A DNA stretch of 64,000 nt, from the NCBI GenBank assembly GCA_018267545.1, contig JAFDYG010000490.1, forward strand, positions 42,044 through 106,043. The letters run 5' to 3'. Source of the stretch: Bacteroidota bacterium. GTDB lineage: Bacteria; Bacteroidota; Bacteroidia; Chitinophagales; Chitinophagaceae. Below the pieces are notes generated by a model that worked only from the letters and a program-made list of their open reading frames with translations, did not search any database and had not been told where the DNA came from. Below are positions 1 to 64,000 of the stretch, in pieces; position 1 is the first letter of the stretch; the number at the start of each line of letters is the position of its first letter. Made by a program: the position numbers and the translations under genes.

Positions 1-237
1 ACGGCGTTCGATCTCCTCCTTGCTGATGCTTCCATCACGACCATTGTTGGGATGTACGAACATCTCTACGCGAGCCTCCCCAGCCGCTTCTCCGGAGATG
101 GAGATATTCCCGCCGGACGTTTCGGACTGTACTTGCTTGACCGACTCACGAGGAAAAGACTTTTGCATGTAAGGGGTTTGCGCATTCAAACCGGCAAAAG
201 GCAAACCGCAGGCTAGTAGAAAAAATATCCGCTTCAT
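1..237 (-). CDS. DUF4097-type exported protein, N-terminal part only
   Basis: The gene runs off the left edge; 79 codons are visible. The start is the ATG at 237, which opens a clear signal peptide (MKRIFFLLACGLPFAG then an AQ cleavage region). The mature part begins with a segment like the start of the DUF4097 / putative adhesin beta-strand-repeat family (VQSETSGGNISISG), then a charged stretch. Proteins of this family are often paired with sigma/anti-sigma genes, but that side is outside the window. Seen: signal peptide and the SGGNISISG strand. Family assignment is from similarity of pattern only. It is divergent from the ABC permease at 411, with a 173-base shared upstream region. Confidence 0.6.
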   Translation of the reverse strand, partial: MKRIFFLLACGLPFAGLNAQTPYMQKSFPRESVKQVQSETSGGNISISGEAAGEARVEMFVHPNNGRDGSISKEEIERR

Positions 238-301
238 ATTGTAGTTGTTTTTTTTAAAGTCATCATGCCAGTCCATAATGTTGCACCTATAAAAATTCAT
301 T

Positions 302-331
302 ACCGGACAGTTACTGTATCGAAACCGGACA
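302..331. promoter_or_regulatory. Direct repeat pair upstream of the ABC permease, operator-like
   Basis: The octamer ACCGGACA occurs at 302-309 and again at 324-331, a start-to-start distance of 22 bases, about two helical turns. A 5+1+5 inverted repeat (ACAGT-T-ACTGT, 307-317) overlaps the first copy. The site lies in the divergent region between the DUF4097-type gene (237) and the ABC permease (411). Phased direct repeats of this kind are typical of binding sites for dimeric response regulators, for example LytTR proteins. The repeats are seen; the regulatory role is inference. Confidence 0.35.
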
Positions 332-410
332 CACCACCCCCAAAAATACCCTTCAAGACCCTCGAATTCAGCTTATAAGAGCATGGCACCATATATGTCA
401 CACAAGAAGT

Positions 411-2801
411 ATGCTCAAAAATTTTTTCAAAATCGCCCTGCGGAACCTGTTCCGCCAAAAGACATTCAGCCTGCTCAATCTGATGGGCCTGTCCCTCGGC
501 ATCGCCTGCGTCCTCCTGCTCGCACTACACGTCAAGGAGGAGCTGAGCTACGATAAAAATTTTTCGAAGCACGACCGCATCTATCGCATGGAATGGGACG
601 ACTGGTCCAAATCTTCGCCCCCCCTCGCCGCAGCCATGCAGGCCTACTTCCCCGAAATCGCCGCCACCGCCCGCTTCTCCCAGGCCGGTAATTCGGTATT
701 TTACACCAACGACGGCAAGAAAAACAGCGGACTGGGCTATTTTGCCGACTCCTCCGCTCCTAAAATATTCGACTTCAAAACCGTCGCCGGCGACCCCGTA
801 GCCGCCCTCTCCGAACCCGGAGCCATCGTCCTCACCCGCAGCATGGCCCGCCGTTTCTTTGGCGACAAAGACCCGGTCGGACAACCACTCACCGCGGACG
901 ATCAATACAAGGTATTCGTAAAGGCCGTCATAGAAGACCTCCCCGCCAATACACACCTGCACTTCGATTACCTCATGTCCATGACCACCTTTTCCAAATA
1001 CATCAACCCCGGTGGCATGAACAGCAAGGGCTGGATGTTCGGCTGGACCTATGTACTGTTGAACCACCCCGAAGATGTCCAAAAGCTCAGGGCTAAGCTG
1101 CAAGCTTTCTATCTAAACTACCGCAACGACATCACCGATAAGACACGCGCCCAGACACAAGCCGCACTCTTCCGCGCCCGCCCCATCACCGACATCCACC
1201 TTCATTCCAACCTCATCCAGGAAATGGGGCCAAACAGCAGCATCGTTTATATCTATATTTTTATCGGCATCGGCGCACTGATTCTGCTCATCGCCTGTAT
1301 CAACTTCGTCAATCTCTTTACTACCCAAACCCTCAAACGGCTAAAAGAAGTCGCCGTACGCAAAGTACTGGGCGCGCCTCGCTCACAGCTGATTGCACAA
1401 TTCCTGGGCGAAGCCTTCATCCTCGCAATTTCCTCCGCCATTCTCGCTATCTTCTTATACGATCTCGCCCTGCCCTTCTATAACAACCTCACCGGCAGAC
1501 AGGTGACAGTCATAGAATTGCTCAAGCCCTCCAACCTCCTTCTCCTCCTATCCATCGTCGCAGTCACCGGCATCCTCTCGGGAGTATTCCCAGCCCTCTT
1601 TATATCCGGCTTCCAACCCGCCTCGACCCTCAAAGGCAACAAGCTCCCCGGCTCACCCGCAGCCCTCCTAAGAAAGGGACTGGTTGTTTTTCAATTTATT
1701 GCAGCTGGCTTCCTGATAATCTCCACCGTCCTGGTCTATAAACAGATGATGCTATTCCACAACAAACAGCTGGGCTTCGACAAAGACCAGGTCGCCATCA
1801 TCCGCTACTACGGCGACCTGAAAAAAAAGTTACAGACCAATCCAGATTTAATAAAGACCGAATTTCTTTCGAACCCCAACATCCTGTCGGTGGCCCAGAC
1901 CTCCAATATCATCGGCGACGACCTTAGCGTAGAATACGTCGTCCCCTCCAACGTAGACCCGAATAAGCAATATTCCAACGTTCGCGTCTATCGCGTAGAC
2001 GAAAACTATCTACCCACCCTGAATATCGAACTGAAAGAAGGCCGCAATTTCTCCCGCGACTTCCACGACTCGGTAGCCTTTATCCTGAATGAATCCGCCG
2101 CCAAGGCCCTTGGCAGCAATAAACCGCTCGCCACCGGCACAATGATGACAAACCACGACGCAGGGAATCAAAGAGGACCCATCGTCGGCATCGTAAAAGA
2201 TTTCCATTTTGCCTCTCTCCACAGCCAGATCGAACCCCTCGTCCTCGAATATCGCCCACAATGGACCGGCAACCTGTTCGTAAAGATGCGCGCAGGCACC
2301 ACCGCACAGTCTATCGCCTTCCTCCGCGATAAAGTGGCCCAGCTGACACCCAACGAATTATTTATCTGTGATTTCCTCGACTCGCGCATCGCGAATCTGT
2401 ATAAGAAAGAAGACAACATGAGCACGATCCTGCGAATCCTCGCAGCCTTCTCGATCCTCATCTCCTGTCTCGGTCTCTTTGGCCTGGCCGCCTATGCCGC
2501 CGAAGTCCGCACCCGCGAGATAGGCATCCGAAAAGTCATCGGCGCCAGCACCGCCGGCCTCGTCCGGCTGCTGACGGTCGACTTCATGATCCCCGTCCTG
2601 GTCGGCAACGTCCTTTCCTGGCCGCTGGCCTGGTGGGCGCTCCATACCTGGCTACAGGAGTTTACCTATCGAATCGACATCGGCTGGACAGCCTTCGCGC
2701 TTTCCCTGGTACTCACTGCAGTTATTGCTCTCATGACCGTAGGCTTCCGCTGCTGGCAGGCAGCCCGGGCCAATCCGGTCAAAAGCCTGCGCGCCGAATA
2801 G
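411..2801 (+). CDS. ABC transporter permease, MacB/FtsX type
   Basis: This 796-residue inner-membrane protein has the duplicated Bacteroidota MacB layout. There is an N-terminal helix after RNLFRQKTFSLLN (about residues 20-40), a periplasmic MacB_PCD domain, a first FtsX block with three to four helices (about 285-430), a second periplasmic domain (about 450-670), and a C-terminal FtsX block (about 680-785) with the family-typical REIGIRKVIGAS segment. Such permeases work with a separate ATPase in efflux or lipoprotein and peptide handling. No ATPase gene is adjacent, so its partner must be elsewhere. The ATG at 411 fits the usual N-terminus. It converges on the GH95 gene with only 3 bases between stop codons. 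Confidence 0.88.
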   Translation: MLKNFFKIALRNLFRQKTFSLLNLMGLSLGIACVLLLALHVKEELSYDKNFSKHDRIYRMEWDDWSKSSPPLAAAMQAYFPEIAATARFSQAGNSVFYTNDGKKNSGLGYFADSSAPKIFDFKTVAGDPVAALSEPGAIVLTRSMARRFFGDKDPVGQPLTADDQYKVFVKAVIEDLPANTHLHFDYLMSMTTFSKYINPGGMNSKGWMFGWTYVLLNHPEDVQKLRAKLQAFYLNYRNDITDKTRAQTQAALFRARPITDIHLHSNLIQEMGPNSSIVYIYIFIGIGALILLIACINFVNLFTTQTLKRLKEVAVRKVLGAPRSQLIAQFLGEAFILAISSAILAIFLYDLALPFYNNLTGRQVTVIELLKPSNLLLLLSIVAVTGILSGVFPALFISGFQPASTLKGNKLPGSPAALLRKGLVVFQFIAAGFLIISTVLVYKQMMLFHNKQLGFDKDQVAIIRYYGDLKKKLQTNPDLIKTEFLSNPNILSVAQTSNIIGDDLSVEYVVPSNVDPNKQYSNVRVYRVDENYLPTLNIELKEGRNFSRDFHDSVAFILNESAAKALGSNKPLATGTMMTNHDAGNQRGPIVGIVKDFHFASLHSQIEPLVLEYRPQWTGNLFVKMRAGTTAQSIAFLRDKVAQLTPNELFICDFLDSRIANLYKKEDNMSTILRILAAFSILISCLGLFGLAAYAAEVRTREIGIRKVIGASTAGLVRLLTVDFMIPVLVGNVLSWPLAWWALHTWLQEFTYRIDIGWTAFALSLVLTAVIALMTVGFRCWQAARANPVKSLRAE

Positions 2802-2804
2802 CCG

Positions 2805-5234
2805 CTATTTCACGACATACCGTTGCCCCTTTTTGGTCTTGAGAACCACAGGCGCCTCATTGCCATTACGAACGATACAGTCGCCCCCATTCCGTGAAAA
2901 AATAGACGCCTTCACCAGCCGTCCACCTTTCCATTCCATATCCACCACAAATCCGCCCCTGGCGACAAGCCCCTTTACCGATCCATCCGCCCACGCATCC
3001 GGCAAGGCCGGCAGCAGGTGCACGTCCCCATCCTGGCTCTGTAACAACATCTCCGCAATCCCCGCCGTCCCTCCAAAATTCCCGTCGATCTGAAAAGGAG
3101 GATGCGCGTCGAACAGGTTCGGATAAGCTCCCCCACCTTCTCCATCGTATTCCACCACATTCTCCCTTGTCAGTCTCAACAAACGCCTAAAAAGCAGATA
3201 CGAATGATTCCCATCCATCAGTCTCGCCCAAAGATTGACCTTCCATGCCATACTCCAACCCGTCCCAACATCCCCACGCAAAATCAATGATTGCCGAACC
3301 GCCTTCGCCAGCTCCGGCGTCCGCAGCACCGATATGTCGTGCCCCGGATATAAAGAATACAGATGAGACACATGCCGGTGATGCGGGTCCGGCGAAGCAT
3401 AATCTTTATACCATTCCTGCAATTGCCCCTGACTACCGATCTGATAAGGAAACAACCGGCTCCGAACCTCCCTCAGCCGCGCGCTAAACACCGCATCTCC
3501 TTTCAATACCGAGTCTGCGGACAATAAATTATCGAACAAATCCCGCACAATCCCCATGTCCATCGTCGTAGCCACCGAAACATCGGCAACCTTCTTGTCC
3601 CCATAGATAAAGTCATTCTCCGGTGACATCGACGGAGCCGTAACCAGCCGCCCCTCCTTATCCGGGACCAGCCAGTCCAGCACGAATTGCGCAGCCCCCT
3701 TCATCAAAGGGTAAGCCGTATCCTTCAAAAAAGCCTTATTGCCCGTATACAAGTAGTGTTCCCATAAATGCCGAACCAGCCACGCTCCCCCCATCGGCCA
3801 GTTCGCCCATTTCGGCTCTCCCCCGCCCTTGTTCCCCACCGGCGTAGCCAGCGCCCATATATCACTGTTATGATGCACTACCCACCCATCCGCTCCATAA
3901 AATTCCTGAGCCGCCTTCCGCCCCGTCACCGACAGCGCTTGAATAAGCCCTACCAACGGAGTAGTCATCTCCGTCAAATTACACTCTTCTGCCATCCAGT
4001 AGTTCATCTGCACATTGATGTTCGTCGTATAGTTGGAGCTCCAGGGAGCCCGCAGCTCCGCATTCCAAATCCCCTGCAGATTGGCCGGCACCCCAGGCGT
4101 ACGGGAGCTGCTATAGAGCAGATATCGACCATACTGAAAGTACAAGGCCTCCAGTCCCGGGTCATTCCCGCCCTTCGTATAAGCCGACAGTCTTTCGTCG
4201 GTAGGCAGAGCGACAGCCCCTTGTCCCAGCCGAAGCAAAACCCGATCATAATATCGGTGCACATCCGCTAAATGTCCTTCCCACAGTTGCGCATAGGACT
4301 TCGCAGAACCGACTTTCAATAGAGACGACGCGATAACTTCCGCCTTCTCCAGACTCGGACAACGATCAAAACTCCAAAAGCCCGTCGCCATCGAAACATA
4401 AAGCACCACTTCCGACGCCTTGCTCACACTGATCCCACTCGTATCCATCCTCACCGTCCCATCCACACTCGTCGCCTTCGCCACCATCGCCCAGGACATT
4501 CCTCTGCAGGTATCTTTATCGTCATAGATAACCGGATCCTGACTATCCACATAGCTCGGCTCCACATGCGACGGTGCCTTTCCCCACATCTCATAAGCTC
4601 CCCCGACTAGCTTGTGTTTATTCCTCAACAAGCTCGAAGCAGAAATCTTCAGCTGCAACGCGCCTTTCTTGCTACAAGTCCATCGAACGACCATCATCTG
4701 ACCAAAAGCCGGAATAAACACTTCCCGCAAATATTCTACCCCACCCACTTTATACTTTGTCCGTACCACCGCATCCCGGATATTCAATTCCCGTTCGTAC
4801 CCCCCAGAATCACTTCCCCCAAAGTCTTGATGAATATGCAAATCCCCCAACGGCAAATAGCTCTCCGACCAAACTCCCTGCATCTTCCTCGCCAGCTTCT
4901 CCGCCGCAGGATAGTCCTCCTCGAACAAAGCCTTCCGCAAAGGAGCCAGATACCCCTTCGCCGAAGGATTGACCGTATCCCTCACCGGTCCACCCGACCA
5001 AAGCGACGACTCGTTCAATCCAATCACCTCATCCCCCACACGCCCATACACCATTCCCCCCAATCTTCCATTCCCCAACGGCAAGGCCTCCGTCCATACC
5101 GCCGCCGGCTGACGATACCATAGCCGCTCGTCTTTCACCTGCCGCTCATCCTTCACCTTTCGCCCGTCTTTCACCTGCGCAAAAATCCCGATCGTATTCC
5201 ACGTCAGGATGCTCAAAAAGAAAATTATCTTCAT
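2805..5234 (-). CDS. GH95 alpha-L-fucosidase (or alpha-L-galactosidase)
   Basis: 809 residues, usual family length. After a signal peptide (1-20) come three 6-residue repeats ([18 protein letters not shown], 20-37), then the GH95 N-terminal beta domain ([14 protein letters not shown], 51-64), the (alpha/alpha)6 barrel and a C-terminal beta domain. Catalytic residues known from Bifidobacterium AfcA appear to be conserved: the Asn pair in TNINVQ (N405, N407), the general acid in MSPEND (E539) and the Asp in QIDGNFGG (D717). GH95 enzymes release terminal alpha-1,2-fucose, a few release alpha-L-galactose. It is the last gene of the PUL operon. Its ATG overlaps the stop of the GH35-GH92 gene by 4 bases, which suggests translational coupling. 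The product is probably periplasmic. Confidence 0.93.
5124..5177 (-). repeat. Three in-frame 18-bp tandem repeats at the GH95 N-terminus
   Basis: On the coding strand the units are 5177-5160, 5159-5142 and 5141-5124. Each encodes (Q/K)VKD(G/E)R, just after the signal peptide of the GH95 enzyme. Units 1 and 3 differ at two bases; unit 2 differs more. The segment forms a charged linker before the catalytic fold and may vary in copy number between strains (inference). Confidence 0.8.
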
Positions 5235-8200
5235 GGATTTGTACTTTCCTTAGAATAGATCGTTAAAATATCCTTTTCCGATAAAGCCTCCACAAATATC
5301 CTCGGCCGCCGGAAACCACCTTTATAGAACCGCTGCCCGGGAAACTCCTCATTCCCCCCAACCATCCACACATTGTCCCCCCCTGATAAATGTACGTTTT
5401 TTTCCAGCGGCGTAAATCCCTTCGGCTGCCCGTCGATATAAACCCTTAAACCGCTTTTGTCGCACACACCCGCGATCAGGTGCCACTTTCCAACCCAGTC
5501 CGCTGGCAGATCGACCGTACAGTCCCCCCTTCCCCACCCGCCGGCAAAAAAGCTCAACTGCTTCCCATTCACCACCTGCAGCACATGATTGTCTCCATTA
5601 GTAAATACATCCACCAATCCACCAACCCTCTCTTCCGGACGCACCCAGATCATCATCGTCAACCGCTCACCCAAATCATCAAGACTCGGACTACCCTTTA
5701 TTCGAATAAGCCCACCCTCCGAAACAGCCTTGTTGCCAAAGCCCGACCGATCCACCAACCCGCTATCCAAATCCAAAACCAATGCATCGGCAGCCAACGA
5801 ATATACCCTAAATCGCTGCTCACGATCTCCAACCTTCAACACATGCCAACCCGGCTTTTCCCCCACAAGCACCATCGACCCGAAACGTTCTTCACCCGCA
5901 TCCAACCCCACCGTATCAATCCCCACAATCCTCCCATCCACCCGAACCGGCACCCGAAAATCCATTCCCTTCCACCCAATATTTTTCAAGCCATACTGCA
6001 GCTTAGAACTATCTTTAAACATCACCCGCATATCCACCTTATCGACAATCGGCAGCACCGGCAGCTTCTCCGAAGCCACCACCTCCACTATCCCAAAATC
6101 CAACGAATCCAACCTCAAATGTTGCTTCCCTTTTTTATACAATCGAACCCCGATACGCTCGTCAATTCTTTTTCCCTCCTCTACCAAAAAATTATACCCA
6201 GCCACTCGATATACCCCTGTGCTCCCCTTATTCTCCAAAACAAACCTTCCCGTCACCTCTTCTCCAGGCTTCACCCGGCGCCGGTCCACCGACAGACCGG
6301 AGACAACAAAAGATGGCTTCCGTCGATCACTCGCCCGCAAATCCGCCCCCTCCCTAAACACCAGCTCCCCACCCTTCATCACCTCGGCATGCGACAACTC
6401 CGTCGTACCAAACGGTTTCCCGTTCAATAACAAACTCCCCTTCTCCAACAACCGCCGCACTATCCAATCCTTTCCATTCTCCAAATGCACCGTTACCTTC
6501 CTAAAAACCGGTTCACCCAACGAATACACCGGACTTCCCGGGCACGAGGGAAAAAGACCCATCGCGCTAAACACATACCAGCTCGACATCGCCCCTAAAT
6601 CATCATTCCCGGGCAATCCCCCCGGCCGGTTACTATACCGCTCAGACATTATTTTCCGCACCCAATCGACAGTCATCCCATGCCGGTTGGCCTCATTGAA
6701 AAAATAAGGCAGGTGCAAAACAGTTTCATTGTCGAATACAATCCGTCCATCCCGCAGAGCAGAATCCAATCGTTGACAAAACGCCCCCTCTCCACCCATC
6801 AGATCGATCAACCCACCCGGGTCATGCGGCGCAAAGTAACTGTACACCCACGCATCTCCCTCTTTATAACCGGAATTCCCCAGCTTCACCCGAAACGAAT
6901 CCTCTACCCTCGGCAACAACAACAAAGAAGGTATATACAACAAATGACGATAAGCCATCGAACGCCGCTCCAAAGAATCGGCCATCGAACCATCCCCCAT
7001 CACCTTCCTTGCATACTGCGCCAGCACCCAGTCGTCATAGCCATACTCCACCGTCCTCGTCACCGACTCCGGATAGGTCATCGGAATATATCCAAGCTGG
7101 CTATAAACAGTCCTGTCATCCTGTACAAAAGGTCCCCGAACCAAACTCTTCAGCATAGCATCATATAATAAAGAACTATCCCCTATCCGGAGACCCTTCA
7201 ACCACGCATCCACAAGAATCGGCACAGAATGATTTCCCGTCATCGATTCCACCGGCAGATGACCGTCGCGCTTATATTTATCCATCATCGAAAGCAGCAT
7301 CTCCTTCTGCTTCTCCGGGTACAGCAAGCTCAACAAAGGATGTAAGGATCGATAGCTGTCCCACGGTGAAAATTGCCCGTACCCTCCACCAGGCATGCGC
7401 CAGGGCACTAATAAAGAATGATATAAGGCCGTATAAAAAATAGTCTTTTTGTCCACATCCTCATCTTCCACATCGACCACCGAAAGCGCCTTCCTCCATT
7501 CTTCCCTGGTCATCTCCCGCAGCGCATCAAACCCAACATTCCCAATCCTCGCCTCAACTACACGCTCATCAAAAGAATACACCACTCCCCCCTCCACCTC
7601 TTTCCGAGAGGTATACGCAACACTAAACTGCATACTGTCCCCCACAAAAATCTTAGAAGCCACACCTTCAGGAAAACTCACCCGAAACACACCCCCATTA
7701 TCACCCGCCGTCGCCTCCACCACCGTCCCATCATCCTTCAATCTTACCTTATAATACCCCGGCTCCGCCTCCTCATCCGCATGCGAAAAAGGCCTCCCCC
7801 TCCCATCCCCCGGCATCATATAAAACCGTCCCGCAGAACCATTCGGAAATCCACTGGCATGTCCATAACTGCTAAACCGTTCGATCACCGAATCCCCATA
7901 ATCATATCCCCCCTTCCTCGTCTCCGGCGTCAGTTGCCAATACCCCCAGGGCGCCACCGCACCCGGATAGGTCCCCCCCTCATTCCCCCATCGCGTATAG
8001 ACATCACTCTTCGTCGTACCAATAAAGGGATTGACATACCCCAGCAAATCCTCTTCCATCAGCTGCTTCGGCCGCGTCGCCCCCTCTTCTATGACAATGC
8101 TTACCTTCGAAGCATCCTTCCCATCCTCGTCAAAAATCCGCAAGCTATTCCTCCCCGAATGCAACCAGCACTCCGGTATATACAAACCCGGCGCAGGCAC

Positions 8201-10621
8201 TTTCTCCGGATACCGGCCCAGATTATACCCATTGACCCAAACCGAACCATGCCCAAGCCCCTCCGGCACTATCCTCCATATCGTCACATGCCGCGGATTC
8301 TCCGGCAACATAAAATCTGTACTCCACCAGCAAGGCCCCGGAGCCTTACCCGCACGATCCCCCATGCCCCCCTTCATCCTCCATCCACGAACCTCTACCG
8401 GCGACAAGAACGGAGAGAACCGTACCGGCTGATCAATCCCCCCTTCATTACTAAAGTTCTCGATGACCACCCTCAACCGTATCGGCCTCCGCATGGTATC
8501 GACTCCATCCAATAACACATTGAACGGAGAATTCCATCCCTCATGCCTCGTCAGCTTCCGGTCATTGATATAGACATCCGCATTTTCATCCACACTCGCA
8601 AATCTCAATTCCGCCTGCCGCACTCCCGCCGCCACTTCCGGCAGCACCGTCTCGAAGGTGGCAACCCCCTGCTTCTTATCGAATACGTCTTCTCCAATTT
8701 TATAGGGCCGGGAAACACCATCCTTCACCACTTTCCAATCCGTCAACGAAACCACGGCAGGCGCTCCCTTAACCAGCAATGTGCGACCAAACAATCCCTT
8801 GCGAGCTACCGAATCCAGTCCTCCAATGTACGCAGGTAGCTTGTCCCGCCCGTCATGCGCAGTAAAGACCGCCAACACATGCCGCCCCGCCCCTAATCTC
8901 AACCCGATCGCTCCGGCTTTTATATCCACCGAATCCATCGCCTTACCATCCACATATACCCTCACACGATCCGCCCCTTCCACCAACAACGTATATTCCC
9001 CTGACTTCGCTACCCTTACTTCCGTCCGATACCAGGCCGAAGCCGTGCTATCTCCGTCCGCCCCCATCTGCAACGGCCATTCACTATACTTCCAAGAACT
9101 CGCGTCATACCCCGGTTCCGCCACACCCGTCGTCGACACCCGCTTCCACTCCCCCACAACTACATGTTTTTCCAACTGTCCAGCCCATCTTACAGGCTTA
9201 TACTTCTTCGTATCTTCACCCGTATACAATAATGCCCCAACAGTATCCTCCGTCTCGAACCCCTCCTCTTTCATTTCCCCAACGTAACGAGGGCCAACCA
9301 CTATCTTATCTCCAATAATCCAACAACGATCCGCCGCTTCATCATTCATCACAAGCACCCTTACCTGCTTCCCCATCCAATATACCGAAGGCTCCCGACC
9401 CGCCGGCACCGTCACCTCGATCCCCCCGGTCGAAAACTCCATCCGCCCCTTACTCCCCGCAACCCCATACGCGATCAATGTAGTCACCTCTCCTTGCCGA
9501 ACTAACCCCAACAACGGCAAGCTATTCCCTACCATCCGCACATCTCCCGCCAGCAGGCAATCCTTCACCACCGGCACTTTCCCCGAAAAATCAACCTTCG
9601 CCCCGACAAAGCTCCGCGCAAACCAGGCCGCTTTCTTAAAAGCATAATAAATAGGCCGCAGATCACCCGCCTGCCCTACCGCCGCGCCATAATCATAAGA
9701 AGCCGCATCCTCATCGTTGTTCGTATACCCAAAGTTGCTCCCCCCATGCGCCATATAGTAGTTGTACCCGGCCCCGCCCCGCGCAATGATCTTCCAGGTC
9801 CGCTCCGCAAACGTCTTCGCTTCCTTCTCCCCTGACCCATACCCATTGTACCAAACACTCCAAAATTCCGTCGAAAACCACGGATTGGGCCGCGACGCAT
9901 CGTCCAGCGACACCGCATCTCCCGCCGGGTCATTCGCATGATGCAGCCCGCTAAAAAAATAAGGCACCTCCAAGCCCAGCGACAAAGCCTTCTGTTGCAG
10001 CCACGTAAAATAGCTATTCGGCATATCCGTCCCCCAGCCCAAAGGATGCTCATTCTCCAATTGCACCATAATGACCGAACCACCTTTATGCACTTGATTC
10101 CTCAGAACAATCGGCAGCAGCCTGTCGAAAAACAGTCCCACATATTTCTGAAATTCTTCGTTCGGTTCCCGAACCCGAAGTCCCGGCTTGAACTTCAGCC
10201 ACAACGGATAGCCCCCATTGTCCCACTCCGCACAGTAATAAGGCCCCACCCGTACGATCGAGTACATTCCCAGCTCCTGGACCAGTTTCAAAAACGCGCC
10301 CAAATCCTTTTCCCCACTAAACTCAAAAGCGCCCTCCCTCGGCTCATGCCAGTTCCAAAAGGTATAGACTTCCACACAGTTGAAACCACACCGCTGCAGC
10401 CGCAGTAATCTATCCCGCCACAACGCCCTCGGCACCCGCGCATATTCGATACCCGCCGATACCAGAAACGTCCGCTGTCCCTTTATAAAAAATCCCTTCT
10501 TGTCGAAATCGATTGAATTCCTCGCAGCGGCCGCCGCAGGAAAGATATGATCGTTCGGCTGCTGGGCGACGGCAAGTCCCATCCCCCAGCAACACAAAAG
10601 CAAACTATAAATTAGACGCAT
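5231..10621 (-). CDS. Giant exported GH35 beta-galactosidase / GH92 alpha-mannosidase / LamG fusion
   Basis: 1796 residues in one uninterrupted frame. Residues 1-19 are a signal peptide. Residues 40-340 are a GH35 barrel with acid/base E191 (in QLENE) and nucleophile E252 (in STEFW). Residues 350-845 hold beta-sandwich domains typical of GH35 enzymes, ending in a VNGYNLGRY galactose-binding motif. Residues 862-1430 are a GH92 module: VNPFIGT (863-869), [21 protein letters not shown] (1252-1261), [12 protein letters not shown] (1298-1309) and [12 protein letters not shown] (1335-1346), the last including candidate acidic base residues. Residues 1435-1605 look like Ig/CARDB domains and 1610-1790 like a LamG lectin fold. 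The GH92 part (about 570 residues) is shorter than stand-alone enzymes, mostly in its N-terminal domain. GH35 removes terminal beta-Gal; GH92 is a calcium-dependent exo-alpha-mannosidase. The start at 10621 overlaps the GH89 3' end by 17 bases. Confidence 0.9.
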
Positions 10622-12791
10622 ATTTCTTATAAAGCCCCTTGACTATCTCGATCGAATTGCCCGTAGGCTCCTCCGCATAGACCACACCCGTAGTATTGAC
10701 CCATTTCCATTCCCAATCCCTGATCGACTTCTCGAAGTCCGCCGTCTCCATCCGCGCCCCACGCCCCATCTTCCCCTTTAGGTACACAAAGAACTGCGCC
10801 CACCGCGGTTTATAAAAGTCCTTGACCAACCCCGCCCACTGCCTGCATGAATATTCGTGCAGCCCGCTTTCCTTATCCCCCCAGAGCGTGATCAGATCAC
10901 GAGCGTTCTTTTCATACAGGTCCTTCTCCGCCGCATCCACCCCACAACGACGCGCATCCCCGATCCATCGACCCAATAAAAAATCCTTTCGGGTAGCCAG
11001 CAGCGCATCCATATCGTCCATCAGCGCCAAAAACTCGGCCGTATATCGATCATAGTCCGCCTCGTTATGTTGCAGATAAGCCAGCACCCATTTCTGCTGT
11101 AATGGCAACGCATAGTTGGCAAGCACCTGCCGCGTGACATCCACCAGGTCGTACTGGAACCCATCACTGCCTCCCAACGAATCGGAAGCCTCCACCAACA
11201 GTCCCCAGGCCTTCGCCAGCTCCGCAGGCTGATAGTCCAGCACCGTTCTTATCCGGTCTCCCCAGGGCTCTATCTGAGGCCTCGATTGCAGGATCGACTC
11301 CGGCCCCCCTTCTCCAAGACCTCCCTTATAAACCGTTTCCGACAATATCTTCCAGGCGGCATTCGCCTTCGAGTTCTCAGCGCCATAACGCTGAAACGCA
11401 TATGATCGTAGCCACGACGATAGATCGATAACGCTATCCCTCCACACATTGTCCAGCATCAATTGATACAAGGCCGGATTCTGCTCGATACCCTCCGGCG
11501 TCAGCCCAATTCCCTTCATCGAACCCGAGACAGGACTGGCCAGCGCCTTCGCAGGCCCTTCCGCCACAGCCCCCATCCTGCCCCAAAGCGAGATATTCCC
11601 GCCAAAGTTGTGCAGCATGTTCCAGATCCACGGCTTGCCATAATAGGCATTGGTCCTCGTCCAGACCGGGTGACTTTCGCTATAAAGGTCCAGCACGATC
11701 ATCTGATCGTCCGGCACAGCTTTTAACAATGCCTGTATCTGCGGCCCTCTCCAATAAGCCGAGTCATAATGAAACATCCAGCCCTGCATGACCCAGATCG
11801 CCTTCGGGTCGGCGCCGGCCATAGAAGCAAAGACTTTTTTGCTCATCGAGCTCAGATAGGTAGAGTCGTCAGTAGGTGGGAGATTTTCGTTAAACGTATC
11901 GGCCGAATAGAAGTGATCGGTTCCATATTCCTGCGTCTGCGCCTCGATAAACTGGCGACCAATCTTCTCGAAGAGAGGGTCCCCCGGATCGAGAATATAA
12001 ACATCCGGAAATCCAGCCCCCCAGTTCGTCTTCTTCACCTTCGCCTGGGGATATCGCTGTACGAAGCTCGGCGGCACATGACCCGTAAACGAAGCCAGCA
12101 CCGGCTTCATCCCCATCGCCCGCTCAGCCCCAAGTATCTTCTTCTGCAATTCCCGGTGTGAGTCCATCCAGTGCTGCGGCAGCGGCCCACCCCAGGCATC
12201 GATATTCCCCATCCAGAACCAGCTGAAATACGCCGGCCCGCAAAAGAACTTGTCCAGCTCCCCATCGCTAAAGCCCATGGCCCTGTAGACCCGCTGCCAG
12301 ATCGCCTCCTCCCCCGTCAACGCCAGCGGCAGATTGATCCCATTCAGGGTCATCCAGTCGATCTCCCGCTGCCAGCGTTCCCAGTCCCACCAGGCCATCG
12401 AGTAATTGAACGTACAGTAGTTGATATAATACCGGTATGTATAAGGCGTCACTCGCCGCACTTTCCCCTTGACCACCGGCAGGACCGCCGGCAGTCGCAG
12501 CTCCCCTCCATTCCAAATCGATAAGCTATGACAGTATTCTCTTAAATAGCAATTTAGCGCCGAACCCACACTCAATCCATTGCTTCCCCGCAGCACGATC
12601 TTCCCCTTCCGGCTCTCTAATTCGAACACATCCTTCCCCTTTACAGGCGCCACATACTCCGCGACAAATGCCCCGGCATGCGAACCCGTTACCCGGGCAA
12701 TAAATGCAGTTACAGCATCCTTATCGATTTGTGAGTACCCATTTTTGATACCCACCAGTCCAAAAAAAATAAAAAATAACCGCGCTCTCAA
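10605..12791 (-). CDS. GH89 alpha-N-acetylglucosaminidase (NAGLU family)
   Basis: 728 residues with a signal peptide (1-20). The N-terminal alpha/beta domain (22-110) is followed by the GH89 barrel, marked by YRYYINYCTFNYSMAWWDWE and NGINLPLALTGEEAIW. Both catalytic glutamates of human NAGLU (E316, E446) have clear counterparts: E302 in ADTFNEN and E372 in LYSESHPVWTRT, the second followed by WNMLHNFGGN. The C-terminal helical domain is complete. Bacterial GH89 enzymes release alpha-linked GlcNAc, for example the alpha-1,4-GlcNAc caps of gastric-type mucin, or act on heparan-like termini. The gene begins with a 4-base overlap (ATGA) with the SusD stop, so it is coupled to the transporter pair. 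Confidence 0.94.
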   Translation of the reverse strand: MRARLFFIFFGLVGIKNGYSQIDKDAVTAFIARVTGSHAGAFVAEYVAPVKGKDVFELESRKGKIVLRGSNGLSVGSALNCYLREYCHSLSIWNGGELRLPAVLPVVKGKVRRVTPYTYRYYINYCTFNYSMAWWDWERWQREIDWMTLNGINLPLALTGEEAIWQRVYRAMGFSDGELDKFFCGPAYFSWFWMGNIDAWGGPLPQHWMDSHRELQKKILGAERAMGMKPVLASFTGHVPPSFVQRYPQAKVKKTNWGAGFPDVYILDPGDPLFEKIGRQFIEAQTQEYGTDHFYSADTFNENLPPTDDSTYLSSMSKKVFASMAGADPKAIWVMQGWMFHYDSAYWRGPQIQALLKAVPDDQMIVLDLYSESHPVWTRTNAYYGKPWIWNMLHNFGGNISLWGRMGAVAEGPAKALASPVSGSMKGIGLTPEGIEQNPALYQLMLDNVWRDSVIDLSSWLRSYAFQRYGAENSKANAAWKILSETVYKGGLGEGGPESILQSRPQIEPWGDRIRTVLDYQPAELAKAWGLLVEASDSLGGSDGFQYDLVDVTRQVLANYALPLQQKWVLAYLQHNEADYDRYTAEFLALMDDMDALLATRKDFLLGRWIGDARRCGVDAAEKDLYEKNARDLITLWGDKESGLHEYSCRQWAGLVKDFYKPRWAQFFVYLKGKMGRGARMETADFEKSIRDWEWKWVNTTGVVYAEEPTGNSIEIVKGLYKKYASNL

Positions 12792-14371
12792 TAATTGGGA
12801 TTTTGTTTGATCACCCCCTTGCTCTCATCGATAATCTGCTGAGGCAAGGGCATATAATAGTCCTTTGGCCTTACAAATGTACGCGCTGGAATGATAACTG
12901 AGCCATTATAGGGGGGCAGCGGAGAAGCCGCCTTGGGTTTGCTGACGATCGTATCCAGGTTGATCAGCTTGTCCTTGTCCCAACGCAGCAAATCCTGCCA
13001 ACGGGTGTTTTCTGCACCCAGCTCGACACGACGTTCGTGGATCAGCTGGGCCATCGTTGCTCCGCTTCTCGGCAGCAACCCGGCGCGGGTCCGCACTTTA
13101 TTCAACTCTGCATCCCCGCCGCCGGGACCATTCTGCCTTATTTTGGCCTCAGCAACCAGCAGATAGATGTCTGCCGTACGTAACAGCGGCTGCTTGAGAT
13201 TGAAGTCTATTTGTCCATTGTGAGCCGGGTTGCCGTCCGATACAAAGGCCGTATATTTTCGGACACAATAGCCCGTCGCCGACATGCTCGGCAGCATCCG
13301 TCCCGTAGACTGCCCTTCTTTCCCGGCAAACATTTGATAAGCATCCGGCGCACCGATGTCCACGATGTTCTTCTGATAAGGGATGGTATCCCCGACCGAA
13401 ACCAGCGTAGCCCGCTTACGAATGGTGTCCGCCGTCTCGAATTCATCGGCGAAGTTCTGCGTCGGCTGATGGAAACCCCATCCCTGCCAGGATCGGTTCG
13501 TAAAATACTGGCTGATAGCCGAGGTCGGAACGTTGGCGGTCAGCTGGCTGTTGTTCCATACCGCAAACAGTATCTCGGAATTGCTTTCCTGGTTGCCGAC
13601 GGTAAAGTTATCCGCGTAATTTGTAGCAAGCGCATAGTTGGGATCACTGATGACCTTCGTTCCATAGGTGACCGCATCCGCAAGACGGTCTTCAATCATA
13701 TACAGCTTACAAAGCATCCCCCACGCCGCACCCTTGCTCACCCTGCCCCTATCGGCATCCCCATAGGTCTCAGGCAGCAGATTCGCAGCTTGCAGAAAAT
13801 CGTTTTCAGCCTGCTTCCGAACGCTGTCGATCGACGATTTTGCTACATTGTAGTCCACCGCCGTTACATTCTTCTCGGTAATGATGGGCACGTCTCCATA
13901 GATCTCGCTCAGGATAAAGTAGGCATAGCCACGCAAAAAGTATGCTTCGCCCATCGAACGCTGCCTGATCGGATCGTCCATAACCGGCACCTTGGGAATA
14001 TAGATCAACGCATTGTTCGCCCTTCCGATCTGCTCATAGGCAAACGGCCAGGTAACGCCGATCAGCTGAAGAGTGGCATCCGCATTGAATCTCTCCACGG
14101 CCCAGAAATCGGAGTGGTCACCCGCTACACTGATATCGTCCGACTGGTCATCGTAAACATAGATATGGTGCCCGATATAGTCTTCCGTATACAAAATATT
14201 ATAGATCCCATTGATACCGGCCAGCACGTCGTTCTGGTTCCGCCAGTAGTTCCCGGTATTATACTGCCCGCTCTGCACCTGGTCCAGGGGGTGCTTGATA
14301 CAACCCGCAATCACAGCCGCAGCCGCCAGGGAAAGAATGCCAAGTATTATATAGTTGCGTCTCTTTTTCAT
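12788..14371 (-). CDS. SusD/RagB-family glycan-binding lipoprotein
   Basis: 527 residues. The N-terminus is a lipoprotein signal with the lipobox IAGC (C24). The TPR-like helical SusD N-terminal domain follows (NYWRNQNDVLAGINGIYN) with the family-typical AYFLRGYAYFILSEIYGDVPI segment (about 145-165). The C-terminal SusD/RagB region holds VRTRAGL and HERRVELGAENTRWQDLLRW, and the protein ends in a typical IKQNPNY. SusD proteins cap the SusC channel at the cell surface and capture oligosaccharides. It lies 16 bases after susC and overlaps the GH89 start. Sequence alone cannot name the ligand; the operon's enzymes point to a mixed Gal/GlcNAc/Man/Fuc glycan. Confidence 0.95.
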   Translation of the reverse strand: MKKRRNYIILGILSLAAAAVIAGCIKHPLDQVQSGQYNTGNYWRNQNDVLAGINGIYNILYTEDYIGHHIYVYDDQSDDISVAGDHSDFWAVERFNADATLQLIGVTWPFAYEQIGRANNALIYIPKVPVMDDPIRQRSMGEAYFLRGYAYFILSEIYGDVPIITEKNVTAVDYNVAKSSIDSVRKQAENDFLQAANLLPETYGDADRGRVSKGAAWGMLCKLYMIEDRLADAVTYGTKVISDPNYALATNYADNFTVGNQESNSEILFAVWNNSQLTANVPTSAISQYFTNRSWQGWGFHQPTQNFADEFETADTIRKRATLVSVGDTIPYQKNIVDIGAPDAYQMFAGKEGQSTGRMLPSMSATGYCVRKYTAFVSDGNPAHNGQIDFNLKQPLLRTADIYLLVAEAKIRQNGPGGGDAELNKVRTRAGLLPRSGATMAQLIHERRVELGAENTRWQDLLRWDKDKLINLDTIVSKPKAASPLPPYNGSVIIPARTFVRPKDYYMPLPQQIIDESKGVIKQNPNY

Positions 14372-14387
14372 GTTGTCGATTTTCCGG

Positions 14388-17300
14388 TTAGAAATTCACC
14401 GTCGCTCCAACGGTAATGTTACGGGATTGAGGATACTGCGCTACGTCCACCCCACGCTGCAAGCCGGGAGTGACCGCGTACGGATTTTGAACACTAGGCC
14501 CCGAAGCCCCCGGATTGGTATATCCCAGCTCGGGAGTATATCCCTTATATCCGGTAATTGTAAAGGTATTGTAGCTGCTGACGTAGACCCGGATATCGGG
14601 AATCTTCGCACTTCCGATTTGAAGCTTTGGCAGGGTGTATCCGATCGAAACACTCTTCAACGTAAGATAAGCGCCATTTTGTACCCACATATCCGAAGAC
14701 CGGTAGTTGTTGTTCAGATTCTCGATCGACAGACGCGGAATGCTGTTGCTCGTATTCACCCCATGCCAGCGGCCGTTCTGCTCGGCATACCAGTTGAATA
14801 CCTGCGTAGCATCCAGACCCGCGAGACGGTCCGCATTGTACAGCGAAAAGCCCGTAGCGCCGGTGAAATTGAAAGCGAAGTCGAAACCCTTATAGTTTAA
14901 AGACCCATGGACGCCAAACTGAAAACGCGGATTGGGATCACCCAGTCTCGTCCGGTCCTTGTCATCGACCACGCCATCTCCGTTCAGGTCACGGAAATGC
15001 ACATCGCCAGGCTTAATGTCTCCCCTGTTTGGATCTTTCGCCACGTCCGCAGATTTGTCGATATCATCCTGCGTCTGATAAAGACCCGCCGTCTTGAACC
15101 CATAGAAAGAAGCCATCGGCTGCCCTTCATAAGTACGGGAGATATCGACGTTCTCACGGCCATAGATGGGGCCCGAGAGATATACATTGTCCCCGAATAG
15201 ACGAGTCACCTTATTGCGGATGATCGAACCATTCGCCCCGAATGAATACCCCAGCTTCCCGGCCGTATTCGAATAGTTGACTTCGATTTCTACCCCTTTA
15301 TTATTGATCTTGCCCAGGTTCAGGTCGGGCAGGGAAATATTCCCGCCATTGTCCGTCGTAAGACCATTTCCCCGCTGGGCGCCAAACGTCTCGACCAGCT
15401 GAAAAGGGATCAGCATGTCCGTCGTATTTTTATTGAAGTAGGTTACCGTTGCAGACAGATGATTGTTCAGCGTCGAAAGCTCCGCGCTGATATTGGTCAT
15501 GACCGACCGCTCCCAGGTAATATCCGGATTGGCGATGCTGATGACATAGGCGCCGTTTTGGTAGACCGTACCCGTGCCCGTGCTATAGCCGTATCCACCG
15601 CCGCCAAGACCGCCGCCGCCACCATACCCGATTCCGCTCAGGTACTGGAAGTCGCCGATATTCTGGTTACCCAGCTGCCCCCAGCCGCCCGTGATCTTGA
15701 GCGAATTGAGGAAATGGACGTTGTCCCGGAAAAAGTCCTCATCCGATACACGCCAGCCGGCCGAAAAAGCCGGGAAATAACCCCAACGCTTCCCAGGTGC
15801 AAACTTGCTGCTGCCATCCGCCCTGAAAGTCGCCGTCAGCAAATATTTGCTCATGAACGAGTAGTTGCCCCGGATAAAATACGACTGCAAACCGGCGGTC
15901 GGTGAGTTGAAGCCCGTGTTGCCGGCGCTGCTGCTGTTCCCCAGATCCAGCACACGCTGGTTGATGCTCGTATCGTCATATCCGATTCGCGAGGCATTGA
16001 AGTAATTTCCTTTAAAGGTCTGCGCAGAATAACCACCCGTCAACGTAAGATTGTGCTGACCAAAGAGCTTGTTATAAGTAAGGTAGTATTCTTCCAGGAA
16101 GGACCAGCTCTTCCCGGAACCACGCGTCAACGTAGACGAGCCCGGTCCGCGAGCCTGTTCCGGCATCGCATTATCGAACTGATAGAGGTCTTCCGTCATC
16201 TGGTCGTAACCATAGTTCGCCCGGATCTTCAGCCCCTTGATGATTTCCAGCTCGGCATATCCATTCGCGAGAATCCGGTCGAATTGATCATGCTTGTCTG
16301 TTTCCTGAGCCGTCGCCACAGGATTGTTGATATCTCCCAGTCCTGAAACGGACGCGCCATAGCTGCCATCCGGATTGAATATCGGGATCCCCGGGTTGAA
16401 TCGTAACGCGCTCCACACCAGTCCCGCCTGCGTAGACTTGGTATTGGGAGACGCGCCATCCGTATGCGAGTACACCAGGTTCTCCCCAACTTTCAACCGG
16501 TCGAAGATCTTATGCTCCGAATTGATCCTTGCGCTGTAACGTTTAAAAAAGGAATTGGGAATCATCCCCTTCTGGTCGAAATAGTTGCCGGAGAAGCTAT
16601 AGGTGCTGGAATTATTCCCGCCCCGCAGCGCAAAGTCCGCATTCTGCGTATGCCCCGTGGTAAACAGAGCTCTCTGCCAGTCGGTCTTTTGCGTAGCATA
16701 GGTATCTCCCGACCAAACGGTGGGAATCGTCAATCCATCGTTCGTATAAGCCTCCCGTTTCAGCTTGACCAGATCCGGAGCCGTCAGCACGTCCAAATAT
16801 TTTACCGCCTTGTCGACGCCATAATAATAGCCCACGCTCGTCTTCATCTGCTCGCCGAAACTCCCCTTCTTCGTCGTGATCAGCACCACTCCATTAGCAG
16901 CACGGCTGCCATAGATCGCCGAAGAGCTCGCGTCTTTCAGGATTTCCACCGAAGCAATATCGTTCGGATTGACATCATTTAGTCCATTGGCCGGTACCCC
17001 ATCGATCACGACCAGCGGATCTGAGTTGTTCAACGTACCCGTACCCCGGATACGGATGCTCGGGTTGCTGCCGGGGCTGCCGTCATCCCGGATAATGTCT
17101 ACACCGGAAGCACGACCTTGCAAAGCGCCCGCCGCATTGCTCACCGGTAGGTTCTTGAAGTCGTCCCCCTTTACCGTACTGATACTGCCCGTTACGTCTC
17201 TCTTACGCTGTGCACCATACCCCACGACGACCACGTCCGCCAGACCCGTCGCATTGGGCTGCAGCTTGACCGAAAGGTTATTCGATCCATCCAACCCAAC

Positions 17301-17837
17301 CCGCTGCTCTTTATACCCGACATAGCTGATCACCAGCTCTTCGCCGGTGGCCGCATCGATGCTAAAATTTCCGTTCTCGTCCGTCTGAACAGTACGTGCT
17401 CCGCTGCCGAGCTTTATCGTTACTCCTCCAAGCGGCTTACCACTCTCATCCGTCACTTTTCCTTTAATAGCCGTATCCGGTCTCGACGGGTCAGCCGCCT
17501 GTCTCAACGGAGTGATGATAACCTTCCGATCGTCCTTGATCGTATAGCCAAACTTCCCCGACAGCACCTTATCCAGTATACTGTTCAGCGAAGCATCCGT
17601 AACATCCAGGTCTATTTTACCCAGCTGCCGCAGATAGTCGTTATTATAAAAGAACCGGTACCTGCTTTCCTGCTGGATAGCATTGAAGATCTCATGCGCC
17701 CCCACCTGCTTGACGTGGAAGCTGAACTTTTCCTGGGAATAGCCATGAGCGGACACTTGCAGACAGAATGCCATGAGCAAAGCGAGGCTCATTTTCATTG
17801 GCAAAAATTTCAGCATAACTCTAGTTTTGGTCGACAA
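14388..17837 (-). CDS. SusC/RagA TonB-linked outer-membrane transporter with STN signalling domain
   Basis: 1149 residues: signal peptide (to about 34), secretin/TonB short N-terminal (STN) domain (38-110), carboxypeptidase-regulatory-like domain (125-193), a VVVVGYG segment (202-208), plug domain (about 210-330, with VVIDGVPANG and ILKDASSSAIYGSRAANGV), then the beta-barrel ending in ITVGATVNF with a C-terminal aromatic residue. The STN domain is the feature that lets SusC proteins signal to a FecR-type anti-sigma, and the FecR and sigma genes lie directly upstream, so the three form a trans-envelope induction circuit. The ATG at 17837 overlaps the FecR 3' end by 17 bases. An ATG at 17816, 4 bases after the FecR stop, also gives a good signal peptide and may be the true start. 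Confidence 0.95.
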   Translation of the reverse strand: MSTKTRVMLKFLPMKMSLALLMAFCLQVSAHGYSQEKFSFHVKQVGAHEIFNAIQQESRYRFFYNNDYLRQLGKIDLDVTDASLNSILDKVLSGKFGYTIKDDRKVIITPLRQAADPSRPDTAIKGKVTDESGKPLGGVTIKLGSGARTVQTDENGNFSIDAATGEELVISYVGYKEQRVGLDGSNNLSVKLQPNATGLADVVVVGYGAQRKRDVTGSISTVKGDDFKNLPVSNAAGALQGRASGVDIIRDDGSPGSNPSIRIRGTGTLNNSDPLVVIDGVPANGLNDVNPNDIASVEILKDASSSAIYGSRAANGVVLITTKKGSFGEQMKTSVGYYYGVDKAVKYLDVLTAPDLVKLKREAYTNDGLTIPTVWSGDTYATQKTDWQRALFTTGHTQNADFALRGGNNSSTYSFSGNYFDQKGMIPNSFFKRYSARINSEHKIFDRLKVGENLVYSHTDGASPNTKSTQAGLVWSALRFNPGIPIFNPDGSYGASVSGLGDINNPVATAQETDKHDQFDRILANGYAELEIIKGLKIRANYGYDQMTEDLYQFDNAMPEQARGPGSSTLTRGSGKSWSFLEEYYLTYNKLFGQHNLTLTGGYSAQTFKGNYFNASRIGYDDTSINQRVLDLGNSSSAGNTGFNSPTAGLQSYFIRGNYSFMSKYLLTATFRADGSSKFAPGKRWGYFPAFSAGWRVSDEDFFRDNVHFLNSLKITGGWGQLGNQNIGDFQYLSGIGYGGGGGLGGGGYGYSTGTGTVYQNGAYVISIANPDITWERSVMTNISAELSTLNNHLSATVTYFNKNTTDMLIPFQLVETFGAQRGNGLTTDNGGNISLPDLNLGKINNKGVEIEVNYSNTAGKLGYSFGANGSIIRNKVTRLFGDNVYLSGPIYGRENVDISRTYEGQPMASFYGFKTAGLYQTQDDIDKSADVAKDPNRGDIKPGDVHFRDLNGDGVVDDKDRTRLGDPNPRFQFGVHGSLNYKGFDFAFNFTGATGFSLYNADRLAGLDATQVFNWYAEQNGRWHGVNTSNSIPRLSIENLNNNYRSSDMWVQNGAYLTLKSVSIGYTLPKLQIGSAKIPDIRVYVSSYNTFTITGYKGYTPELGYTNPGASGPSVQNPYAVTPGLQRGVDVAQYPQSRNITVGATVNF

Positions 17838-18870
17838 TTAATTTTACCTGGTTACTGTCTATTTTATAATTGAACTTCGTCGTCATTTTTAGGATGTCCA
17901 GGGCTTGCTGCAGGCTTTCTTTCTCGAAAATACCGCTCACATGCTGCCTGCGCAGTCCCTCGCTTTCAAACGCTATATGCACCGCATACCGCCGCTCCAT
18001 CTGCCGCACCACCTCTTCAAAAGGCTCATTATTGAAAATGAGCTTGTCTTCTACCCAGGCCGTCTCCGGAACCACTTCTTCGTGCTCGGTCTGGGGCAAC
18101 GATAGCACCTGATAACGCAATTCGTTCTCCGTAAGGCCTTTTTCTTTATTGGTATTGGCAACCGTCAGCTTCTCATTCGGCGAAAGAAGTATTTTCTTCT
18201 CGGGGTCTTCATTCAGAATCACCTGTATCTTTCCGCTAATCAAGGTCGCAGAAACCTGCGCGTCCTCCCGGTAAGCCTTTACGTCGAATCTTGTACCCAG
18301 AACCCGCACCGTAATCTTCCCCGTATGTACAAAGAAGGGTTGATGAGTCTGCTGCGCCACATCGAAAAAAGCCTCCCCTTCCAGCTCCACTTCCCTGGTC
18401 TTCCCGACAAAAGAAGAAGGATAGATCAGCCGGCTTCCCGCATTCAACCACACCTTCGTCCCATCCGCCAGCACCAGCATCGACTTGCCCCCATAACCCA
18501 CCTGCGTGGAATTACTGGCCACCACGGGGGGCCGCCGGCTCACCCGGTAATAAGCGACAAATCCTCCTAATAGCACGATCAAAAGCGAAGCGGCCGCAAC
18601 CCATACTTCCCAACGGGGCATCCTCCTTACTGTCGCCCCCTTGTTCATTTTCTCCGCCAAATGCGCCCAACCGCTGCTCGCCAGATCTTCGGCCGGCAAA
18701 GGCTTCTCCATACTTTTCAATGAAGACGCCACCTCCGACAGATATGAAAAAGACGTGTGAACGGACAACAATTGCTCCAGTTCCTCCAGCTCCTCGGGCA
18801 AAGCCACCTTCCCCATCTTCTTCGCCATTAATTCGATAATCCGTTGATGTGCAGTTGAAAAATCTCTCAT
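17821..18870 (-). CDS. FecR-family anti-sigma factor with DUF4974 region
   Basis: 349 residues. The cytoplasmic N-terminal region (1-87) would bind the sigma factor. One transmembrane helix (about 89-108) leads into the periplasmic FecR domain (about 125-225, with GGKSMLVLADGTKVWLNAGS and VELEGEAFFDVAQ), then the Bacteroidota C-terminal DUF4974-like domain (about 272-345) that resembles an STN fold. It should hold the ECF sigma inactive until the STN domain of the SusC transporter reports substrate. It starts 18 bases after the sigma stop and overlaps susC, so all three are co-expressed. Confidence 0.95.
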   Translation of the reverse strand: MRDFSTAHQRIIELMAKKMGKVALPEELEELEQLLSVHTSFSYLSEVASSLKSMEKPLPAEDLASSGWAHLAEKMNKGATVRRMPRWEVWVAAASLLIVLLGGFVAYYRVSRRPPVVASNSTQVGYGGKSMLVLADGTKVWLNAGSRLIYPSSFVGKTREVELEGEAFFDVAQQTHQPFFVHTGKITVRVLGTRFDVKAYREDAQVSATLISGKIQVILNEDPEKKILLSPNEKLTVANTNKEKGLTENELRYQVLSLPQTEHEEVVPETAWVEDKLIFNNEPFEEVVRQMERRYAVHIAFESEGLRRQHVSGIFEKESLQQALDILKMTTKFNYKIDSNQVKLIVDQN

Positions 18871-18888
18871 TCTGAGAGCAGGACACCC

Positions 18889-19464
18889 TTATTCCGCATT
18901 TTTCTTAAAAGAAACGGAAAAATTTTTCGGCAGGGAGGGGCGGAGCGCCTCCTCCAGCTTCTTCAGGGCAATGGTCAGCTGGGTAGTGACCGTCTTATAA
19001 GAGATGTCAAGAATACTGGCCACTTCGGCAGCCGACAAGCCATCTTCTTTTACTAGTTTGAATATCAATTTACAACGACCCGGCAGTCCGTCGATCGACG
19101 CCTCGATTTTCCGCCTCAGCTCGTCGGTGACCAGCAGCTGCTCCGGGTCGGGACTCAAATAGAAATGATGAACCACCTGGTTCTCCAGGTCGATCGTAAC
19201 CCCCTTAACTTTTCGAAGATAATTGGCCGCCGTATTCCGGACCGCTACATAAAGATACACCTGTATATTGTCGATCGAATTCAGCTTCGACCGGTTCTGC
19301 CATAGCTTCAAAAAAACATCGTTGACGATCTCCTCCGCCTGTTCGCGGCTTTGAATAAAAGTAAAAGCAAATTGGAACAGCTTGAATACATGCTCGGTAT
19401 AGAACTGCCGGAAAGCAGTCTCATCATTTTCGAATTGTATCCGATACAGTAGTGCGGAGGACAT
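18889..19464 (-). CDS. ECF-type RNA polymerase sigma factor
   Basis: 191 residues from the chosen start. Region 2 (about 10-80) includes FAFTFIQSREQAEEIVNDVFLKLWQ and the promoter-opening stretch YVAVRNTAANYL. Region 4 (about 120-175) holds LPGRCKLIFKLVKEDGLSAAEVASIL and ISYKTVTTQL, the helix-turn-helix for the -35 element. An upstream in-frame ATG at 19503 would overlap the end of the VCBS gene by 29 bases. The ATG at 19464 lies 10 bases after that stop and begins MSSALLYRI, a normal ECF N-terminus, so I prefer it. It should activate this PUL together with the FecR and SusC proteins. Confidence 0.93.
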   Translation of the reverse strand: MSSALLYRIQFENDETAFRQFYTEHVFKLFQFAFTFIQSREQAEEIVNDVFLKLWQNRSKLNSIDNIQVYLYVAVRNTAANYLRKVKGVTIDLENQVVHHFYLSPDPEQLLVTDELRRKIEASIDGLPGRCKLIFKLVKEDGLSAAEVASILDISYKTVTTQLTIALKKLEEALRPSLPKNFSVSFKKNAE

Positions 19465-19474
19465 AGATGGTGTT

Positions 19475-22400
19475 TCACGGCCTGACCAATTGCACCGGAC
19501 CATTGTTCTTAACTGCTACTATCAGAAGCCCGGCGGCCGTCTTTACGGATGTAATATTACGAATATCTCCCATCATGGACAACCTTATCCCTTCATTCGC
19601 GACAGGAACGAAGCTTCCCCTCGCAGATCTTTTTAGCAAAATTCCCATGCCTGCATCCAAAGGGCCCTGCTGCGCACGTAAAGGATAAAAATTCCCGGCC
19701 AGCAACAAATCCTGCAAGCCATCTCCATCGAAATCTCTGACCACAATACCGTTGACCGGGCTCATCTGAGCCTCTACCGGCAAGGCCTCCGGCCGAAACC
19801 GCTTCCCATCCCGACGCAACAGCAAAGACCTCATCTCCTGAATAGAAACCGTCTTCCCCGTCGCCAATTGCTCCGCCGTAAACAAGTCCGTCAGCTGCGC
19901 GTCGGCATAGTCCGCGTATCTGCTAAACTTTTTTTGCAGCACAGGCATTTGATCGAATAATTCATCCCGCGTACAATAAGGATAGCTCTTCCCATCTTTA
20001 TAATAACAAAGCATCGGATCCATCACCCCATCCTTATCGAAGTCTCCATAGGTAATCGTCAAAGGCGTCGACGGCCCCGCCTGAAACTGCGTGTTGAGAC
20101 CTAGATTACCGGCAATGATATCATCACCCACAGCCGCCAGTCTGCACCACCATCCCCGCGTCGAATCCAGCCCATATTCCTTGGTTTGATTAACCAGCTT
20201 CCCTGTATGATTCTCAAAGACCGAAACCGGCATAAAGGGCCCCGCGACGACCAGGTCCATCCAACCGTCCTTATTCAAATCCATCCACAATGCATCCGCC
20301 ACCATCCCGCAATCCGCTAGCGATACATCCTTTTCAAATCGAATCTGGCCTCCTTTGCTCCTATTCTTCAAGATCATGCTCTCCGGAGGAGCCGGGAACA
20401 ACCCCGGCTGAACATATCCACCCACAAACAAATCGGGCAATCCATCCTTATCGATATCGGCCGCCCGCACACAAGACCCGCTGACCACCTCCGCAGGCAA
20501 CGCATCCACCAACAATCGAAAATGCCCCTTCCCGTCATTTTGAAAGAACCGGTCCTGGTAATGCTTGTCGTTCAACGGATAGTCCGCACCCCCACTCACC
20601 AGGTAAAGATCGAGGTCCCCATCGCCATCCGCATCGAAAAGCAACGCATCCGAATTCGTATATTCCTTCGACTGATTCCAGGGCTGATCGGCCGCCAAAA
20701 CAAACTTCCCCTCTTTCGTCTGCAAATACAGCTGGCTTTCATAACCCGCAGACGCACCGATAAACAAGTCCTCCAATCCATCTCCATTGACATCTCCCTT
20801 TGCGACCGACGGACCTGTCTTCGACACCTGAAAAGGCAACAAAGGCGAAATCTTGAAATCGATAGTCGGCGCCTGACTATGCACAAACTTCACTCCGCTA
20901 CCGGCCGTCACATCTCGAAAACCCGATACGACTTTACTACTCCCATCAGGCAACACATTCCCCTCTCTTTCATCCAACACCAGCAACGTATCCGCTCTTA
21001 CTTCTTTCATACTTATCACTTTTCCTGACGGCCACCTGACTACCAACGACGCGACACTATCCCCCCCCAACCCCACATGCATCACAGGATCAACCGAGGA
21101 CTGAAATCCCCTCGATGTATACTCCTCTTGCTCCTGCGACAAATGCGCCGAGACAACCGAAACCTTCGCTCCCATACCAAACGTATTCTTCCCTTCTCCC
21201 CTCAGCTGCAAACGTAGGTAATGCCCTCCGGCCCCATTATTCCGATACACCATCACCCCATCATTCAAATTATTGACCACCAAATCCAAATCCCCATCAT
21301 TATCCAAATCCGCATAAACAGCCCCGTCGTGAATCCCCTTCCCCGTTATTCCCCACTCCTTCGTCACATCGGTAAAGCCCAGCTCGTGATTATTCCGGAA
21401 CATGTAATTCGTCAACGGCGTCGACGGCATATCCTGCAACAGCTTCCACATCTCTTTCTTGTCCCCACCTACTTCCTTGTAGTTCGAAGAATAACCCGAA
21501 GTATATTTTACAAAGTCGAGATTGGTGATATCCCTTAGTATCCCATTCGAAACAAAAAGATCCTTCCACCCATCATTATCGAAGTCCGCAAACAAAGGCG
21601 CCCAGCTCCAATCCGTAGCCGACACCCCCGCTAGCTGCCCCACTTCGCTAAAAACAGGCATCCCGCTGCTATCCACTCCCCGGTTCAGCTGTAGCGTATT
21701 GCGCATTTGCTGATGCCCCAGGCCATGATCCACCCGCATCGTATACTTGTCATATGTATCCGCACCCCGCAACAGCTTCTGCCGGTGATTGCTTTCCGGC
21801 AACATATCCAGCACCATGATATCCGGAAGGCCGTCATTGTTATAATCCGCAATATCCGACCCCATCGCAAATTCGGATAGATGCCCCACCGCCTTGTCCA
21901 ATACCTCGCGAAAAGTCCCATCGTGATTATTCAGGTATAGAAAATCCCGCTCGTCATAGTCATTGGTCGTATAGATATCGGCCCATCCGTCATTGTTGAC
22001 GTCGCTGATGGACACGCTCAGACCAAAGTTCAGACCGCTCCCATAGATCCGCGCCTGCTCGCTGACATCCGTAAAATGACCATTGTCATTCCGGTACAGC
22101 CGGTTCCCCGCCTGCGAATTTCGCTTGGCCCGCAATTGATCCGTATTGTAGAAAGGATTGTAGAACATGGCGGCATGATTGACCATAAACAGATCAAGGT
22201 CACCATCATTGTCCATGTCGAAGAAGCTGACCGTCGTCGTATAAGTACCCGGAGCATCTAACCCATACGCCTTCGCCGACTCCGTAAACCGCGGCACGCC
22301 ATCCTTCACCCCATTATTGATGTATAGTTCATTGGACCGCTCCACATCTGTCCCCGGCCCCGAATAACATACATAGAGATCTAATAGCCCATCCCCATTC

Positions 22401-22759
22401 ACGTCCGCCATCACCGTCCCCGTCTTCCACCTGGAACGCCCCGCAACTCCTGCTTTCCCCGTCACATCCTCAAATTTAAACTCACCCTTATTCAGATACA
22501 GCTTGTCCGGCCCCATATTGGCGGTAAAGTATAAATCGGGCAACCCATCCCCATCCACATCTCCCACCGCAACTCCGCCGCCATTATAGATATACTCGTA
22601 GGTTAGTACATTGTAGTCTTCATTTTCCTTGATGTCATTTCGGAAATCGATATGCGTTTCCGAAGCAGACAGCTCCGTAAAGACGGTTTCTTTCTTGGCA
22701 CTGCAAGAGACCAGGCTACCAATCAAAAAAAGGCCGAATCCGGCTACAGCAAGTTTCAT
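19475..22759 (-). CDS. VCBS/FG-GAP repeat lipoprotein with ASPIC/UnbV domain
   Basis: About 1094 residues from the ATG at 22759, which opens a lipoprotein signal MKLAVAGFGLFLIGSLVSC. Upstream in-frame ATGs at 22789 and 22816 only add a tail before this signal, and 22789 overlaps the start of the divergent gene. I count 13 calcium-binding-type repeats of the form DxDxDGxxD, such as DVDGDGLPD, DMDNDGDLD and DFDGDGLQD, spread over two beta-propeller-like halves. An ASPIC/UnbV segment sits between them (NTFGMGAKVSVV to VVRWPSGKV). The family is exported and often found beside SusC/SusD genes in Bacteroidota, with no settled function; glycan or protein binding at the cell surface is likely (inference). 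It is the first gene of the PUL operon and ends 10 bases before the sigma gene. Confidence 0.85.
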   Translation of the reverse strand: MKLAVAGFGLFLIGSLVSCSAKKETVFTELSASETHIDFRNDIKENEDYNVLTYEYIYNGGGVAVGDVDGDGLPDLYFTANMGPDKLYLNKGEFKFEDVTGKAGVAGRSRWKTGTVMADVNGDGLLDLYVCYSGPGTDVERSNELYINNGVKDGVPRFTESAKAYGLDAPGTYTTTVSFFDMDNDGDLDLFMVNHAAMFYNPFYNTDQLRAKRNSQAGNRLYRNDNGHFTDVSEQARIYGSGLNFGLSVSISDVNNDGWADIYTTNDYDERDFLYLNNHDGTFREVLDKAVGHLSEFAMGSDIADYNNDGLPDIMVLDMLPESNHRQKLLRGADTYDKYTMRVDHGLGHQQMRNTLQLNRGVDSSGMPVFSEVGQLAGVSATDWSWAPLFADFDNDGWKDLFVSNGILRDITNLDFVKYTSGYSSNYKEVGGDKKEMWKLLQDMPSTPLTNYMFRNNHELGFTDVTKEWGITGKGIHDGAVYADLDNDGDLDLVVNNLNDGVMVYRNNGAGGHYLRLQLRGEGKNTFGMGAKVSVVSAHLSQEQEEYTSRGFQSSVDPVMHVGLGGDSVASLVVRWPSGKVISMKEVRADTLLVLDEREGNVLPDGSSKVVSGFRDVTAGSGVKFVHSQAPTIDFKISPLLPFQVSKTGPSVAKGDVNGDGLEDLFIGASAGYESQLYLQTKEGKFVLAADQPWNQSKEYTNSDALLFDADGDGDLDLYLVSGGADYPLNDKHYQDRFFQNDGKGHFRLLVDALPAEVVSGSCVRAADIDKDGLPDLFVGGYVQPGLFPAPPESMILKNRSKGGQIRFEKDVSLADCGMVADALWMDLNKDGWMDLVVAGPFMPVSVFENHTGKLVNQTKEYGLDSTRGWWCRLAAVGDDIIAGNLGLNTQFQAGPSTPLTITYGDFDKDGVMDPMLCYYKDGKSYPYCTRDELFDQMPVLQKKFSRYADYADAQLTDLFTAEQLATGKTVSIQEMRSLLLRRDGKRFRPEALPVEAQMSPVNGIVVRDFDGDGLQDLLLAGNFYPLRAQQGPLDAGMGILLKRSARGSFVPVANEGIRLSMMGDIRNITSVKTAAGLLIVAVKNNGPVQLVRP

Positions 22760-22787
22760 GAACCACAATATTAGTGTATTTTTATGC

Positions 22788-23696
22788 ATGGCTAAACGGC
22801 TACTCCCCGTTATCATCTGGCTGTCCTTCTACTACACTCCATTCCCGTCCCTCGCCGGTTCTACGCGCGAGCAAGCCTTGGAGTACCTAAACAGTGCTAA
22901 AATTCCAGACACCAGCATCTTCTGGCCCAACGTCAAACGCCACCTCTTCATCGCAAACCTAAAAGCCAATATAGATTCTCCCCTATCCCTCTACCAGGGA
23001 AGCAATACCAACTTCTGCGGCTATGCAGCCATGTCCTACCTGCCCCTGCAGGATGACCCGCTGACTTATACCCGTTTCCTCATCGCCTTATATATAGACG
23101 GAACCGCCAGCTGGGGAAACATCCGCTTCAAACCCACCACCGACGTACAAAAAGCCGCCGGCACCCTGCACTTCAAAGGTATCCTCGACATCCGCCACGC
23201 CGACCAGATGTGGTTCCTCTCCCTGGCCGATCACTTCCGCGGCTACCTGAACTTCTTCTGGCCCAACTTTCACCCCGGCTCGGAAGATACATTCTGGGCA
23301 GCCGTCAACTACGCAAAATTCAACCGCATGATCCGCCAGGTCGCAGGCTATCACACCGACGCCACCGGCTCCGATATCTTCCGGCCCCACTTCAAAGACC
23401 TCTATGCCTATCTGACTAATTGCCTGAAAACCGGCACCACCTATCTCTACGTCAACAATACCTATCTGCATAAAAAGAACCACGCCAAGGAAAGATTTAG
23501 AAACAGCTTTCCTACCCACTATATCGTCCTCACCGACATCCGGAAGATAAGCAACGACCCTAACGACGACACGGTCGATATCATCTACTGGGACTACGGC
23601 GGCCGTACTCTCCGCCAGGTCAGCCTGCGATTTCTGGGAAAGATCCTCTTCGGCGTCACACACTGTACCCCACCTCAACCACCAGTCTCCAACTAA
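22788..23696 (+). CDS. Exported protein with a papain-like Cys-His-Asp layout, unassigned family
   Basis: 302 residues from the ATG at 22788. The open frame extends further upstream, but that part is antisense to the VCBS gene and lacks a signal sequence, whereas MAKRLLPVIIWLSFYYTPFPSLAG is a good signal peptide. I do not recognise a named family. The spacing C77 (NFCGYAAM), H244 (THYIVLTDI) and D269 (IIYWDYGG) is that of papain-fold cysteine peptidases and transglutaminase-like enzymes: Cys at the start of a helix, His before one strand, Asp after another. A role as exported hydrolase or effector is inference. It is followed after 1 base by a probable lipoprotein gene, so the two form one unit. 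Its start lies 28 bases from the divergent VCBS start. Confidence 0.7.
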   Translation: MAKRLLPVIIWLSFYYTPFPSLAGSTREQALEYLNSAKIPDTSIFWPNVKRHLFIANLKANIDSPLSLYQGSNTNFCGYAAMSYLPLQDDPLTYTRFLIALYIDGTASWGNIRFKPTTDVQKAAGTLHFKGILDIRHADQMWFLSLADHFRGYLNFFWPNFHPGSEDTFWAAVNYAKFNRMIRQVAGYHTDATGSDIFRPHFKDLYAYLTNCLKTGTTYLYVNNTYLHKKNHAKERFRNSFPTHYIVLTDIRKISNDPNDDTVDIIYWDYGGRTLRQVSLRFLGKILFGVTHCTPPQPPVSN

Positions 23697-23697
23697 T

Positions 23698-24300
23698 ATG
23701 GCCGCAAAAATACTATATCGAATCCTTCTCTTCGCTGCCCTGGTCCAAACCTGGTCCTGTACTTCCCTGAACATCACCAACTATTACCGCAAGCACCAGT
23801 CGACGCTCGACAGCATCGAAGTGGTTTATAAACAAGCTTACGCTAAAAAACCCTTCTCCATCGAATTCACCGACCGCCCCTTCAGCCGCCTTTCCCTCGA
23901 GCTCATCACCGATACCCTGACTTATATCTATGAGTACACCATCGGCGAACCCCGTCTCCAGGATACCCTCCTACGCTACGGCTACGACACCGCCTCTATC
24001 AATAATATCATCGGCAATATGCGCTCGATGGAATGCACCTGGGTCGACAACCTCGACTACTATACCGAAGAGCAAAAACATTCTCTCATCTATATTTCCC
24101 TATGGCCCCGGGGCTTCAATTCCCCCTTCGTCAACAAGAAGTATTATATCCTGACCTATTTCCAAACACGACAATATTACGATACCGAAGGCCGCCTCCT
24201 CGTCGGTCGCCGGCTACGCCGCATCCGGAAAATAAACGCAGACGTCTTCAGACGAATCAACGACAGAATGGCCTACACCATCTCCGACCGCTTCCGTTAA
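23698..24300 (+). CDS. Probable lipoprotein, partner of the papain-like protein
   Basis: 200 residues, no family recognised. The N-terminus is basic then hydrophobic, ending in TWSC (C21). This is a weak lipobox, so secretion by signal peptidase I is also possible. The mature part is rich in aromatic and charged residues, with no repeats or further membrane segments (for example LDYYTEEQKHSLIYISLW). The start codon comes 1 base after the stop of the preceding gene, so the pair is almost certainly co-translated. By position it could be an inhibitor, chaperone or surface partner of the papain-like protein; nothing in its own sequence decides this. Confidence 0.7.
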   Translation: MAAKILYRILLFAALVQTWSCTSLNITNYYRKHQSTLDSIEVVYKQAYAKKPFSIEFTDRPFSRLSLELITDTLTYIYEYTIGEPRLQDTLLRYGYDTASINNIIGNMRSMECTWVDNLDYYTEEQKHSLIYISLWPRGFNSPFVNKKYYILTYFQTRQYYDTEGRLLVGRRLRRIRKINADVFRRINDRMAYTISDRFR

Positions 24301-24303
24301 AGA

Positions 24304-24987
24304 CTAATTCCGCAAATCCACGATGACATTGATCGTCAGCGCCACGATCACCGTATTAAAAAGAAAGGAAAGGATCCCATGCACCAGCGCCACCCGCCGA
24401 ATCGTCCTCGACGAGATTTCGATATCGGAAACCTGAAAGGTCATCCCGATCACAAACGAAAAGTAGGCAAAGTCCAGATAGTCCGGCCACAGCTCATTGG
24501 GGATCTGTAACCCGACCGTATGCGCATCCGGGTCCAGAGGATGGTCCCCATAATACAACAAAGCATAACGATACGCAAACATGGTATGAAGTAACAACCA
24601 GGAACAGACAACCCCGGATATATAGACAAAAGTTTCTACCCCCTTCGGCAGCAGCCAGGCCTCCTTATTTCCCAACAAAAGCATCACCCCCAGCAAGCTC
24701 CCCAGAATCGCCACCAGTACGATGAAAAAAACCACAATCCGCCCCGCATCCTCCGTCTTGGCCAACACCCGGATTTGCCGCGGACGCATGCTGGAAAAGA
24801 TAACCCCGCTTATAATGATCATACAAAGGCTAAAACAATCCCAGCCGATCATCACCCTTGTCATCCCCTCCATGCGGATAGGCAGCAGTCCCACCGAAAT
24901 GATGGTAGAAACGGCGAGACTTATAATTAGCTTATAAATGGACGGCAACCGGTGAAACCAGTTCGGACAATTAATATAGTTGGTCAC
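24304..24987 (-). CDS. DUF1345 membrane protein
   Basis: 227 residues with about five transmembrane helices: near 18-37, 45-65, 85-107, 118-140 and 195-222. The segment PDYLDFAYFSFVIGMTFQVSD, followed by RRVALVHGILSFLFNTVIVAL, matches the C-terminal half of DUF1345 (YdeH-like) inner-membrane proteins, whose function is not known. It converges on the lipoprotein gene with 3 bases between stops and is divergent from the molybdenum hydroxylase genes. Confidence 0.85.
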   Translation of the reverse strand: MTNYINCPNWFHRLPSIYKLIISLAVSTIISVGLLPIRMEGMTRVMIGWDCFSLCMIIISGVIFSSMRPRQIRVLAKTEDAGRIVVFFIVLVAILGSLLGVMLLLGNKEAWLLPKGVETFVYISGVVCSWLLLHTMFAYRYALLYYGDHPLDPDAHTVGLQIPNELWPDYLDFAYFSFVIGMTFQVSDIEISSRTIRRVALVHGILSFLFNTVIVALTINVIVDLRN

Positions 24988-25011
24988 GTAGGAAAGATTG
25001 TGTTTAAGCCC

Positions 25012-25027
25012 CCGGCCGCCAGGCCGG
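25012..25027. repeat. GC-rich extragenic palindrome, copy 1
   Basis: CCGGCC-GCCA-GGCCGG forms a 6-bp perfect stem in the divergent region between DUF1345 and the Fe-S subunit. Read on the - strand it contains the 11-mer GGCCGGGGGCT, which is repeated at 30768-30778 in another intergenic hairpin. Confidence 0.5.
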
Positions 25028-25038
25028 AAAAAATGAGC

Positions 25039-25051
25039 TACACTTAGTGTA
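25039..25051. promoter_or_regulatory. Operator-like palindrome upstream of the molybdenum hydroxylase
   Basis: TACACT-T-AGTGTA is a perfect 6+1+6 inverted repeat, 37 bases before the ATG at 25088 and within the region shared with the divergent DUF1345 gene. Its size suits a dimeric repressor. The palindrome is seen; its use is inference. Confidence 0.35.
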
Positions 25052-25087
25052 AGCTAAAATTAGTAAATTCAGCGTAAAATAAGGCTC

Positions 25088-25591
25088 ATGCCCTCCTATT
25101 CGCTAAGCATTAACAATAAACCGGTCCAGGTCGACGCCGAACCGGACATGCCCCTCCTATGGGTCGTAAGGGACCTGTTAGGCCTAAAAGGCACAAAATT
25201 CGGCTGCGGCATCGCCCAGTGTGGCGCCTGCACCGTCCACCTCGCCGGTACCGCCGTCCGCTCCTGCGGCCTGCCCATCTCCGCCGTCGCGGGCCAAAAG
25301 ATCACCACCATTGAAGGACTCACCGGCAACCACCAGGCCGAGCTCGTTCAAAAAGCCTGGATAGAAGAACAAGTCCCACAATGCGGCTACTGCCAGTCCG
25401 GACAGATCATGAGCGCCGTCGCCCTCCTCCACCGCAATCCCAAACCCACTGATGCCGATATCGACATGGCCATGCAAGGAAATATCTGTCGCTGTGGCAC
25501 ATACGACCGCATCCGCAAAGCCATCCACCGAGCCGCTACCCTACAGCAAGTCCCCCCCGGTTCACTAAAAAAATCCCTGACACAAATCTAA
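25088..25591 (+). CDS. 2Fe-2S subunit of a molybdenum hydroxylase (IorA-like)
   Basis: 167 residues. The N-terminal plant-type ferredoxin domain has the motif [12 protein letters not shown] with a further Cys in RSCGLP. The C-terminal helical domain has CGYCQSGQ and [11 protein letters not shown]. These eight cysteines bind the two 2Fe-2S clusters of xanthine dehydrogenase-family small subunits. The length suits the two-subunit isoquinoline 1-oxidoreductase type, which lacks a FAD subunit and passes electrons to an external acceptor. The large subunit starts 6 bases downstream. There is no signal peptide of its own; such subunits travel with the Tat-exported partner. Confidence 0.94.
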
Positions 25592-25597
25592 TTCGCC

Positions 25598-27799
25598 ATG
25601 TCCCTGCCAAACAAAATCGCCCGCCGGGAATTCCTGAAACATACAGGACTCTCCGGTCTGGCACTCATTCTTGGCGTATCCTCTATCCACTCAGCCGACG
25701 CCGAAACGATTACCAGAATATCTCCCTGTAACCTGCCGATGACCGGACTCGCCGACCTCCCCGAGAGCTATGGCATCACCCCATACATTATTATCGATCC
25801 CACCGGCCGGATTACCATCATCAACCCCAAACCCGAAATGGGCCAGGGAACCTATCAGTCCATCCCAGCCCTGATCGCAGAGGAGCTGGATGTTTCCCTC
25901 GACCAGGTGACCATCATCACCAGCTCGGGACAGAAAGCAATCCCGGGCCAATCTGCCGGCGGCTCCTCATCCGTCCGCGGCTCCTACGCCCAGCTGCGCA
26001 AAGTGGGCGCCTCCGCCCGCGAAATGCTCTGCACCGCAGCAGCCCGCCAATGGAACGTTCCCGTCGGCGAATGCATCGCCCAGGACGCCAAAATCGTCCA
26101 CAAACCCACGGGCAAAAGCCTCGGTTATGGTGACCTGGTTGCAACCGCTTCTACCCTAGAAGTCCCCGCCAACCCCACACTAAAAGATCCCAAAGATTTC
26201 AAGATACTAGGCAAATCCATGCCCCGCCTGGACATTCCGCTCAAAGTAAACGGAACCGCCGTCTTTGGCATCGACATGGAAGTCCCCGGAATGGTCTACG
26301 CCTCCGTGGAAAGAAGCACCGTCTTCGGCAGCAAGCTCGTCAGCTATGACGACAGCGCCACCCTCAAGGTCAAAGGTGTCCTCCGCACTGTCAAGGCCGA
26401 ACGCGTCCTGGGAAAGATCCGCTATGAAGGCGTGGCCGTCATCGCCGAGAACTACTGGGCCGCGCTAAAAGGCCGGAAAGCGCTCAAAGTCCAGTGGGAC
26501 CACCAGGGCTTCGACAGCTTCAATACCAAAGACTACGAACAGCACCTCCATGAGCTCTCCAAAACCGAAGGACTCATCGCACACAACAGCGGTGACTTCG
26601 ACGGCGCCATGTCATCGGCCGCCCATCCCCTCGAAGCCTTCTATGAAACCCCCATCGTCGCCCACGCCACGATGGAGCCCATGAACTGTCTCGCCCACTG
26701 GCAGGAAGACGGAAAAGTAGACATCTGGACCTCCGTCCAGGGCGCCGCCATCGTCAAACGCGAGCTGTCCGAAGCCCTCGGCGTTCCCCAGGATAACGTC
26801 ACCGCCCACATCTCCTTCCTCGGAGGAGGCTTCGGCCGACGCCTCGCCGCCGACTATGCCGTCGAGGCCGCCACTATTTCAAAAGCCATCGGAAAGCCGG
26901 TTAAGGTCATCTGGACCCGCGAAGACGATATCCAGCTAGGCCCCTTCCGCCCCATGACCTTCTCCGCCATGCGCGGCGCCGTTTCCGCCGACGGAAAAGC
27001 AGTCGCCTTCCAGCACAAAGTGATCTCCCCCTCCATAGCCGCCACAAAAAGCGACAAATACGACAAGACGAAAGTCGACCGCAGCATGGTCGAAGGCATC
27101 AGCGAACAGAAATACGAGATCCCGAACATGAAGAACGCCTATGTATTCGCCGACATACACATCCCGATGCAATACTGGCGCTCCGTAACCAGCAGCACCC
27201 TCGCCTTTGCCCACGAATGTTTTGTCGACGAGATGGCCGTGGCCGCCGGAAAAGACCCTATGGCCTTCCGCCTCGACATGCTCACCAAAGAATCCGATTG
27301 TAAGAGAGTTCTCACAAAGCTCAAAGAAGTATCCCACTGGGATAAGCCCCTGCCCAAGGGCTGGGGCCGCGGCGTTGCACAGTACGAATTCTTTGCCGGT
27401 CTCGCCGCCAACGTCATCGAAGTGTCTACAAAAAAAGACGGCGGTATCAGGATTGAAAAGATCATCTCCGTCATCGATCTCGGCACCGTCGTCAACCCCG
27501 ACATGGTCAAGGCCCAAACCGAAGGCGCTATCGTCATGGGCATCATCGCCGCCGTAAAAGACGGCATCGTCTTCGACAAAGGCAAATCCATACAAAGCAA
27601 TTTCCACAACAACCGCATGCTGCGTATCAACGAAATGCCCGCAGTCGAAGTGCATATCCTGGCAGACGGTGGCCCGGTCATCAAGGGCGTCGGCGAACCC
27701 GGCCTCCCACCCGTAGCACCAGCGCTGGCCAACGCAGTCTTTGCCGCTACCGGCAAACGCATCCGCCGCCTGCCCTTCGACCTGGCTAAGATCAGCTAA
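25598..27799 (+). CDS. Molybdopterin-binding subunit of an aldehyde/xanthine oxidase-family hydroxylase (IorB-like)
   Basis: 733 residues, usual length for IorB-type large subunits. The N-terminus has a Tat signal ([10 protein letters not shown] then a hydrophobic stretch to about 35), so the holoenzyme should be periplasmic. Cofactor-binding segments include [20 protein letters not shown] (about 72-91), [28 protein letters not shown] and, near the C-terminus, [21 protein letters not shown] with the active-site-type Glu. The substrate cannot be told from sequence; N-heterocycles or aldehydes are the usual ones. No molybdenum cofactor or XdhC-like gene is nearby. Confidence 0.93.
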
Positions 27800-27853
27800 G
27801 CTTAGGCCACAAATCGTATAGTTTTATTATATATTGAATCGTACTTTCATTGC

Positions 27854-29419
27854 ATGAAAAAGTTAAGGACTCTACTCCTCGCAACCAGCGTCACGCTCGC
27901 CGCACACGCACAACCCTATAACCCAACCATCGACGTCCAGCACTACGACTTTACCCTCGAGGTCAGCGACAGCAGCAACAATATCCGCGGCGAAGCAGCC
28001 ATCACCATCCGCTTCAAAACAGACGCACCCAGCTTTACCCTCGACCTCACCCGGAGAAACAGTGAAGGGAAAGGCATGACCGTCTCTTCCGTTCGGGAAG
28101 GCAAGAAGGGCGTCCGCTTCACCCAAAACACCACCCAGCTGCTCTTCAACGTTCCCGTCAAATCCGGCGAGGAACACACCTATACCGTCACCTACGAAGG
28201 CATCCCCGCAGACGGCCTGATAATCTCCAATAATAAGTTTGGCCGCAGAGGCTTCTTCGGCGACAACTGGCCCAACCGCGCCCACAACTGGCTGCCCTGC
28301 GTCGATCACCCCTCCGACAAGGCTACCCTGGACTGGCACATCACCACCCCCGACCACTATACCGTCGTGGCTAACGGCGCCCTGCAGGGAGAGAAAGACC
28401 TGGGCAATCACAAAAAGCTCACCCACTGGAAAGAAGGTGTTCCCCTGTCTCCCAAAGTAATGATGATCGGCGTCGCCGACTTCGCCGTCGATCACCCCGG
28501 CGACGCACTCGGCATACCCGTATGGAATTACGTCTTCCAGGAGAATAAAGAGGTCGGCTTCAAAAGCTATAAGTACGCGCTGCAAATCCTCCCCTTCTAT
28601 ATCCAGCACATCGGCCCCTTCCCCTTCGAGAAGTGCGGCAACGTCCAGTCCAAGACCCGCTTCGGCGGCCTGGAAAACGCCAGCGCCATTTGCTACTTCG
28701 AAAACTCGGTCACCTCTCCCGGTGTAGAGTCCCTCATGGCACACGAGATCGCCCACCAGTGGTTCGGCGACGCGGCCACCGAGACAACATGGCAATACCT
28801 CTGGCTCAGCGAAGGCTTCGCCACCTATATGACCCACTGCTACCTGGAAAATAAATACGGCGTCGATACCCTGAAGAAAGGCATGGTCAAAGACAGAGAA
28901 AAGCTCGTCGCCTTCGAAAAGAAAAGATGGACACCCATCGTCGACACCAGCGAGAAAGAAGATTTCATGAAGCTCCTCAACCCCAACAGCTACGAAAAAG
29001 GCGGATGGGTCCTTCACATGCTCCGCCGTCGAATCGGCGACCAGGCCTTCTGGAAAGGCATCTCCACCTATTATGCAACTTATCGCAACAAGAACGCCAC
29101 CAGCGCCGACCTCGAAAAGGTTATGGAAACAGCCAGCAACCAGGACCTCCACGCCTACTTCCAGCAATGGCTCACCCAACCCGGTCACCCCAACCTCAAA
29201 ACGGAATGGAACTATGACAACGATAAAAAAGAGCTGTCCATTAGCTTTACACAAACCAACGAACAGCTCTTCGAATTTCCTCTAGAATATGCTACGGATG
29301 GCGTCCTTCACAGCGTCGACATAAAGGGTAAGACAACCTCCGTACGCATCCCTCTCACATCCAAACCATCCAATGTCGTCTTCGACCCCAACGTCAATAC
29401 ACTAGTGACTTTCAATTAG
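27854..29419 (+). CDS. M1-family zinc aminopeptidase, short exported form
   Basis: 521 residues with a signal peptide (1-19). The N-terminal beta domain is followed by an exopeptidase motif GGLENAS (271-277, a variant of GAMEN) and the zinc site HExxH-x18-E (H297, E298, H301, E320), then the catalytic helical domain. The large C-terminal domain of full-length M1 enzymes is missing; a small beta domain (about 430-521) ends the protein, as in other short bacterial M1 peptidases. It should trim N-terminal residues from peptides outside the cytoplasm. Its stop overlaps that of the convergent PmbA-like gene. Confidence 0.94.
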   Translation: MKKLRTLLLATSVTLAAHAQPYNPTIDVQHYDFTLEVSDSSNNIRGEAAITIRFKTDAPSFTLDLTRRNSEGKGMTVSSVREGKKGVRFTQNTTQLLFNVPVKSGEEHTYTVTYEGIPADGLIISNNKFGRRGFFGDNWPNRAHNWLPCVDHPSDKATLDWHITTPDHYTVVANGALQGEKDLGNHKKLTHWKEGVPLSPKVMMIGVADFAVDHPGDALGIPVWNYVFQENKEVGFKSYKYALQILPFYIQHIGPFPFEKCGNVQSKTRFGGLENASAICYFENSVTSPGVESLMAHEIAHQWFGDAATETTWQYLWLSEGFATYMTHCYLENKYGVDTLKKGMVKDREKLVAFEKKRWTPIVDTSEKEDFMKLLNPNSYEKGGWVLHMLRRRIGDQAFWKGISTYYATYRNKNATSADLEKVMETASNQDLHAYFQQWLTQPGHPNLKTEWNYDNDKKELSISFTQTNEQLFEFPLEYATDGVLHSVDIKGKTTSVRIPLTSKPSNVVFDPNVNTLVTFN

Positions 29420-30750
29420 ACAGCGTCCGACAACGACGTAAACGTAAAGTCCCTGGCCTTGATCGGCGGCACGAGATAGCTCCGGTACGATTCCACGCTG
29501 ATGCTCCGCTCCGGCTTGCCCAGCGCTTCCACATTATTCAGCATGATGACCGGACTCTCGTTGAAACGGAAGTTCTTCACCGGGAACTTGACTTCGCCAT
29601 TCTCGATATAGAACGTACCGTCACGCGTAAGACCCGTCAGCAACAAAGTCTGCGGGTCCACCATCCGGATGTACCATAGCCGCGATACCAGGATACCCTT
29701 TTCCGTATTCTTGATCATATCGGCCAGCGACTCCGTGCCGCCTTCCATGATGATATTTCCAGGTCCGGGCACCGGCGACACGTTCTTCTTCTCCGCCCAG
29801 TATCTCGAATAGCTCAGATTCTTTACGACACCCTTATCGATCCAGGAGCGCTTTTCCATCAGCTGCCCATCACGATTCCAGGTCGAAGAGGGCAATTCCG
29901 GATGAAAAGGATCGGAATAGATCGTCACCTTTTGATCCATCAGCTGCTCACCCAGACGGTTACCACCACCCGGCTTGCTCATAAAGCTGCGCCCCTCATC
30001 CGCATTTCGCGCATCCAGGCCAAAGAACATGTTCTCCAGCATATACGCCACGGCAACCGGTTCCAGTATCACCGTATACTTGCCCGGCTCGATCGCCCGT
30101 GCTCCTATCGACCCATTGGCCTTCGTAGCCGCAATCTTCGTAGCGCTAAAGGTATCCAGCTTGGTCACGTCGTGGAAGCCACGAGCGGCATATCCCGACC
30201 CCGTTCCTTCTTCGTTACGCGTAGTGATCGTAAAGATGACGTCCGTCTCTTTGTTATAGGCAAACAGCCCCTTCGAGTTCATCATCCCCACAAAGTCCGT
30301 CGTATTCTCCAGAAAGCCCGCTGCCTGCAGCTTGGCCTCTTTGCAAACCTGTATGCTCTTCGCAACCGCGTCCGCCCGTACATCGGGAGTGATGGCAGCC
30401 GTCGCCGGTACATACGTAATCGACTCGGGGAATTCCCTCGGCCCCAGCAAAGGCATATGCTCGGGATTCTCGGGCGCCAGCTGAGCCAGCTCCTCCGACC
30501 GGCGGACCACTTTCTCCAGCGAAGCATCATCGAATTCATCGATGCTCGCCGTACCCGTCTTCTTGCCAAAGCTGCTGCTGCAAACAAGACTTAAACGACC
30601 TATTTCTCCCGCGGTCGAAACGGAGTTACGCGCATACCGGATATTCCCAGCCTCCGAACCCGTCAAAAAAATCTCGCACTCATCCGCCTTGGAATAGCTC
30701 AGCGCCTTCTTTAATAATTTTTGTGCTTCTTCTTTATTTAAGATTGCCAT
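29416..30750 (-). CDS. TldD/PmbA-family metalloprotease subunit, PmbA (TldE)-like
   Basis: 444 residues. The N-terminal region (SKADECEIFLTGSEAGNIRYARN) and the central and C-terminal parts (VILEPVAVAYMLENMFFG, GPGNIIMEGG, TLLLTGLTRDGTFYIENGEVKFPVKNFRFNE, shown only in part here) are typical of PmbA/TldE. It lacks the HExxxH zinc motif present in its partner, as expected for the TldE half of the heterodimer. The pair degrades unstructured peptides and matures some modified peptides in other bacteria. It starts 41 bases after the TldD-like gene, across a GC-rich hairpin, and ends the long MoxR/Bat operon. Confidence 0.92.
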   Translation of the reverse strand: MAILNKEEAQKLLKKALSYSKADECEIFLTGSEAGNIRYARNSVSTAGEIGRLSLVCSSSFGKKTGTASIDEFDDASLEKVVRRSEELAQLAPENPEHMPLLGPREFPESITYVPATAAITPDVRADAVAKSIQVCKEAKLQAAGFLENTTDFVGMMNSKGLFAYNKETDVIFTITTRNEEGTGSGYAARGFHDVTKLDTFSATKIAATKANGSIGARAIEPGKYTVILEPVAVAYMLENMFFGLDARNADEGRSFMSKPGGGNRLGEQLMDQKVTIYSDPFHPELPSSTWNRDGQLMEKRSWIDKGVVKNLSYSRYWAEKKNVSPVPGPGNIIMEGGTESLADMIKNTEKGILVSRLWYIRMVDPQTLLLTGLTRDGTFYIENGEVKFPVKNFRFNESPVIMLNNVEALGKPERSISVESYRSYLVPPIKARDFTFTSLSDAV

Positions 30751-30765
30751 AGTGATAAATTTTTT

Positions 30766-30788
30766 CAGCCCCCGGCCTCGCCGGCCCA
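30766..30788. repeat. GC-rich extragenic palindrome, copy 2, between tldD-like and pmbA-like genes
   Basis: CCGGC-CTC-GCCGG-type stem between the two peptidase genes. On the - strand it contains the 11-mer GGCCGGGGGCT followed by A-rich sequence, the same core as the palindrome at 25012. No U tract follows, so it is not a simple terminator; it may set the ratio of the two proteins through RNA stability (inference). Confidence 0.45.
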
Positions 30789-30791
30789 GCC

Positions 30792-32432
30792 TTATCCAAT
30801 TTTTCGTGCTGTATTAATAACGTTTACACCATTGAACCGGGCCGTGCTGCTGCCATGCGATACCGCATTCGACTGTCCCGGCTGCCCCTTTCCATCGTTA
30901 AAAGCGCCACCAAGCCGGTAATCGCGTTCGTCCGCCACAGCTACCAATGAGTTCCAAAACTCCTGGTTCGTCGCCTGGTAAGCAACGTCTTTCAACATCC
31001 CCACGATCTTCCCATCCTTGATCTCGTAGAAGATCTGTCCGCCAAACTGGAAGTTATAGCGCTGCTGATCGATCGAGAAGCTGCCGTCTCCAATGATATA
31101 AATACCTTTCTTGACATCCTTGATCATGTCCTCTACGCTAAGCCTTGCCTTACCCGGCTGTAAAGAGACATTCGGCATCCGCTGGAACTGTACGTCGGCC
31201 CAGCTCTGCGCGTAACAGCAACCCTGCGACGCATTCAATCCGATGATATGGGCCTGGTCACGAATCGCCTGGTAGTTGACCAGCACGCCGTCCTTGACCA
31301 AATCCCATTTCCCGCACTTGACACCTTCGTCGTCATATCCGACCGCGCCCAGACTACCCGGCTGCAATTTGTCGGCAACGATATTCATCAGCTTGCTCCC
31401 AAAATGGAAGTTCCCGGACTTCCACTTGTCCAGCGAAAGGAAGCTCGTACCCGCGTAGTTGGCTTCATAGCCCAATACCCGGTCCAGCTCCGTCGGGTGA
31501 GCGACTGACTCATGAATGGTCAGCCAGAGGTGCGAAGGATCCAGCACGAGATCGTACTTGCCTGGCTCCACGCTCTTGGCCGTAATTTTCTGCGTCACAT
31601 CCGCCGCCGCATTCTTCACGTCTTCGAGGATATCATAGCGGTCCTTGTAACGGGTGACAATCCCACCTACCTTATCTTCCGGCCGCGGCATCAGGTATTC
31701 ATAGCCCATCCCTACAGGTGAGCTCAACGAACGCCGCGTCTGGAATTTACCGGACGCCTTGTCGATCTTGGTGACATTGAAATTGGGATAGAGACGGTGG
31801 ATATCCTGGTCGATATAGCTTCCGTCGGTAGAAGCGAAATACTTCTGCTCGTTGATCGCCAGCAACGCCGAGTTGACGAAGTTGGCGCCACCCGACATCG
31901 CGATGCCGTTTACATTCAGCAGAAGATCGATTTTTTCTTTTAAAGGAACTTCAAAAACATTCTTGACGATCGGCGTCTTCCAGCTCACTTCGCCATAGCC
32001 TTTCTGCGGAGCCAGCTGCACCGGCGTATCGATGATCTTGGCATTGGCCTTGGCGACAGCTACAGCCTTGGCCGCCGTCTTGGCGACCCCGGCAGGAGTG
32101 ACGTCATTGGTCGCGGCAAAACCCCAGGAGCCATTGGCGATCACCCGGATACCAACCCCGAAGGATTCGGTATTGGCGATATTCTGGACCCTGTTCTCGC
32201 GCGTAACGACGAATTGATTGAGGTATCTTCCAATGCGCACATCCGCATATGAAGCGCCGGCCGATTTAGCCGCATTCAACGCAGCATCCGCTAGCTGTTT
32301 CTTCGCAGCTACGTCCATCCCCCCCTGCAACGCTTCTGCCGGATCGATCATCCGGGTGCCAAAAGGAAGTTTGGGCAGTACTAAGGACCCTAGTCCCATC
32401 CCCGCCATGTGAAGGAAATCTTTTCTTTTCAA
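30792..32432 (-). CDS. TldD-family metalloprotease with an export-like N-terminus
   Basis: 546 residues if translation starts at the TTG at 32432. An ATG at 32510 is possible but overlaps the preceding gene by 38 bases and puts 26 atypical residues before the motif. From the TTG the protein begins (M)KRKDFLHMAGMGLGSLVLP, a Tat-like signal with KR in place of RR. The zinc motif is present as HESVAHPTELD (HExxxH, near residue 306), and the C-terminal region has GDGSFSIDQQRYNFQFGGQIF, all typical of TldD. E. coli TldD is cytoplasmic, so an exported form is notable. It forms a heterodimer with the PmbA-like protein encoded next. Confidence 0.88.
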   Translation of the reverse strand: MKRKDFLHMAGMGLGSLVLPKLPFGTRMIDPAEALQGGMDVAAKKQLADAALNAAKSAGASYADVRIGRYLNQFVVTRENRVQNIANTESFGVGIRVIANGSWGFAATNDVTPAGVAKTAAKAVAVAKANAKIIDTPVQLAPQKGYGEVSWKTPIVKNVFEVPLKEKIDLLLNVNGIAMSGGANFVNSALLAINEQKYFASTDGSYIDQDIHRLYPNFNVTKIDKASGKFQTRRSLSSPVGMGYEYLMPRPEDKVGGIVTRYKDRYDILEDVKNAAADVTQKITAKSVEPGKYDLVLDPSHLWLTIHESVAHPTELDRVLGYEANYAGTSFLSLDKWKSGNFHFGSKLMNIVADKLQPGSLGAVGYDDEGVKCGKWDLVKDGVLVNYQAIRDQAHIIGLNASQGCCYAQSWADVQFQRMPNVSLQPGKARLSVEDMIKDVKKGIYIIGDGSFSIDQQRYNFQFGGQIFYEIKDGKIVGMLKDVAYQATNQEFWNSLVAVADERDYRLGGAFNDGKGQPGQSNAVSHGSSTARFNGVNVINTARKIG

Positions 32433-32472
32433 GTTAGTTCTAGTTATAATGTGATGTAATGGAGAACACAAT

Positions 32473-33780
32473 CTAAAGAATTTTTCGCTCGATCCACAAA
32501 AAGAGCGCACTTAACAAAAACAAAGCGTAAAACCACGACTTGGACAGCGGAACCCGCTCTTCTTCAACGGGCGTAGCACCCACGGACTCCTCAGGCACAG
32601 GCACATTCATTGCCTTCCACGCTCCCTCCGGCCACACATACCAAAAAGCCGTATCTCCCCGCAATAGGCTCGCCGTCTGCCAGCCCGACTTCTCCGGCCA
32701 ATATCTACCGCTCCAGGAAAAAGGCAACACCCCATCCTCCGCCAGATACACCGTCGCCGACCTCGCTCCCAGCATCGCCTGCGGCATACCACCCATTCCC
32801 GCCGATACACGAGCCTCCACGGGCTCTCCCACCCTCGGCAAAGCCGGCGTCCACTCCCATACTATCCCCTCTTCCTCTTTTGCTACATCCCTCAACAAAC
32901 CGGACCAATAAGCCGCATATTTTTCTTCCTCTCCTGCCAACGCCAACGCAAAAGTCGACTGAGCCGTACGAACGATCCTCCCCGCACCCAGCTTCACTCT
33001 GCCCTCTCCCAGACTATCCATCCGTATCACCAACCCCATCCCTTTCTCTTTCACCTGCTTTCGCAATACCTCCGTCACACTGGCCGAATCAGCCACGACC
33101 AAATCAAATTCGTCCAGCAAAGCCGTATTCACCCGTTCCAACGAACGCTGCGACATATTGGCAAAGCTCGACTGATATTTATCCTTGCTGACCAGGGTCC
33201 GGCTAGCCACTTCGTGTCCGCCTTTGCCCAGCCAGCTGACCAAAAACGTATTTTCCGCACTAGGCGAGGAGGCCAGCACAAGAATCCTCAATGGCTTCCC
33301 GACTTCCACTTCCACCGGCATATCCTCCAATTCTATCGTATCCTTCCCCCGAACCGCCCTGAGCCGATAAATAGATAGCCCCACCAGCGCCGGCGTCGTA
33401 CCCAGCACAAACCCCGAATCCTTTCCCACCACCGCCGAATCCAACACCCGCCCCGTTCCTTCCAGGAACAAACGCACAGACGCACCCTGCCATCGTCCCT
33501 GGATCCGCAAGGGCTCTCCCTTCACCAATTTCCTCTTCCAATCCACCCGCACAATTCCTTCCGCTGGTTTCTCTACCACCGCCGCCTTCTCAGGCCCCGC
33601 GGCTTTCTCTCGCCTACAGCTCATCGGTAGTCCCAGGCAAACCAGGGCCCCCACGGCCAGTGTCGTCGCCATCGTCCGCGCAGCCAGCCGCGCCCGGTTC
33701 TTCCGCGTCAGCTCACCCGCCAACAAAAACACCAGCAGCACCAATCCAAGCCCAACGACGATATAGTTCCAAATACTCAT
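32473..33780 (-). CDS. Membrane protein of the MoxR/Bat operon, unassigned
   Basis: 435 residues. There is an N-terminal helix (5-24), a second helix near 35-53, a large extracytoplasmic region, and a C-terminal helix (about 415-432) that ends WIERKIL. No named domain is certain. The middle part has a Rossmann-like run (ILVLASSPSAENTFLVSWLGKGGHEV) that resembles the class I glutamine amidotransferase-like fold seen in BatA-operon membrane proteins, then a beta-sandwich-like region. It overlaps the DUF4175 gene by 4 bases and belongs to the same transcript. A structural role in a MoxR-assisted envelope complex is inference. Confidence 0.75.
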   Translation of the reverse strand: MSIWNYIVVGLGLVLLVFLLAGELTRKNRARLAARTMATTLAVGALVCLGLPMSCRREKAAGPEKAAVVEKPAEGIVRVDWKRKLVKGEPLRIQGRWQGASVRLFLEGTGRVLDSAVVGKDSGFVLGTTPALVGLSIYRLRAVRGKDTIELEDMPVEVEVGKPLRILVLASSPSAENTFLVSWLGKGGHEVASRTLVSKDKYQSSFANMSQRSLERVNTALLDEFDLVVADSASVTEVLRKQVKEKGMGLVIRMDSLGEGRVKLGAGRIVRTAQSTFALALAGEEEKYAAYWSGLLRDVAKEEEGIVWEWTPALPRVGEPVEARVSAGMGGMPQAMLGARSATVYLAEDGVLPFSWSGRYWPEKSGWQTASLLRGDTAFWYVWPEGAWKAMNVPVPEESVGATPVEEERVPLSKSWFYALFLLSALFLWIERKIL

Positions 33781-35804
33781 AGGTGTTTAAAATAAAGTCC
33801 CGACAAACCCGCATCCGGCGCAGAAACCCTCCCCGACGGCACAGCACGCGCCACCGGCAATAGCCTTCCGATCGCCTCCTGTACCACCCGTATATCCGCA
33901 TCCTTCCCCTCCACCACCTTCCTAAGCTCCCGGTATCCATCCAAAAATTCTCCCGGCCGCGAAGCGGCTGCCTTCCCCAAACTACGCATCGCCTCCTCCA
34001 TCAAGCCCTCTCTCCCCGATATTCGTTGTTCAAGAATTCCCAACACCATCCTTAGCACATCTTCCTCACTCAACCCAGCTTCTTTTATCGCTTTCTGTAC
34101 CGGAGCCTCCACACCTTTCAGCTCTCCCGTAAGTCTCTTCCCCGGATTTAGCGGCGTCACCTTCACGCCCGTCTTTGCCACAAAAGACCTCGACTGCTGC
34201 TGCAAATCTTTCAACAAACGCAGCGCCTTATATTCGAACGGCAGCGCATCCGCCGGCTTATACGTCCTTAGCTGCAGCTCCGCCTTCCACATCTCCGACA
34301 AGGTCGCCTTTAGCTGTGCCTTGATCGCCGGCTCGAAGAAGGTCGCGTCCTCCGCATTGTCGTGCTTATCCGTATACGCGTCCAGTATCTTCGCCGCATC
34401 CCCGAATGCCCCCGGCTTTGTATCGGGCTCTTTTACATCTCCTTCCTCCGCCTCCTCACCCAAAAACTTCCCATAACGCAATCGAAGCAGTTTCTGGTCA
34501 ATCCCCAAATCATTGCTTTTGGCATTGAAGTCAGCTACAGACATCGTATCCCGGGATTTCAACAATTGCTCCGTCTCGATGATGATCTGCCGCTCGCTCC
34601 TAAAAAATTCCGGCTTGACATTGCTGGGAAGCGTCAGCCCCTCCAGACTCATCAGCTGCGCCGTATCCGCAAGCGTAATGATATACATATCCGACCGCGA
34701 CTCCTGTCCATGATTGTCCTTTGCCCGGCAATAAAAATAAAGCTCATCCCCCGGCTTCAACTCCATCGCCGAAAGATCCAACACCTTCGACAGATCATAC
34801 TTCATTCCCCCAAATCCATTGGACCACCTCAGCTCCTGCGTCTTGAATTTTACCGCCTCACCCCTTCCGCTCGAAACCGTCGCCATCACCGATGCATCGC
34901 CAATCCCATAGTCATCCCTCAACTCCACCCGCATAGGCACTTTAGTAGACTCGCCATAATCCAAAACGGTATGCCCCTGTGGCGAACGCACGCTGATCGC
35001 CGGCGGCTCATCCTTTATCACTTCCAGCTTATACAGCTCCGATACCCGTCCCCCAGCCCGCACCTGGTAAAAACCAGGATGCGCGGCCAGCACCGAATAT
35101 TCCCACACCGTCCTGCTGCTATCCACTCGCCGTAATAAAATCTTCGAAGTATCATTGAATAAAAAAGATACCGTATCCATCGCCCCGCTCGTCCGGATTT
35201 CCCATCTCAGAAAAGCCCCTTCCTCCACTCGCAACGAAAAGGAGCCCTGCGTCCGCTTTACCCGACCCGTATACGCCGGCGGAGCGATCGTGATCGTCAC
35301 CCCCTGCACACCCGGCGATACTTTGGTTACCACCACCTTCTCATTATCACTATCGACCATCCTCTTCCCCTCCTTCCCCGCCCCAATACACAAAATCACT
35401 ACAAACAAAAAAACGCCTTCGGCTATCCACAATTTCTTACGCAAAGGCTTCGGCATCTGCATCCTCCCCATCCTATCGACCATCCGCACAGCCTGCAGCC
35501 GCTCCAACGGACCCAGCTCCTCGCCGGACTTCAACAACAACCCGCTACTCTCTTCCAGACCCGGCAACTGCCGGTCCAGGTATCGAACTATATCCGTCAT
35601 GGTTATCCGCCAGTAAGGAACCCGCCATAATAACACGACAAGCCCGATCACAAGTCCCCCAACGCCAATCACCCAATTCCACCCGGACAAGAGCATCCCC
35701 ACCAGGCCAATAGCCAGCGACAACAACAGACAGTAGGCGAATCCCTCCGCCTTCCATCGCCGTTGCAAAACGACCAATCTTTCTACGCCCTCTTGCTTAG
35801 CCAT
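33777..35804 (-). CDS. DUF4175-type membrane protein
   Basis: 675 residues from the ATG at 35804 (MAKQEGVERL). An ATG at 35840 would add 12 residues and a longer overlap with the upstream gene. There are two N-terminal helices (about 25-65) and a third near 135-155, then Ig-like beta domains (LEVIKDEPPAISVRSPQGHTV region) and a long alpha-helical C-terminal part that is likely coiled-coil (about 390-650). This layout matches DUF4175-type proteins found beside MoxR and DUF58 genes in Bacteroidota. It is likely a scaffold of the same envelope complex (inference). It ends with a 4-base overlap with the next gene. Confidence 0.8.
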   Translation of the reverse strand: MAKQEGVERLVVLQRRWKAEGFAYCLLLSLAIGLVGMLLSGWNWVIGVGGLVIGLVVLLWRVPYWRITMTDIVRYLDRQLPGLEESSGLLLKSGEELGPLERLQAVRMVDRMGRMQMPKPLRKKLWIAEGVFLFVVILCIGAGKEGKRMVDSDNEKVVVTKVSPGVQGVTITIAPPAYTGRVKRTQGSFSLRVEEGAFLRWEIRTSGAMDTVSFLFNDTSKILLRRVDSSRTVWEYSVLAAHPGFYQVRAGGRVSELYKLEVIKDEPPAISVRSPQGHTVLDYGESTKVPMRVELRDDYGIGDASVMATVSSGRGEAVKFKTQELRWSNGFGGMKYDLSKVLDLSAMELKPGDELYFYCRAKDNHGQESRSDMYIITLADTAQLMSLEGLTLPSNVKPEFFRSERQIIIETEQLLKSRDTMSVADFNAKSNDLGIDQKLLRLRYGKFLGEEAEEGDVKEPDTKPGAFGDAAKILDAYTDKHDNAEDATFFEPAIKAQLKATLSEMWKAELQLRTYKPADALPFEYKALRLLKDLQQQSRSFVAKTGVKVTPLNPGKRLTGELKGVEAPVQKAIKEAGLSEEDVLRMVLGILEQRISGREGLMEEAMRSLGKAAASRPGEFLDGYRELRKVVEGKDADIRVVQEAIGRLLPVARAVPSGRVSAPDAGLSGLYFKHL

Positions 35805-36859
35805 CGTTCCGTTACAAATAATAAAAGTAATAGTACCCAAACCGCCGGTCCAAGATCGATAGTCGGCATCCTCGCATCATGAGCCCGAGCCCTGCCGACC
35901 AACGGCGCGACCTGTCCCTGGTCGATCATCCGCAAATCCCTCTTCCCCGGCCCCTCTTCTCCCAACACAAGCCTCGCCAGCACGGCCGGAAATTCCCGGT
36001 CCCAAACCAAATCCTTCCAACTCGAATCCCCAATCGCACCCGAAGGCCGCGGCTTCGAAGAAAGCCAAAACAATCGCCCAGCTCCTTCCGCTGAAGACCC
36101 CGTCATTCCCACACGCATTCTGCGGTGAGTAAATTCCTGCACCGCCTGCAATCCAGCCTTTAAATAATGCACCTCCTGCTGATACCCCGCATCTGCATAA
36201 ATACCAATATCCAAAACCGACGTATCCATCCCCTCCTCCCTCGCAGCCATTTGATAAGCAAAAGTACTCCCCGTCAGCTTCGCCACTCCCCGCATCACCC
36301 ACCCACTATCCGCCGAGACCACCCACGCCTTCTCCTTCCATTCCCGCACCGAATCCTTCGGCGCATATATGTCCCAGTGAACGACCCTACCACTGGTAGG
36401 CCGCACACCCCGAAAATGATGAATCACTCCCGAAGAAAAAATCCTAAACTCCGCCACTCCCGACGCCGCCCCATCCTCCGCCCGAAACGACCGCCAATAG
36501 TCATCCCCCCGCAGTTCCCTCCTCGCCCAACCCGCCGCAACCAGCGAATCGATCGACTTCCCATAAAAACCCACAGCGCCGCTATCCGCCAGCACCCACC
36601 CCTTGACGCTTACAGCCCGCGGCGTCCAATAAGGACCCGCCAGCACGAGCGCCAATGCCATCACCAGAAGACAACGCAGCAGAAGCAGCCACCACTCCGA
36701 TATCCTCCGGCTCCAGGACATCCGCTGCGAAGCCCCTTCCAGCAGAGCGACACTCCCCACACGCAAAACCTTCCCGCGGCGGTCGTTCCAAAAATGAACG
36801 ATCACCGGCAGGACCACTGCCGCCATCGCCGCCAGCCATATCGGTTGTAAAAAATGCAT
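35783..36859 (-). CDS. BatA-domain (aerotolerance regulator N-terminal) membrane protein
   Basis: 358 residues. The N-terminal BatA domain (about 1-77) is clear: MHFLQPIWLAAMAAVVLPVIVHFW, then RRISEWWLLLLRCLLVMALALVLA, two helices linked by a basic loop. A periplasmic region follows and a last helix sits near 338-354. It overlaps the DUF58 gene by one base and the DUF4175 gene by 22. BatA-type proteins were first linked to aerotolerance in Bacteroides and act with MoxR ATPases; the exact task here is not known. Confidence 0.88.
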   Translation of the reverse strand: MHFLQPIWLAAMAAVVLPVIVHFWNDRRGKVLRVGSVALLEGASQRMSWSRRISEWWLLLLRCLLVMALALVLAGPYWTPRAVSVKGWVLADSGAVGFYGKSIDSLVAAGWARRELRGDDYWRSFRAEDGAASGVAEFRIFSSGVIHHFRGVRPTSGRVVHWDIYAPKDSVREWKEKAWVVSADSGWVMRGVAKLTGSTFAYQMAAREEGMDTSVLDIGIYADAGYQQEVHYLKAGLQAVQEFTHRRMRVGMTGSSAEGAGRLFWLSSKPRPSGAIGDSSWKDLVWDREFPAVLARLVLGEEGPGKRDLRMIDQGQVAPLVGRARAHDARMPTIDLGPAVWVLLLLLFVTERWLSKRA

Positions 36860-37731
36860 TATTGCCGCAATTTCAAAAAGTCACGCAAGGCTTGATCCAT
36901 CGGCTGGTCCATCCGCATCAGTTGGTAAGAGATCTGCAGGTCCAGGAGCCGCAGCCGAACCGCAGACAGCCAGGCCTGCATACGCTCCTGATATGCGTCC
37001 GCCTGCTCCCGGCTCACCGCCGCTCGCTGTCCCGTCTCCAGATCTTCTACCTGATCGTATACGCCGTAATTCATCTCCAGCTCGTTTCGCCCCATGACAT
37101 GAAAGACGATGATCTCGTGCCGCAAAGAAGCCAATAGCTCCAGCATCCGGCTGATCTCATCGTTCTGCTCATATAGGTCCGTAATAAAGATGAGCAGCTC
37201 GCGTTTCTGCTCACCCAAAAAAATATGTTTATACGTAATCGGATCTCCCAACCTCCCCTTCGGCTCTATCGCCTCCAGCTGATGAAAGAAACGGGCCAAA
37301 TGCTGCGCGTCCTTTCGCGCCGGTAAGGAGTATACTTCTCCCTCCTGGAACACATAAAGCCCCAACGCATCCCCCTGCCCATGCGCCAGCCACCCCAGCG
37401 CAGCCGCCAGGTGACGGGCATAGTCTATCTTGGAAAAGTCGCCATCCCGATGAAGCATGGAGCGGCTCGCATCGACAAGCAATCGCACCGAAATGCTCGT
37501 CTCGATCTCCGACTCCCGGATATAATATCGGTCAGTCCGGGCATATCGCTTCCAGTCCAGCCACCGCAGATCGTCTCCCGGCTGATAGCTCCGGTATTGA
37601 CTAAACTCCAACCCCGGCCCCCGAACCTTGCTCTTGTTGATACCGGTCATAAAACCATCGATCGTCCGGCGCGCCGCCAGCGACAAATCTTTTATAGCCA
37701 TCAAAATATGGTGATCGGGAATTTCTTTCAT
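36859..37731 (-). CDS. DUF58 (vWA-like) protein
   Basis: 290 residues, soluble. The N-terminal DUF58 signature is GLEFSQYRSYQPGDDLRWLDWKRYA (about 36-60), followed by a vWA-like core with a MIDAS-type DASRSM (about 87-92) and FITDLYEQNDE. Such proteins bind metal and are partners of MoxR AAA+ ATPases in the assembly of protein complexes. The start overlaps the moxR stop by 4 bases, so the two are coupled. Confidence 0.94.
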   Translation of the reverse strand: MKEIPDHHILMAIKDLSLAARRTIDGFMTGINKSKVRGPGLEFSQYRSYQPGDDLRWLDWKRYARTDRYYIRESEIETSISVRLLVDASRSMLHRDGDFSKIDYARHLAAALGWLAHGQGDALGLYVFQEGEVYSLPARKDAQHLARFFHQLEAIEPKGRLGDPITYKHIFLGEQKRELLIFITDLYEQNDEISRMLELLASLRHEIIVFHVMGRNELEMNYGVYDQVEDLETGQRAAVSREQADAYQERMQAWLSAVRLRLLDLQISYQLMRMDQPMDQALRDFLKLRQ

Positions 37732-38726
37732 AACCTTCCACCCGGCCTCTCGACCTCCTTTATCAAATGCTTCGTCACATCATCCGACCCAATCCCTTCC
37801 GCCTCTGCCTTGAAATTCATTAATATTCGATGCCTCAGCACAGGGTACGCCATCATGTGTATATCCTCCGCCACTACCGCATATCGCTGCTGAAACAAGG
37901 CCCTGGCTTTCGCCGTCAATATCAGCGCCTGCCCAGCCCGCGGCCCGGCGCCCCAACGCACCCACTCCTTCACATACGCATGACTGCTCGTATCGGGCCT
38001 CGTCGCCCGGATCAACCCCGACACATACCGCACCAGGTCGTCGCTGATGCTCACCTCCCGGACCAACGCCTGCAGAGCTTTTATCTCCTCACCCCCTACT
38101 ACCGCATTGACCACCGGTTTCTTGCTCCCCGTCGTATTGCTTAAGATTGCCGTTTCCTCATCGGCCGATGGATATCCGATCTTGATGTATAATAAAAAAC
38201 GGTCCAGCTGCGCCTCCGGCAACGGATACGTCCCCGCCTGCTCGATCGGGTTCTGGGTGGCCAAAATAAAAAAGGGCCTGTCCAACGGATAAGTCTGTCC
38301 CGCATAGGTAATTTCGAATTCCTGCATCGCCTCTAATAAGGCCGACTGCGTCTTCGGCGGCGTCCGGTTGATCTCATCCGCCAGCACGATATTGGCAAAC
38401 AACGGTCCCTTTACAAACTTAAAAAAACGCCTCCCCGTCGTATGGTCCTCCTCTAATACTTCCGTTCCCAAAATATCCGTCGGCATCAGGTCGGGCGTAA
38501 ACTGGATCCGCCGGAACGATAAAGCAAGCGCCTGCGACAGCGTCCTTACCATCAAAGTCTTCGCCAAACCAGGCACCCCTTCCAATAAACAATGACCACC
38601 CGCCAACATCGCGACTAAAATCTCCTCGACGATGGCCTCCTGTCCTACGATCACTTTTCCGATCTCCGACTTCAGCTGCGTCAGCTTTCCCAACAAAGAT
38701 TGAACCTGGCTTTCGTCAATTTTCAA
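37728..38726 (-). CDS. MoxR-family AAA+ ATPase
   Basis: 332 residues. Walker A is GVPGLAKT (50-57), Walker B is VLADEINR (about 114-121), sensor 1 lies in ATQNPIEQAGTYPLPEAQLDRF, and a C-terminal lid domain follows. MoxR ATPases act as chaperones for vWA proteins; here the DUF58 protein is the evident partner. It is the first gene of a seven-gene - strand operon (moxR, DUF58, BatA, DUF4175, unassigned, TldD, PmbA). The promoter should lie in the 99-base region shared with the divergent DUF4159 gene, but I see no clear element. Confidence 0.95.
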   Translation of the reverse strand: MKIDESQVQSLLGKLTQLKSEIGKVIVGQEAIVEEILVAMLAGGHCLLEGVPGLAKTLMVRTLSQALALSFRRIQFTPDLMPTDILGTEVLEEDHTTGRRFFKFVKGPLFANIVLADEINRTPPKTQSALLEAMQEFEITYAGQTYPLDRPFFILATQNPIEQAGTYPLPEAQLDRFLLYIKIGYPSADEETAILSNTTGSKKPVVNAVVGGEEIKALQALVREVSISDDLVRYVSGLIRATRPDTSSHAYVKEWVRWGAGPRAGQALILTAKARALFQQRYAVVAEDIHMMAYPVLRHRILMNFKAEAEGIGSDDVTKHLIKEVERPGGRL

Positions 38727-38825
38727 AGCAGTTGATTTTTTTATATATGTCCGTTTATCAAGATTTTACACCCAAAACAGGAAATTAAAGATAAAATCAG
38801 CAACTTTAAAAAAATTACATGACCG

Positions 38826-39476
38826 GTGAACTCATCAGGAGCAAACAAATTCACATTCATGCGACTCCGCTACCATTCCGGCGACTGGGACACCGACCAG
38901 CGAATGCCCTCCAACCTCCTCAACTCCCTGATCGAATACACGACCATCCCCGTAAACCTCCAGGAAAAAGTCGTAGACCTCGAAAGCAACGAGATCTTCC
39001 AATATCCCTTCGCCTATATCAGCGGTCATAAGCTCGTCCAGTTTACCACCCAGGAAAGCGCCAATTTTCATAAATACGTCAGCAACGGCGGCTTCGTCTT
39101 CGCCGACGACTGCAACCACGACATCGACGGTCTCTTCGCCCGCTCCTTCGAAACCCAAATGACCAACCTCTTCGGCCCCGCCGCCCTGCATAAAATTCCC
39201 AACAACCACCCCATCTACAATTCCTTCTTTCATTTTGAAAAAGGCCCTCCCAATACCACCTTCGAGCTCAACGGCTGGGGCGACGACCTCGTCCACGACT
39301 ACCTCAAAGCCATCACCATCAACAACCGCATCGGCGTCCTCTACAGCAACAAAGACTACGGCTGCGAATGGGACTACGACTTCCGCAACAAACGCTTCCT
39401 CGCCGAAGACAACACCAAATTCGGCGTCAACATCATCATGTACGCCCTAAACACCATCACCTCCCCCAGCCGCTAA
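38826..39476 (+). CDS. DUF4159 protein
   Basis: 216 residues if the GTG at 38826 is used. The first in-frame ATG is codon 12 (38859), and the ATG at 38819 is in another frame. The sequence (FTFMRLRYHSGDWDTDQRMP, YPFAYISGHKLVQF, GGFVFADDC, NTKFGVNIIMYALNT) is typical of DUF4159. These proteins are mostly found with MoxR/DUF58/BatA operons, often in a glutamine amidotransferase-like fold. No signal peptide is visible. It is divergent from moxR and ends before a convergent gene with hairpins between them. Confidence 0.88.
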   Translation: MNSSGANKFTFMRLRYHSGDWDTDQRMPSNLLNSLIEYTTIPVNLQEKVVDLESNEIFQYPFAYISGHKLVQFTTQESANFHKYVSNGGFVFADDCNHDIDGLFARSFETQMTNLFGPAALHKIPNNHPIYNSFFHFEKGPPNTTFELNGWGDDLVHDYLKAITINNRIGVLYSNKDYGCEWDYDFRNKRFLAEDNTKFGVNIIMYALNTITSPSR

Positions 39477-39550
39477 CCCTCCCAGCACCCTCCCCCACAA
39501 CCCGACGGGTCACTCCCCCCGCCAAAGCGGGAGACCCAATCCCCCAGCAC

Positions 39551-39575
39551 AAAAAAGCCCCCGCCAAAGCGGAGG
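39551..39575 (-). terminator. Intrinsic terminator of the Gly/Tyr/Pro-rich protein gene
   Basis: On the - strand an 8-bp stem with one mismatch and a 4-base loop (GCCTCCGC-TTTG-GCGGGGGC) is followed at once by TTTTTT, 46 bases after the stop at 39621. A related hairpin (CCAAAGC core) sits at 39514-39533 nearer the DUF4159 stop and lacks a U tract on either strand. Confidence 0.75.
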
Positions 39576-39620
39576 CCACCGTGTAATAGATAAGATACTG
39601 AATTCTTGAACAGGGCTTCC

Positions 39621-40232
39621 TTACTGCTGCTGCAAATCAGTTGCACTTCCCGTCGTCCCAGTGCTCTGTTCTTTGTACTCAGGCTGCTCTTCATTCGAAG
39701 AAGAACCATTCTTAGGTTGTTGCTGCTGATTCTGATTTCCCTGCTGCTGCTCCTGCCCATTATTCGGACGAACATTACCCCTGCGGGAATTATAATAATA
39801 ATCCTTTTTAGCCTGTATGATCTCAGCTTCCCGATCATGCTTCAATGCACGGACCTTCTGCCTTCTTTCCTTACCGGTCAAAGTCTTATCGTCCTTTACG
39901 TCATTGATACGGCCCTCATAGTCATTGTTGATGTCCTCGATCTGTAATGCCAGCCTGGTAGGCACCGGCGCATTGTAATAAGGATACGGGTAAGGACCCC
40001 AGGGATTATAAAACCCATAGGGATAACCCCAGGGCGAAAAACCATAACCCAGTCCAACCCCTACTCCAACATAAGTCCGGGGAACATAGTGATAACCACC
40101 CCCACGAACAATAACGTGACCCCGCTGAGCCGAAGCGCCATAAGCGAGGCCGAGCGAGAACAATATGATGAACAGTTTCTTGCCTGCGCTCATTATAGTT
40201 CTCTTCTGATTTTCTTGCATCGTCGTTTTCAT
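39621..40232 (-). CDS. Exported protein with Gly/Tyr/Pro-rich and Gln-rich segments
   Basis: 203 residues from the ATG at 40232; the frame stays open to 40274, and an ATG at 40193 (MSAGKKLFIILF) is also possible and sits right at the signal peptide. After the signal peptide (cleavage near GASAQ) comes a Gly/Tyr/Pro/Phe-rich stretch (VGVGVGLGYGFSPWGYPYGF). A charged helical part follows (LQIEDINNDYEGRINDVKDD through ERRQKVRALKHDREAEI), and then a Gln/Asn-rich low-complexity tail. No enzyme motif. Similar short proteins are common in Chitinophagaceae and have no known function; envelope association is likely. Confidence 0.7.
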   Translation of the reverse strand: MKTTMQENQKRTIMSAGKKLFIILFSLGLAYGASAQRGHVIVRGGGYHYVPRTYVGVGVGLGYGFSPWGYPYGFYNPWGPYPYPYYNAPVPTRLALQIEDINNDYEGRINDVKDDKTLTGKERRQKVRALKHDREAEIIQAKKDYYYNSRRGNVRPNNGQEQQQGNQNQQQQPKNGSSSNEEQPEYKEQSTGTTGSATDLQQQ

Positions 40233-40422
40233 ATCTTGATGTTTTAAATTAAACGAACTACTATAAGAACGCAAAAAGTGCTCTAAGATTAATCTCTTAT
40301 CCGGTTATAACACATCTCTAACATTGTCTAACAAAATGTTAAAGCCCACCAATCATAATAGATTGATTTTCATTCTTGACTGTCAAAAACATGAAAATAC
40401 TTCTAAGAAGAAAGAAGGACGC

Positions 40423-40608
40423 CTATTTAATCTTACTGACAGGCTTGCTCTTTTTATGCCGGGAGCCCGGTACGCCTGTCTTTTTGTCCTTAAAATACTG
40501 AACTGTTTCCGCAATATCCTTCTCCACATGAGCAGCCTTTCTACCCTTAGGTTGTATGCCCACAAATCCTATCTCATCCAAACCGTAATATTGCTTTTTA
40601 GAACTCAT
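40423..40608 (-). CDS. Small basic protein downstream of the GNAT-like gene
   Basis: 61 residues from the ATG at 40608 (MSSKKQYYGLDEIGFVG). This start overlaps the stop of the GNAT-like gene by 4 bases (ATGA); an earlier in-frame ATG at 40668 lies inside that gene and is less likely. The protein is Lys-rich, mainly at the C-terminus (SRHKKSKPVSKIK), soluble, with no recognised fold. Tight coupling to the GNAT-like gene suggests a joint function, perhaps as a toxin-antitoxin-like pair, but it lacks a visible ribbon-helix-helix or HTH domain. Confidence 0.6.
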   Translation of the reverse strand: MSSKKQYYGLDEIGFVGIQPKGRKAAHVEKDIAETVQYFKDKKTGVPGSRHKKSKPVSKIK

Positions 40609-41123
40609 TTCAATACATCCTTGAAATACGAATTTACTAATTTTTTCGCAGAATCCCCCCTTACACACATCCTATCTCTAAACAACAATTCAGCGCCTAA
40701 ACTATCCTTATAATGCTGAATCAGCCTGGTCTTGGCCCGAAAAGCCACCACTCCGTCAAAGCCAGCCCCGAAACTGATTTTACACGCAAAAGCCACTAAA
40801 TTTCCAGCTACCCCAAGATACTTTTTATTGCTGCCAAAGTTATGCGGTGCTGCTTCGATAAGATGCATCTCGATGTAATTTTCTGCTCTTTGCAGACTTA
40901 GCAATCCTTGTACAGTTTTGTCTCCCTTGATCACCAGCTTGTACAATTCCCGTTCTTTAAACGCACGCTCAATTCTCCAATTAAATCTCCAGCCATTTCT
41001 TTTGGTTACCCCTTTTAAATCACCCGCCTCTAAAGACAGAACCTCCGTTTCAATATTCTTCTTCGTAATCGCCTCCTCTATACTCCGGGTTATCTTATCG
41101 ACATAGAAACTATTCCTTTTCAT
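40605..41123 (-). CDS. GNAT-like protein, possible acetyltransferase
   Basis: 172 residues. The central part (LYKLVIKGDKTVQGLLSLQ, YIEMHLIEAAPHN, YLGVAGNLVAFACKISF, GFDGVVAFRAKTRLIQHY) has the strand-helix order of the GNAT fold, with the helix after VAGNLVAFAC as the likely acetyl-CoA-binding helix. The canonical Q/RxxGxG/A loop is not clear. The start at 41123 has an unusually strong Shine-Dalgarno sequence for this phylum (GAGGAGG a few bases upstream). Rows of this region that I counted are about 43-45% G+C, against 50-55% in nearby rows, a mild sign of transfer. It is co-transcribed with the small basic protein. Confidence 0.65.
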   Translation of the reverse strand: MKRNSFYVDKITRSIEEAITKKNIETEVLSLEAGDLKGVTKRNGWRFNWRIERAFKERELYKLVIKGDKTVQGLLSLQRAENYIEMHLIEAAPHNFGSNKKYLGVAGNLVAFACKISFGAGFDGVVAFRAKTRLIQHYKDSLGAELLFRDRMCVRGDSAKKLVNSYFKDVLK

Positions 41124-41164
41124 ATCTCCTCCTCTTTGACTCTCAAGTCTTTAATTTAGTTCAA

Positions 41165-41172
41165 CAAAAATA
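41165..41172 (-). promoter_or_regulatory. Candidate -7 element for the GNAT-like cassette
   Basis: On the - strand TATTTTTG matches the Bacteroidota -7 consensus TAnnTTTG, 41 bases before the start codon at 41123. I see no good TTG element at the expected distance upstream, so the call is weak. Confidence 0.3.
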
Positions 41173-41217
41173 CTAAATTTATTAGCTTTTATTTACTAAA
41201 CTTCTTATCTTCACTCC

Positions 41218-41706
41218 ATGCTTTTCACCATCGGCCACGGCACCCGTCCTCTCCCAACTTTCCTCCACCTGCTGGAACAATACTCCATTGAATTCCTCAT
41301 CGACATCCGCTCCGTCCCCTACTCCGCCTTCAACCCCCAATACCGCCAGCCCGAATTCGTCACCGCCCTCCGCGCCGCCGGCTTCCGCTATATCTACATG
41401 GGCAATTCCCTCGGCGGCCGCCCCACCCATCCCACCTGCTACAACGCCAACGGCCGCCTCGACTATGAGCTCGTTCGCACCCAGCCCTTCTTCCTCGAAG
41501 GCATCGAAAGAATCGTCACCGCCTACGAAAAAGGAATCAACGTCGCCCTCATGTGCAGCGAAAGCAAACCCGAAAACTGCCACCGCAGCAAGCTCGTCGG
41601 CCGCTCCCTCCAGGAAAGAAATATACCCATTCACCACATCGACGAGGAAGGAAACCTCCGCAGCCAGTCCGAACTCACCCAAACCCCTACCCTCCTTCTC
41701 TTCTAA
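41218..41706 (+). CDS. DUF488 protein
   Basis: 162 residues, soluble. Family hallmarks are TIGHGTRPLPTFLHLL at the N-terminus, LIDIRSVPYSAFNPQY (about 28-43), YIYMGNSLGGRP, and the Cys-containing segment ALMCSESKPENCHRSKLVG (about 110-128). DUF488 proteins are small conserved cytoplasmic proteins of unknown function. It is divergent from the GNAT-like cassette with a 94-base AT-rich region between them. Confidence 0.93.
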   Translation: MLFTIGHGTRPLPTFLHLLEQYSIEFLIDIRSVPYSAFNPQYRQPEFVTALRAAGFRYIYMGNSLGGRPTHPTCYNANGRLDYELVRTQPFFLEGIERIVTAYEKGINVALMCSESKPENCHRSKLVGRSLQERNIPIHHIDEEGNLRSQSELTQTPTLLLF

Positions 41707-41845
41707 TCATCCCCCTAACCACGCAAAGCATCCCCGCACAAACGCCACCCCCATTATAAACCCATTAAAAACACGATGTCTCAACGAAATTGCTTAAATT
41801 GAAGCTCAGTCCCGACTGACCATAACAAAACTATAAACCAGCCAT

Positions 41846-42568
41846 ATGATAAGGACCGGTTGCGCGATCCTATACTCTCTGCTTATAAGCCTTGTCTTAG
41901 CCCCTCATGCCCATGCCCAAACTAATAGCCCCCAGCCAACACCCACAGACAACGCCATCCTCCTTTATACCCGAAGCAACGCTGCCGAAGCGCACCTCTA
42001 CAACGGCACCCTTTACGCCGGCTACGACCGCCAGGCCCAGGGTTATCCATTCTTCCAATCCAACTCCGCCCTCTCCGGCTCTCTGACTTATGACGGCGTC
42101 CTCTATCCGCAAGTCCCCCTCTACTACGACCTCGAAAAAGACATCGTCGTCATCCCGGATAAGAAAAACTCCGCCCAGATCCGCCTCCTCTCCGAAAAGC
42201 TCAGCAGCTTCACCGTAGACGGCCACACATTCATCCACCTGCTCCCCGACAGCACCGAAAAAGACGCCCCTGCAGAAGGCTTCTACGAGCTCCTGTACAA
42301 AGGCAAAGCCACAGCCCTCGCCCGCCACAAAAAACAAGTCCAAAGCTTCGGCAAACCGGAAGACAACCTCACCCGCTACCAACAGTATGATTCCTGGTAT
42401 CTCGAACGAGACGGAAAATACTATACTATTAGAAACCAGCGCGACCTCACCAATACCCTCGGAAAAAATCTAAAAGACTACCTAAAGAAAAACAACATCA
42501 GTTTCAAAAAAAACCCAGCAGATGCACTCACAAAAGCAGCTGCATTCTATAGCCAGTCAAGTAACTAA
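41846..42568 (+). CDS. Exported protein of unknown function, first gene of a TonB operon
   Basis: 240 residues, with a signal peptide cleaved near HAHAQ (about 25). The mature protein is beta-rich then helical, with many Tyr residues and a Lys-rich C-terminal third (KNLKDYLKKNNISFKKNPAD). No family recognised. The next gene starts 5 bases downstream, so it is probably made with the TonB receptor, DUF4249 lipoprotein and MG2/plug-like protein. It may be a periplasmic or surface partner of that system (inference). Confidence 0.75.
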   Translation: MIRTGCAILYSLLISLVLAPHAHAQTNSPQPTPTDNAILLYTRSNAAEAHLYNGTLYAGYDRQAQGYPFFQSNSALSGSLTYDGVLYPQVPLYYDLEKDIVVIPDKKNSAQIRLLSEKLSSFTVDGHTFIHLLPDSTEKDAPAEGFYELLYKGKATALARHKKQVQSFGKPEDNLTRYQQYDSWYLERDGKYYTIRNQRDLTNTLGKNLKDYLKKNNISFKKNPADALTKAAAFYSQSSN

Positions 42569-42573
42569 CTGTT

Positions 42574-45357
42574 ATGACCACTCTTTTTTATCGCCTGACC
42601 CTTATCTTTACCCTCCTCACCGGAGCCCTCACCGGCCCCCTCATCGCCCGAGCCCAGGCCCAACCCCAACCCCAGGAAGGCCCCCTCATCGACGGAGACT
42701 TTAGTGATCTCCCCTTCCCTGCCTTCGCAAAACGGATCGAATCGATGACCAGCTACCACTTCTACTTCGACGCCGCCGAAGTAGACACCCTGCGCATCAA
42801 CCTCAGCGTCCGCCGTACTCCCCTTCCCCGTCTGCTCGACCAGGCTTTTAAGAATACAATCTTTCACTACGCCATCGACCCCAGGAATAACGTATATATC
42901 ACCCGCCTCAACGCCATCGTAACCACACTCACTCCCGGAGGAAGCAGCTACGGCAATCTCACCAAAGACACCACAGACGCAAGCGCCTCCGCACCTTCGA
43001 AGATGCTCCGCGCCGCCCTCGAGAACAAGCTTTTCGAGATCGGCACCCCATCCAGCCGGACCGGTAATGCCACCCTCGTCGGCTACGTCCGCGACATACG
43101 AAACGGTGAAGCCCTCGTCGGCGCAGCAGTCTATCTCGATAATCCACCCATCGGAGCCATCACCGACCGCTTTGGCTACTTCTCCCTCCAGATGCCCCGC
43201 GGCCGCCATACTCTGCAGATCAGCAGCGCAGGCATGAAAGACACCCGGCGACAAATCTTATTACATTCGGACGGGAAGCTCAACATCGAAATGGAAGAGT
43301 TCATCCCCAACCTCATCGCCGCCACCGTCGTCGCAGAAAAACGCTCCAATATAAAGGCCCTCCAAATGGGCGTCGAAAGGATCAATATCAAAACGATCAA
43401 ACAAATCCCGGCCGTGTTCGGTGAAGCCGACGTTCTCCGCGCCGTACTCACCCTCCCCGGCGTCACCACCGTCGGAGAAGCCAGCACCGGCTTCAACGTC
43501 CGCGGCGGCTCCGCAGACCAAAACCTCATTCTGTTCAACGACGCGACCATCTATAACCCCTCGCACCTCTTTGGCTTCTTCTCCGCTTTCAACCCGGATA
43601 TTATAAAAGGAGTCGAACTCTACAAAAGTTCCATCCCCGAGAGATACGGCGGACGCCTTTCTTCTGTCCTCGACGTCAGCACCCGCGACGGCAACAGCAA
43701 GAAACTCTCCGGAAGCGCCGGCATCGGCCCCCTCACCAGCAAGTTCACCCTGGAAGGCCCCATCGTCAAGGACAAGACCTCCTTTATCATCAGCGGACGC
43801 ACCACCTATTCCGACTGGATCCTCAGGACCCTGCCCAACAAAGAATATAACAATAGCTCGGCGTCTTTCTACGACGTCGCCCTCCACCTCACTCATAACT
43901 TCAACCCAAAGAATAGCCTCTACCTTACCGGCTATCTCAGCAACGACCAGTTCCGCCTCAACAGCGATACGCTCTATAAGTATGGGAATAAGAACGCCAA
44001 TATAAAATGGAAGCACATCTTCAATAACAAGCTATACAGCCTCACTACCGCTGCAATAGACCATTATCAATACGGCCAGTCCAGCAGCAACAATTCCGTC
44101 AACGCCTACGACTTCCGCTATGGCCTCGACCAGGGCTCCTTCCACCAGGATTTTAACTATACCGCAGGAAGCAAACACGCCCTCGACTTTGGCATTAGCT
44201 CCATCTACTATCGCTTTAATCCGGGTGAAAGAACACCATTGGGCAGCGCCTCTCTCGTCACACCCACAAAGGTAGCCCGTGAACAAGCGCTCGAATCGGC
44301 CATCTACGCCGGCGACCAATATTCTATCACCAGCGACCTGGCGCTCAACGTCGGTCTCCGCTATTCACTATACAATTACCTGGGCCCTCATGACGTATAC
44401 GACTATGTCCCCGGACAACCCCTCGCAGAAACGACAATAAAAGATACTACCCACTACAGCGGAGGCAAAAACATCGTTACTTATAAAGGCCCCGAATATA
44501 GAATCTCCCTGCGCTACGCCTTCTCACCTAATACTTCCGTCAAGCTGGGCTATAATACCCTTCGACAATACATCCACCTGCTTTCCAATACGACCGCCAT
44601 CTCCCCCGCCGATATCTGGAAGCTGAGCGACCCCCACATCGCCCCGCAAACCGGCGCCCAATACTCGATCGGCCTTTATCAAAATTTCCGCTCCAATACG
44701 ATCGAGACCTCGATAGAAGTTTATTACAAAACCATTCGCAACTACCTCGACTATAAGAGCGGAGCCAACCTGCTCCTCAACAACCATATAGAAACCGACG
44801 TCTTCAACACCCGCGGCAGAGCCTACGGCGCAGAACTGCTCATAAAAAAACCGGCAGGCAAGCTCAATGGCTGGCTCAGCTATACCTACTCCCGGACCCA
44901 GCTAAAAATGGACGATCCCCTGGCAGGCGAAGTCATCAACAACGGCAACTACTATCCAGCCAGCTTCGACAAGCCGCACAACGTCAACTTCGTCGGGAAC
45001 TATCGCTTCTCCCAGCGCTACAGCTTGTCGCTTACGACCATCTATAGCACCGGCCGTCCTATCACCCTGCCCATCGCTACCTTCACGCTCGGGGGCTCCC
45101 AAAGAGTCTATTATTCCGATCGCAATCAATACCGCATCCCGGACTATTTCCGCAGCGACATTTCCTTTAATATGGAGGGTAACCACAAGGTTCACCAGGT
45201 CTTTCACAACTCCTGGTCCTTTGGCGTCTATAATATCACCGCCCGAAAAAATCCTTACTCTATTTATTTCCAGTCGGAGAACGGCGTCATCAAGGGATAT
45301 AAGCTATCCATCTTCGGTACCGCCATTCCCTTCCTTTCGTACAACATAAGATTTTAA
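42574..45357 (+). CDS. TonB-dependent receptor with carboxypeptidase-like domain
   Basis: 927 residues with a signal peptide (to about 29). There is an STN-like region (about 42-110, FAKRIESMTSYHFYFDAAEV), then a carboxypeptidase-regulatory-like domain (about 166-245, GYVRDIRNGEALVGAAVYL). The plug (about 265-390) holds PGVTTVGEASTGFNVRGG and ILFNDATIYN, and the barrel ends in FLSYNIRF with a C-terminal Phe. It is not of the SusC type. The immediate DUF4249 gene downstream is the common partner of this receptor class in Bacteroidota. The substrate is unknown. No sigma/anti-sigma pair is adjacent despite the STN-like region. Confidence 0.92.
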   Translation: MTTLFYRLTLIFTLLTGALTGPLIARAQAQPQPQEGPLIDGDFSDLPFPAFAKRIESMTSYHFYFDAAEVDTLRINLSVRRTPLPRLLDQAFKNTIFHYAIDPRNNVYITRLNAIVTTLTPGGSSYGNLTKDTTDASASAPSKMLRAALENKLFEIGTPSSRTGNATLVGYVRDIRNGEALVGAAVYLDNPPIGAITDRFGYFSLQMPRGRHTLQISSAGMKDTRRQILLHSDGKLNIEMEEFIPNLIAATVVAEKRSNIKALQMGVERINIKTIKQIPAVFGEADVLRAVLTLPGVTTVGEASTGFNVRGGSADQNLILFNDATIYNPSHLFGFFSAFNPDIIKGVELYKSSIPERYGGRLSSVLDVSTRDGNSKKLSGSAGIGPLTSKFTLEGPIVKDKTSFIISGRTTYSDWILRTLPNKEYNNSSASFYDVALHLTHNFNPKNSLYLTGYLSNDQFRLNSDTLYKYGNKNANIKWKHIFNNKLYSLTTAAIDHYQYGQSSSNNSVNAYDFRYGLDQGSFHQDFNYTAGSKHALDFGISSIYYRFNPGERTPLGSASLVTPTKVAREQALESAIYAGDQYSITSDLALNVGLRYSLYNYLGPHDVYDYVPGQPLAETTIKDTTHYSGGKNIVTYKGPEYRISLRYAFSPNTSVKLGYNTLRQYIHLLSNTTAISPADIWKLSDPHIAPQTGAQYSIGLYQNFRSNTIETSIEVYYKTIRNYLDYKSGANLLLNNHIETDVFNTRGRAYGAELLIKKPAGKLNGWLSYTYSRTQLKMDDPLAGEVINNGNYYPASFDKPHNVNFVGNYRFSQRYSLSLTTIYSTGRPITLPIATFTLGGSQRVYYSDRNQYRIPDYFRSDISFNMEGNHKVHQVFHNSWSFGVYNITARKNPYSIYFQSENGVIKGYKLSIFGTAIPFLSYNIRF

Positions 45358-45361
45358 AAGC

Positions 45362-46501
45362 ATGTCAACCAACCGACTCTTCTTAATAGTCTGCTTCTTA
45401 TTTATGGGCATCGCCTGTAAGCAGAATTATCTGCCCCCCGAGCAGAAGACCAACCCGGCCATCCTCGTCATCGAGGGCGTCATCGATGCCAAACCCGGCG
45501 ACTCCACCGTCTTCCAGCTGTCCCGCACCCAGGCCGTCTCCGACTCGGTAGGCGTCCACACACCCGAGACCGGAGCCAAACTCACCATCATCGGCAGCGC
45601 CGGCGACACCTGGCCCTTCCACGAGCTGGGCAACGGCTCCTACTCCACAGCCCCCCTATCCCTCAATCCCACCGAAAAATACCAGCTAAGAGTCGTCACA
45701 AAAAACGGAAGCCAATATCTCTCCGATACTGTATCCGTCCATCCCTCACCTGCCATCGACAGCCTGACCTGGTACCAGGATGACAGCGCCGGCGACGTCC
45801 ACGTTAGAATCAACACCCACGACCCTTCCAACAATAGCCACTATTATCGCTGGTACTTCTCCGAACTATGGGAATATCACTCCGATGAATACGCGGAGCT
45901 TACCCTCGTCAACGGACAGATCGAATATGCAGACACATCGACTTCTACCTGGACCTGCTGGCGCGGAGCTAATTCCTCCGACATCCTCCTCGGTAATTCC
46001 ACAACCCTCAGCCAGGACCGAATCAACCAGGCGCCTCTCGCCATCATTCCCCGCGGCTCACAAAAGCTAAGCGTCCGCTACAGCATGCTCGCCACTCAAT
46101 ACGTACTCTCCCAACCCGCTTACCAATACTGGCAGACCCTGCAGAAGAATACTCAAAACCTGGGCTCGCTCTTCGACCCGCAGCCCTCGCAGCTAAACGG
46201 CAACTACCACAACACCACCAATCCCAAAGAAGCCGTCATCGGCTTCCTCAGCGCAAGCTCCTTGCAAAACCTTCGATTCTTTATCAATAATAACCAGGTA
46301 CACAACTGGGACACCGCTCACCAGTCCTGCGATACGAAATTTGCAAGCGCCCAGGACCCAAACAACTTTCACATTTATCTCGATACCGATACCTTGTACG
46401 GGCCCTTCTATTTCCTGCAAGGCGCACTCGTCCTTGGTAAAAAGACCTGCATCGACTGCCGCGTTCAGGGCGGCACCACAACAAGACCCAGCTTCTGGTA
46501 A
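45362..46501 (+). CDS. DUF4249 lipoprotein, partner of the TonB receptor
   Basis: 379 residues. The signal ends at GIAC (C19). The mature start (PPEQKTNPAILVIEGVIDAKPGD, shown in part) followed by TVFQLSRTQAVSDS is the DUF4249 N-terminal pattern, and the Cys-rich end (GKKTCIDCRVQGGTTTRPSFW) is also family-like. DUF4249 proteins are surface lipoproteins encoded next to TonB receptors, thought to work like a SusD for non-SusC receptors; this has little experimental backing. It starts 4 bases after the receptor stop. Confidence 0.9.
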   Translation: MSTNRLFLIVCFLFMGIACKQNYLPPEQKTNPAILVIEGVIDAKPGDSTVFQLSRTQAVSDSVGVHTPETGAKLTIIGSAGDTWPFHELGNGSYSTAPLSLNPTEKYQLRVVTKNGSQYLSDTVSVHPSPAIDSLTWYQDDSAGDVHVRINTHDPSNNSHYYRWYFSELWEYHSDEYAELTLVNGQIEYADTSTSTWTCWRGANSSDILLGNSTTLSQDRINQAPLAIIPRGSQKLSVRYSMLATQYVLSQPAYQYWQTLQKNTQNLGSLFDPQPSQLNGNYHNTTNPKEAVIGFLSASSLQNLRFFINNNQVHNWDTAHQSCDTKFASAQDPNNFHIYLDTDTLYGPFYFLQGALVLGKKTCIDCRVQGGTTTRPSFW

Positions 46502-46506
46502 AAAAA

Positions 46507-48318
46507 ATGGACATGAACCGCATCACCATATTAATCGCTCTCCTTTTCTGCCTAAACGCGCAGGCGCAGACCACTGCACCCGCCCCCCATCCGCAGACAA
46601 CTGCACCCGCCGCCCCCCTCTCAGAAAAAATCTTCACCCACACCGACAAAGACCTCTACCTCGCCGGCGAGATCGCCTGGTTTAAAATTTATACCCTCGA
46701 CGCACCTACCCTCCACCCCCTTTCTACCAGCAAGGTCGCCTACGTGGAGCTCCTCTCCAAAGAACGCCCCGTCCTGCAAGCCAAAGTCGCCCTCGACGAA
46801 GGCCTCGGCGCCGGCTCCTTCCAGCTGCCCTTCTCCATCCCTTCCGGAAATTATACCCTCCGCGTCTATACCAACTGGATGAAAAACACCGGCCCCCAAA
46901 GCTTTTTCGAAAAAAACCTCACCATTCTCAATACCCTCCGCGACCCCGGTTACCTCGACAGCCTGATCAGCCACAGCCCCACCTCTTATCAACCACCCGC
47001 CATCACCACCCAAACATCTACGATACAAATCAATTCCGATAAAGAAACCTATAATCCCCGCGAAAGAATTACCCTCGACATCCAGGGCCCTCCCGGCAAC
47101 GCCTTCCTCTCCATGTCCGTCGTCCTCCAGGATTCCCTCCAATCCACCAATACAAACGACATTCTCTCTTCCCTCAACCAAAACCAGATAAACCAAGCCC
47201 CCCAACCTACTATCCCTCCCGACTACGCCGGCCCCCTGATCCCTGGCCGCATCACCGATAAGCTAACCGGCCTCCCCGTCGCAGGTGTCCCCGCCTGGCT
47301 CTCAGCCCCAGGCAGCCCCTTCCACCTCGCCTATGCCACCAGCAATAGCGAAGGCAATATCTGGTGGGACCTCGGGCCCCTCTACGGCGAACACGAGCTC
47401 GTCGTCCAAACCGCCATGAACCCCAACCCAAACCCTAACCCTAACCCTAACCCTAACCCAACCTCAAACGCCCAGAACCTCACCAATACCCGCTACCGCA
47501 TCGACATCCTCTCCCCCTTCTACAACCCAACCCTACGCCAGCCCACCGCTCCCCTACAGCTCCCCGCCGGAACCAGCCAGCAGCTCCTCTGGCATAGCAT
47601 CGCCGCCCAAACACAAAACGCCTGGCAGGCCGAACGCCGCCGCCGCTTCTCCCAGCCCCCCATCACCGATACCACCGCCTTCTTCGGCATCCCCAGCAAA
47701 CGCTACCTGCTCGACGACTATACACGCTTCAACACCATGGAAGAAGTCATGCGCGAATACATAAAAGAAGTCCGCGTTCGAACCCACAACGAAGGTTTCA
47801 TCTTCAATGTCCAGTCCGACCAGGCCAACCAGCTCTTCTTCGAGAACCGCCCCCTCATCCTCATGGACGGCGTACCCGTAACGAATATTAATAATATCAT
47901 CCACTTCGACCCCCTCAAGGTCAGAAAGCTCGAAGTCGTAGCAAAAAGGTACTTCCTTGGCGACACGATCTACAATGGTATCCTCAGCTATAACACCTAC
48001 CAGGGTGACCTTGCAGGCTTCCCCCTGGACAGCAGCGCCTACATACAGGAATATGAAGGCCTGCAGCCCCATCGCGAATTCTATTCTCCCATTTATGAAA
48101 CGGACGACCAACGACAAAGCCGCATCCCCGACATGCGCAACGTCCTCTATTGGGCACCGGATATCCGTCTAAATGACAATAACCGCCGTCAACAATTGTC
48201 TTTTTACGCCTCGGATTGGCCCGGACGTTATACTATACTCCTGGAGGGTATCACCGCAGACGGCACACCTGCAATCGTCAGCAAGACATTTATCATTCAA
48301 AGTCCCTCAAAAAAATAA
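46507..48318 (+). CDS. Exported MG2-like / TonB-plug-like protein
   Basis: 603 residues with a signal peptide cleaved near AQAQ (21). Residues 40-140 resemble the MG2 domain of alpha-2-macroglobulins (KIFTHTDKDLYLAGEIAWFK, FSIPSGNYTLRVYTNW). A second beta domain lies at about 235-305, then a (Asn-Pro)7 run (305-318) encoded by hexamer repeats. The C-terminal part has a plug-like segment (RPLILMDGVPVTNINNI, DPLKVRKLEVVAKRYFLGDTIYNGI) without a barrel. Such proteins are frequent in Bacteroidota beside TonB receptors and their role is unknown. It is the last gene of the four-gene operon, 5 bases after DUF4249. Confidence 0.82.
   Translation: MDMNRITILIALLFCLNAQAQTTAPAPHPQTTAPAAPLSEKIFTHTDKDLYLAGEIAWFKIYTLDAPTLHPLSTSKVAYVELLSKERPVLQAKVALDEGLGAGSFQLPFSIPSGNYTLRVYTNWMKNTGPQSFFEKNLTILNTLRDPGYLDSLISHSPTSYQPPAITTQTSTIQINSDKETYNPRERITLDIQGPPGNAFLSMSVVLQDSLQSTNTNDILSSLNQNQINQAPQPTIPPDYAGPLIPGRITDKLTGLPVAGVPAWLSAPGSPFHLAYATSNSEGNIWWDLGPLYGEHELVVQTAMNPNPNPNPNPNPNPTSNAQNLTNTRYRIDILSPFYNPTLRQPTAPLQLPAGTSQQLLWHSIAAQTQNAWQAERRRRFSQPPITDTTAFFGIPSKRYLLDDYTRFNTMEEVMREYIKEVRVRTHNEGFIFNVQSDQANQLFFENRPLILMDGVPVTNINNIIHFDPLKVRKLEVVAKRYFLGDTIYNGILSYNTYQGDLAGFPLDSSAYIQEYEGLQPHREFYSPIYETDDQRQSRIPDMRNVLYWAPDIRLNDNNRRQQLSFYASDWPGRYTILLEGITADGTPAIVSKTFIIQSPSKK
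47419..47460 (+). repeat. Seven hexamer repeats AACCC(N), telomere-like, encoding (Asn-Pro)7
   Basis: The units are AACCCC, AACCCA, AACCCT four times, and AACCCA. The four central units equal the vertebrate telomere repeat on the C-rich strand. The array is exactly in frame with the MG2-like gene, giving Asn-Pro seven times, so it is a coding linker between domains and not a chromosome end. Confidence 0.9.
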
Positions 48319-48365
48319 GGAAATACCCCTAAGCAGGTCAAAAAAGACCTTCAGATAAAAATACA

Positions 48366-48435
48366 TAGGGTTTCTAGCCGTTATGTTGCCGCACCCTGAA
48401 CGCAGTCTTGTTATTCACAAAGCTCTGAAACCCTA
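48366..48435. promoter_or_regulatory. Inverted repeat in the leader of the hybrid kinase gene
   Basis: TAGGGTTTC (48366-48374) and its perfect reverse complement GAAACCCTA (48427-48435) flank 52 bases. The second arm ends 4 bases before the start codon at 48440. In RNA it could pair and cover the ribosome-binding region, or the arms could be operator half-sites. The repeat is seen; function is inference. Confidence 0.35.
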
Positions 48436-48439
48436 GCCG

Positions 48440-49726
48440 ATGCTGTATTTTCTCGTTAAAACGACAGTCTTGGCATGCCTATGCGCAGCTTTTCTATATC
48501 TCTTCTTTTTGATCCGGCGTCTAAAAACCCGGGCCAAACTGTTGGAGGCATTGGTGCATAAGCATACCCAGCTCACAGATGAAGCTAATCGCACCAAAAG
48601 TCTCTTCCTCGCCAACATGAGCCATGAGATACGCACCCCCATGAACGGCATCACCGGCATGGCTTCTCTGCTCAACCAGACCGCCCTGACCAGGGAACAA
48701 CGCAGCTATACCGATACCATCCAAAGCTGTAGCGAAACCCTGCTAACCGTCATCAATAACATTCTGGATTTTTCCACTCTCGAGGCCGGAAAGATTACTC
48801 TCAAAGAAAAAGATACCGACCTGCGCACCTGCGTAGAAGAGGTCGTCGAAATCTTTATCGGACGAACGCTAAAAGCCGGCATCCTCCTCCACTGCCACAT
48901 CGAGGAGGACGTCCCCCGTCGTATTTTAATCGACACCGACCGCCTCCGGCAAATCCTGATCAACCTCGTCGGCAACGCCGTCAAGTTTACCGGGCAGGGA
49001 GAAATCCGCATCCGCGCCTTCGTCACGTCTAACCAAACCATCAATTTCGAAATAAAAGATACCGGTATCGGCATCGAACCCACAAAGTTCAACGAGCTCT
49101 TCCAGTCCTTCTCGCAGATCGACTCATCCGTTACTCGTAAATACGGCGGCGCCGGTCTTGGCCTGACCATCTCCGATCGCCTCGCCAGGCTGATGAAAGG
49201 CTCAATCCAAATAGAGTCTCAACCCGGTTCTGGCTCTACTTTCACTTTATCTATACCCATGAAAGCAGTACCCCTCAAAACCACACCCGGCATCGCCCCC
49301 ATCCCCCTGCTAGCCGGCAAATACCCCTTTCGTATGATGCTGGCCGAAGACAACCCGATCAACCAGCAGCTTGCCATCATCATCCTGAAAAAGATGGGCT
49401 ATAGCCCCGACATCGCCGAAAACGGTAAAGAGGTCCTCGCAAGACTGGAAAACGCACGACTCGAAGAAACTCCCTACGACCTCATATTTATGGATATTCA
49501 AATGCCGGAAATGGACGGGCTGGAAGCCACCCGCACCATTAGGTCCGGCAAAGGCCCCCAGCCCGTCATCATCGCCATGACCGCCAACGCTACGCATCAT
49601 GACCGTGATGAATGTCTTTCCGAAGGAATGGACGATTACCTGCCCAAACCCGTTAATATCGAAGACCTGGTCGTCATGCTGGAGAAATGGGGTAACACCT
49701 CCTTCTCCGCCGCCTCGGTAAACTAA
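48440..49726 (+). CDS. Hybrid sensor histidine kinase / response regulator without sensor domain
   Basis: 428 residues. One N-terminal helix (4-25) is followed at once by a short coiled-coil and the HisKA domain with phospho-acceptor H62 (SHEIRTPMNG). The HATPase_c domain follows: N box NLVGNAVKFT (175-184), G1 DTGIGI (207-212), G2 GGAGLGL (236-242). A receiver domain (297-420) has its acceptor D352 (FMDIQMPEMDG) and a late Lys in YLPKPV. There is no periplasmic or PAS input domain, so the signal must come through the membrane helix or a partner. No output regulator gene is adjacent. Confidence 0.94.
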   Translation: MLYFLVKTTVLACLCAAFLYLFFLIRRLKTRAKLLEALVHKHTQLTDEANRTKSLFLANMSHEIRTPMNGITGMASLLNQTALTREQRSYTDTIQSCSETLLTVINNILDFSTLEAGKITLKEKDTDLRTCVEEVVEIFIGRTLKAGILLHCHIEEDVPRRILIDTDRLRQILINLVGNAVKFTGQGEIRIRAFVTSNQTINFEIKDTGIGIEPTKFNELFQSFSQIDSSVTRKYGGAGLGLTISDRLARLMKGSIQIESQPGSGSTFTLSIPMKAVPLKTTPGIAPIPLLAGKYPFRMMLAEDNPINQQLAIIILKKMGYSPDIAENGKEVLARLENARLEETPYDLIFMDIQMPEMDGLEATRTIRSGKGPQPVIIAMTANATHHDRDECLSEGMDDYLPKPVNIEDLVVMLEKWGNTSFSAASVN

Positions 49727-49754
49727 TGCAGCCCCCAGCCCAGCCCACGACCTA

Positions 49755-52700
49755 TTAATGCAGCAGCTCCTTCACCGCCGCCTCGATCTGCTGATCGTGC
49801 CCCGCAGACATAATATCCGGAGCATTCCGCACCATGATATCCGGCTCTAGCTGATGTCCCTCTTCAAAAAGTCCATCCGGAGCCCTCCATCCCCCCATCG
49901 GCATCCCAAAAACCAACGCCGGGTCGATCTGTTCTTCCCACCAAACAAAGGTCCCCGTACCCGGAACAGGCATCCCCAATGTCTTCCCCACGTTCTTCAG
50001 CTTATAGGCCGCCGGGAACAGATGCGCATCCGAATAATTCGATTCCCCGATCAGCACGATCGAAGGCTTCGCCCACTTGTCATAAGGCTCCGAACCCACA
50101 TACTGCCCATGCGGAATGATATCGAAGTATTTCTTCCCATTCAGAAAGTCCGAAAGCTGCTCGTGAATATTACCCCCTCCATTGAATCGCGTGTCGATAA
50201 TAATTGCATCCTTCCCCATATTCCGTCCAAGGGCCTCTTCGAAGACCACCCGCATACTTTCGTCATTCATCGCCCGGACATGGATATAACCGATCTTTCC
50301 CTTCGACAGAGAATCCGTTTCCTTGCGACGCATATTTACCCAACGCTTGTATAAGAGCTCGTTTTCTTCCCCAAGACCGATCGGCTTGGTCGTCTCCTCC
50401 CAACGCACATTCGTGGACGGGTCATACAAGGACAGCAATACCAGCTTGCCGACCTTCCGGTTGAGATATTTATAATGGTCGACCGTATCCGTAATCGAGT
50501 CTCCATCGATCTTTTCCAATATAACCCCGGGCTTGATCTTCTCGGAGAATTTATCCAGCGGCCCACCATCGATGACATCCGCAATCTTCAACCCTGCCCC
50601 CTTGTAACGATAGTCGAAGAAAATCCCCAGCGACGCTGTCCTGTCACCGGTAGGACGAGGCCCTCCGTAATAATAACAGCCCGTATGCGAAACATTCAGC
50701 TCACCCAGCATCTCGCTCAGCATTTCCGCAAAGTCGTAGTCATTATTGATATAAGGAAGGAACTTCTTATAGGTAGTATAGTAGTAGTCCCAGTCGACAC
50801 CATTCATGTTGACCACATAGAATTTTTCCTTCATCTGCCGCCAGGCATGATCGAAGATATACGCCTTCTCCTCCGCATCCTTCAACGCCATCTCCCCATT
50901 GATACCCACCCCTTCTGTTTTACCGCTATTCGCATCGATCTTCGAGATCCGCCCATCCGCAAGCAGGAAGATCCACTTCCCGTCAGTAGAAAGCTGCATC
51001 CCGCCATAACGAGCACCCAGCTTGGCAAATAGCTTCGTATCCTTTGTCCGCGTCTCCGTCATCCAAAGATCATAACCCTTTTCAAAGCTGGTCAGATAGT
51101 ACAGCTTCTCCCCATCCTTCGACAGGAGCCAGTCCACCGCATCCGACGTATGGGTCGTCAGCCGCAGCTTACGGTCAGTGAGATTATCCCAGTCTATTTT
51201 AATTTCTTTTACCGGAGAATCCTTCTTCGCCTTTGCCGTGTCTTTCGGATTTTTCTTAGGCTCCTCTTTCTTAGCTTCCGCTTCCTTCTTAGTCTCCGCT
51301 TCCTTCAACAATTCTAAATCTTCCTTCGATAATTTAAACCGGTCGAAGCTTTCTTTCGAAAAGAACATCCCATACACATCCCCCGTAACACTTTGTCCTC
51401 CCTGCCCCCTCGCCCCTTCCCGATTGGATCCCCAGATCATCATCTTCCCATCCATCGTCCACTTGGGGGTAAAATCATCGTAGCCGCTCAGCGTCAGATC
51501 GACCACCGGCGTCTTCCCGTCAGCCGCCACCAATCCCACTTCCGACGACATCACACGCTCCGGCAGCCCATACTGGACCAGGAACCATCTGCTATCCGGC
51601 GACCACTGATAGTACTGGTCCCCATCCGCATAGGAATAGTTCTTTTCAGCCGGCAGAATCGTACGGCTCTTCTTGCTGGCCAGGTTGACGACCTTCAAGG
51701 TCACCCGGTCTTCCAGGTACGCCACTTCCTTCCCATCCGGCGAAAATGCCGGCTGAAATTCTTCCGCCGGCGTAGCAATCACCGTCTCCTCTTTCAATAC
51801 CGTAGAGGCATAGAAATAGGGTTCTTCTTTACGAATGATAGAAAGGGTATAAATATTCCAGTTACTATTTTTCTCCGCAGCGAAAAGCAACGACCTCCCA
51901 TCCGGACTCCAGCTGACACTCCGTTCCTGCCAGGGCGTATTCGTAATCCGCTTGGTCACACCTCCTTCCACCGAGGTCACGAAGATCTCACCCCGGAACA
52001 CAAAAGCCAGCTCCTTCCCATTCGGCGCCAGCTTCATCTCCGTCACACCCCCATTGACCGGCAATATTCTTTCCATGGAAGCCCGACCATCCTGCGCAAT
52101 ACGAATAGAAACTTTCTGCGCCGCAGAACCCTGCAGCTGCGTATAAATCTCTCCGTCGTAACCATAACAAAGCGTATTATCCTTCGCCACACTCAGAAAA
52201 CGGACCGGGTTCTTTGCGTAATGCGTCAAAGCCACGGGCTTGGCGCCCTCCGCCAGCGAGCTCTTGTAAATATTGAAAGTACCATCCTGCTCGCTCAGAT
52301 AATAAAAGTCCTGCCCATTGGCATCGAATACCGGGTTCCTGTCCTCGCCTTTAAAAGGGGTTAGCCGGGTGTACTTCCCCGACTTCAGGTCGTACGACCA
52401 GATGTCCCTCGTAACGGCCGAAGTATGATGCTTCCGCCAGTCGCTTTCATATCCCTTCACGTCTTCGTAAATAAGCTTGTCCCCAGCCCCATTCACTTTT
52501 GCCGCCAGCGCCGGCACCGGCAACACCTGGCTCACCCTTCCCCCATTTACCGGAACACTATAAAGCTCCGACATGACCGAAACAGGAAACTGCGCATTTG
52601 TCACCACATCCTGCCGGCTGGCAGAGAAAAGAACCTGCTTATCATCCGCGGTAAAGGTGCTCGGTATCTCACCCCCCGAGAAATAGGTCAGCCGCCTGGC

Positions 52701-53003
52701 TTCCCCACCCGTTGCCGGCATGACGAATACATCGAAGTTCCCATACCGGTCCGAGGCAAACGCTATCCAGCGCCCATCATGCGACCACACCGGTGCAAAT
52801 TCATATGATTCACTGATCGTCAGCGGGACGGCCGTCCCACCCTTCGACCCCACGGAGTAAATGTCTCCCTTATAGCTAAATAGTATCGTCTGACCATCCG
52901 GGGAAATAACAGGATATCGCATCCAAAGCGGCGCATCCTGTGCATACGCCACCCCCGTCAATAACAAGCAGGCAGCCAAAAAAGCTTTACGCATAGTAAG
53001 CAT
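49755..53003 (-). CDS. Tricorn-type S41 protease with TolB-like propeller
   Basis: 1082 residues. The signal peptide (MRKAFLAACLLLTGVAYAQ) starts at the fourth codon, so the ATG at 52994 may be the true start. TolB/WD40-like beta-propeller repeats cover about 30-560 (WSHDGRWIAFASDRYGNFDVF, WSPDGRSLLFA). Then comes a Lys/Glu-rich linker (about 585-620), the tricorn core (LSEMLGELNVSHTG, His near 773), a PDZ domain (about 800-870) and the S41 C-terminal domain (RFNGGGNIHEQL, NYSDAHLFPAAY with Ser near 990). It should degrade peptides in the periplasm after propeller gating, as in archaeal tricorn. Monocistronic by appearance. Confidence 0.93.
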   Translation of the reverse strand: MLTMRKAFLAACLLLTGVAYAQDAPLWMRYPVISPDGQTILFSYKGDIYSVGSKGGTAVPLTISESYEFAPVWSHDGRWIAFASDRYGNFDVFVMPATGGEARRLTYFSGGEIPSTFTADDKQVLFSASRQDVVTNAQFPVSVMSELYSVPVNGGRVSQVLPVPALAAKVNGAGDKLIYEDVKGYESDWRKHHTSAVTRDIWSYDLKSGKYTRLTPFKGEDRNPVFDANGQDFYYLSEQDGTFNIYKSSLAEGAKPVALTHYAKNPVRFLSVAKDNTLCYGYDGEIYTQLQGSAAQKVSIRIAQDGRASMERILPVNGGVTEMKLAPNGKELAFVFRGEIFVTSVEGGVTKRITNTPWQERSVSWSPDGRSLLFAAEKNSNWNIYTLSIIRKEEPYFYASTVLKEETVIATPAEEFQPAFSPDGKEVAYLEDRVTLKVVNLASKKSRTILPAEKNYSYADGDQYYQWSPDSRWFLVQYGLPERVMSSEVGLVAADGKTPVVDLTLSGYDDFTPKWTMDGKMMIWGSNREGARGQGGQSVTGDVYGMFFSKESFDRFKLSKEDLELLKEAETKKEAEAKKEEPKKNPKDTAKAKKDSPVKEIKIDWDNLTDRKLRLTTHTSDAVDWLLSKDGEKLYYLTSFEKGYDLWMTETRTKDTKLFAKLGARYGGMQLSTDGKWIFLLADGRISKIDANSGKTEGVGINGEMALKDAEEKAYIFDHAWRQMKEKFYVVNMNGVDWDYYYTTYKKFLPYINNDYDFAEMLSEMLGELNVSHTGCYYYGGPRPTGDRTASLGIFFDYRYKGAGLKIADVIDGGPLDKFSEKIKPGVILEKIDGDSITDTVDHYKYLNRKVGKLVLLSLYDPSTNVRWEETTKPIGLGEENELLYKRWVNMRRKETDSLSKGKIGYIHVRAMNDESMRVVFEEALGRNMGKDAIIIDTRFNGGGNIHEQLSDFLNGKKYFDIIPHGQYVGSEPYDKWAKPSIVLIGESNYSDAHLFPAAYKLKNVGKTLGMPVPGTGTFVWWEEQIDPALVFGMPMGGWRAPDGLFEEGHQLEPDIMVRNAPDIMSAGHDQQIEAAVKELLH

Positions 53004-53028
53004 AGTTATGGTTAATGTTTAATGATTT

Positions 53029-53310
53029 TTACTGCTTTTTCCCATCGGCATCACCCTCACCCGAGCCATCCCCTCCCGCTCCTTCCTCCCCCACATAAAA
53101 CGAAAGCGCACCCGAAGGACACTTCTTTATCTGCGCCATCAGCTCCTCCTCCGTCGCATTATCCACCTTGATCCACGGCTTTTCAAACGGATTGAACACC
53201 GCCGGCAGCCCCGTAGCCGCCTTCCAGCATACCGTGGAATGAATACATACACCCGGCTTCCACACGATCGTCAGATCGCCTTTTTTATATTTTTTTACGA
53301 TTTCAGCCAT
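53029..53310 (-). CDS. Small Fe-S protein, Fer4_19-type divergent 4Fe-4S
   Basis: 93 residues. The motif CIHSTVC (22-28) with a later KKCPSGAL is the three-Cys pattern of the divergent 4Fe-4S mono-cluster family (Fer4_19), usually written as (4Fe-4S)-binding protein. The spacing and the segment FNPFEKPWIKVDNATEEEL are typical. The C-terminal 20 residues are Gly/Glu/Asp-rich and look disordered. Soluble, cytoplasmic, partner unknown. It lies 25 bases upstream of the tricorn gene on the same strand and may be co-transcribed with it. Confidence 0.9.
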   Translation of the reverse strand: MAEIVKKYKKGDLTIVWKPGVCIHSTVCWKAATGLPAVFNPFEKPWIKVDNATEEELMAQIKKCPSGALSFYVGEEGAGGDGSGEGDADGKKQ

Positions 53311-53439
53311 ATTTCAAAAATAATTATATCCTATAAAATTAGTTGGTTATCATGGCAAACGGCCACACAACTTACTAAAAACCATACATTTAACCAAATC
53401 CACCCTACGGTTGACGTAATAAAAAACGACCAAACTGTG

Positions 53440-53471
53440 TTTGCATCACCCCCGGCCCCGTTATAAATTTG
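53440..53471 (+). promoter_or_regulatory. Bacteroidota-type promoter of the small exported protein gene
   Basis: TTG at 53441-53443 and an exact TAAATTTG (consensus TAnnTTTG) at 53464-53471 are separated by 20 bases, the spacing expected for the Bacteroidota housekeeping sigma. The predicted transcript would have a leader of about 130 bases before the ATG at 53610. The leader contains the 9-mer TTGCCTGCC twice (53510-53518 and 53553-53561). The rest of the 53311-53609 gap holds nothing else I can name. Confidence 0.6.
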
Positions 53472-53609
53472 TGTAACAATTCGGATGATTGCTTCTCCAC
53501 TCCAATAGATTGCCTGCCCCACACACTTGCTCCGCCATATTCTTCTAACACGTTGCCTGCCGCAAAGAGTTTTAGTAAACAACATCGTAAAAAATAAAAT
53601 TACAATAGT

Positions 53610-54020
53610 ATGAACACAGTAGTAAAAGCATTGGCAGTAGCCTTCACTTCAGTAGTAATTCTCGTTAGCAACCCCCTGAACAGCCAGGCTGCAAATGGCG
53701 GTAGCAAGAAATCTACCCTGACCGAAGAGCAGGTTTCCGTAAAGTACCAGGGTATCAGCGATAACAGCATCGTTTTCAAGGTAGAATTCGATAACCCCAC
53801 TGGCGAGAAGTTCTCCCTGATCATCAAGAATGACAACGGAGACGTAGTATTCCACCAGCAGTTCTCTGACGCACACTTCGCAAAGTCTGTATACTTCCAG
53901 AACACGGATTCTGAAATCCACCCGACCTTCATCATCCGTAGCAGCAACAATACCGAAATCGTTCGTCAGTTCCAGGTTAACAAGACCTTAACTGAGAGCA
54001 CTGTTGTAACTCGCCTCTAA
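53610..54020 (+). CDS. Small exported beta-rich protein
   Basis: 136 residues with a signal peptide ending near NSQAA (about 28). The mature part is predicted as a small beta-sandwich (VSVKYQGISDNSIVFKVEFD, KFSLIIKNDNGDVVFHQQFS, HPTFIIRSSNNTEIVRQFQV). No named family. The gene stands alone between a good promoter and a strong terminator, and its codon use is less C-biased than that of other + strand genes, both in line with high expression (inference). Similar proteins occur in Chitinophagaceae without known function. Confidence 0.8.
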   Translation: MNTVVKALAVAFTSVVILVSNPLNSQAANGGSKKSTLTEEQVSVKYQGISDNSIVFKVEFDNPTGEKFSLIIKNDNGDVVFHQQFSDAHFAKSVYFQNTDSEIHPTFIIRSSNNTEIVRQFQVNKTLTESTVVTRL

Positions 54021-54051
54021 TTCAAACAGGGTAACAAACATAACACATGAG

Positions 54052-54078
54052 AAAGGCCGTGGTAATCCACGGCCTTTT
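54052..54078. terminator. Strong bidirectional intrinsic terminator
   Basis: An 11-bp perfect stem (AAAGGCCGTGG at 54052-54062, CCACGGCCTTT at 54067-54077) with loop TAAT is followed by T-rich sequence (TTTTCGTTT) on the + strand; the - strand has a weaker T run. It separates the convergent genes ending at 54020 (+) and 54102 (-). Confidence 0.9.
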
Positions 54079-54101
54079 CGTTTATAATAGACTAAAAGCT
54101 T

Positions 54102-54491
54102 TTATTTTTTGTCGTTAATCTTAAAGAATTTCACCCCAACCAGCGCATCCGCACGATTCGGACAAGGGTCGTTGACCAAAGTAAAGCTCAGCATATCCCC
54201 GGCAACGGCAAACTTATAGATCCCCTCCCCATTCTGACAGTTGTACTGCCCGTCGAAGTCCATGATCTTGATCGTATCGTTCTCGGTCTTGCAAACCGAA
54301 CGAACCACAACATCCCCCGTGCTGGTCGTACAGAAGCTGGAATCACTCCCGATGTGCATCGTCAAGGTATCATGCAGGGGTTCCAAATAGAATTTCCAGG
54401 CAGTGTTTTTAAGAGACTGAGCCTGTAACTGGTTAGCAGCCGCGGAAAAGAAAAGAACGGCAGCAAGGACGGTCAATGTGCGCATAAACAT
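54102..54491 (-). CDS. Small exported protein, unassigned
   Basis: 129 residues with a signal peptide (MRTLTVLAAVLFFSAAANQ, from the ATG at 54485 or 54491). The mature part has four Cys (SFCTT, RSVCK, YNCQN, NDPCPN) that could form two disulfides, in a lipocalin-like or small beta-barrel pattern (LKNTAWKFYL, DSSFCTTSTGDVVVRSVCK, MLSFTLVNDPCPN). No family is certain. It ends at the shared bidirectional terminator. Confidence 0.75.
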   Translation of the reverse strand: MFMRTLTVLAAVLFFSAAANQLQAQSLKNTAWKFYLEPLHDTLTMHIGSDSSFCTTSTGDVVVRSVCKTENDTIKIMDFDGQYNCQNGEGIYKFAVAGDMLSFTLVNDPCPNRADALVGVKFFKINDKK

Positions 54492-54572
54492 AAAAAATTG
54501 ATATTTATACCGAATTTATGCGTTCCCGATGGTCCGACGATGCAGCCCGCAAATTATTAGCGATAACGTAAC

Positions 54573-55922
54573 CTAACGCAGCTTCCTCAAATACTCCAGC
54601 TGATCCCCATCCACCTGCGCCCCCACCATCTTCAACCTACCCAAACAGTAAGCCCTCAAATCCTCCCACCGGTAATACACCCCGTCCCCCGCAGCAAAAA
54701 CCCCCAGTTTCGGCAGCCTCACCTCCCGCTCATTAAGCAATATCTTCACCAGGTAGTCCTTCCCATTACTATACACAATCCATTGAATATTAGCACTCAG
54801 TGGAATAACCCGTTCCGCCTGCCAATGCTCGTGATAATTATATATTCCCGCCGCCGGCACACTCGCCTCCGGTATGCCCAGTAAGGTAGCAAACGGCGAG
54901 ATCGCCTCCGCATGGGTAAATCTCAATACCGCATCAGCCGCCTCCCCAGCCCTCTCATCACCCTTCCCCATGAGCCGACGCCCCACCATCCCGTCCGTCG
55001 TCCGGATAAAGTCCGCCAGCAACGGTGCCGCTACCTTCACCTGTATCCCCAACGGGTCCCTACCCGGGCCCTTCTCCAGAAAATCCTGCGCCCCGGAAGC
55101 ATAGTCCGCCCATCCCAGCTCCTCCTTCCCAAACGCAATTCCCAGATCGACCCCATCCTTCGTCTCCCTCACCAAAGAGAATTGCACCGAATAGAGATCG
55201 TAAAGATTAGCCACAAACTTCAGCTCCTCCTCGGTCTTCAATCCCGACCGGAAACCCTCCGTAAACACACGCTCACAAACAGCCGCGGCAACAGCAAAAG
55301 TCCGCCGATCCCGATCCAAAGAGTCGAACGACTTCTTCAGTCCCGCACTCTTTTTATACTGCTGATACCCCGGCGATAAATCGTAAAACCGCAACACCGC
55401 GTCCAACGAATCGGGCGACTTCGAAAACCGCCGCTGCCCCTTATACCCGCCAAAACCCTTCAAAAAAGCATCCGCACTTTGCTGCGTCCTGACTTTATAC
55501 GTCACCACCACGTCGAGCCCCCTCCCGGTGAACGCCGGCTTATACTGGCTCATCATCCTCCCCCCGATCGCCTCCTGCTCCTCCGCCCCCAGCAGCGTAA
55601 TATTCTCGTACTGCCCCTTCTCCACGGCACAAAGCTTCCTCACCATCCCCTCGATCTTTCTTCCCGTCTCCGTCAGCCCCTGTGCTTTATCCGCGTCTTC
55701 CAATAGCCGCAACGCATCGACGTCCGCTCCCGCCTTGGTCATGTAACGCGCGCCATGCCGGCCTACATAGTTCACAAATACCGGCTTGAAACCCGCCGGC
55801 GGCGGCGTATAGGAAACGCCCGGCGCCACATATGGCGTCTTGGTCCCTAAATACCCGGGGGCCTGCCCACAGGCAAGCAACCCCGGTAAAAAGGCTATCA
55901 AAAAAAAGCTGAATTTTCTCAT
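54573..55922 (-). CDS. MINPP-like histidine acid phosphatase, lipoprotein
   Basis: 449 residues. The signal ends in LLAC (C18), so it is probably lipid-anchored. The histidine phosphatase nucleophile motif is GRHGARY (R55, H56) and the proton-donor motif is HAE (337-339), the form typical of multiple inositol-polyphosphate phosphatases, where classical phytases have HD. Length is near that of Bacteroides MINPP. It should hydrolyse phosphomonoesters such as phytate (substrate is inference). It is the third gene of an operon with a TonB receptor and a beta-helix lipoprotein, starting 6 bases after the latter. Confidence 0.9.
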   Translation of the reverse strand: MRKFSFFLIAFLPGLLACGQAPGYLGTKTPYVAPGVSYTPPPAGFKPVFVNYVGRHGARYMTKAGADVDALRLLEDADKAQGLTETGRKIEGMVRKLCAVEKGQYENITLLGAEEQEAIGGRMMSQYKPAFTGRGLDVVVTYKVRTQQSADAFLKGFGGYKGQRRFSKSPDSLDAVLRFYDLSPGYQQYKKSAGLKKSFDSLDRDRRTFAVAAAVCERVFTEGFRSGLKTEEELKFVANLYDLYSVQFSLVRETKDGVDLGIAFGKEELGWADYASGAQDFLEKGPGRDPLGIQVKVAAPLLADFIRTTDGMVGRRLMGKGDERAGEAADAVLRFTHAEAISPFATLLGIPEASVPAAGIYNYHEHWQAERVIPLSANIQWIVYSNGKDYLVKILLNEREVRLPKLGVFAAGDGVYYRWEDLRAYCLGRLKMVGAQVDGDQLEYLRKLR

Positions 55923-55928
55923 GCCACT

Positions 55929-57275
55929 CTATTTTGCAGAAGTAAGACTCGATGTAAAATGCTTATTCCCCGTTCCATCAGTGGGATAAGCGCCCATATC
56001 CGCATTGGGATCCAATGTCGTCGCCCCAAAGTCACCACCCTGAGGAACTGTGCGCTGCGCCTTGAAGGAAGTCGTTCCCTTCTGATAACCCGGGCTACTG
56101 GCCAATAAGCCAAAATCATAGCCGCCCGAAACGGTAACGATCGCCTGCGGCATCGCACTCTGCGCGAGCGGCGGCTTCACCGCAGAATAATCGAACTGAT
56201 CCACGTCATATACCTTGAACTTCGGATTATTCGCCTTCGGAGCGCCCAAAATATCCGCGCTGGCAGCCTTACCCACACCATCCACCGAATAGAACTGGCT
56301 GGTCAGAGAGATATCGTTGCCATAGAATTGCTGATTGTTATAGGCAATGTTCGTGATGTCCGCATCCCCCGTCAGCCGCATACCGAACCGGCAGTTGACG
56401 ATGACGTTGTTGTAGATCTTCCCTGAAGCGCCTTTCTCATAGTCGATAGACCCGCCACGCCCGGACTTCAGCTGGCGAAAACCACTGTTCAGCATCGTAT
56501 TGTTATACAGATAGGTCTTGTTTTCGATCGGCCCGCCACCGCTGTTCGAAATCTTGAAAGCATTCGTAGCAGCGCCTATAACCAAATTGTAACCTACATC
56601 ACCGACGACACCGTTTTTCAGATTCACCGCTTCACCACCGGTCGTGCCACAGTCCTCGAACGTATTCCGCATCAGGCTTACCTTCCCGTGCAGAATCCGC
56701 ATGCCGTCATCCTGCGAGCCATAGAACCAGCAGTCTTCGATGATGACGTTTCCATTGATGTTGGTATAGGAAAGATTGTTTCGGGGATCGCCAGGCGCAA
56801 ACACATTCAGATCGGCCGCCTGACCGGCAGGGCCACCCGCAAATTCAAAGTGCGTCCACTTCAGGATCAGATCACCACTGCTTTCTCCACACTGGATACC
56901 ACCCCAGTAGCCCTTACCAGCATTAGCAAAAGTCCGCTGCGCATCCGGCACCGTGATGTAGTTGTTGTTGTCTTCCGTACCCAGGCTGATAAAGGTGCCA
57001 TTACAGGTGATCTGCGGACTGGCAGACCCCACGGCAATCAACCTGGAACCCGCCTGCATAAGCAGGGTATCCTTGGCGTTGATGGTGATATCGGCAGAGA
57101 AGTAATACGTTTTGCCCGACAGCAGGGTTCCCGAAATCGAACCCTTCAGCGAATCGGAGGTAATGGGATGACTGGTGACGACCAACGCCTTGCTGACATT
57201 GACGGTTTCCGCCTTGTGACAGGCCGCCAGCGCCACAACCAATGCCAGGATAAACCAATTATATTTCGTATACAT
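55929..57275 (-). CDS. Right-handed beta-helix lipoprotein
   Basis: 448 residues with lipobox LAAC (C19). The central part shows parallel beta-helix coils: repeated short strands with Asn and Gly turns (INGNVIIEDCWFYGSQDDG, SLMRNTFEDCGTTGGEAVNL, LYNNTMLNSGF, IYNNVIVNCRFGM). No catalytic residues can be assigned. Proteins of this kind bind or cut polysaccharides, or serve as surface scaffolds. Set between a TonB receptor and a histidine phosphatase, it may be the surface-binding partner of the receptor in the place of a SusD (inference). Confidence 0.85.
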   Translation of the reverse strand: MYTKYNWFILALVVALAACHKAETVNVSKALVVTSHPITSDSLKGSISGTLLSGKTYYFSADITINAKDTLLMQAGSRLIAVGSASPQITCNGTFISLGTEDNNNYITVPDAQRTFANAGKGYWGGIQCGESSGDLILKWTHFEFAGGPAGQAADLNVFAPGDPRNNLSYTNINGNVIIEDCWFYGSQDDGMRILHGKVSLMRNTFEDCGTTGGEAVNLKNGVVGDVGYNLVIGAATNAFKISNSGGGPIENKTYLYNNTMLNSGFRQLKSGRGGSIDYEKGASGKIYNNVIVNCRFGMRLTGDADITNIAYNNQQFYGNDISLTSQFYSVDGVGKAASADILGAPKANNPKFKVYDVDQFDYSAVKPPLAQSAMPQAIVTVSGGYDFGLLASSPGYQKGTTSFKAQRTVPQGGDFGATTLDPNADMGAYPTDGTGNKHFTSSLTSAK

Positions 57276-57295
57276 GATCCGTTGTTTTTAGGAGT

Positions 57296-60100
57296 TTACA
57301 GTTTGAATTTTATACCGAGCAGGTAGTTCACACCATAGGTATCTTTACGCATAAACAGATTCTTCCCCTCTGTCTGGAAAGGAGGATAGTAGGGAGGTAC
57401 CGCCGTCGGCGACTTATATGGCTGATGAACTTCCAGCTCATAAGGCGTATTCAGCAGGTTGTTGATCTTGCCATAGATATAGAAGCGCTTTACGATTCTC
57501 TTCTCCAATGAAAAGTCGAGCTGCGTAAACGCCTTCTGCCAGATATCGTAGTTGTAATAGCCCGATACGGTATTGATCCGCGCGCTCGTATAGCCAAAGG
57601 CTAGCTGCGCATTAAGACCTAGTTTATTGTCATCCTTGAACAACAAAGAAAAGTTCCCCACGTGCTTGGACTGCCCCTGTAAAGGACGAGTCTGGTTGAT
57701 ATATTCGGCCGTCGTAGCCCCGGCAACACGATAGTCGTGTTCCTTGGTCGTCGTGATGGACGATTGCGTAAAGGTATAGTTCAGTCTTACTCCCAGCCAT
57801 CTCCAATACTTGGTGAGATCGAGCTCGGCGCCATAGTTGGTGGCATTTCCAAAGTTTTGCGGGACAAAGTAGGTGTTGTTGCTCGGCGGAGCATCCGACT
57901 GGGGATCCGGCTTATTGGTGATCGTATATTCGATCGGATTCTTCAGCCTTTTATAGAATACACCCACGATCAGCTGATCGAGCCCCTTCGGATAGTATTC
58001 GTAACGCAGATCGAAGTTGTCGGCCGTAGTCCTCTTCAGGTGCGGGTTACCGGTTTCAGTAAGCCCGGTTTCGGGATTGTACAGGATATAAGGTATGACT
58101 TCGAAGAAGTTGGGACGGCTGATAGCCGAATAGTACGAAAGCCTCAACGCCATCTTCCTGTCGAACGAATATTTGATGTTGCCGCTGGGAAGCACGTCGT
58201 AGTAAGAGATGTTCCCCGTCTTGCCTTCCTTCGTCTCGGGCACGCTGCTCAGCCAGTCGAGAGAGGTATGCTCATATCTCGCGCCGCCCGTAACCAGCCA
58301 GGAACCCACAGAGATTTTTACCATTCCATAACCCGCCCCTACTTTCTCATTCGCAGTATAGTTCAAAGGATCTTGAACCGTTCCATCCGGATTACCCACG
58401 GTAAACGTATGGCCGTTCATAGTGCCCCTATAGACGACATCCCCCGTAGGAGTCAGACTGTACTTGTCATAGCTGCTCACACGATGCTTGTCACGATACA
58501 TACCGCCAAGCGACCAATCTACCAGCGCACCCGAGATCTGGCTCTTATACGTAAAGTTCGCATAGCCGCTCTTGTCTTCGTCGGAGCTGTGTACAAACTC
58601 CCGGCTCGCCGATTGAATATTGGTAACTTCCGGCGTCGGCTGCGAGGTAACAGGATCCTTCAAAACGCTGCCGTTTACACTGAACGTTGCCTCGTCCGGC
58701 CGGTTAAGGATTGCTTTGGAATAAGCACCCGTCCAGTCCAGGAATAAGTTGGGCGCCAGCGTATGCTCACCCTTGAGGGTGAAGTTGAGAATCTGCTGCG
58801 TTTCATGCAAGGTCCGGTAGCTGTTGGTGATCCGCCCCAAACCCGGAACCGTCCTGGCAAGCTCCAGGTTGGTATCTGACACCTGGCGGAACTCATTACG
58901 CATCAGGTTGACATAACCACCATACAGGCTCAGCTTGTTTTTCGAATCCAGCCGGTAGTCCAGTTTGACGTGCGCGCCACTACGCTGCTGCTGAACCGAG
59001 AGGTTCCGCTTGTCTACACTCGCCAGCTGATAACCCCCATCGACCAGCTGGTCAGGCAGCTGGAAAAGCGTCGAGCTGACATTGCGGTAGTTGTTTTGAA
59101 AGCTGCCCGCAACCATGACTCCTAGTTTGTCGCCAAGCGTACGGCCACCCAGCGACAGACCAAAGACCTGGTCGATCGGATTGTGGCTCAGGCTATGATT
59201 GAATGCGCTATTGGGAAAGTCGCCCGGCGTAGCGCTATAGCCCTGACCATTGAGGACCCGGGGGCTCTTATCCAAACTGGGACCATTGTCGAATTTCGAA
59301 AAGTCGTCGTGCGCAAACTTGCTTCCGTAACCGGCAGCCGCACTCGCATTGACGCTAAACTTGCTCGGTGCGTCTTTCATGACCATGTTGACAGCACCCC
59401 CAATAGCATCACCCTCCATATTGGGGGTCAGCGTCTTGGTGATTTCTAACCTTTCCAGCAGATCAGCGGGAAAAATGTCCAGCGGTACATAACGATTTTT
59501 GTTATCGGGACTCGGGATCTTGATGCCATTGACCAGCGTATAGATGTACCGCTTTTCCATCCCGCGAACGATAATATATTGCCCCTCCCCATTGGAGCTG
59601 CGCTCCAGGGTCACACCGGAGATCCGCTGCGCAGTATTGGCGACCGATAGATCCGGGGATACTTCGATCGCACGGGCCGAAAGCGAGTTTTGAACGATGT
59701 CCGCCCGGCGGTCCGCCAGCTGCGAAGACCGCTCGGTTCCCCTTGCCCCGGCCGACACACTTACCGTTGCCAGCTCACTCTTCTTGGGCTCCAGGCTGAC
59801 AGTCACCGTCTGAGGCTTGCCATCCCCCAGGTCCATTTCTTTCTCATATTTGTCGAAGCCCACGTATTTGACCTCGACTTCATAATGTCCGGCCTTTAAA
59901 TTTCTAACGACAAAACCTCCATTCAACCCCGTCAGGAAATGGAGCTTCACCCCTCCTTTAATGGAGACCTCCACGCTGGCCCCGGGTAACGGCTCGCCCG
60001 TCTGCTTGTCCGTTACCATCCCGGTCAACGGGGCGGTCTGCGCATGGGCAGCGACCCACCCCATGCTCACAAAAAAGATCAGTGAAAATAAATGCTTCAT
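57296..60100 (-). CDS. TonB-dependent receptor of the phosphatase operon
   Basis: 934 residues from the ATG at 60100, which opens the signal peptide (MKHLFSLIFFVSMGWVAAHAQ); earlier in-frame ATGs only add an atypical tail. A carboxypeptidase-like domain (about 24-110) is followed by the plug (about 155-270, with VANTAQRISGVTLERS, GQYIIVRGMEKRYIYTLVNG and ITKTLTPNMEGDAIGGAVNM) and the barrel, which ends in NYLLGIKFKL. Receptors with this plug pattern are often encoded beside histidine phosphatases in Bacteroidota, in line with phosphate-ester uptake. The operon continues with the beta-helix lipoprotein (20-base gap). Confidence 0.92.
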   Translation of the reverse strand: MKHLFSLIFFVSMGWVAAHAQTAPLTGMVTDKQTGEPLPGASVEVSIKGGVKLHFLTGLNGGFVVRNLKAGHYEVEVKYVGFDKYEKEMDLGDGKPQTVTVSLEPKKSELATVSVSAGARGTERSSQLADRRADIVQNSLSARAIEVSPDLSVANTAQRISGVTLERSSNGEGQYIIVRGMEKRYIYTLVNGIKIPSPDNKNRYVPLDIFPADLLERLEITKTLTPNMEGDAIGGAVNMVMKDAPSKFSVNASAAAGYGSKFAHDDFSKFDNGPSLDKSPRVLNGQGYSATPGDFPNSAFNHSLSHNPIDQVFGLSLGGRTLGDKLGVMVAGSFQNNYRNVSSTLFQLPDQLVDGGYQLASVDKRNLSVQQQRSGAHVKLDYRLDSKNKLSLYGGYVNLMRNEFRQVSDTNLELARTVPGLGRITNSYRTLHETQQILNFTLKGEHTLAPNLFLDWTGAYSKAILNRPDEATFSVNGSVLKDPVTSQPTPEVTNIQSASREFVHSSDEDKSGYANFTYKSQISGALVDWSLGGMYRDKHRVSSYDKYSLTPTGDVVYRGTMNGHTFTVGNPDGTVQDPLNYTANEKVGAGYGMVKISVGSWLVTGGARYEHTSLDWLSSVPETKEGKTGNISYYDVLPSGNIKYSFDRKMALRLSYYSAISRPNFFEVIPYILYNPETGLTETGNPHLKRTTADNFDLRYEYYPKGLDQLIVGVFYKRLKNPIEYTITNKPDPQSDAPPSNNTYFVPQNFGNATNYGAELDLTKYWRWLGVRLNYTFTQSSITTTKEHDYRVAGATTAEYINQTRPLQGQSKHVGNFSLLFKDDNKLGLNAQLAFGYTSARINTVSGYYNYDIWQKAFTQLDFSLEKRIVKRFYIYGKINNLLNTPYELEVHQPYKSPTAVPPYYPPFQTEGKNLFMRKDTYGVNYLLGIKFKL

Positions 60101-60142
60101 ATTAGCTAGTTTTTGTTTGCTCGCACAAAAATGCAGAGCGCC

Positions 60143-60173
60143 CAAACAGAACAGAAAATAGCAGGGTGAACAA
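60143..60173 (-). promoter_or_regulatory. Candidate promoter of the TonB-phosphatase operon
   Basis: On the - strand TTG (60173-60171) and TCTGTTTG (60150-60143), one mismatch from TAnnTTTG, are 20 bases apart, 43 bases before the start at 60100. It lies in the 202-base gap after the TPR/HTH regulator gene. The -7 mismatch is at a conserved base, so the call is tentative. Confidence 0.35.
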
Positions 60174-60302
60174 AATGACAACAGCCCCATCCGAAGCGTA
60201 GACAAAGCAGCAGCACCGTTAACATGCAGGATATAAAATATTGATTTACAAAGAAGAGACCCGAAGCAACACCTCCATTACCAAATTGTTACCACCCTCG
60301 TT

Positions 60303-61934
60303 TTACACCGATTGGACAAAGGCGGTGAGGCTTTCTTCAACCCCCAGATTCAGCTTTTTCTTCAGGCGGTAACGCGAGACCCTAAGACTATCCTGGGAAA
60401 TTCCAAGCAGGGTAGCAATATCGCTCGAAGCCAGATTGAGTTTTATAAGCGATAAAAGCCGCAGGTCATTCCCCGTCAGATCCTCCGAATGCTGCTTGAT
60501 GCTGTCGAAGAATTGCTGATGTACCTGACCAAAAGTTTCCCGGAATTCGTCCCAATATTGATCGTGATTGAAGTTTTGATTGATCTGCTGGATCAGCTGC
60601 TGCAATTGCTTCTTTTGATCCCGCTTGTCTTCCTTGACCAGGTAGGACAGCCTGTCCCGCAGGTTTTCCAGCAGCTGATTTTTTTGAATGACGTGTAAAG
60701 TGTAGGAGGTCAATCCCTTACGCTTAGACTCCAGTTCCTGGACAAGTTGTTCCTCCTGTAGCTGCTTACCGGCCAGCTCGACTTCCATCTTCTGCCGCTG
60801 CGTCTCGTGCAAGTGCCGGTTCCGCTCACTTTCCAACCGCTCATTCTTGATCTTCATCCGCTGACGGCTGATGATCACCCAGCCCAGTACGACCAGCAGG
60901 ATGACCACGATGGTTACTCCGATGGTCACGATCCGGGTGATGTTCCGGGCATTCTCCAGCCGGATGATTTCACTATTTTTCTTATCGATATCGAAAAGGA
61001 CGCTCAAAAAAGCCGTCTGCCGGTTATTCTCCTTGGAATAGATGTCCAGCGTCGCCCGCCTCGAGAGCTCCAGGTAGTGATAGGCGCTATCCTCCTGGTG
61101 CAGCAGGTCGTAAGCCTTACCCAAATCCCGGTAAGCCGCCCCCTTCTCATATAGGTCATTCGTTTTCTCCGACAAAACCAACGCCTTCCTCGTCTGCGCA
61201 ATCGCCTCCTTGTACCGCCCCGTCTTCCGGTAGATGTCCCCCAGGTTATTCACCACCTCGATGCTGGCTACCTCTTCCCCAGCCTGCTCATAAAGCTCCA
61301 GCGAGTTCGTAAAGTAATACCAGGAGGAGTCGAACCGCGAAAGGTCCTCATAGATGCTCCCCATATTCTCGTAGATCTTGGCCATGCCCTGCTTGTGCGC
61401 AATCCGGCTGTACTGCTGCAGAGCCAGCCGCTGATACAGAAAGGCGCTGTCATAGCTTTGCCGCTTTTCGTACAAATGCCCAATCCGCCCATACGTATCC
61501 GCCATTCCCTCTACATTCCCTAAGCTCCGATAGATCCCAAACGCCTCGTCATACTTCTGCCGCGCCATCCCCATCTGCTTGTTGTAATAATACAGGAGCC
61601 CCATATCGTTCAGGTTCGCCGCCACCCGCTCGGAAGAATTCTCCGCACGGAACAGCTTGTCCGCCTGCCCATGATAATCCAACGCCTTCGGATAGTTGCC
61701 CAGGTAATAACAGATCTGCCCCATCTGCTGCAGACAAATCCCCGTCCCCAGCCGGTCCTTCCGGCTAAGAGACTGATCATACATCTCCTTTAATAATAGA
61801 AAAGCGCTGTCAGGAAATCGTTTGCTGAGTCTTTGCGTATAGACCAGCTCGGCCCGGTCATTCTCCTGGGCACGTCCGCTCAGGCACCAGGCTATCACCA
61901 ATAAGATCGCTACTATTTTACGAAAAATCATCAT
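60303..61934 (-). CDS. TPR-transmembrane-HTH regulator
   Basis: 543 residues: signal peptide (1-22), about six to seven tetratricopeptide repeats (about 40-300, such as ICLQQMGQICYYLGNYPKAL and EVVNNLGDIYRKTGRYKEAI), a transmembrane helix (about 332-356), a Gln/Glu/Lys-rich coiled coil (about 360-430), and a C-terminal LuxR-like helix-turn-helix (LIKLNLASSDIATLLGISQDSLRVSRYRLKKKL, about 490-523, given here only as a span of segments). This type is common in Bacteroidota: the periplasmic TPRs sense, the cytoplasmic HTH binds DNA. It sits directly upstream of the TonB-phosphatase operon and may control it, or the divergent ABC exporter. Confidence 0.92.
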   Translation of the reverse strand: MMIFRKIVAILLVIAWCLSGRAQENDRAELVYTQRLSKRFPDSAFLLLKEMYDQSLSRKDRLGTGICLQQMGQICYYLGNYPKALDYHGQADKLFRAENSSERVAANLNDMGLLYYYNKQMGMARQKYDEAFGIYRSLGNVEGMADTYGRIGHLYEKRQSYDSAFLYQRLALQQYSRIAHKQGMAKIYENMGSIYEDLSRFDSSWYYFTNSLELYEQAGEEVASIEVVNNLGDIYRKTGRYKEAIAQTRKALVLSEKTNDLYEKGAAYRDLGKAYDLLHQEDSAYHYLELSRRATLDIYSKENNRQTAFLSVLFDIDKKNSEIIRLENARNITRIVTIGVTIVVILLVVLGWVIISRQRMKIKNERLESERNRHLHETQRQKMEVELAGKQLQEEQLVQELESKRKGLTSYTLHVIQKNQLLENLRDRLSYLVKEDKRDQKKQLQQLIQQINQNFNHDQYWDEFRETFGQVHQQFFDSIKQHSEDLTGNDLRLLSLIKLNLASSDIATLLGISQDSLRVSRYRLKKKLNLGVEESLTAFVQSV

Positions 61935-61993
61935 GTGTCAGGGGCCAGCTGCAAAGAACGGATATCTATATTATGTAATTGTTAAGGGCCGTT

Positions 61994-62044
61994 TACCGCC
62001 TCCAGACCCTCTTTCACCGCCTTTACCCCCAAAATAACCGCCTT
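61994..62044. promoter_or_regulatory. Three direct repeats at exact 21-base period upstream of the ABC exporter
   Basis: ACCGCCT occurs at 61995-62001, 62016-62022 and 62037-62043, start-to-start distances of 21 and 21 bases. Each is preceded by T-N. The last copy ends 42 bases before the ATG at 62086. Two-turn phased direct repeats are typical of response-regulator sites that recruit polymerase from one DNA face. The repeats are seen; the regulator is unknown, the neighbouring TPR/HTH protein being one candidate. Confidence 0.5.
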
Positions 62045-62085
62045 CGCCTTGTCCCCTCCCCCCGAACGGATTAACTTAGCTTATT

Positions 62086-62907
62086 ATGAACACAACCAAC
62101 TCCACTGCCGTCCAGGTCCAAGCCAACACCCCTGCCGTCCAAGCCCCCGTTCTGCAGGTCAGCAACCTGAACGTGAGCTACGGCAGCTTCAAAGCCGTCC
62201 AGGATGTCTCCTTCTTCGTCCAGCCCGGCGAGATCTTCGGCCTCCTCGGCCCCAACGGCGCCGGAAAAACCAGCACCCTCAGCGCCATCGAAGGCCTCTT
62301 AAAGCCCTCCTCCGGTTCCATCACCGTCTCCGGCTACGACAACCGAACTCACCCCCTGCACGCCCGCGCCTGCATGGGCGTCCAGCTGCAAGCGACCAGC
62401 TTCCAGCCCGAGCTCACCGTAGCCGAGATCATCCAGCTCTACGCCGGCCTCTATGGTGTATCCCTTAGCAAAGAACAAATCGCCGTCCTCCTCGACGATA
62501 TCAAGCTGCAAGACGCCGCGATCAAACGCTTCGGCCAGCTCTCCGGCGGCCAGCAACAACGCGCCTCCCTGGTCATCGCCACGATCCACCAGCCCAACCT
62601 GGTGCTGCTCGACGAACCCACCACCGGCCTCGACCCCCAGTCCCGCCGCCAGCTATGGGAACGCATCGAAGCCATGCGCGACCGCGGCCACGGCATCCTC
62701 CTCACCACCCACTCGATGGAGGAAGCCGAATCCGTGTGCGACCGCATCGCCATCATCGACCACGGCCAGATCATTACCACCGGTACGCCCCAGGCTATCA
62801 TCGACGACAACCGCGATCGCCCCGAAGTCATCGCAGCTTCCCGCAAAGGCCGCATCACCCTCGAAGACGTCTTCATCGGCCTCACCGGCTCAATGGTCCG
62901 CGCATAA
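62086..62907 (+). CDS. ABC-2 transporter ATP-binding protein
   Basis: 273 residues. A short Thr/Ala/Val-rich N-terminus (1-22) precedes the nucleotide-binding domain: Walker A GPNGAGKT (55-62), Q loop around VQLQATS, signature LSGGQQQRA (about 148-156), Walker B NLVLLDEPTTGLD (about 168-180) and H loop LLTTHSMEEAE. This is the drug/sodium/lipid exporter (CcmA/NatA-like) subgroup that pairs with ABC-2 permeases. The permease gene follows 51 bases downstream. It may export a drug-like or lipid compound; the substrate is unknown. Confidence 0.95.
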   Translation: MNTTNSTAVQVQANTPAVQAPVLQVSNLNVSYGSFKAVQDVSFFVQPGEIFGLLGPNGAGKTSTLSAIEGLLKPSSGSITVSGYDNRTHPLHARACMGVQLQATSFQPELTVAEIIQLYAGLYGVSLSKEQIAVLLDDIKLQDAAIKRFGQLSGGQQQRASLVIATIHQPNLVLLDEPTTGLDPQSRRQLWERIEAMRDRGHGILLTTHSMEEAESVCDRIAIIDHGQIITTGTPQAIIDDNRDRPEVIAASRKGRITLEDVFIGLTGSMVRA

Positions 62908-62958
62908 TAATCCGCACATACCCCCGCACACAAAAAATCATCAGCAAAAATTTATACC

Positions 62959-63750
62959 ATGTCCTCTACGACAATAGCCGCTCCTTCCGCTCCTGCCCAG
63001 CTAAAACAAATGACCATCCCTTCCCAGGGCGCTGTTTTCGCCGCGCTCCTGCGTGCCGACCTCACCACCCAATGGCGTAACCGCCGCTCCTCTCTCCTCG
63101 TCCTTCTGGTGCCCATCATCATTCTTACGACCTGGGGATGGACTATCAAAATATTTGGCCCAACCTTCGCCATCGCCAACAGCATCACCGTCGGCCTCAT
63201 GGCCAACGGCCTCATGGGATACTCCAATTCCATCGCCCGCGACCGCGACAAAGGCATCTTCCAACGCCTCCGCGTTGCCCCCGCCTCCAACTGGGCCATC
63301 ATGGCCAGCCGGCTCACCGTACAGCTGATCATGATCGTTATCATGACCCTCGCCATTTTCCTCGTCGCCTACCAGGTCCACCATATCACCATGACCGCCG
63401 GCGGCTACGCCCTGGCCCTCCTCGTATCGATCGTCTGTGGAGTCGTTTATCTCTCCCTCGGACAGGTCATCGTCGGTCTCGTCAAAAACCCAGAGACCGT
63501 CAACGCTACCAGCCGCTTCGTGTATATTATTTTTATAATGGTCGGTATGTTCGGCGAGTTTGGCGCATTGAAAAAATGGGATTGGTTCGTACACTGGTCC
63601 CCCTACGGCGCCGTCAAACGCGTCATCGACGGCGGCCTCACACCCTCAACCTGGACCTCCGAAACTACCATGTACCTCGTAGCCACCCTGATCTATAGCG
63701 CAATCTTCAGCTTCTTTGGCATCCGCTGGTTCCGCTGGACCACCCGCTAA
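62959..63750 (+). CDS. ABC-2 type transporter permease
   Basis: 263 residues with six predicted helices: near 52-70, 78-95, 117-138, 143-165, 175-200 and 232-252. The ABC-2 family signature region lies around RDRDKGIFQRLRVAPASNWAI (about 95-115), the coupling helix that contacts the ATPase. The N-terminal 25 residues are Ala/Pro/Ser-rich and likely cytoplasmic. It should form a dimer with the product of the preceding gene as an exporter. Confidence 0.92.
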   Translation: MSSTTIAAPSAPAQLKQMTIPSQGAVFAALLRADLTTQWRNRRSSLLVLLVPIIILTTWGWTIKIFGPTFAIANSITVGLMANGLMGYSNSIARDRDKGIFQRLRVAPASNWAIMASRLTVQLIMIVIMTLAIFLVAYQVHHITMTAGGYALALLVSIVCGVVYLSLGQVIVGLVKNPETVNATSRFVYIIFIMVGMFGEFGALKKWDWFVHWSPYGAVKRVIDGGLTPSTWTSETTMYLVATLIYSAIFSFFGIRWFRWTTR

Positions 63751-63812
63751 GCCCGGCCGCTATCCGATACCCCTGCTGCCCGCAACAACATCCCACGGCC
63801 CGCTACATCACC

Positions 63813-63848
63813 AAAAAAATAAAGGCCCCGCTTGAAAAAGAGGGGCCT
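63813..63848 (-). terminator. Intrinsic terminator of the MBOAT-type gene
   Basis: On the - strand AGGCCCC and GGGGCCT arms, extended inward by three base pairs past a mismatch, are followed by TTTATTTTTTT. It lies 43 bases after the stop at 63892. On the + strand no U tract follows, so it serves mainly the leftward gene. Confidence 0.8.
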
Positions 63849-63891
63849 CCTCCCTGTCGCCAGGGGGGGCACACTGAGAGTCACACTAAAA

Positions 63892-64000
63892 CTAAAATTG
63901 AAAGTATATAAACGAGCTACTGCTGGCCTGACTCAAAATCAGCAAGATCACCATCACCGACCACAACACACCAGTCGCCCACCAGGGCAGACGATAGGCG
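63892..64000 (-). CDS. C-terminal end of a probable MBOAT O-acyltransferase
   Basis: Only the last 36 codons are inside the window; the gene enters from the right edge. The visible part reads as a transmembrane helix (WWATGVLWSVMVILLILSQ) followed by a short tail ending in SSFIYFQF and a TAG stop. This ending is the usual C-terminus of membrane-bound O-acyltransferases of the AlgI type in Bacteroidota. The identification rests on this short segment only. A hairpin terminator follows. Confidence 0.55.
   Translation of the reverse strand, partial: AYRLPWWATGVLWSVMVILLILSQASSSSFIYFQF

What the first reader, a model, noticed from the sequence alone, without database searches (positions are those of the whole stretch)
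5231..10621. One 1796-residue chain joins GH35, GH92, Ig-like and LamG modules
Exo-beta-galactosidase and exo-alpha-mannosidase activities are normally on separate proteins. Here both modules keep their key motifs: GH35 E191 and E252; GH92 EGDAW at 1254-1258, NETVLH at 1298-1303 and GNDDLG at 1338-1343. The two are joined at about residue 850 without a break in frame. The GH92 part is about 150-200 residues shorter than stand-alone enzymes, and the C-terminal LamG fold adds a likely binding site. A two-activity trimming enzyme would suit a branched glycan with Gal-capped and mannose-bearing arms, such as an N-glycan.
Basis: partly seen in the sequence, partly recalled or inferred. Interest (0 to 1): 0.75.

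Follow-up and report, generated by a model that had tools for sequence, protein, structure and literature searches.

The report
Soil bacterium's fused sugar-trimming double enzyme
A bacterium makes one long protein that joins two sugar-clipping enzymes and a sugar-binding part, and some close relatives have joined the same neighbouring enzymes, even three in one chain, which suggests that they clip one shared and still unidentified glycan in turn.

Summary
It is no assembly error: genomes G031 and G021 hold the same chain. It lies in a SusC-SusD-GH89-GH35-GH92-GH95 locus. Of 33 genomes of the genus, 12 hold this GH92-LamG subfamily; in 6 it is fused to GH35, and in 3 of these GH89 is fused too (2668-2713 aa). 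A tree of the locus needs at least three changes at the GH35-GH92 junction. The family, order and phylum samples showed no fusion outside the genus in the rows listed. Most members outside the genus lack GH89 and GH35 neighbours. The subfamily keeps the GH92 acid and an NDD base motif, but lacks the loop with BT3130 Trp390 (-1 subsite) and the 580-loop of alpha-1,2-mannosidases, so its specificity is probably not alpha-1,2. Most likely the chain is a periplasmic, tethered exo-enzyme trimming one imported oligosaccharide stepwise; an N-glycan is only one candidate substrate. New variant of a known kind; interest moderate.

The parts
5231..10621 (-). GH35-GH92-LamG fusion protein, 1796 aa; ATG at 10621
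   Evidence: same layout in L043 and L044
10562..10621 (-). predicted signal peptide (about residues 1-20), judged by eye
   Evidence: translation; no signal peptide program was run
9629..10492 (-). GH35 catalytic domain (residues 44-331), E191 and E252
   Evidence: Pfam PF01301 1.5e-73; both glutamates invariant in 12 of 12 rows
8147..8335 (-). BetaGal_gal-bd domain (residues 763-825), end of the GH35 half
   Evidence: Pfam PF21467 2.2e-13
8042..8089 (-). junction (residues about 845-860), short linker without a signal peptide; unfused relatives have a separate GH92 gene with its own signal-like N terminus
   Evidence: junction sequences, by eye; for G032
7631..8038 (-). GH92 N-terminal domain, matched over positions 1-146 of 236 only (residues 862-997)
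   Evidence: Pfam PF17678 8.8e-26
6353..7558 (-). GH92 catalytic domain (residues 1022-1423); E1254 acid, N1339-D1340-D1341 base motif; lacks the BT3130 Trp390 loop and the 580-loop
   Evidence: Pfam PF07971 3.2e-108
5702..6334 (-). all-beta region, possibly CARDB/Ig-like (residues about 1430-1640)
   Evidence: one relative of four stretches scanned, L039, PF07705 29.9 bits; strands in model m83122669adda, low confidence over its first 94 residues
5267..5671 (-). Laminin_G_3 / ConA-like domain (residues 1651-1785)
   Evidence: Pfam PF13385 2.8e-15; Foldseek matches to jelly-roll folds
10605..12791 (-). NAGLU (GH89), separate gene here; its end overlaps the start of the fusion gene by 17 nt; fused to GH35 in G002, G007, G009, G014 and G032
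2805..5234 (-). GH95, overlaps the end of the fusion gene by 4 nt
12788..14371 (-). SusD-like
14388..17837 (-). SusC-like TonB-dependent transporter
17821..18870 (-). FecR-type anti-sigma
18889..19503 (-). ECF-type sigma factor (Sigma70 regions 2 and 4)

Best explanation
The chain is a secreted, probably periplasmic, two-active-site exo-glycosidase of a SusC/SusD polysaccharide-utilization locus. SusC/D imports an oligosaccharide. The separate GH89 removes a terminal alpha-GlcNAc, the GH35 half then removes the beta-galactose so exposed, and the GH92 half removes an alpha-linked mannose-type sugar. LamG and the beta region hold the substrate near the sites, and GH95 removes an alpha-L-fucose or alpha-L-galactose side unit. 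Joining the enzymes fixes their 1:1 ratio and shortens the path between sites. Shown: the fusion, its recurrence, the locus, the retained catalytic residues and the missing GH92 loops. Inferred: location, order of action, sugars released, role of LamG. The GH92 half is probably not an alpha-1,2-mannosidase; an alpha-1,3-like or new specificity is more likely.
For: One frame with the five domains over Pfam cut-offs. Where a genome has all three genes in one locus they keep the order GH89, GH35, GH92 and occur in every state of joining: separate (G026, G023, G030, G135), GH89=GH35 (G014, G032), GH35=GH92 (window, G031, G021), all three (G002, G007, G009). At least 3 changes at the GH35-GH92 junction over 12 scored rows and 2 at GH89-GH35 over 14 scored rows. 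Catalytic residues are invariant in the rows aligned. NG86 dN/dS between the window and G031 is about 0.12 for GH35 and 0.18 for the GH92 catalytic domain (dS near saturation). Acid Glu and NDD are kept; per PMC12858847 (passages) DED is characteristic of alpha-1,2 enzymes while NDD or NED occur in alpha-1,3 ones. The 580-loop is absent. The fusion gene overlaps its neighbours by 17 and 4 nt.
Against: No activity is known for any member. The three enzymes are not always together. Of the eight genomes outside the genus with a strong GH92-LamG match, five (G418, G134, G299, G423, G040) show neither GH89 nor GH35 in the 18-20 kb read, and three (G282, G320, G428) show GH89 without GH35. In the genus G008 has GH89 and GH92 without GH35, G027 has GH89 and GH35 without GH92 near, and G012 has GH35 in another SusC/D locus. 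The loop with the -1 subsite Trp is missing, so mannose may not be the sugar cut. The structure model of the GH92 half failed (mean pLDDT 40.6), so the pocket could not be inspected.
Confidence: 0.55

Rival explanations
1. The GH92 half is a decaying or repurposed module: it has lost active-site loops and now serves as a binding or spacer domain, so the chain has one activity (GH35).
For: It is among the two shortest of the subfamily (564 residues, G031 562, against 612-752 in the seven unfused rows); part of the GH92N profile and the Trp390 loop are missing; in the window, G031 and G021 a further loop before the FSPWD segment is lost.
Against: The acid Glu, NDD, Asp353 and Met400 equivalents and the NE...H residues are invariant in 13 of 13 rows; dN/dS about 0.18 for the catalytic domain; the Trp390 loop is also absent in the unfused rows, so its loss did not follow from fusion.
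Confidence: 0.2
2. Neutral joining: overlapping operon genes lost a stop by drift; the fusion has no benefit over separate enzymes.
For: Neighbouring genes overlap by 4 to 17 nt in several genomes, which makes joining easy; fused and unfused states coexist in one genus.
Against: The six joined GH35-GH92 junctions read all lack an inner signal peptide (by eye), keep the active sites, and persist in species with 46-65% identity to the window chain; joining changed at two different junctions.
Confidence: 0.25
3. One reading: an N-glycan trimming enzyme for Gal-capped and mannose-bearing arms.
For: GH35, GH92 and GH95 here, and GH20 fused to GH89 in G030, are types that can act on complex N-glycans (recalled knowledge).
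Against: GH89 points to alpha-GlcNAc, which is uncommon on N-glycans (recalled); an HGSNAT-like gene lies beside GH92-LamG in three genomes; no endo-glycosidase or PNGase among the 34 proteins of the window and its left flank that were scanned (not every ORF was scanned).
Confidence: 0.2
4. Assembly or frameshift artefact joining two genes.
For: The assembly is in 553 contigs.
Against: Same chain in G031 and G021 and longer chains in G002, G007 and G009; continuous linker without a signal peptide.
Confidence: 0.01

Closest known systems
GH92 Ca2+-dependent exo-alpha-mannosidases (BT3130, BT3965, BT3990)
   Same: Two-part GH92 match, catalytic acid Glu (Glu535 of BT3130 = E1254), Asp353 = D1088, Met400 = M1127, NDD base motif
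   Different: 138-146 residues shorter; no Trp390 loop (-1 subsite, O4), Cys399 replaced by Ser, no 580-loop with His584-Glu585 and no Pro-Trp pair; carries a C-terminal beta region and LamG
GH35 beta-galactosidases (e.g. PDB 3d3a, 6eon)
   Same: Catalytic domain over most of the profile with both glutamates, C-terminal galactose-binding domain
   Different: C-terminally joined to GH92; 288 residues matched to 314 of 319 profile positions
GH89 alpha-N-acetylglucosaminidases (PDB 4xwh, human, and 2vc9, C. perfringens; organisms recalled)
   Same: The neighbour gene matches over residues 26-724 of 728
   Different: Joined to GH35, to GH35-GH92 or to GH20 in relatives
Multi-catalytic glycoside hydrolases (e.g. 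CelA GH9-GH48, named in the abstract start of PMC6892212)
   Same: Two or more catalytic modules in one chain with non-catalytic beta domains
   Different: There cellulose-acting modules; here families known as exo-acting (recalled) with a likely stepwise order

Membership tests
GH35 | Pfam catalytic domain over cut-off | tested here: met
   248.6 bits, cut-off 27
GH35 | two catalytic glutamates | tested here: met
   E191 and E252 invariant in 12 of 12 rows; their roles as acid and nucleophile are recalled
GH35 | beta-galactosidase activity | not testable with these tools
   needs an assay
GH92 | GH92 profile matches over cut-off | tested here: met
   N-domain 91.6 bits (cut-off 34.5), catalytic domain 363.1 bits (24.6); TIGR01180 366.4 bits, cut-off 249.55
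GH92 | N-terminal domain of usual extent (a common feature, not taken as defining) | tested here: inconclusive
   matched only over 1-146 of 236 positions; 1-142 and 1-143 in L039 and L045; the rest is shortened or too diverged
GH92 | catalytic acid Glu and base Asp | tested here: met
   E1254 and D1340-D1341 invariant in 13 of 13 rows; roles from PMC12858847 passages
GH92 | -1 subsite residues Asp353, Trp390, Met400 of BT3130 | tested here: inconclusive
   Asp and Met kept, Trp390 loop absent; 24 of 28 comparison GH92 loci have a Trp in that segment
GH92 alpha-1,2-mannosidases | His-Glu of the 580-loop, Pro-Trp motif, DED base motif | tested here: not met
   loop absent, no Pro-Trp pair in the 13 rows (L045 has Trp-Pro), NDD instead of DED
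GH92 | Ca2+-dependent exo-alpha-mannosidase activity | not testable with these tools
   needs an assay
LamG / ConA-like domain | Laminin_G_3 profile and jelly-roll fold | tested here: met
   57.2 bits, cut-off 27.6; Foldseek matches of the model to jelly-roll folds
SusC/D polysaccharide-utilization locus | adjacent SusC and SusD with glycoside hydrolases and regulator | tested here: met
   same gene order in relatives

The most novel reading that the evidence does not exclude
GH89-GH35-GH92-LamG chains, of which the window protein is the two-enzyme form, are assembly-line exo-glycosidases: the module order from N to C terminus is the order in which sugars are removed from one unrecognised glycan. 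The GH92 module has a new specificity allowed by the opened -1 (O4) and +1 sites, for example an O4-substituted or non-manno sugar.
Probability: 0.2. Interest if true: 0.65.

Novelty: new variant of a known kind. Interest (0 to 1): 0.45.

Why it matters
Repeated joining of the same three glycosidase families in one genus is strong circumstantial evidence that they serve one substrate there. This gives a direct way to look for that glycan: test what GH89, GH35 and GH92 remove together. It also offers natural pairs of fused and unfused sets for asking whether tethering exo-enzymes speeds stepwise trimming. The GH92 subfamily without the -1 tryptophan loop and the +1 loop may extend the known range of the family.

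Tried and rejected
Artefact: rejected because of the independent genomes. Alpha-1,2-mannosidase: rejected on motifs. Degenerate GH92: kept as a rival, not favoured.

Structure of the GH92 half: AlphaFold with a 4-row alignment gave mean pLDDT 40.6 and was not used. The beta and LamG part gave 61.7. Its Foldseek matches are jelly-roll proteins at 12-17% identity in the 50 rows shown, among them a GH43 enzyme, laminin LG domains and many neurotoxin binding domains; no functional meaning is given to them.

Open-frame lengths (such as 2869 for G030) disagree with my ORF scan. G030 has stops and a further gene between GH35 and GH92, so I used the ORF scan.

Literature: seven searches on these families together listed 12 of 12, 2 of 2, 1 of 1, 0, 12 of 20, 0 and 12 of 22 papers. 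No title or abstract start that I saw reports GH35 with GH92, or GH89 with GH35, in one chain. I opened none of those papers, so this is weak evidence of absence. One search (GH92 mechanism, 12 listed) gave the two papers of which I read passages: PMC5930347 and PMC12858847. (invertebrate glycans, 10 of 123 listed) led nowhere.

A general count of GH35 with GH92 in one chain outside this subfamily was not possible: listings are capped.

Rows left out: in the tree, loci without NAGLU (L047, L053, L054, L070, L073-L076, L078-L082) and second copies of the same genomes (L039-L042) were not used; GH35-GH92 joining was not scored for L049, L052, L055, L069, L071 and L072, nor GH89-GH35 joining for L049, L069, L071 and L072. 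GH92-LamG paralogues of 734-852 bits (G008, G030, G014, G007, G027, G397) were not counted as subfamily members, nor was G135 (831 bits), although it has the full locus unfused.
Full report
What is there. The ORF at 10621..5231 on the minus strand is one frame of 1796 aa. Pfam gives, in order, GH35, BetaGal_gal-bd, GH92N, GH92 and Laminin_G_3, all over their curated cut-offs (its residue numbers are one lower than those of the full chain). The gene overlaps the upstream NAGLU (GH89) gene by 17 nt and the downstream GH95 gene by 4 nt. Upstream lie SusD, SusC, FecR and a sigma factor of ECF type, so this is a polysaccharide-utilization locus with GH89, GH35-GH92 and GH95. No further glycoside hydrolase was found among 20 other window proteins scanned or six on the other side; not every ORF was scanned.

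The fusion is real and recurrent. I laid out 20 loci from 15 genomes (four of the loci are second copies of genomes G002, G014, G007 and G032, judged by equal contig lengths) and 14 more loci. Where all three genes lie in one locus the order is GH89, GH35, GH92-LamG, in four states. Separate: G026, G023, G135 (with a further ORF between GH35 and GH92), and G030, where GH89 is instead fused to GH20 and a membrane-protein gene lies between GH35 and GH92. GH89=GH35 with GH92 apart: G014 and G032; for G032 the GH35 end with its stop was read on the contig that holds GH92. GH35=GH92 with GH89 apart: the window, G031, G021. In the 11 separate GH92 genes read, GH92 has its own signal-like N terminus; in the six joined chains it has none (by eye).

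Against a fixed trio: of the eight genomes outside the genus with strong GH92-LamG matches, G418, G134, G299, G423 and G040 show neither GH89 nor GH35 in the 18-20 kb read, and G282, G320 and G428 show GH89 but no GH35. In the genus G008 lacks GH35, G027 lacks GH92 near its GH89-GH35, and G012 has GH35 in another SusC/D locus. So the link with GH89 and GH35 is a feature of this genus and G135, not of the whole GH92 subfamily.

How common. In the genus, 12 of 33 genomes hold the subfamily above 1300 bits, and 6 of these 12 are fused to GH35. In a sample of 394 genomes of the family, 12 hold it above that score: four of the genus (the window and G009 fused, G008 and G026 not) and eight others in frames of 1081-1104 aa. 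In a sample of 395 of the phylum three do: the window, G040 (frame 1102) and G805 (1131). A junction query in 396 genomes of the order matched in 146; among the rows listed only the window spans both halves, and all other frames are 1117 aa or shorter (the list was cut). These searches are centred on this subfamily; unrelated GH35-GH92 chains elsewhere could be missed.

Tree. A tree of concatenated NAGLU and SusD (18 rows) places the window with G031 (100/100) and G021 (97/97), next to the unfused G135 (83/84). The least number of changes is 3 for GH35-GH92 joining (12 rows scored) and 2 for GH89-GH35 (14 rows scored). The count cannot tell gain from loss. The outgroup rows have no GH35, so they do not settle it, but G026 and G135 are unfused.

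The GH92 module. From the window-6f8z alignment and the residue numbers in PMC5930347 (passages), chain 6f8z fits BT3130 with an offset of 16: Glu535, Trp390, Cys399, Met400 and Asp353 all fall on the right letters (counted by hand). On this map Glu535 = E1254, Asp353 = D1088 and Met400 = M1127. Trp390 lies in an eight-residue stretch that is absent, and Cys399 is S1126. The profile of 13 members gives the same gap. PMC5930347 states that Trp390 binds O4 of the inhibitor in the -1 subsite and that these contacts are fully conserved between BT3130 and BT3965. In 28 comparison GH92 loci, 28 of 28 are longer than the subfamily at that place and 24 of 28 have a Trp in the segment (L004, L005, L006 and L007 do not). 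At the 580-loop 22 of 28 are longer, in three (L003, L028, L031) the match breaks there with about 27-33 residues between its two parts, and L004, L007 and L030 are not longer in the counted segment. So the Trp390-loop gap marks this subfamily, fused or not; the 580-loop gap is rarer elsewhere but not unique. PMC12858847 (passages) links His-Glu, Pro-Trp and DED to alpha-1,2 enzymes and reports NDD or NED in alpha-1,3 ones; this subfamily has NDD and no 580-loop. The window, G031 and G021 have lost a further loop. The part from GH92N to residue 1422 has 562-613 residues in the six fused rows and 612-752 in the seven unfused ones; shared ancestry may explain part of this.

Is it active? Catalytic positions are invariant in the rows aligned. 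NG86 dN/dS between the window and G031 is 0.139/1.158 for GH35, 0.261/1.485 for the GH92 catalytic domain and 0.558/1.450 for the beta region. dS is near saturation, so these are rough. They favour two working enzymes with a loosely constrained spacer before LamG.

Substrate. GH89 implies a terminal alpha-GlcNAc, GH35 a beta-Gal, GH92 an alpha-Man or similar, GH95 an alpha-L-Fuc or L-Gal; these family activities are recalled knowledge. Relatives add GH20 fused to GH89 (L051). Beside GH92-LamG in G282, G030 and G805 lies an HGSNAT_cat-like membrane protein (Pfam on the first two; tblastn for the third), which would fit an alpha-glucosamine that must first be acetylated. No copy was found in the window; the copies in its genome lie on other contigs. 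An N-glycan, an alpha-GlcNAc-capped mucin-type glycan, a GPI-type glycan and a microbial exopolysaccharide all remain possible.

Verdict. It is a new variant of multi-catalytic glycoside hydrolases. What adds interest is the repeated fusion, up to three enzymes, and the changed GH92 pocket.

Noticed in passing
L051:13348-17802 and L055:1412-5530 (G030, G018): The GH89 gene carries a GH20 C-terminal domain: Pfam-confirmed in L051 (1484 aa); in L055 (1372 aa) judged from the similar translated sequence only.
   Followed up: partly
L051:8634-9770, L069:10274-11404, L083:4758-5882: HGSNAT_cat-like membrane acyltransferase gene beside GH92-LamG (Pfam on L051 and L069; L083 by tblastn); in G282 and G030 the locus also holds GH89, a pairing that recalls lysosomal heparan sulfate breakdown.
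   Followed up: partly
L002:697-4389 (own genome, contig C417): Another GH92 fusion: GH92 followed by CelD_N and GH9 in one frame; GH92 frames of similar length occur in G004, G021 and G029, not examined.
   Followed up: partly
L007 (own genome, contig C17): GH92 in a frame of 1562 aa with an N-terminal part without a Pfam match in the stretch held; it lacks the usual LP-W-CMxG segment.
   Followed up: no
window 19475-22816: FG-GAP/ASPIC-UnbV repeat protein next to the sigma factor; a homologue lies in the same place in L043 and L052.
   Followed up: no
L049, L069, L071, L072: The same locus type with GH89 and GH92-LamG but no GH35 beside them.
   Followed up: partly
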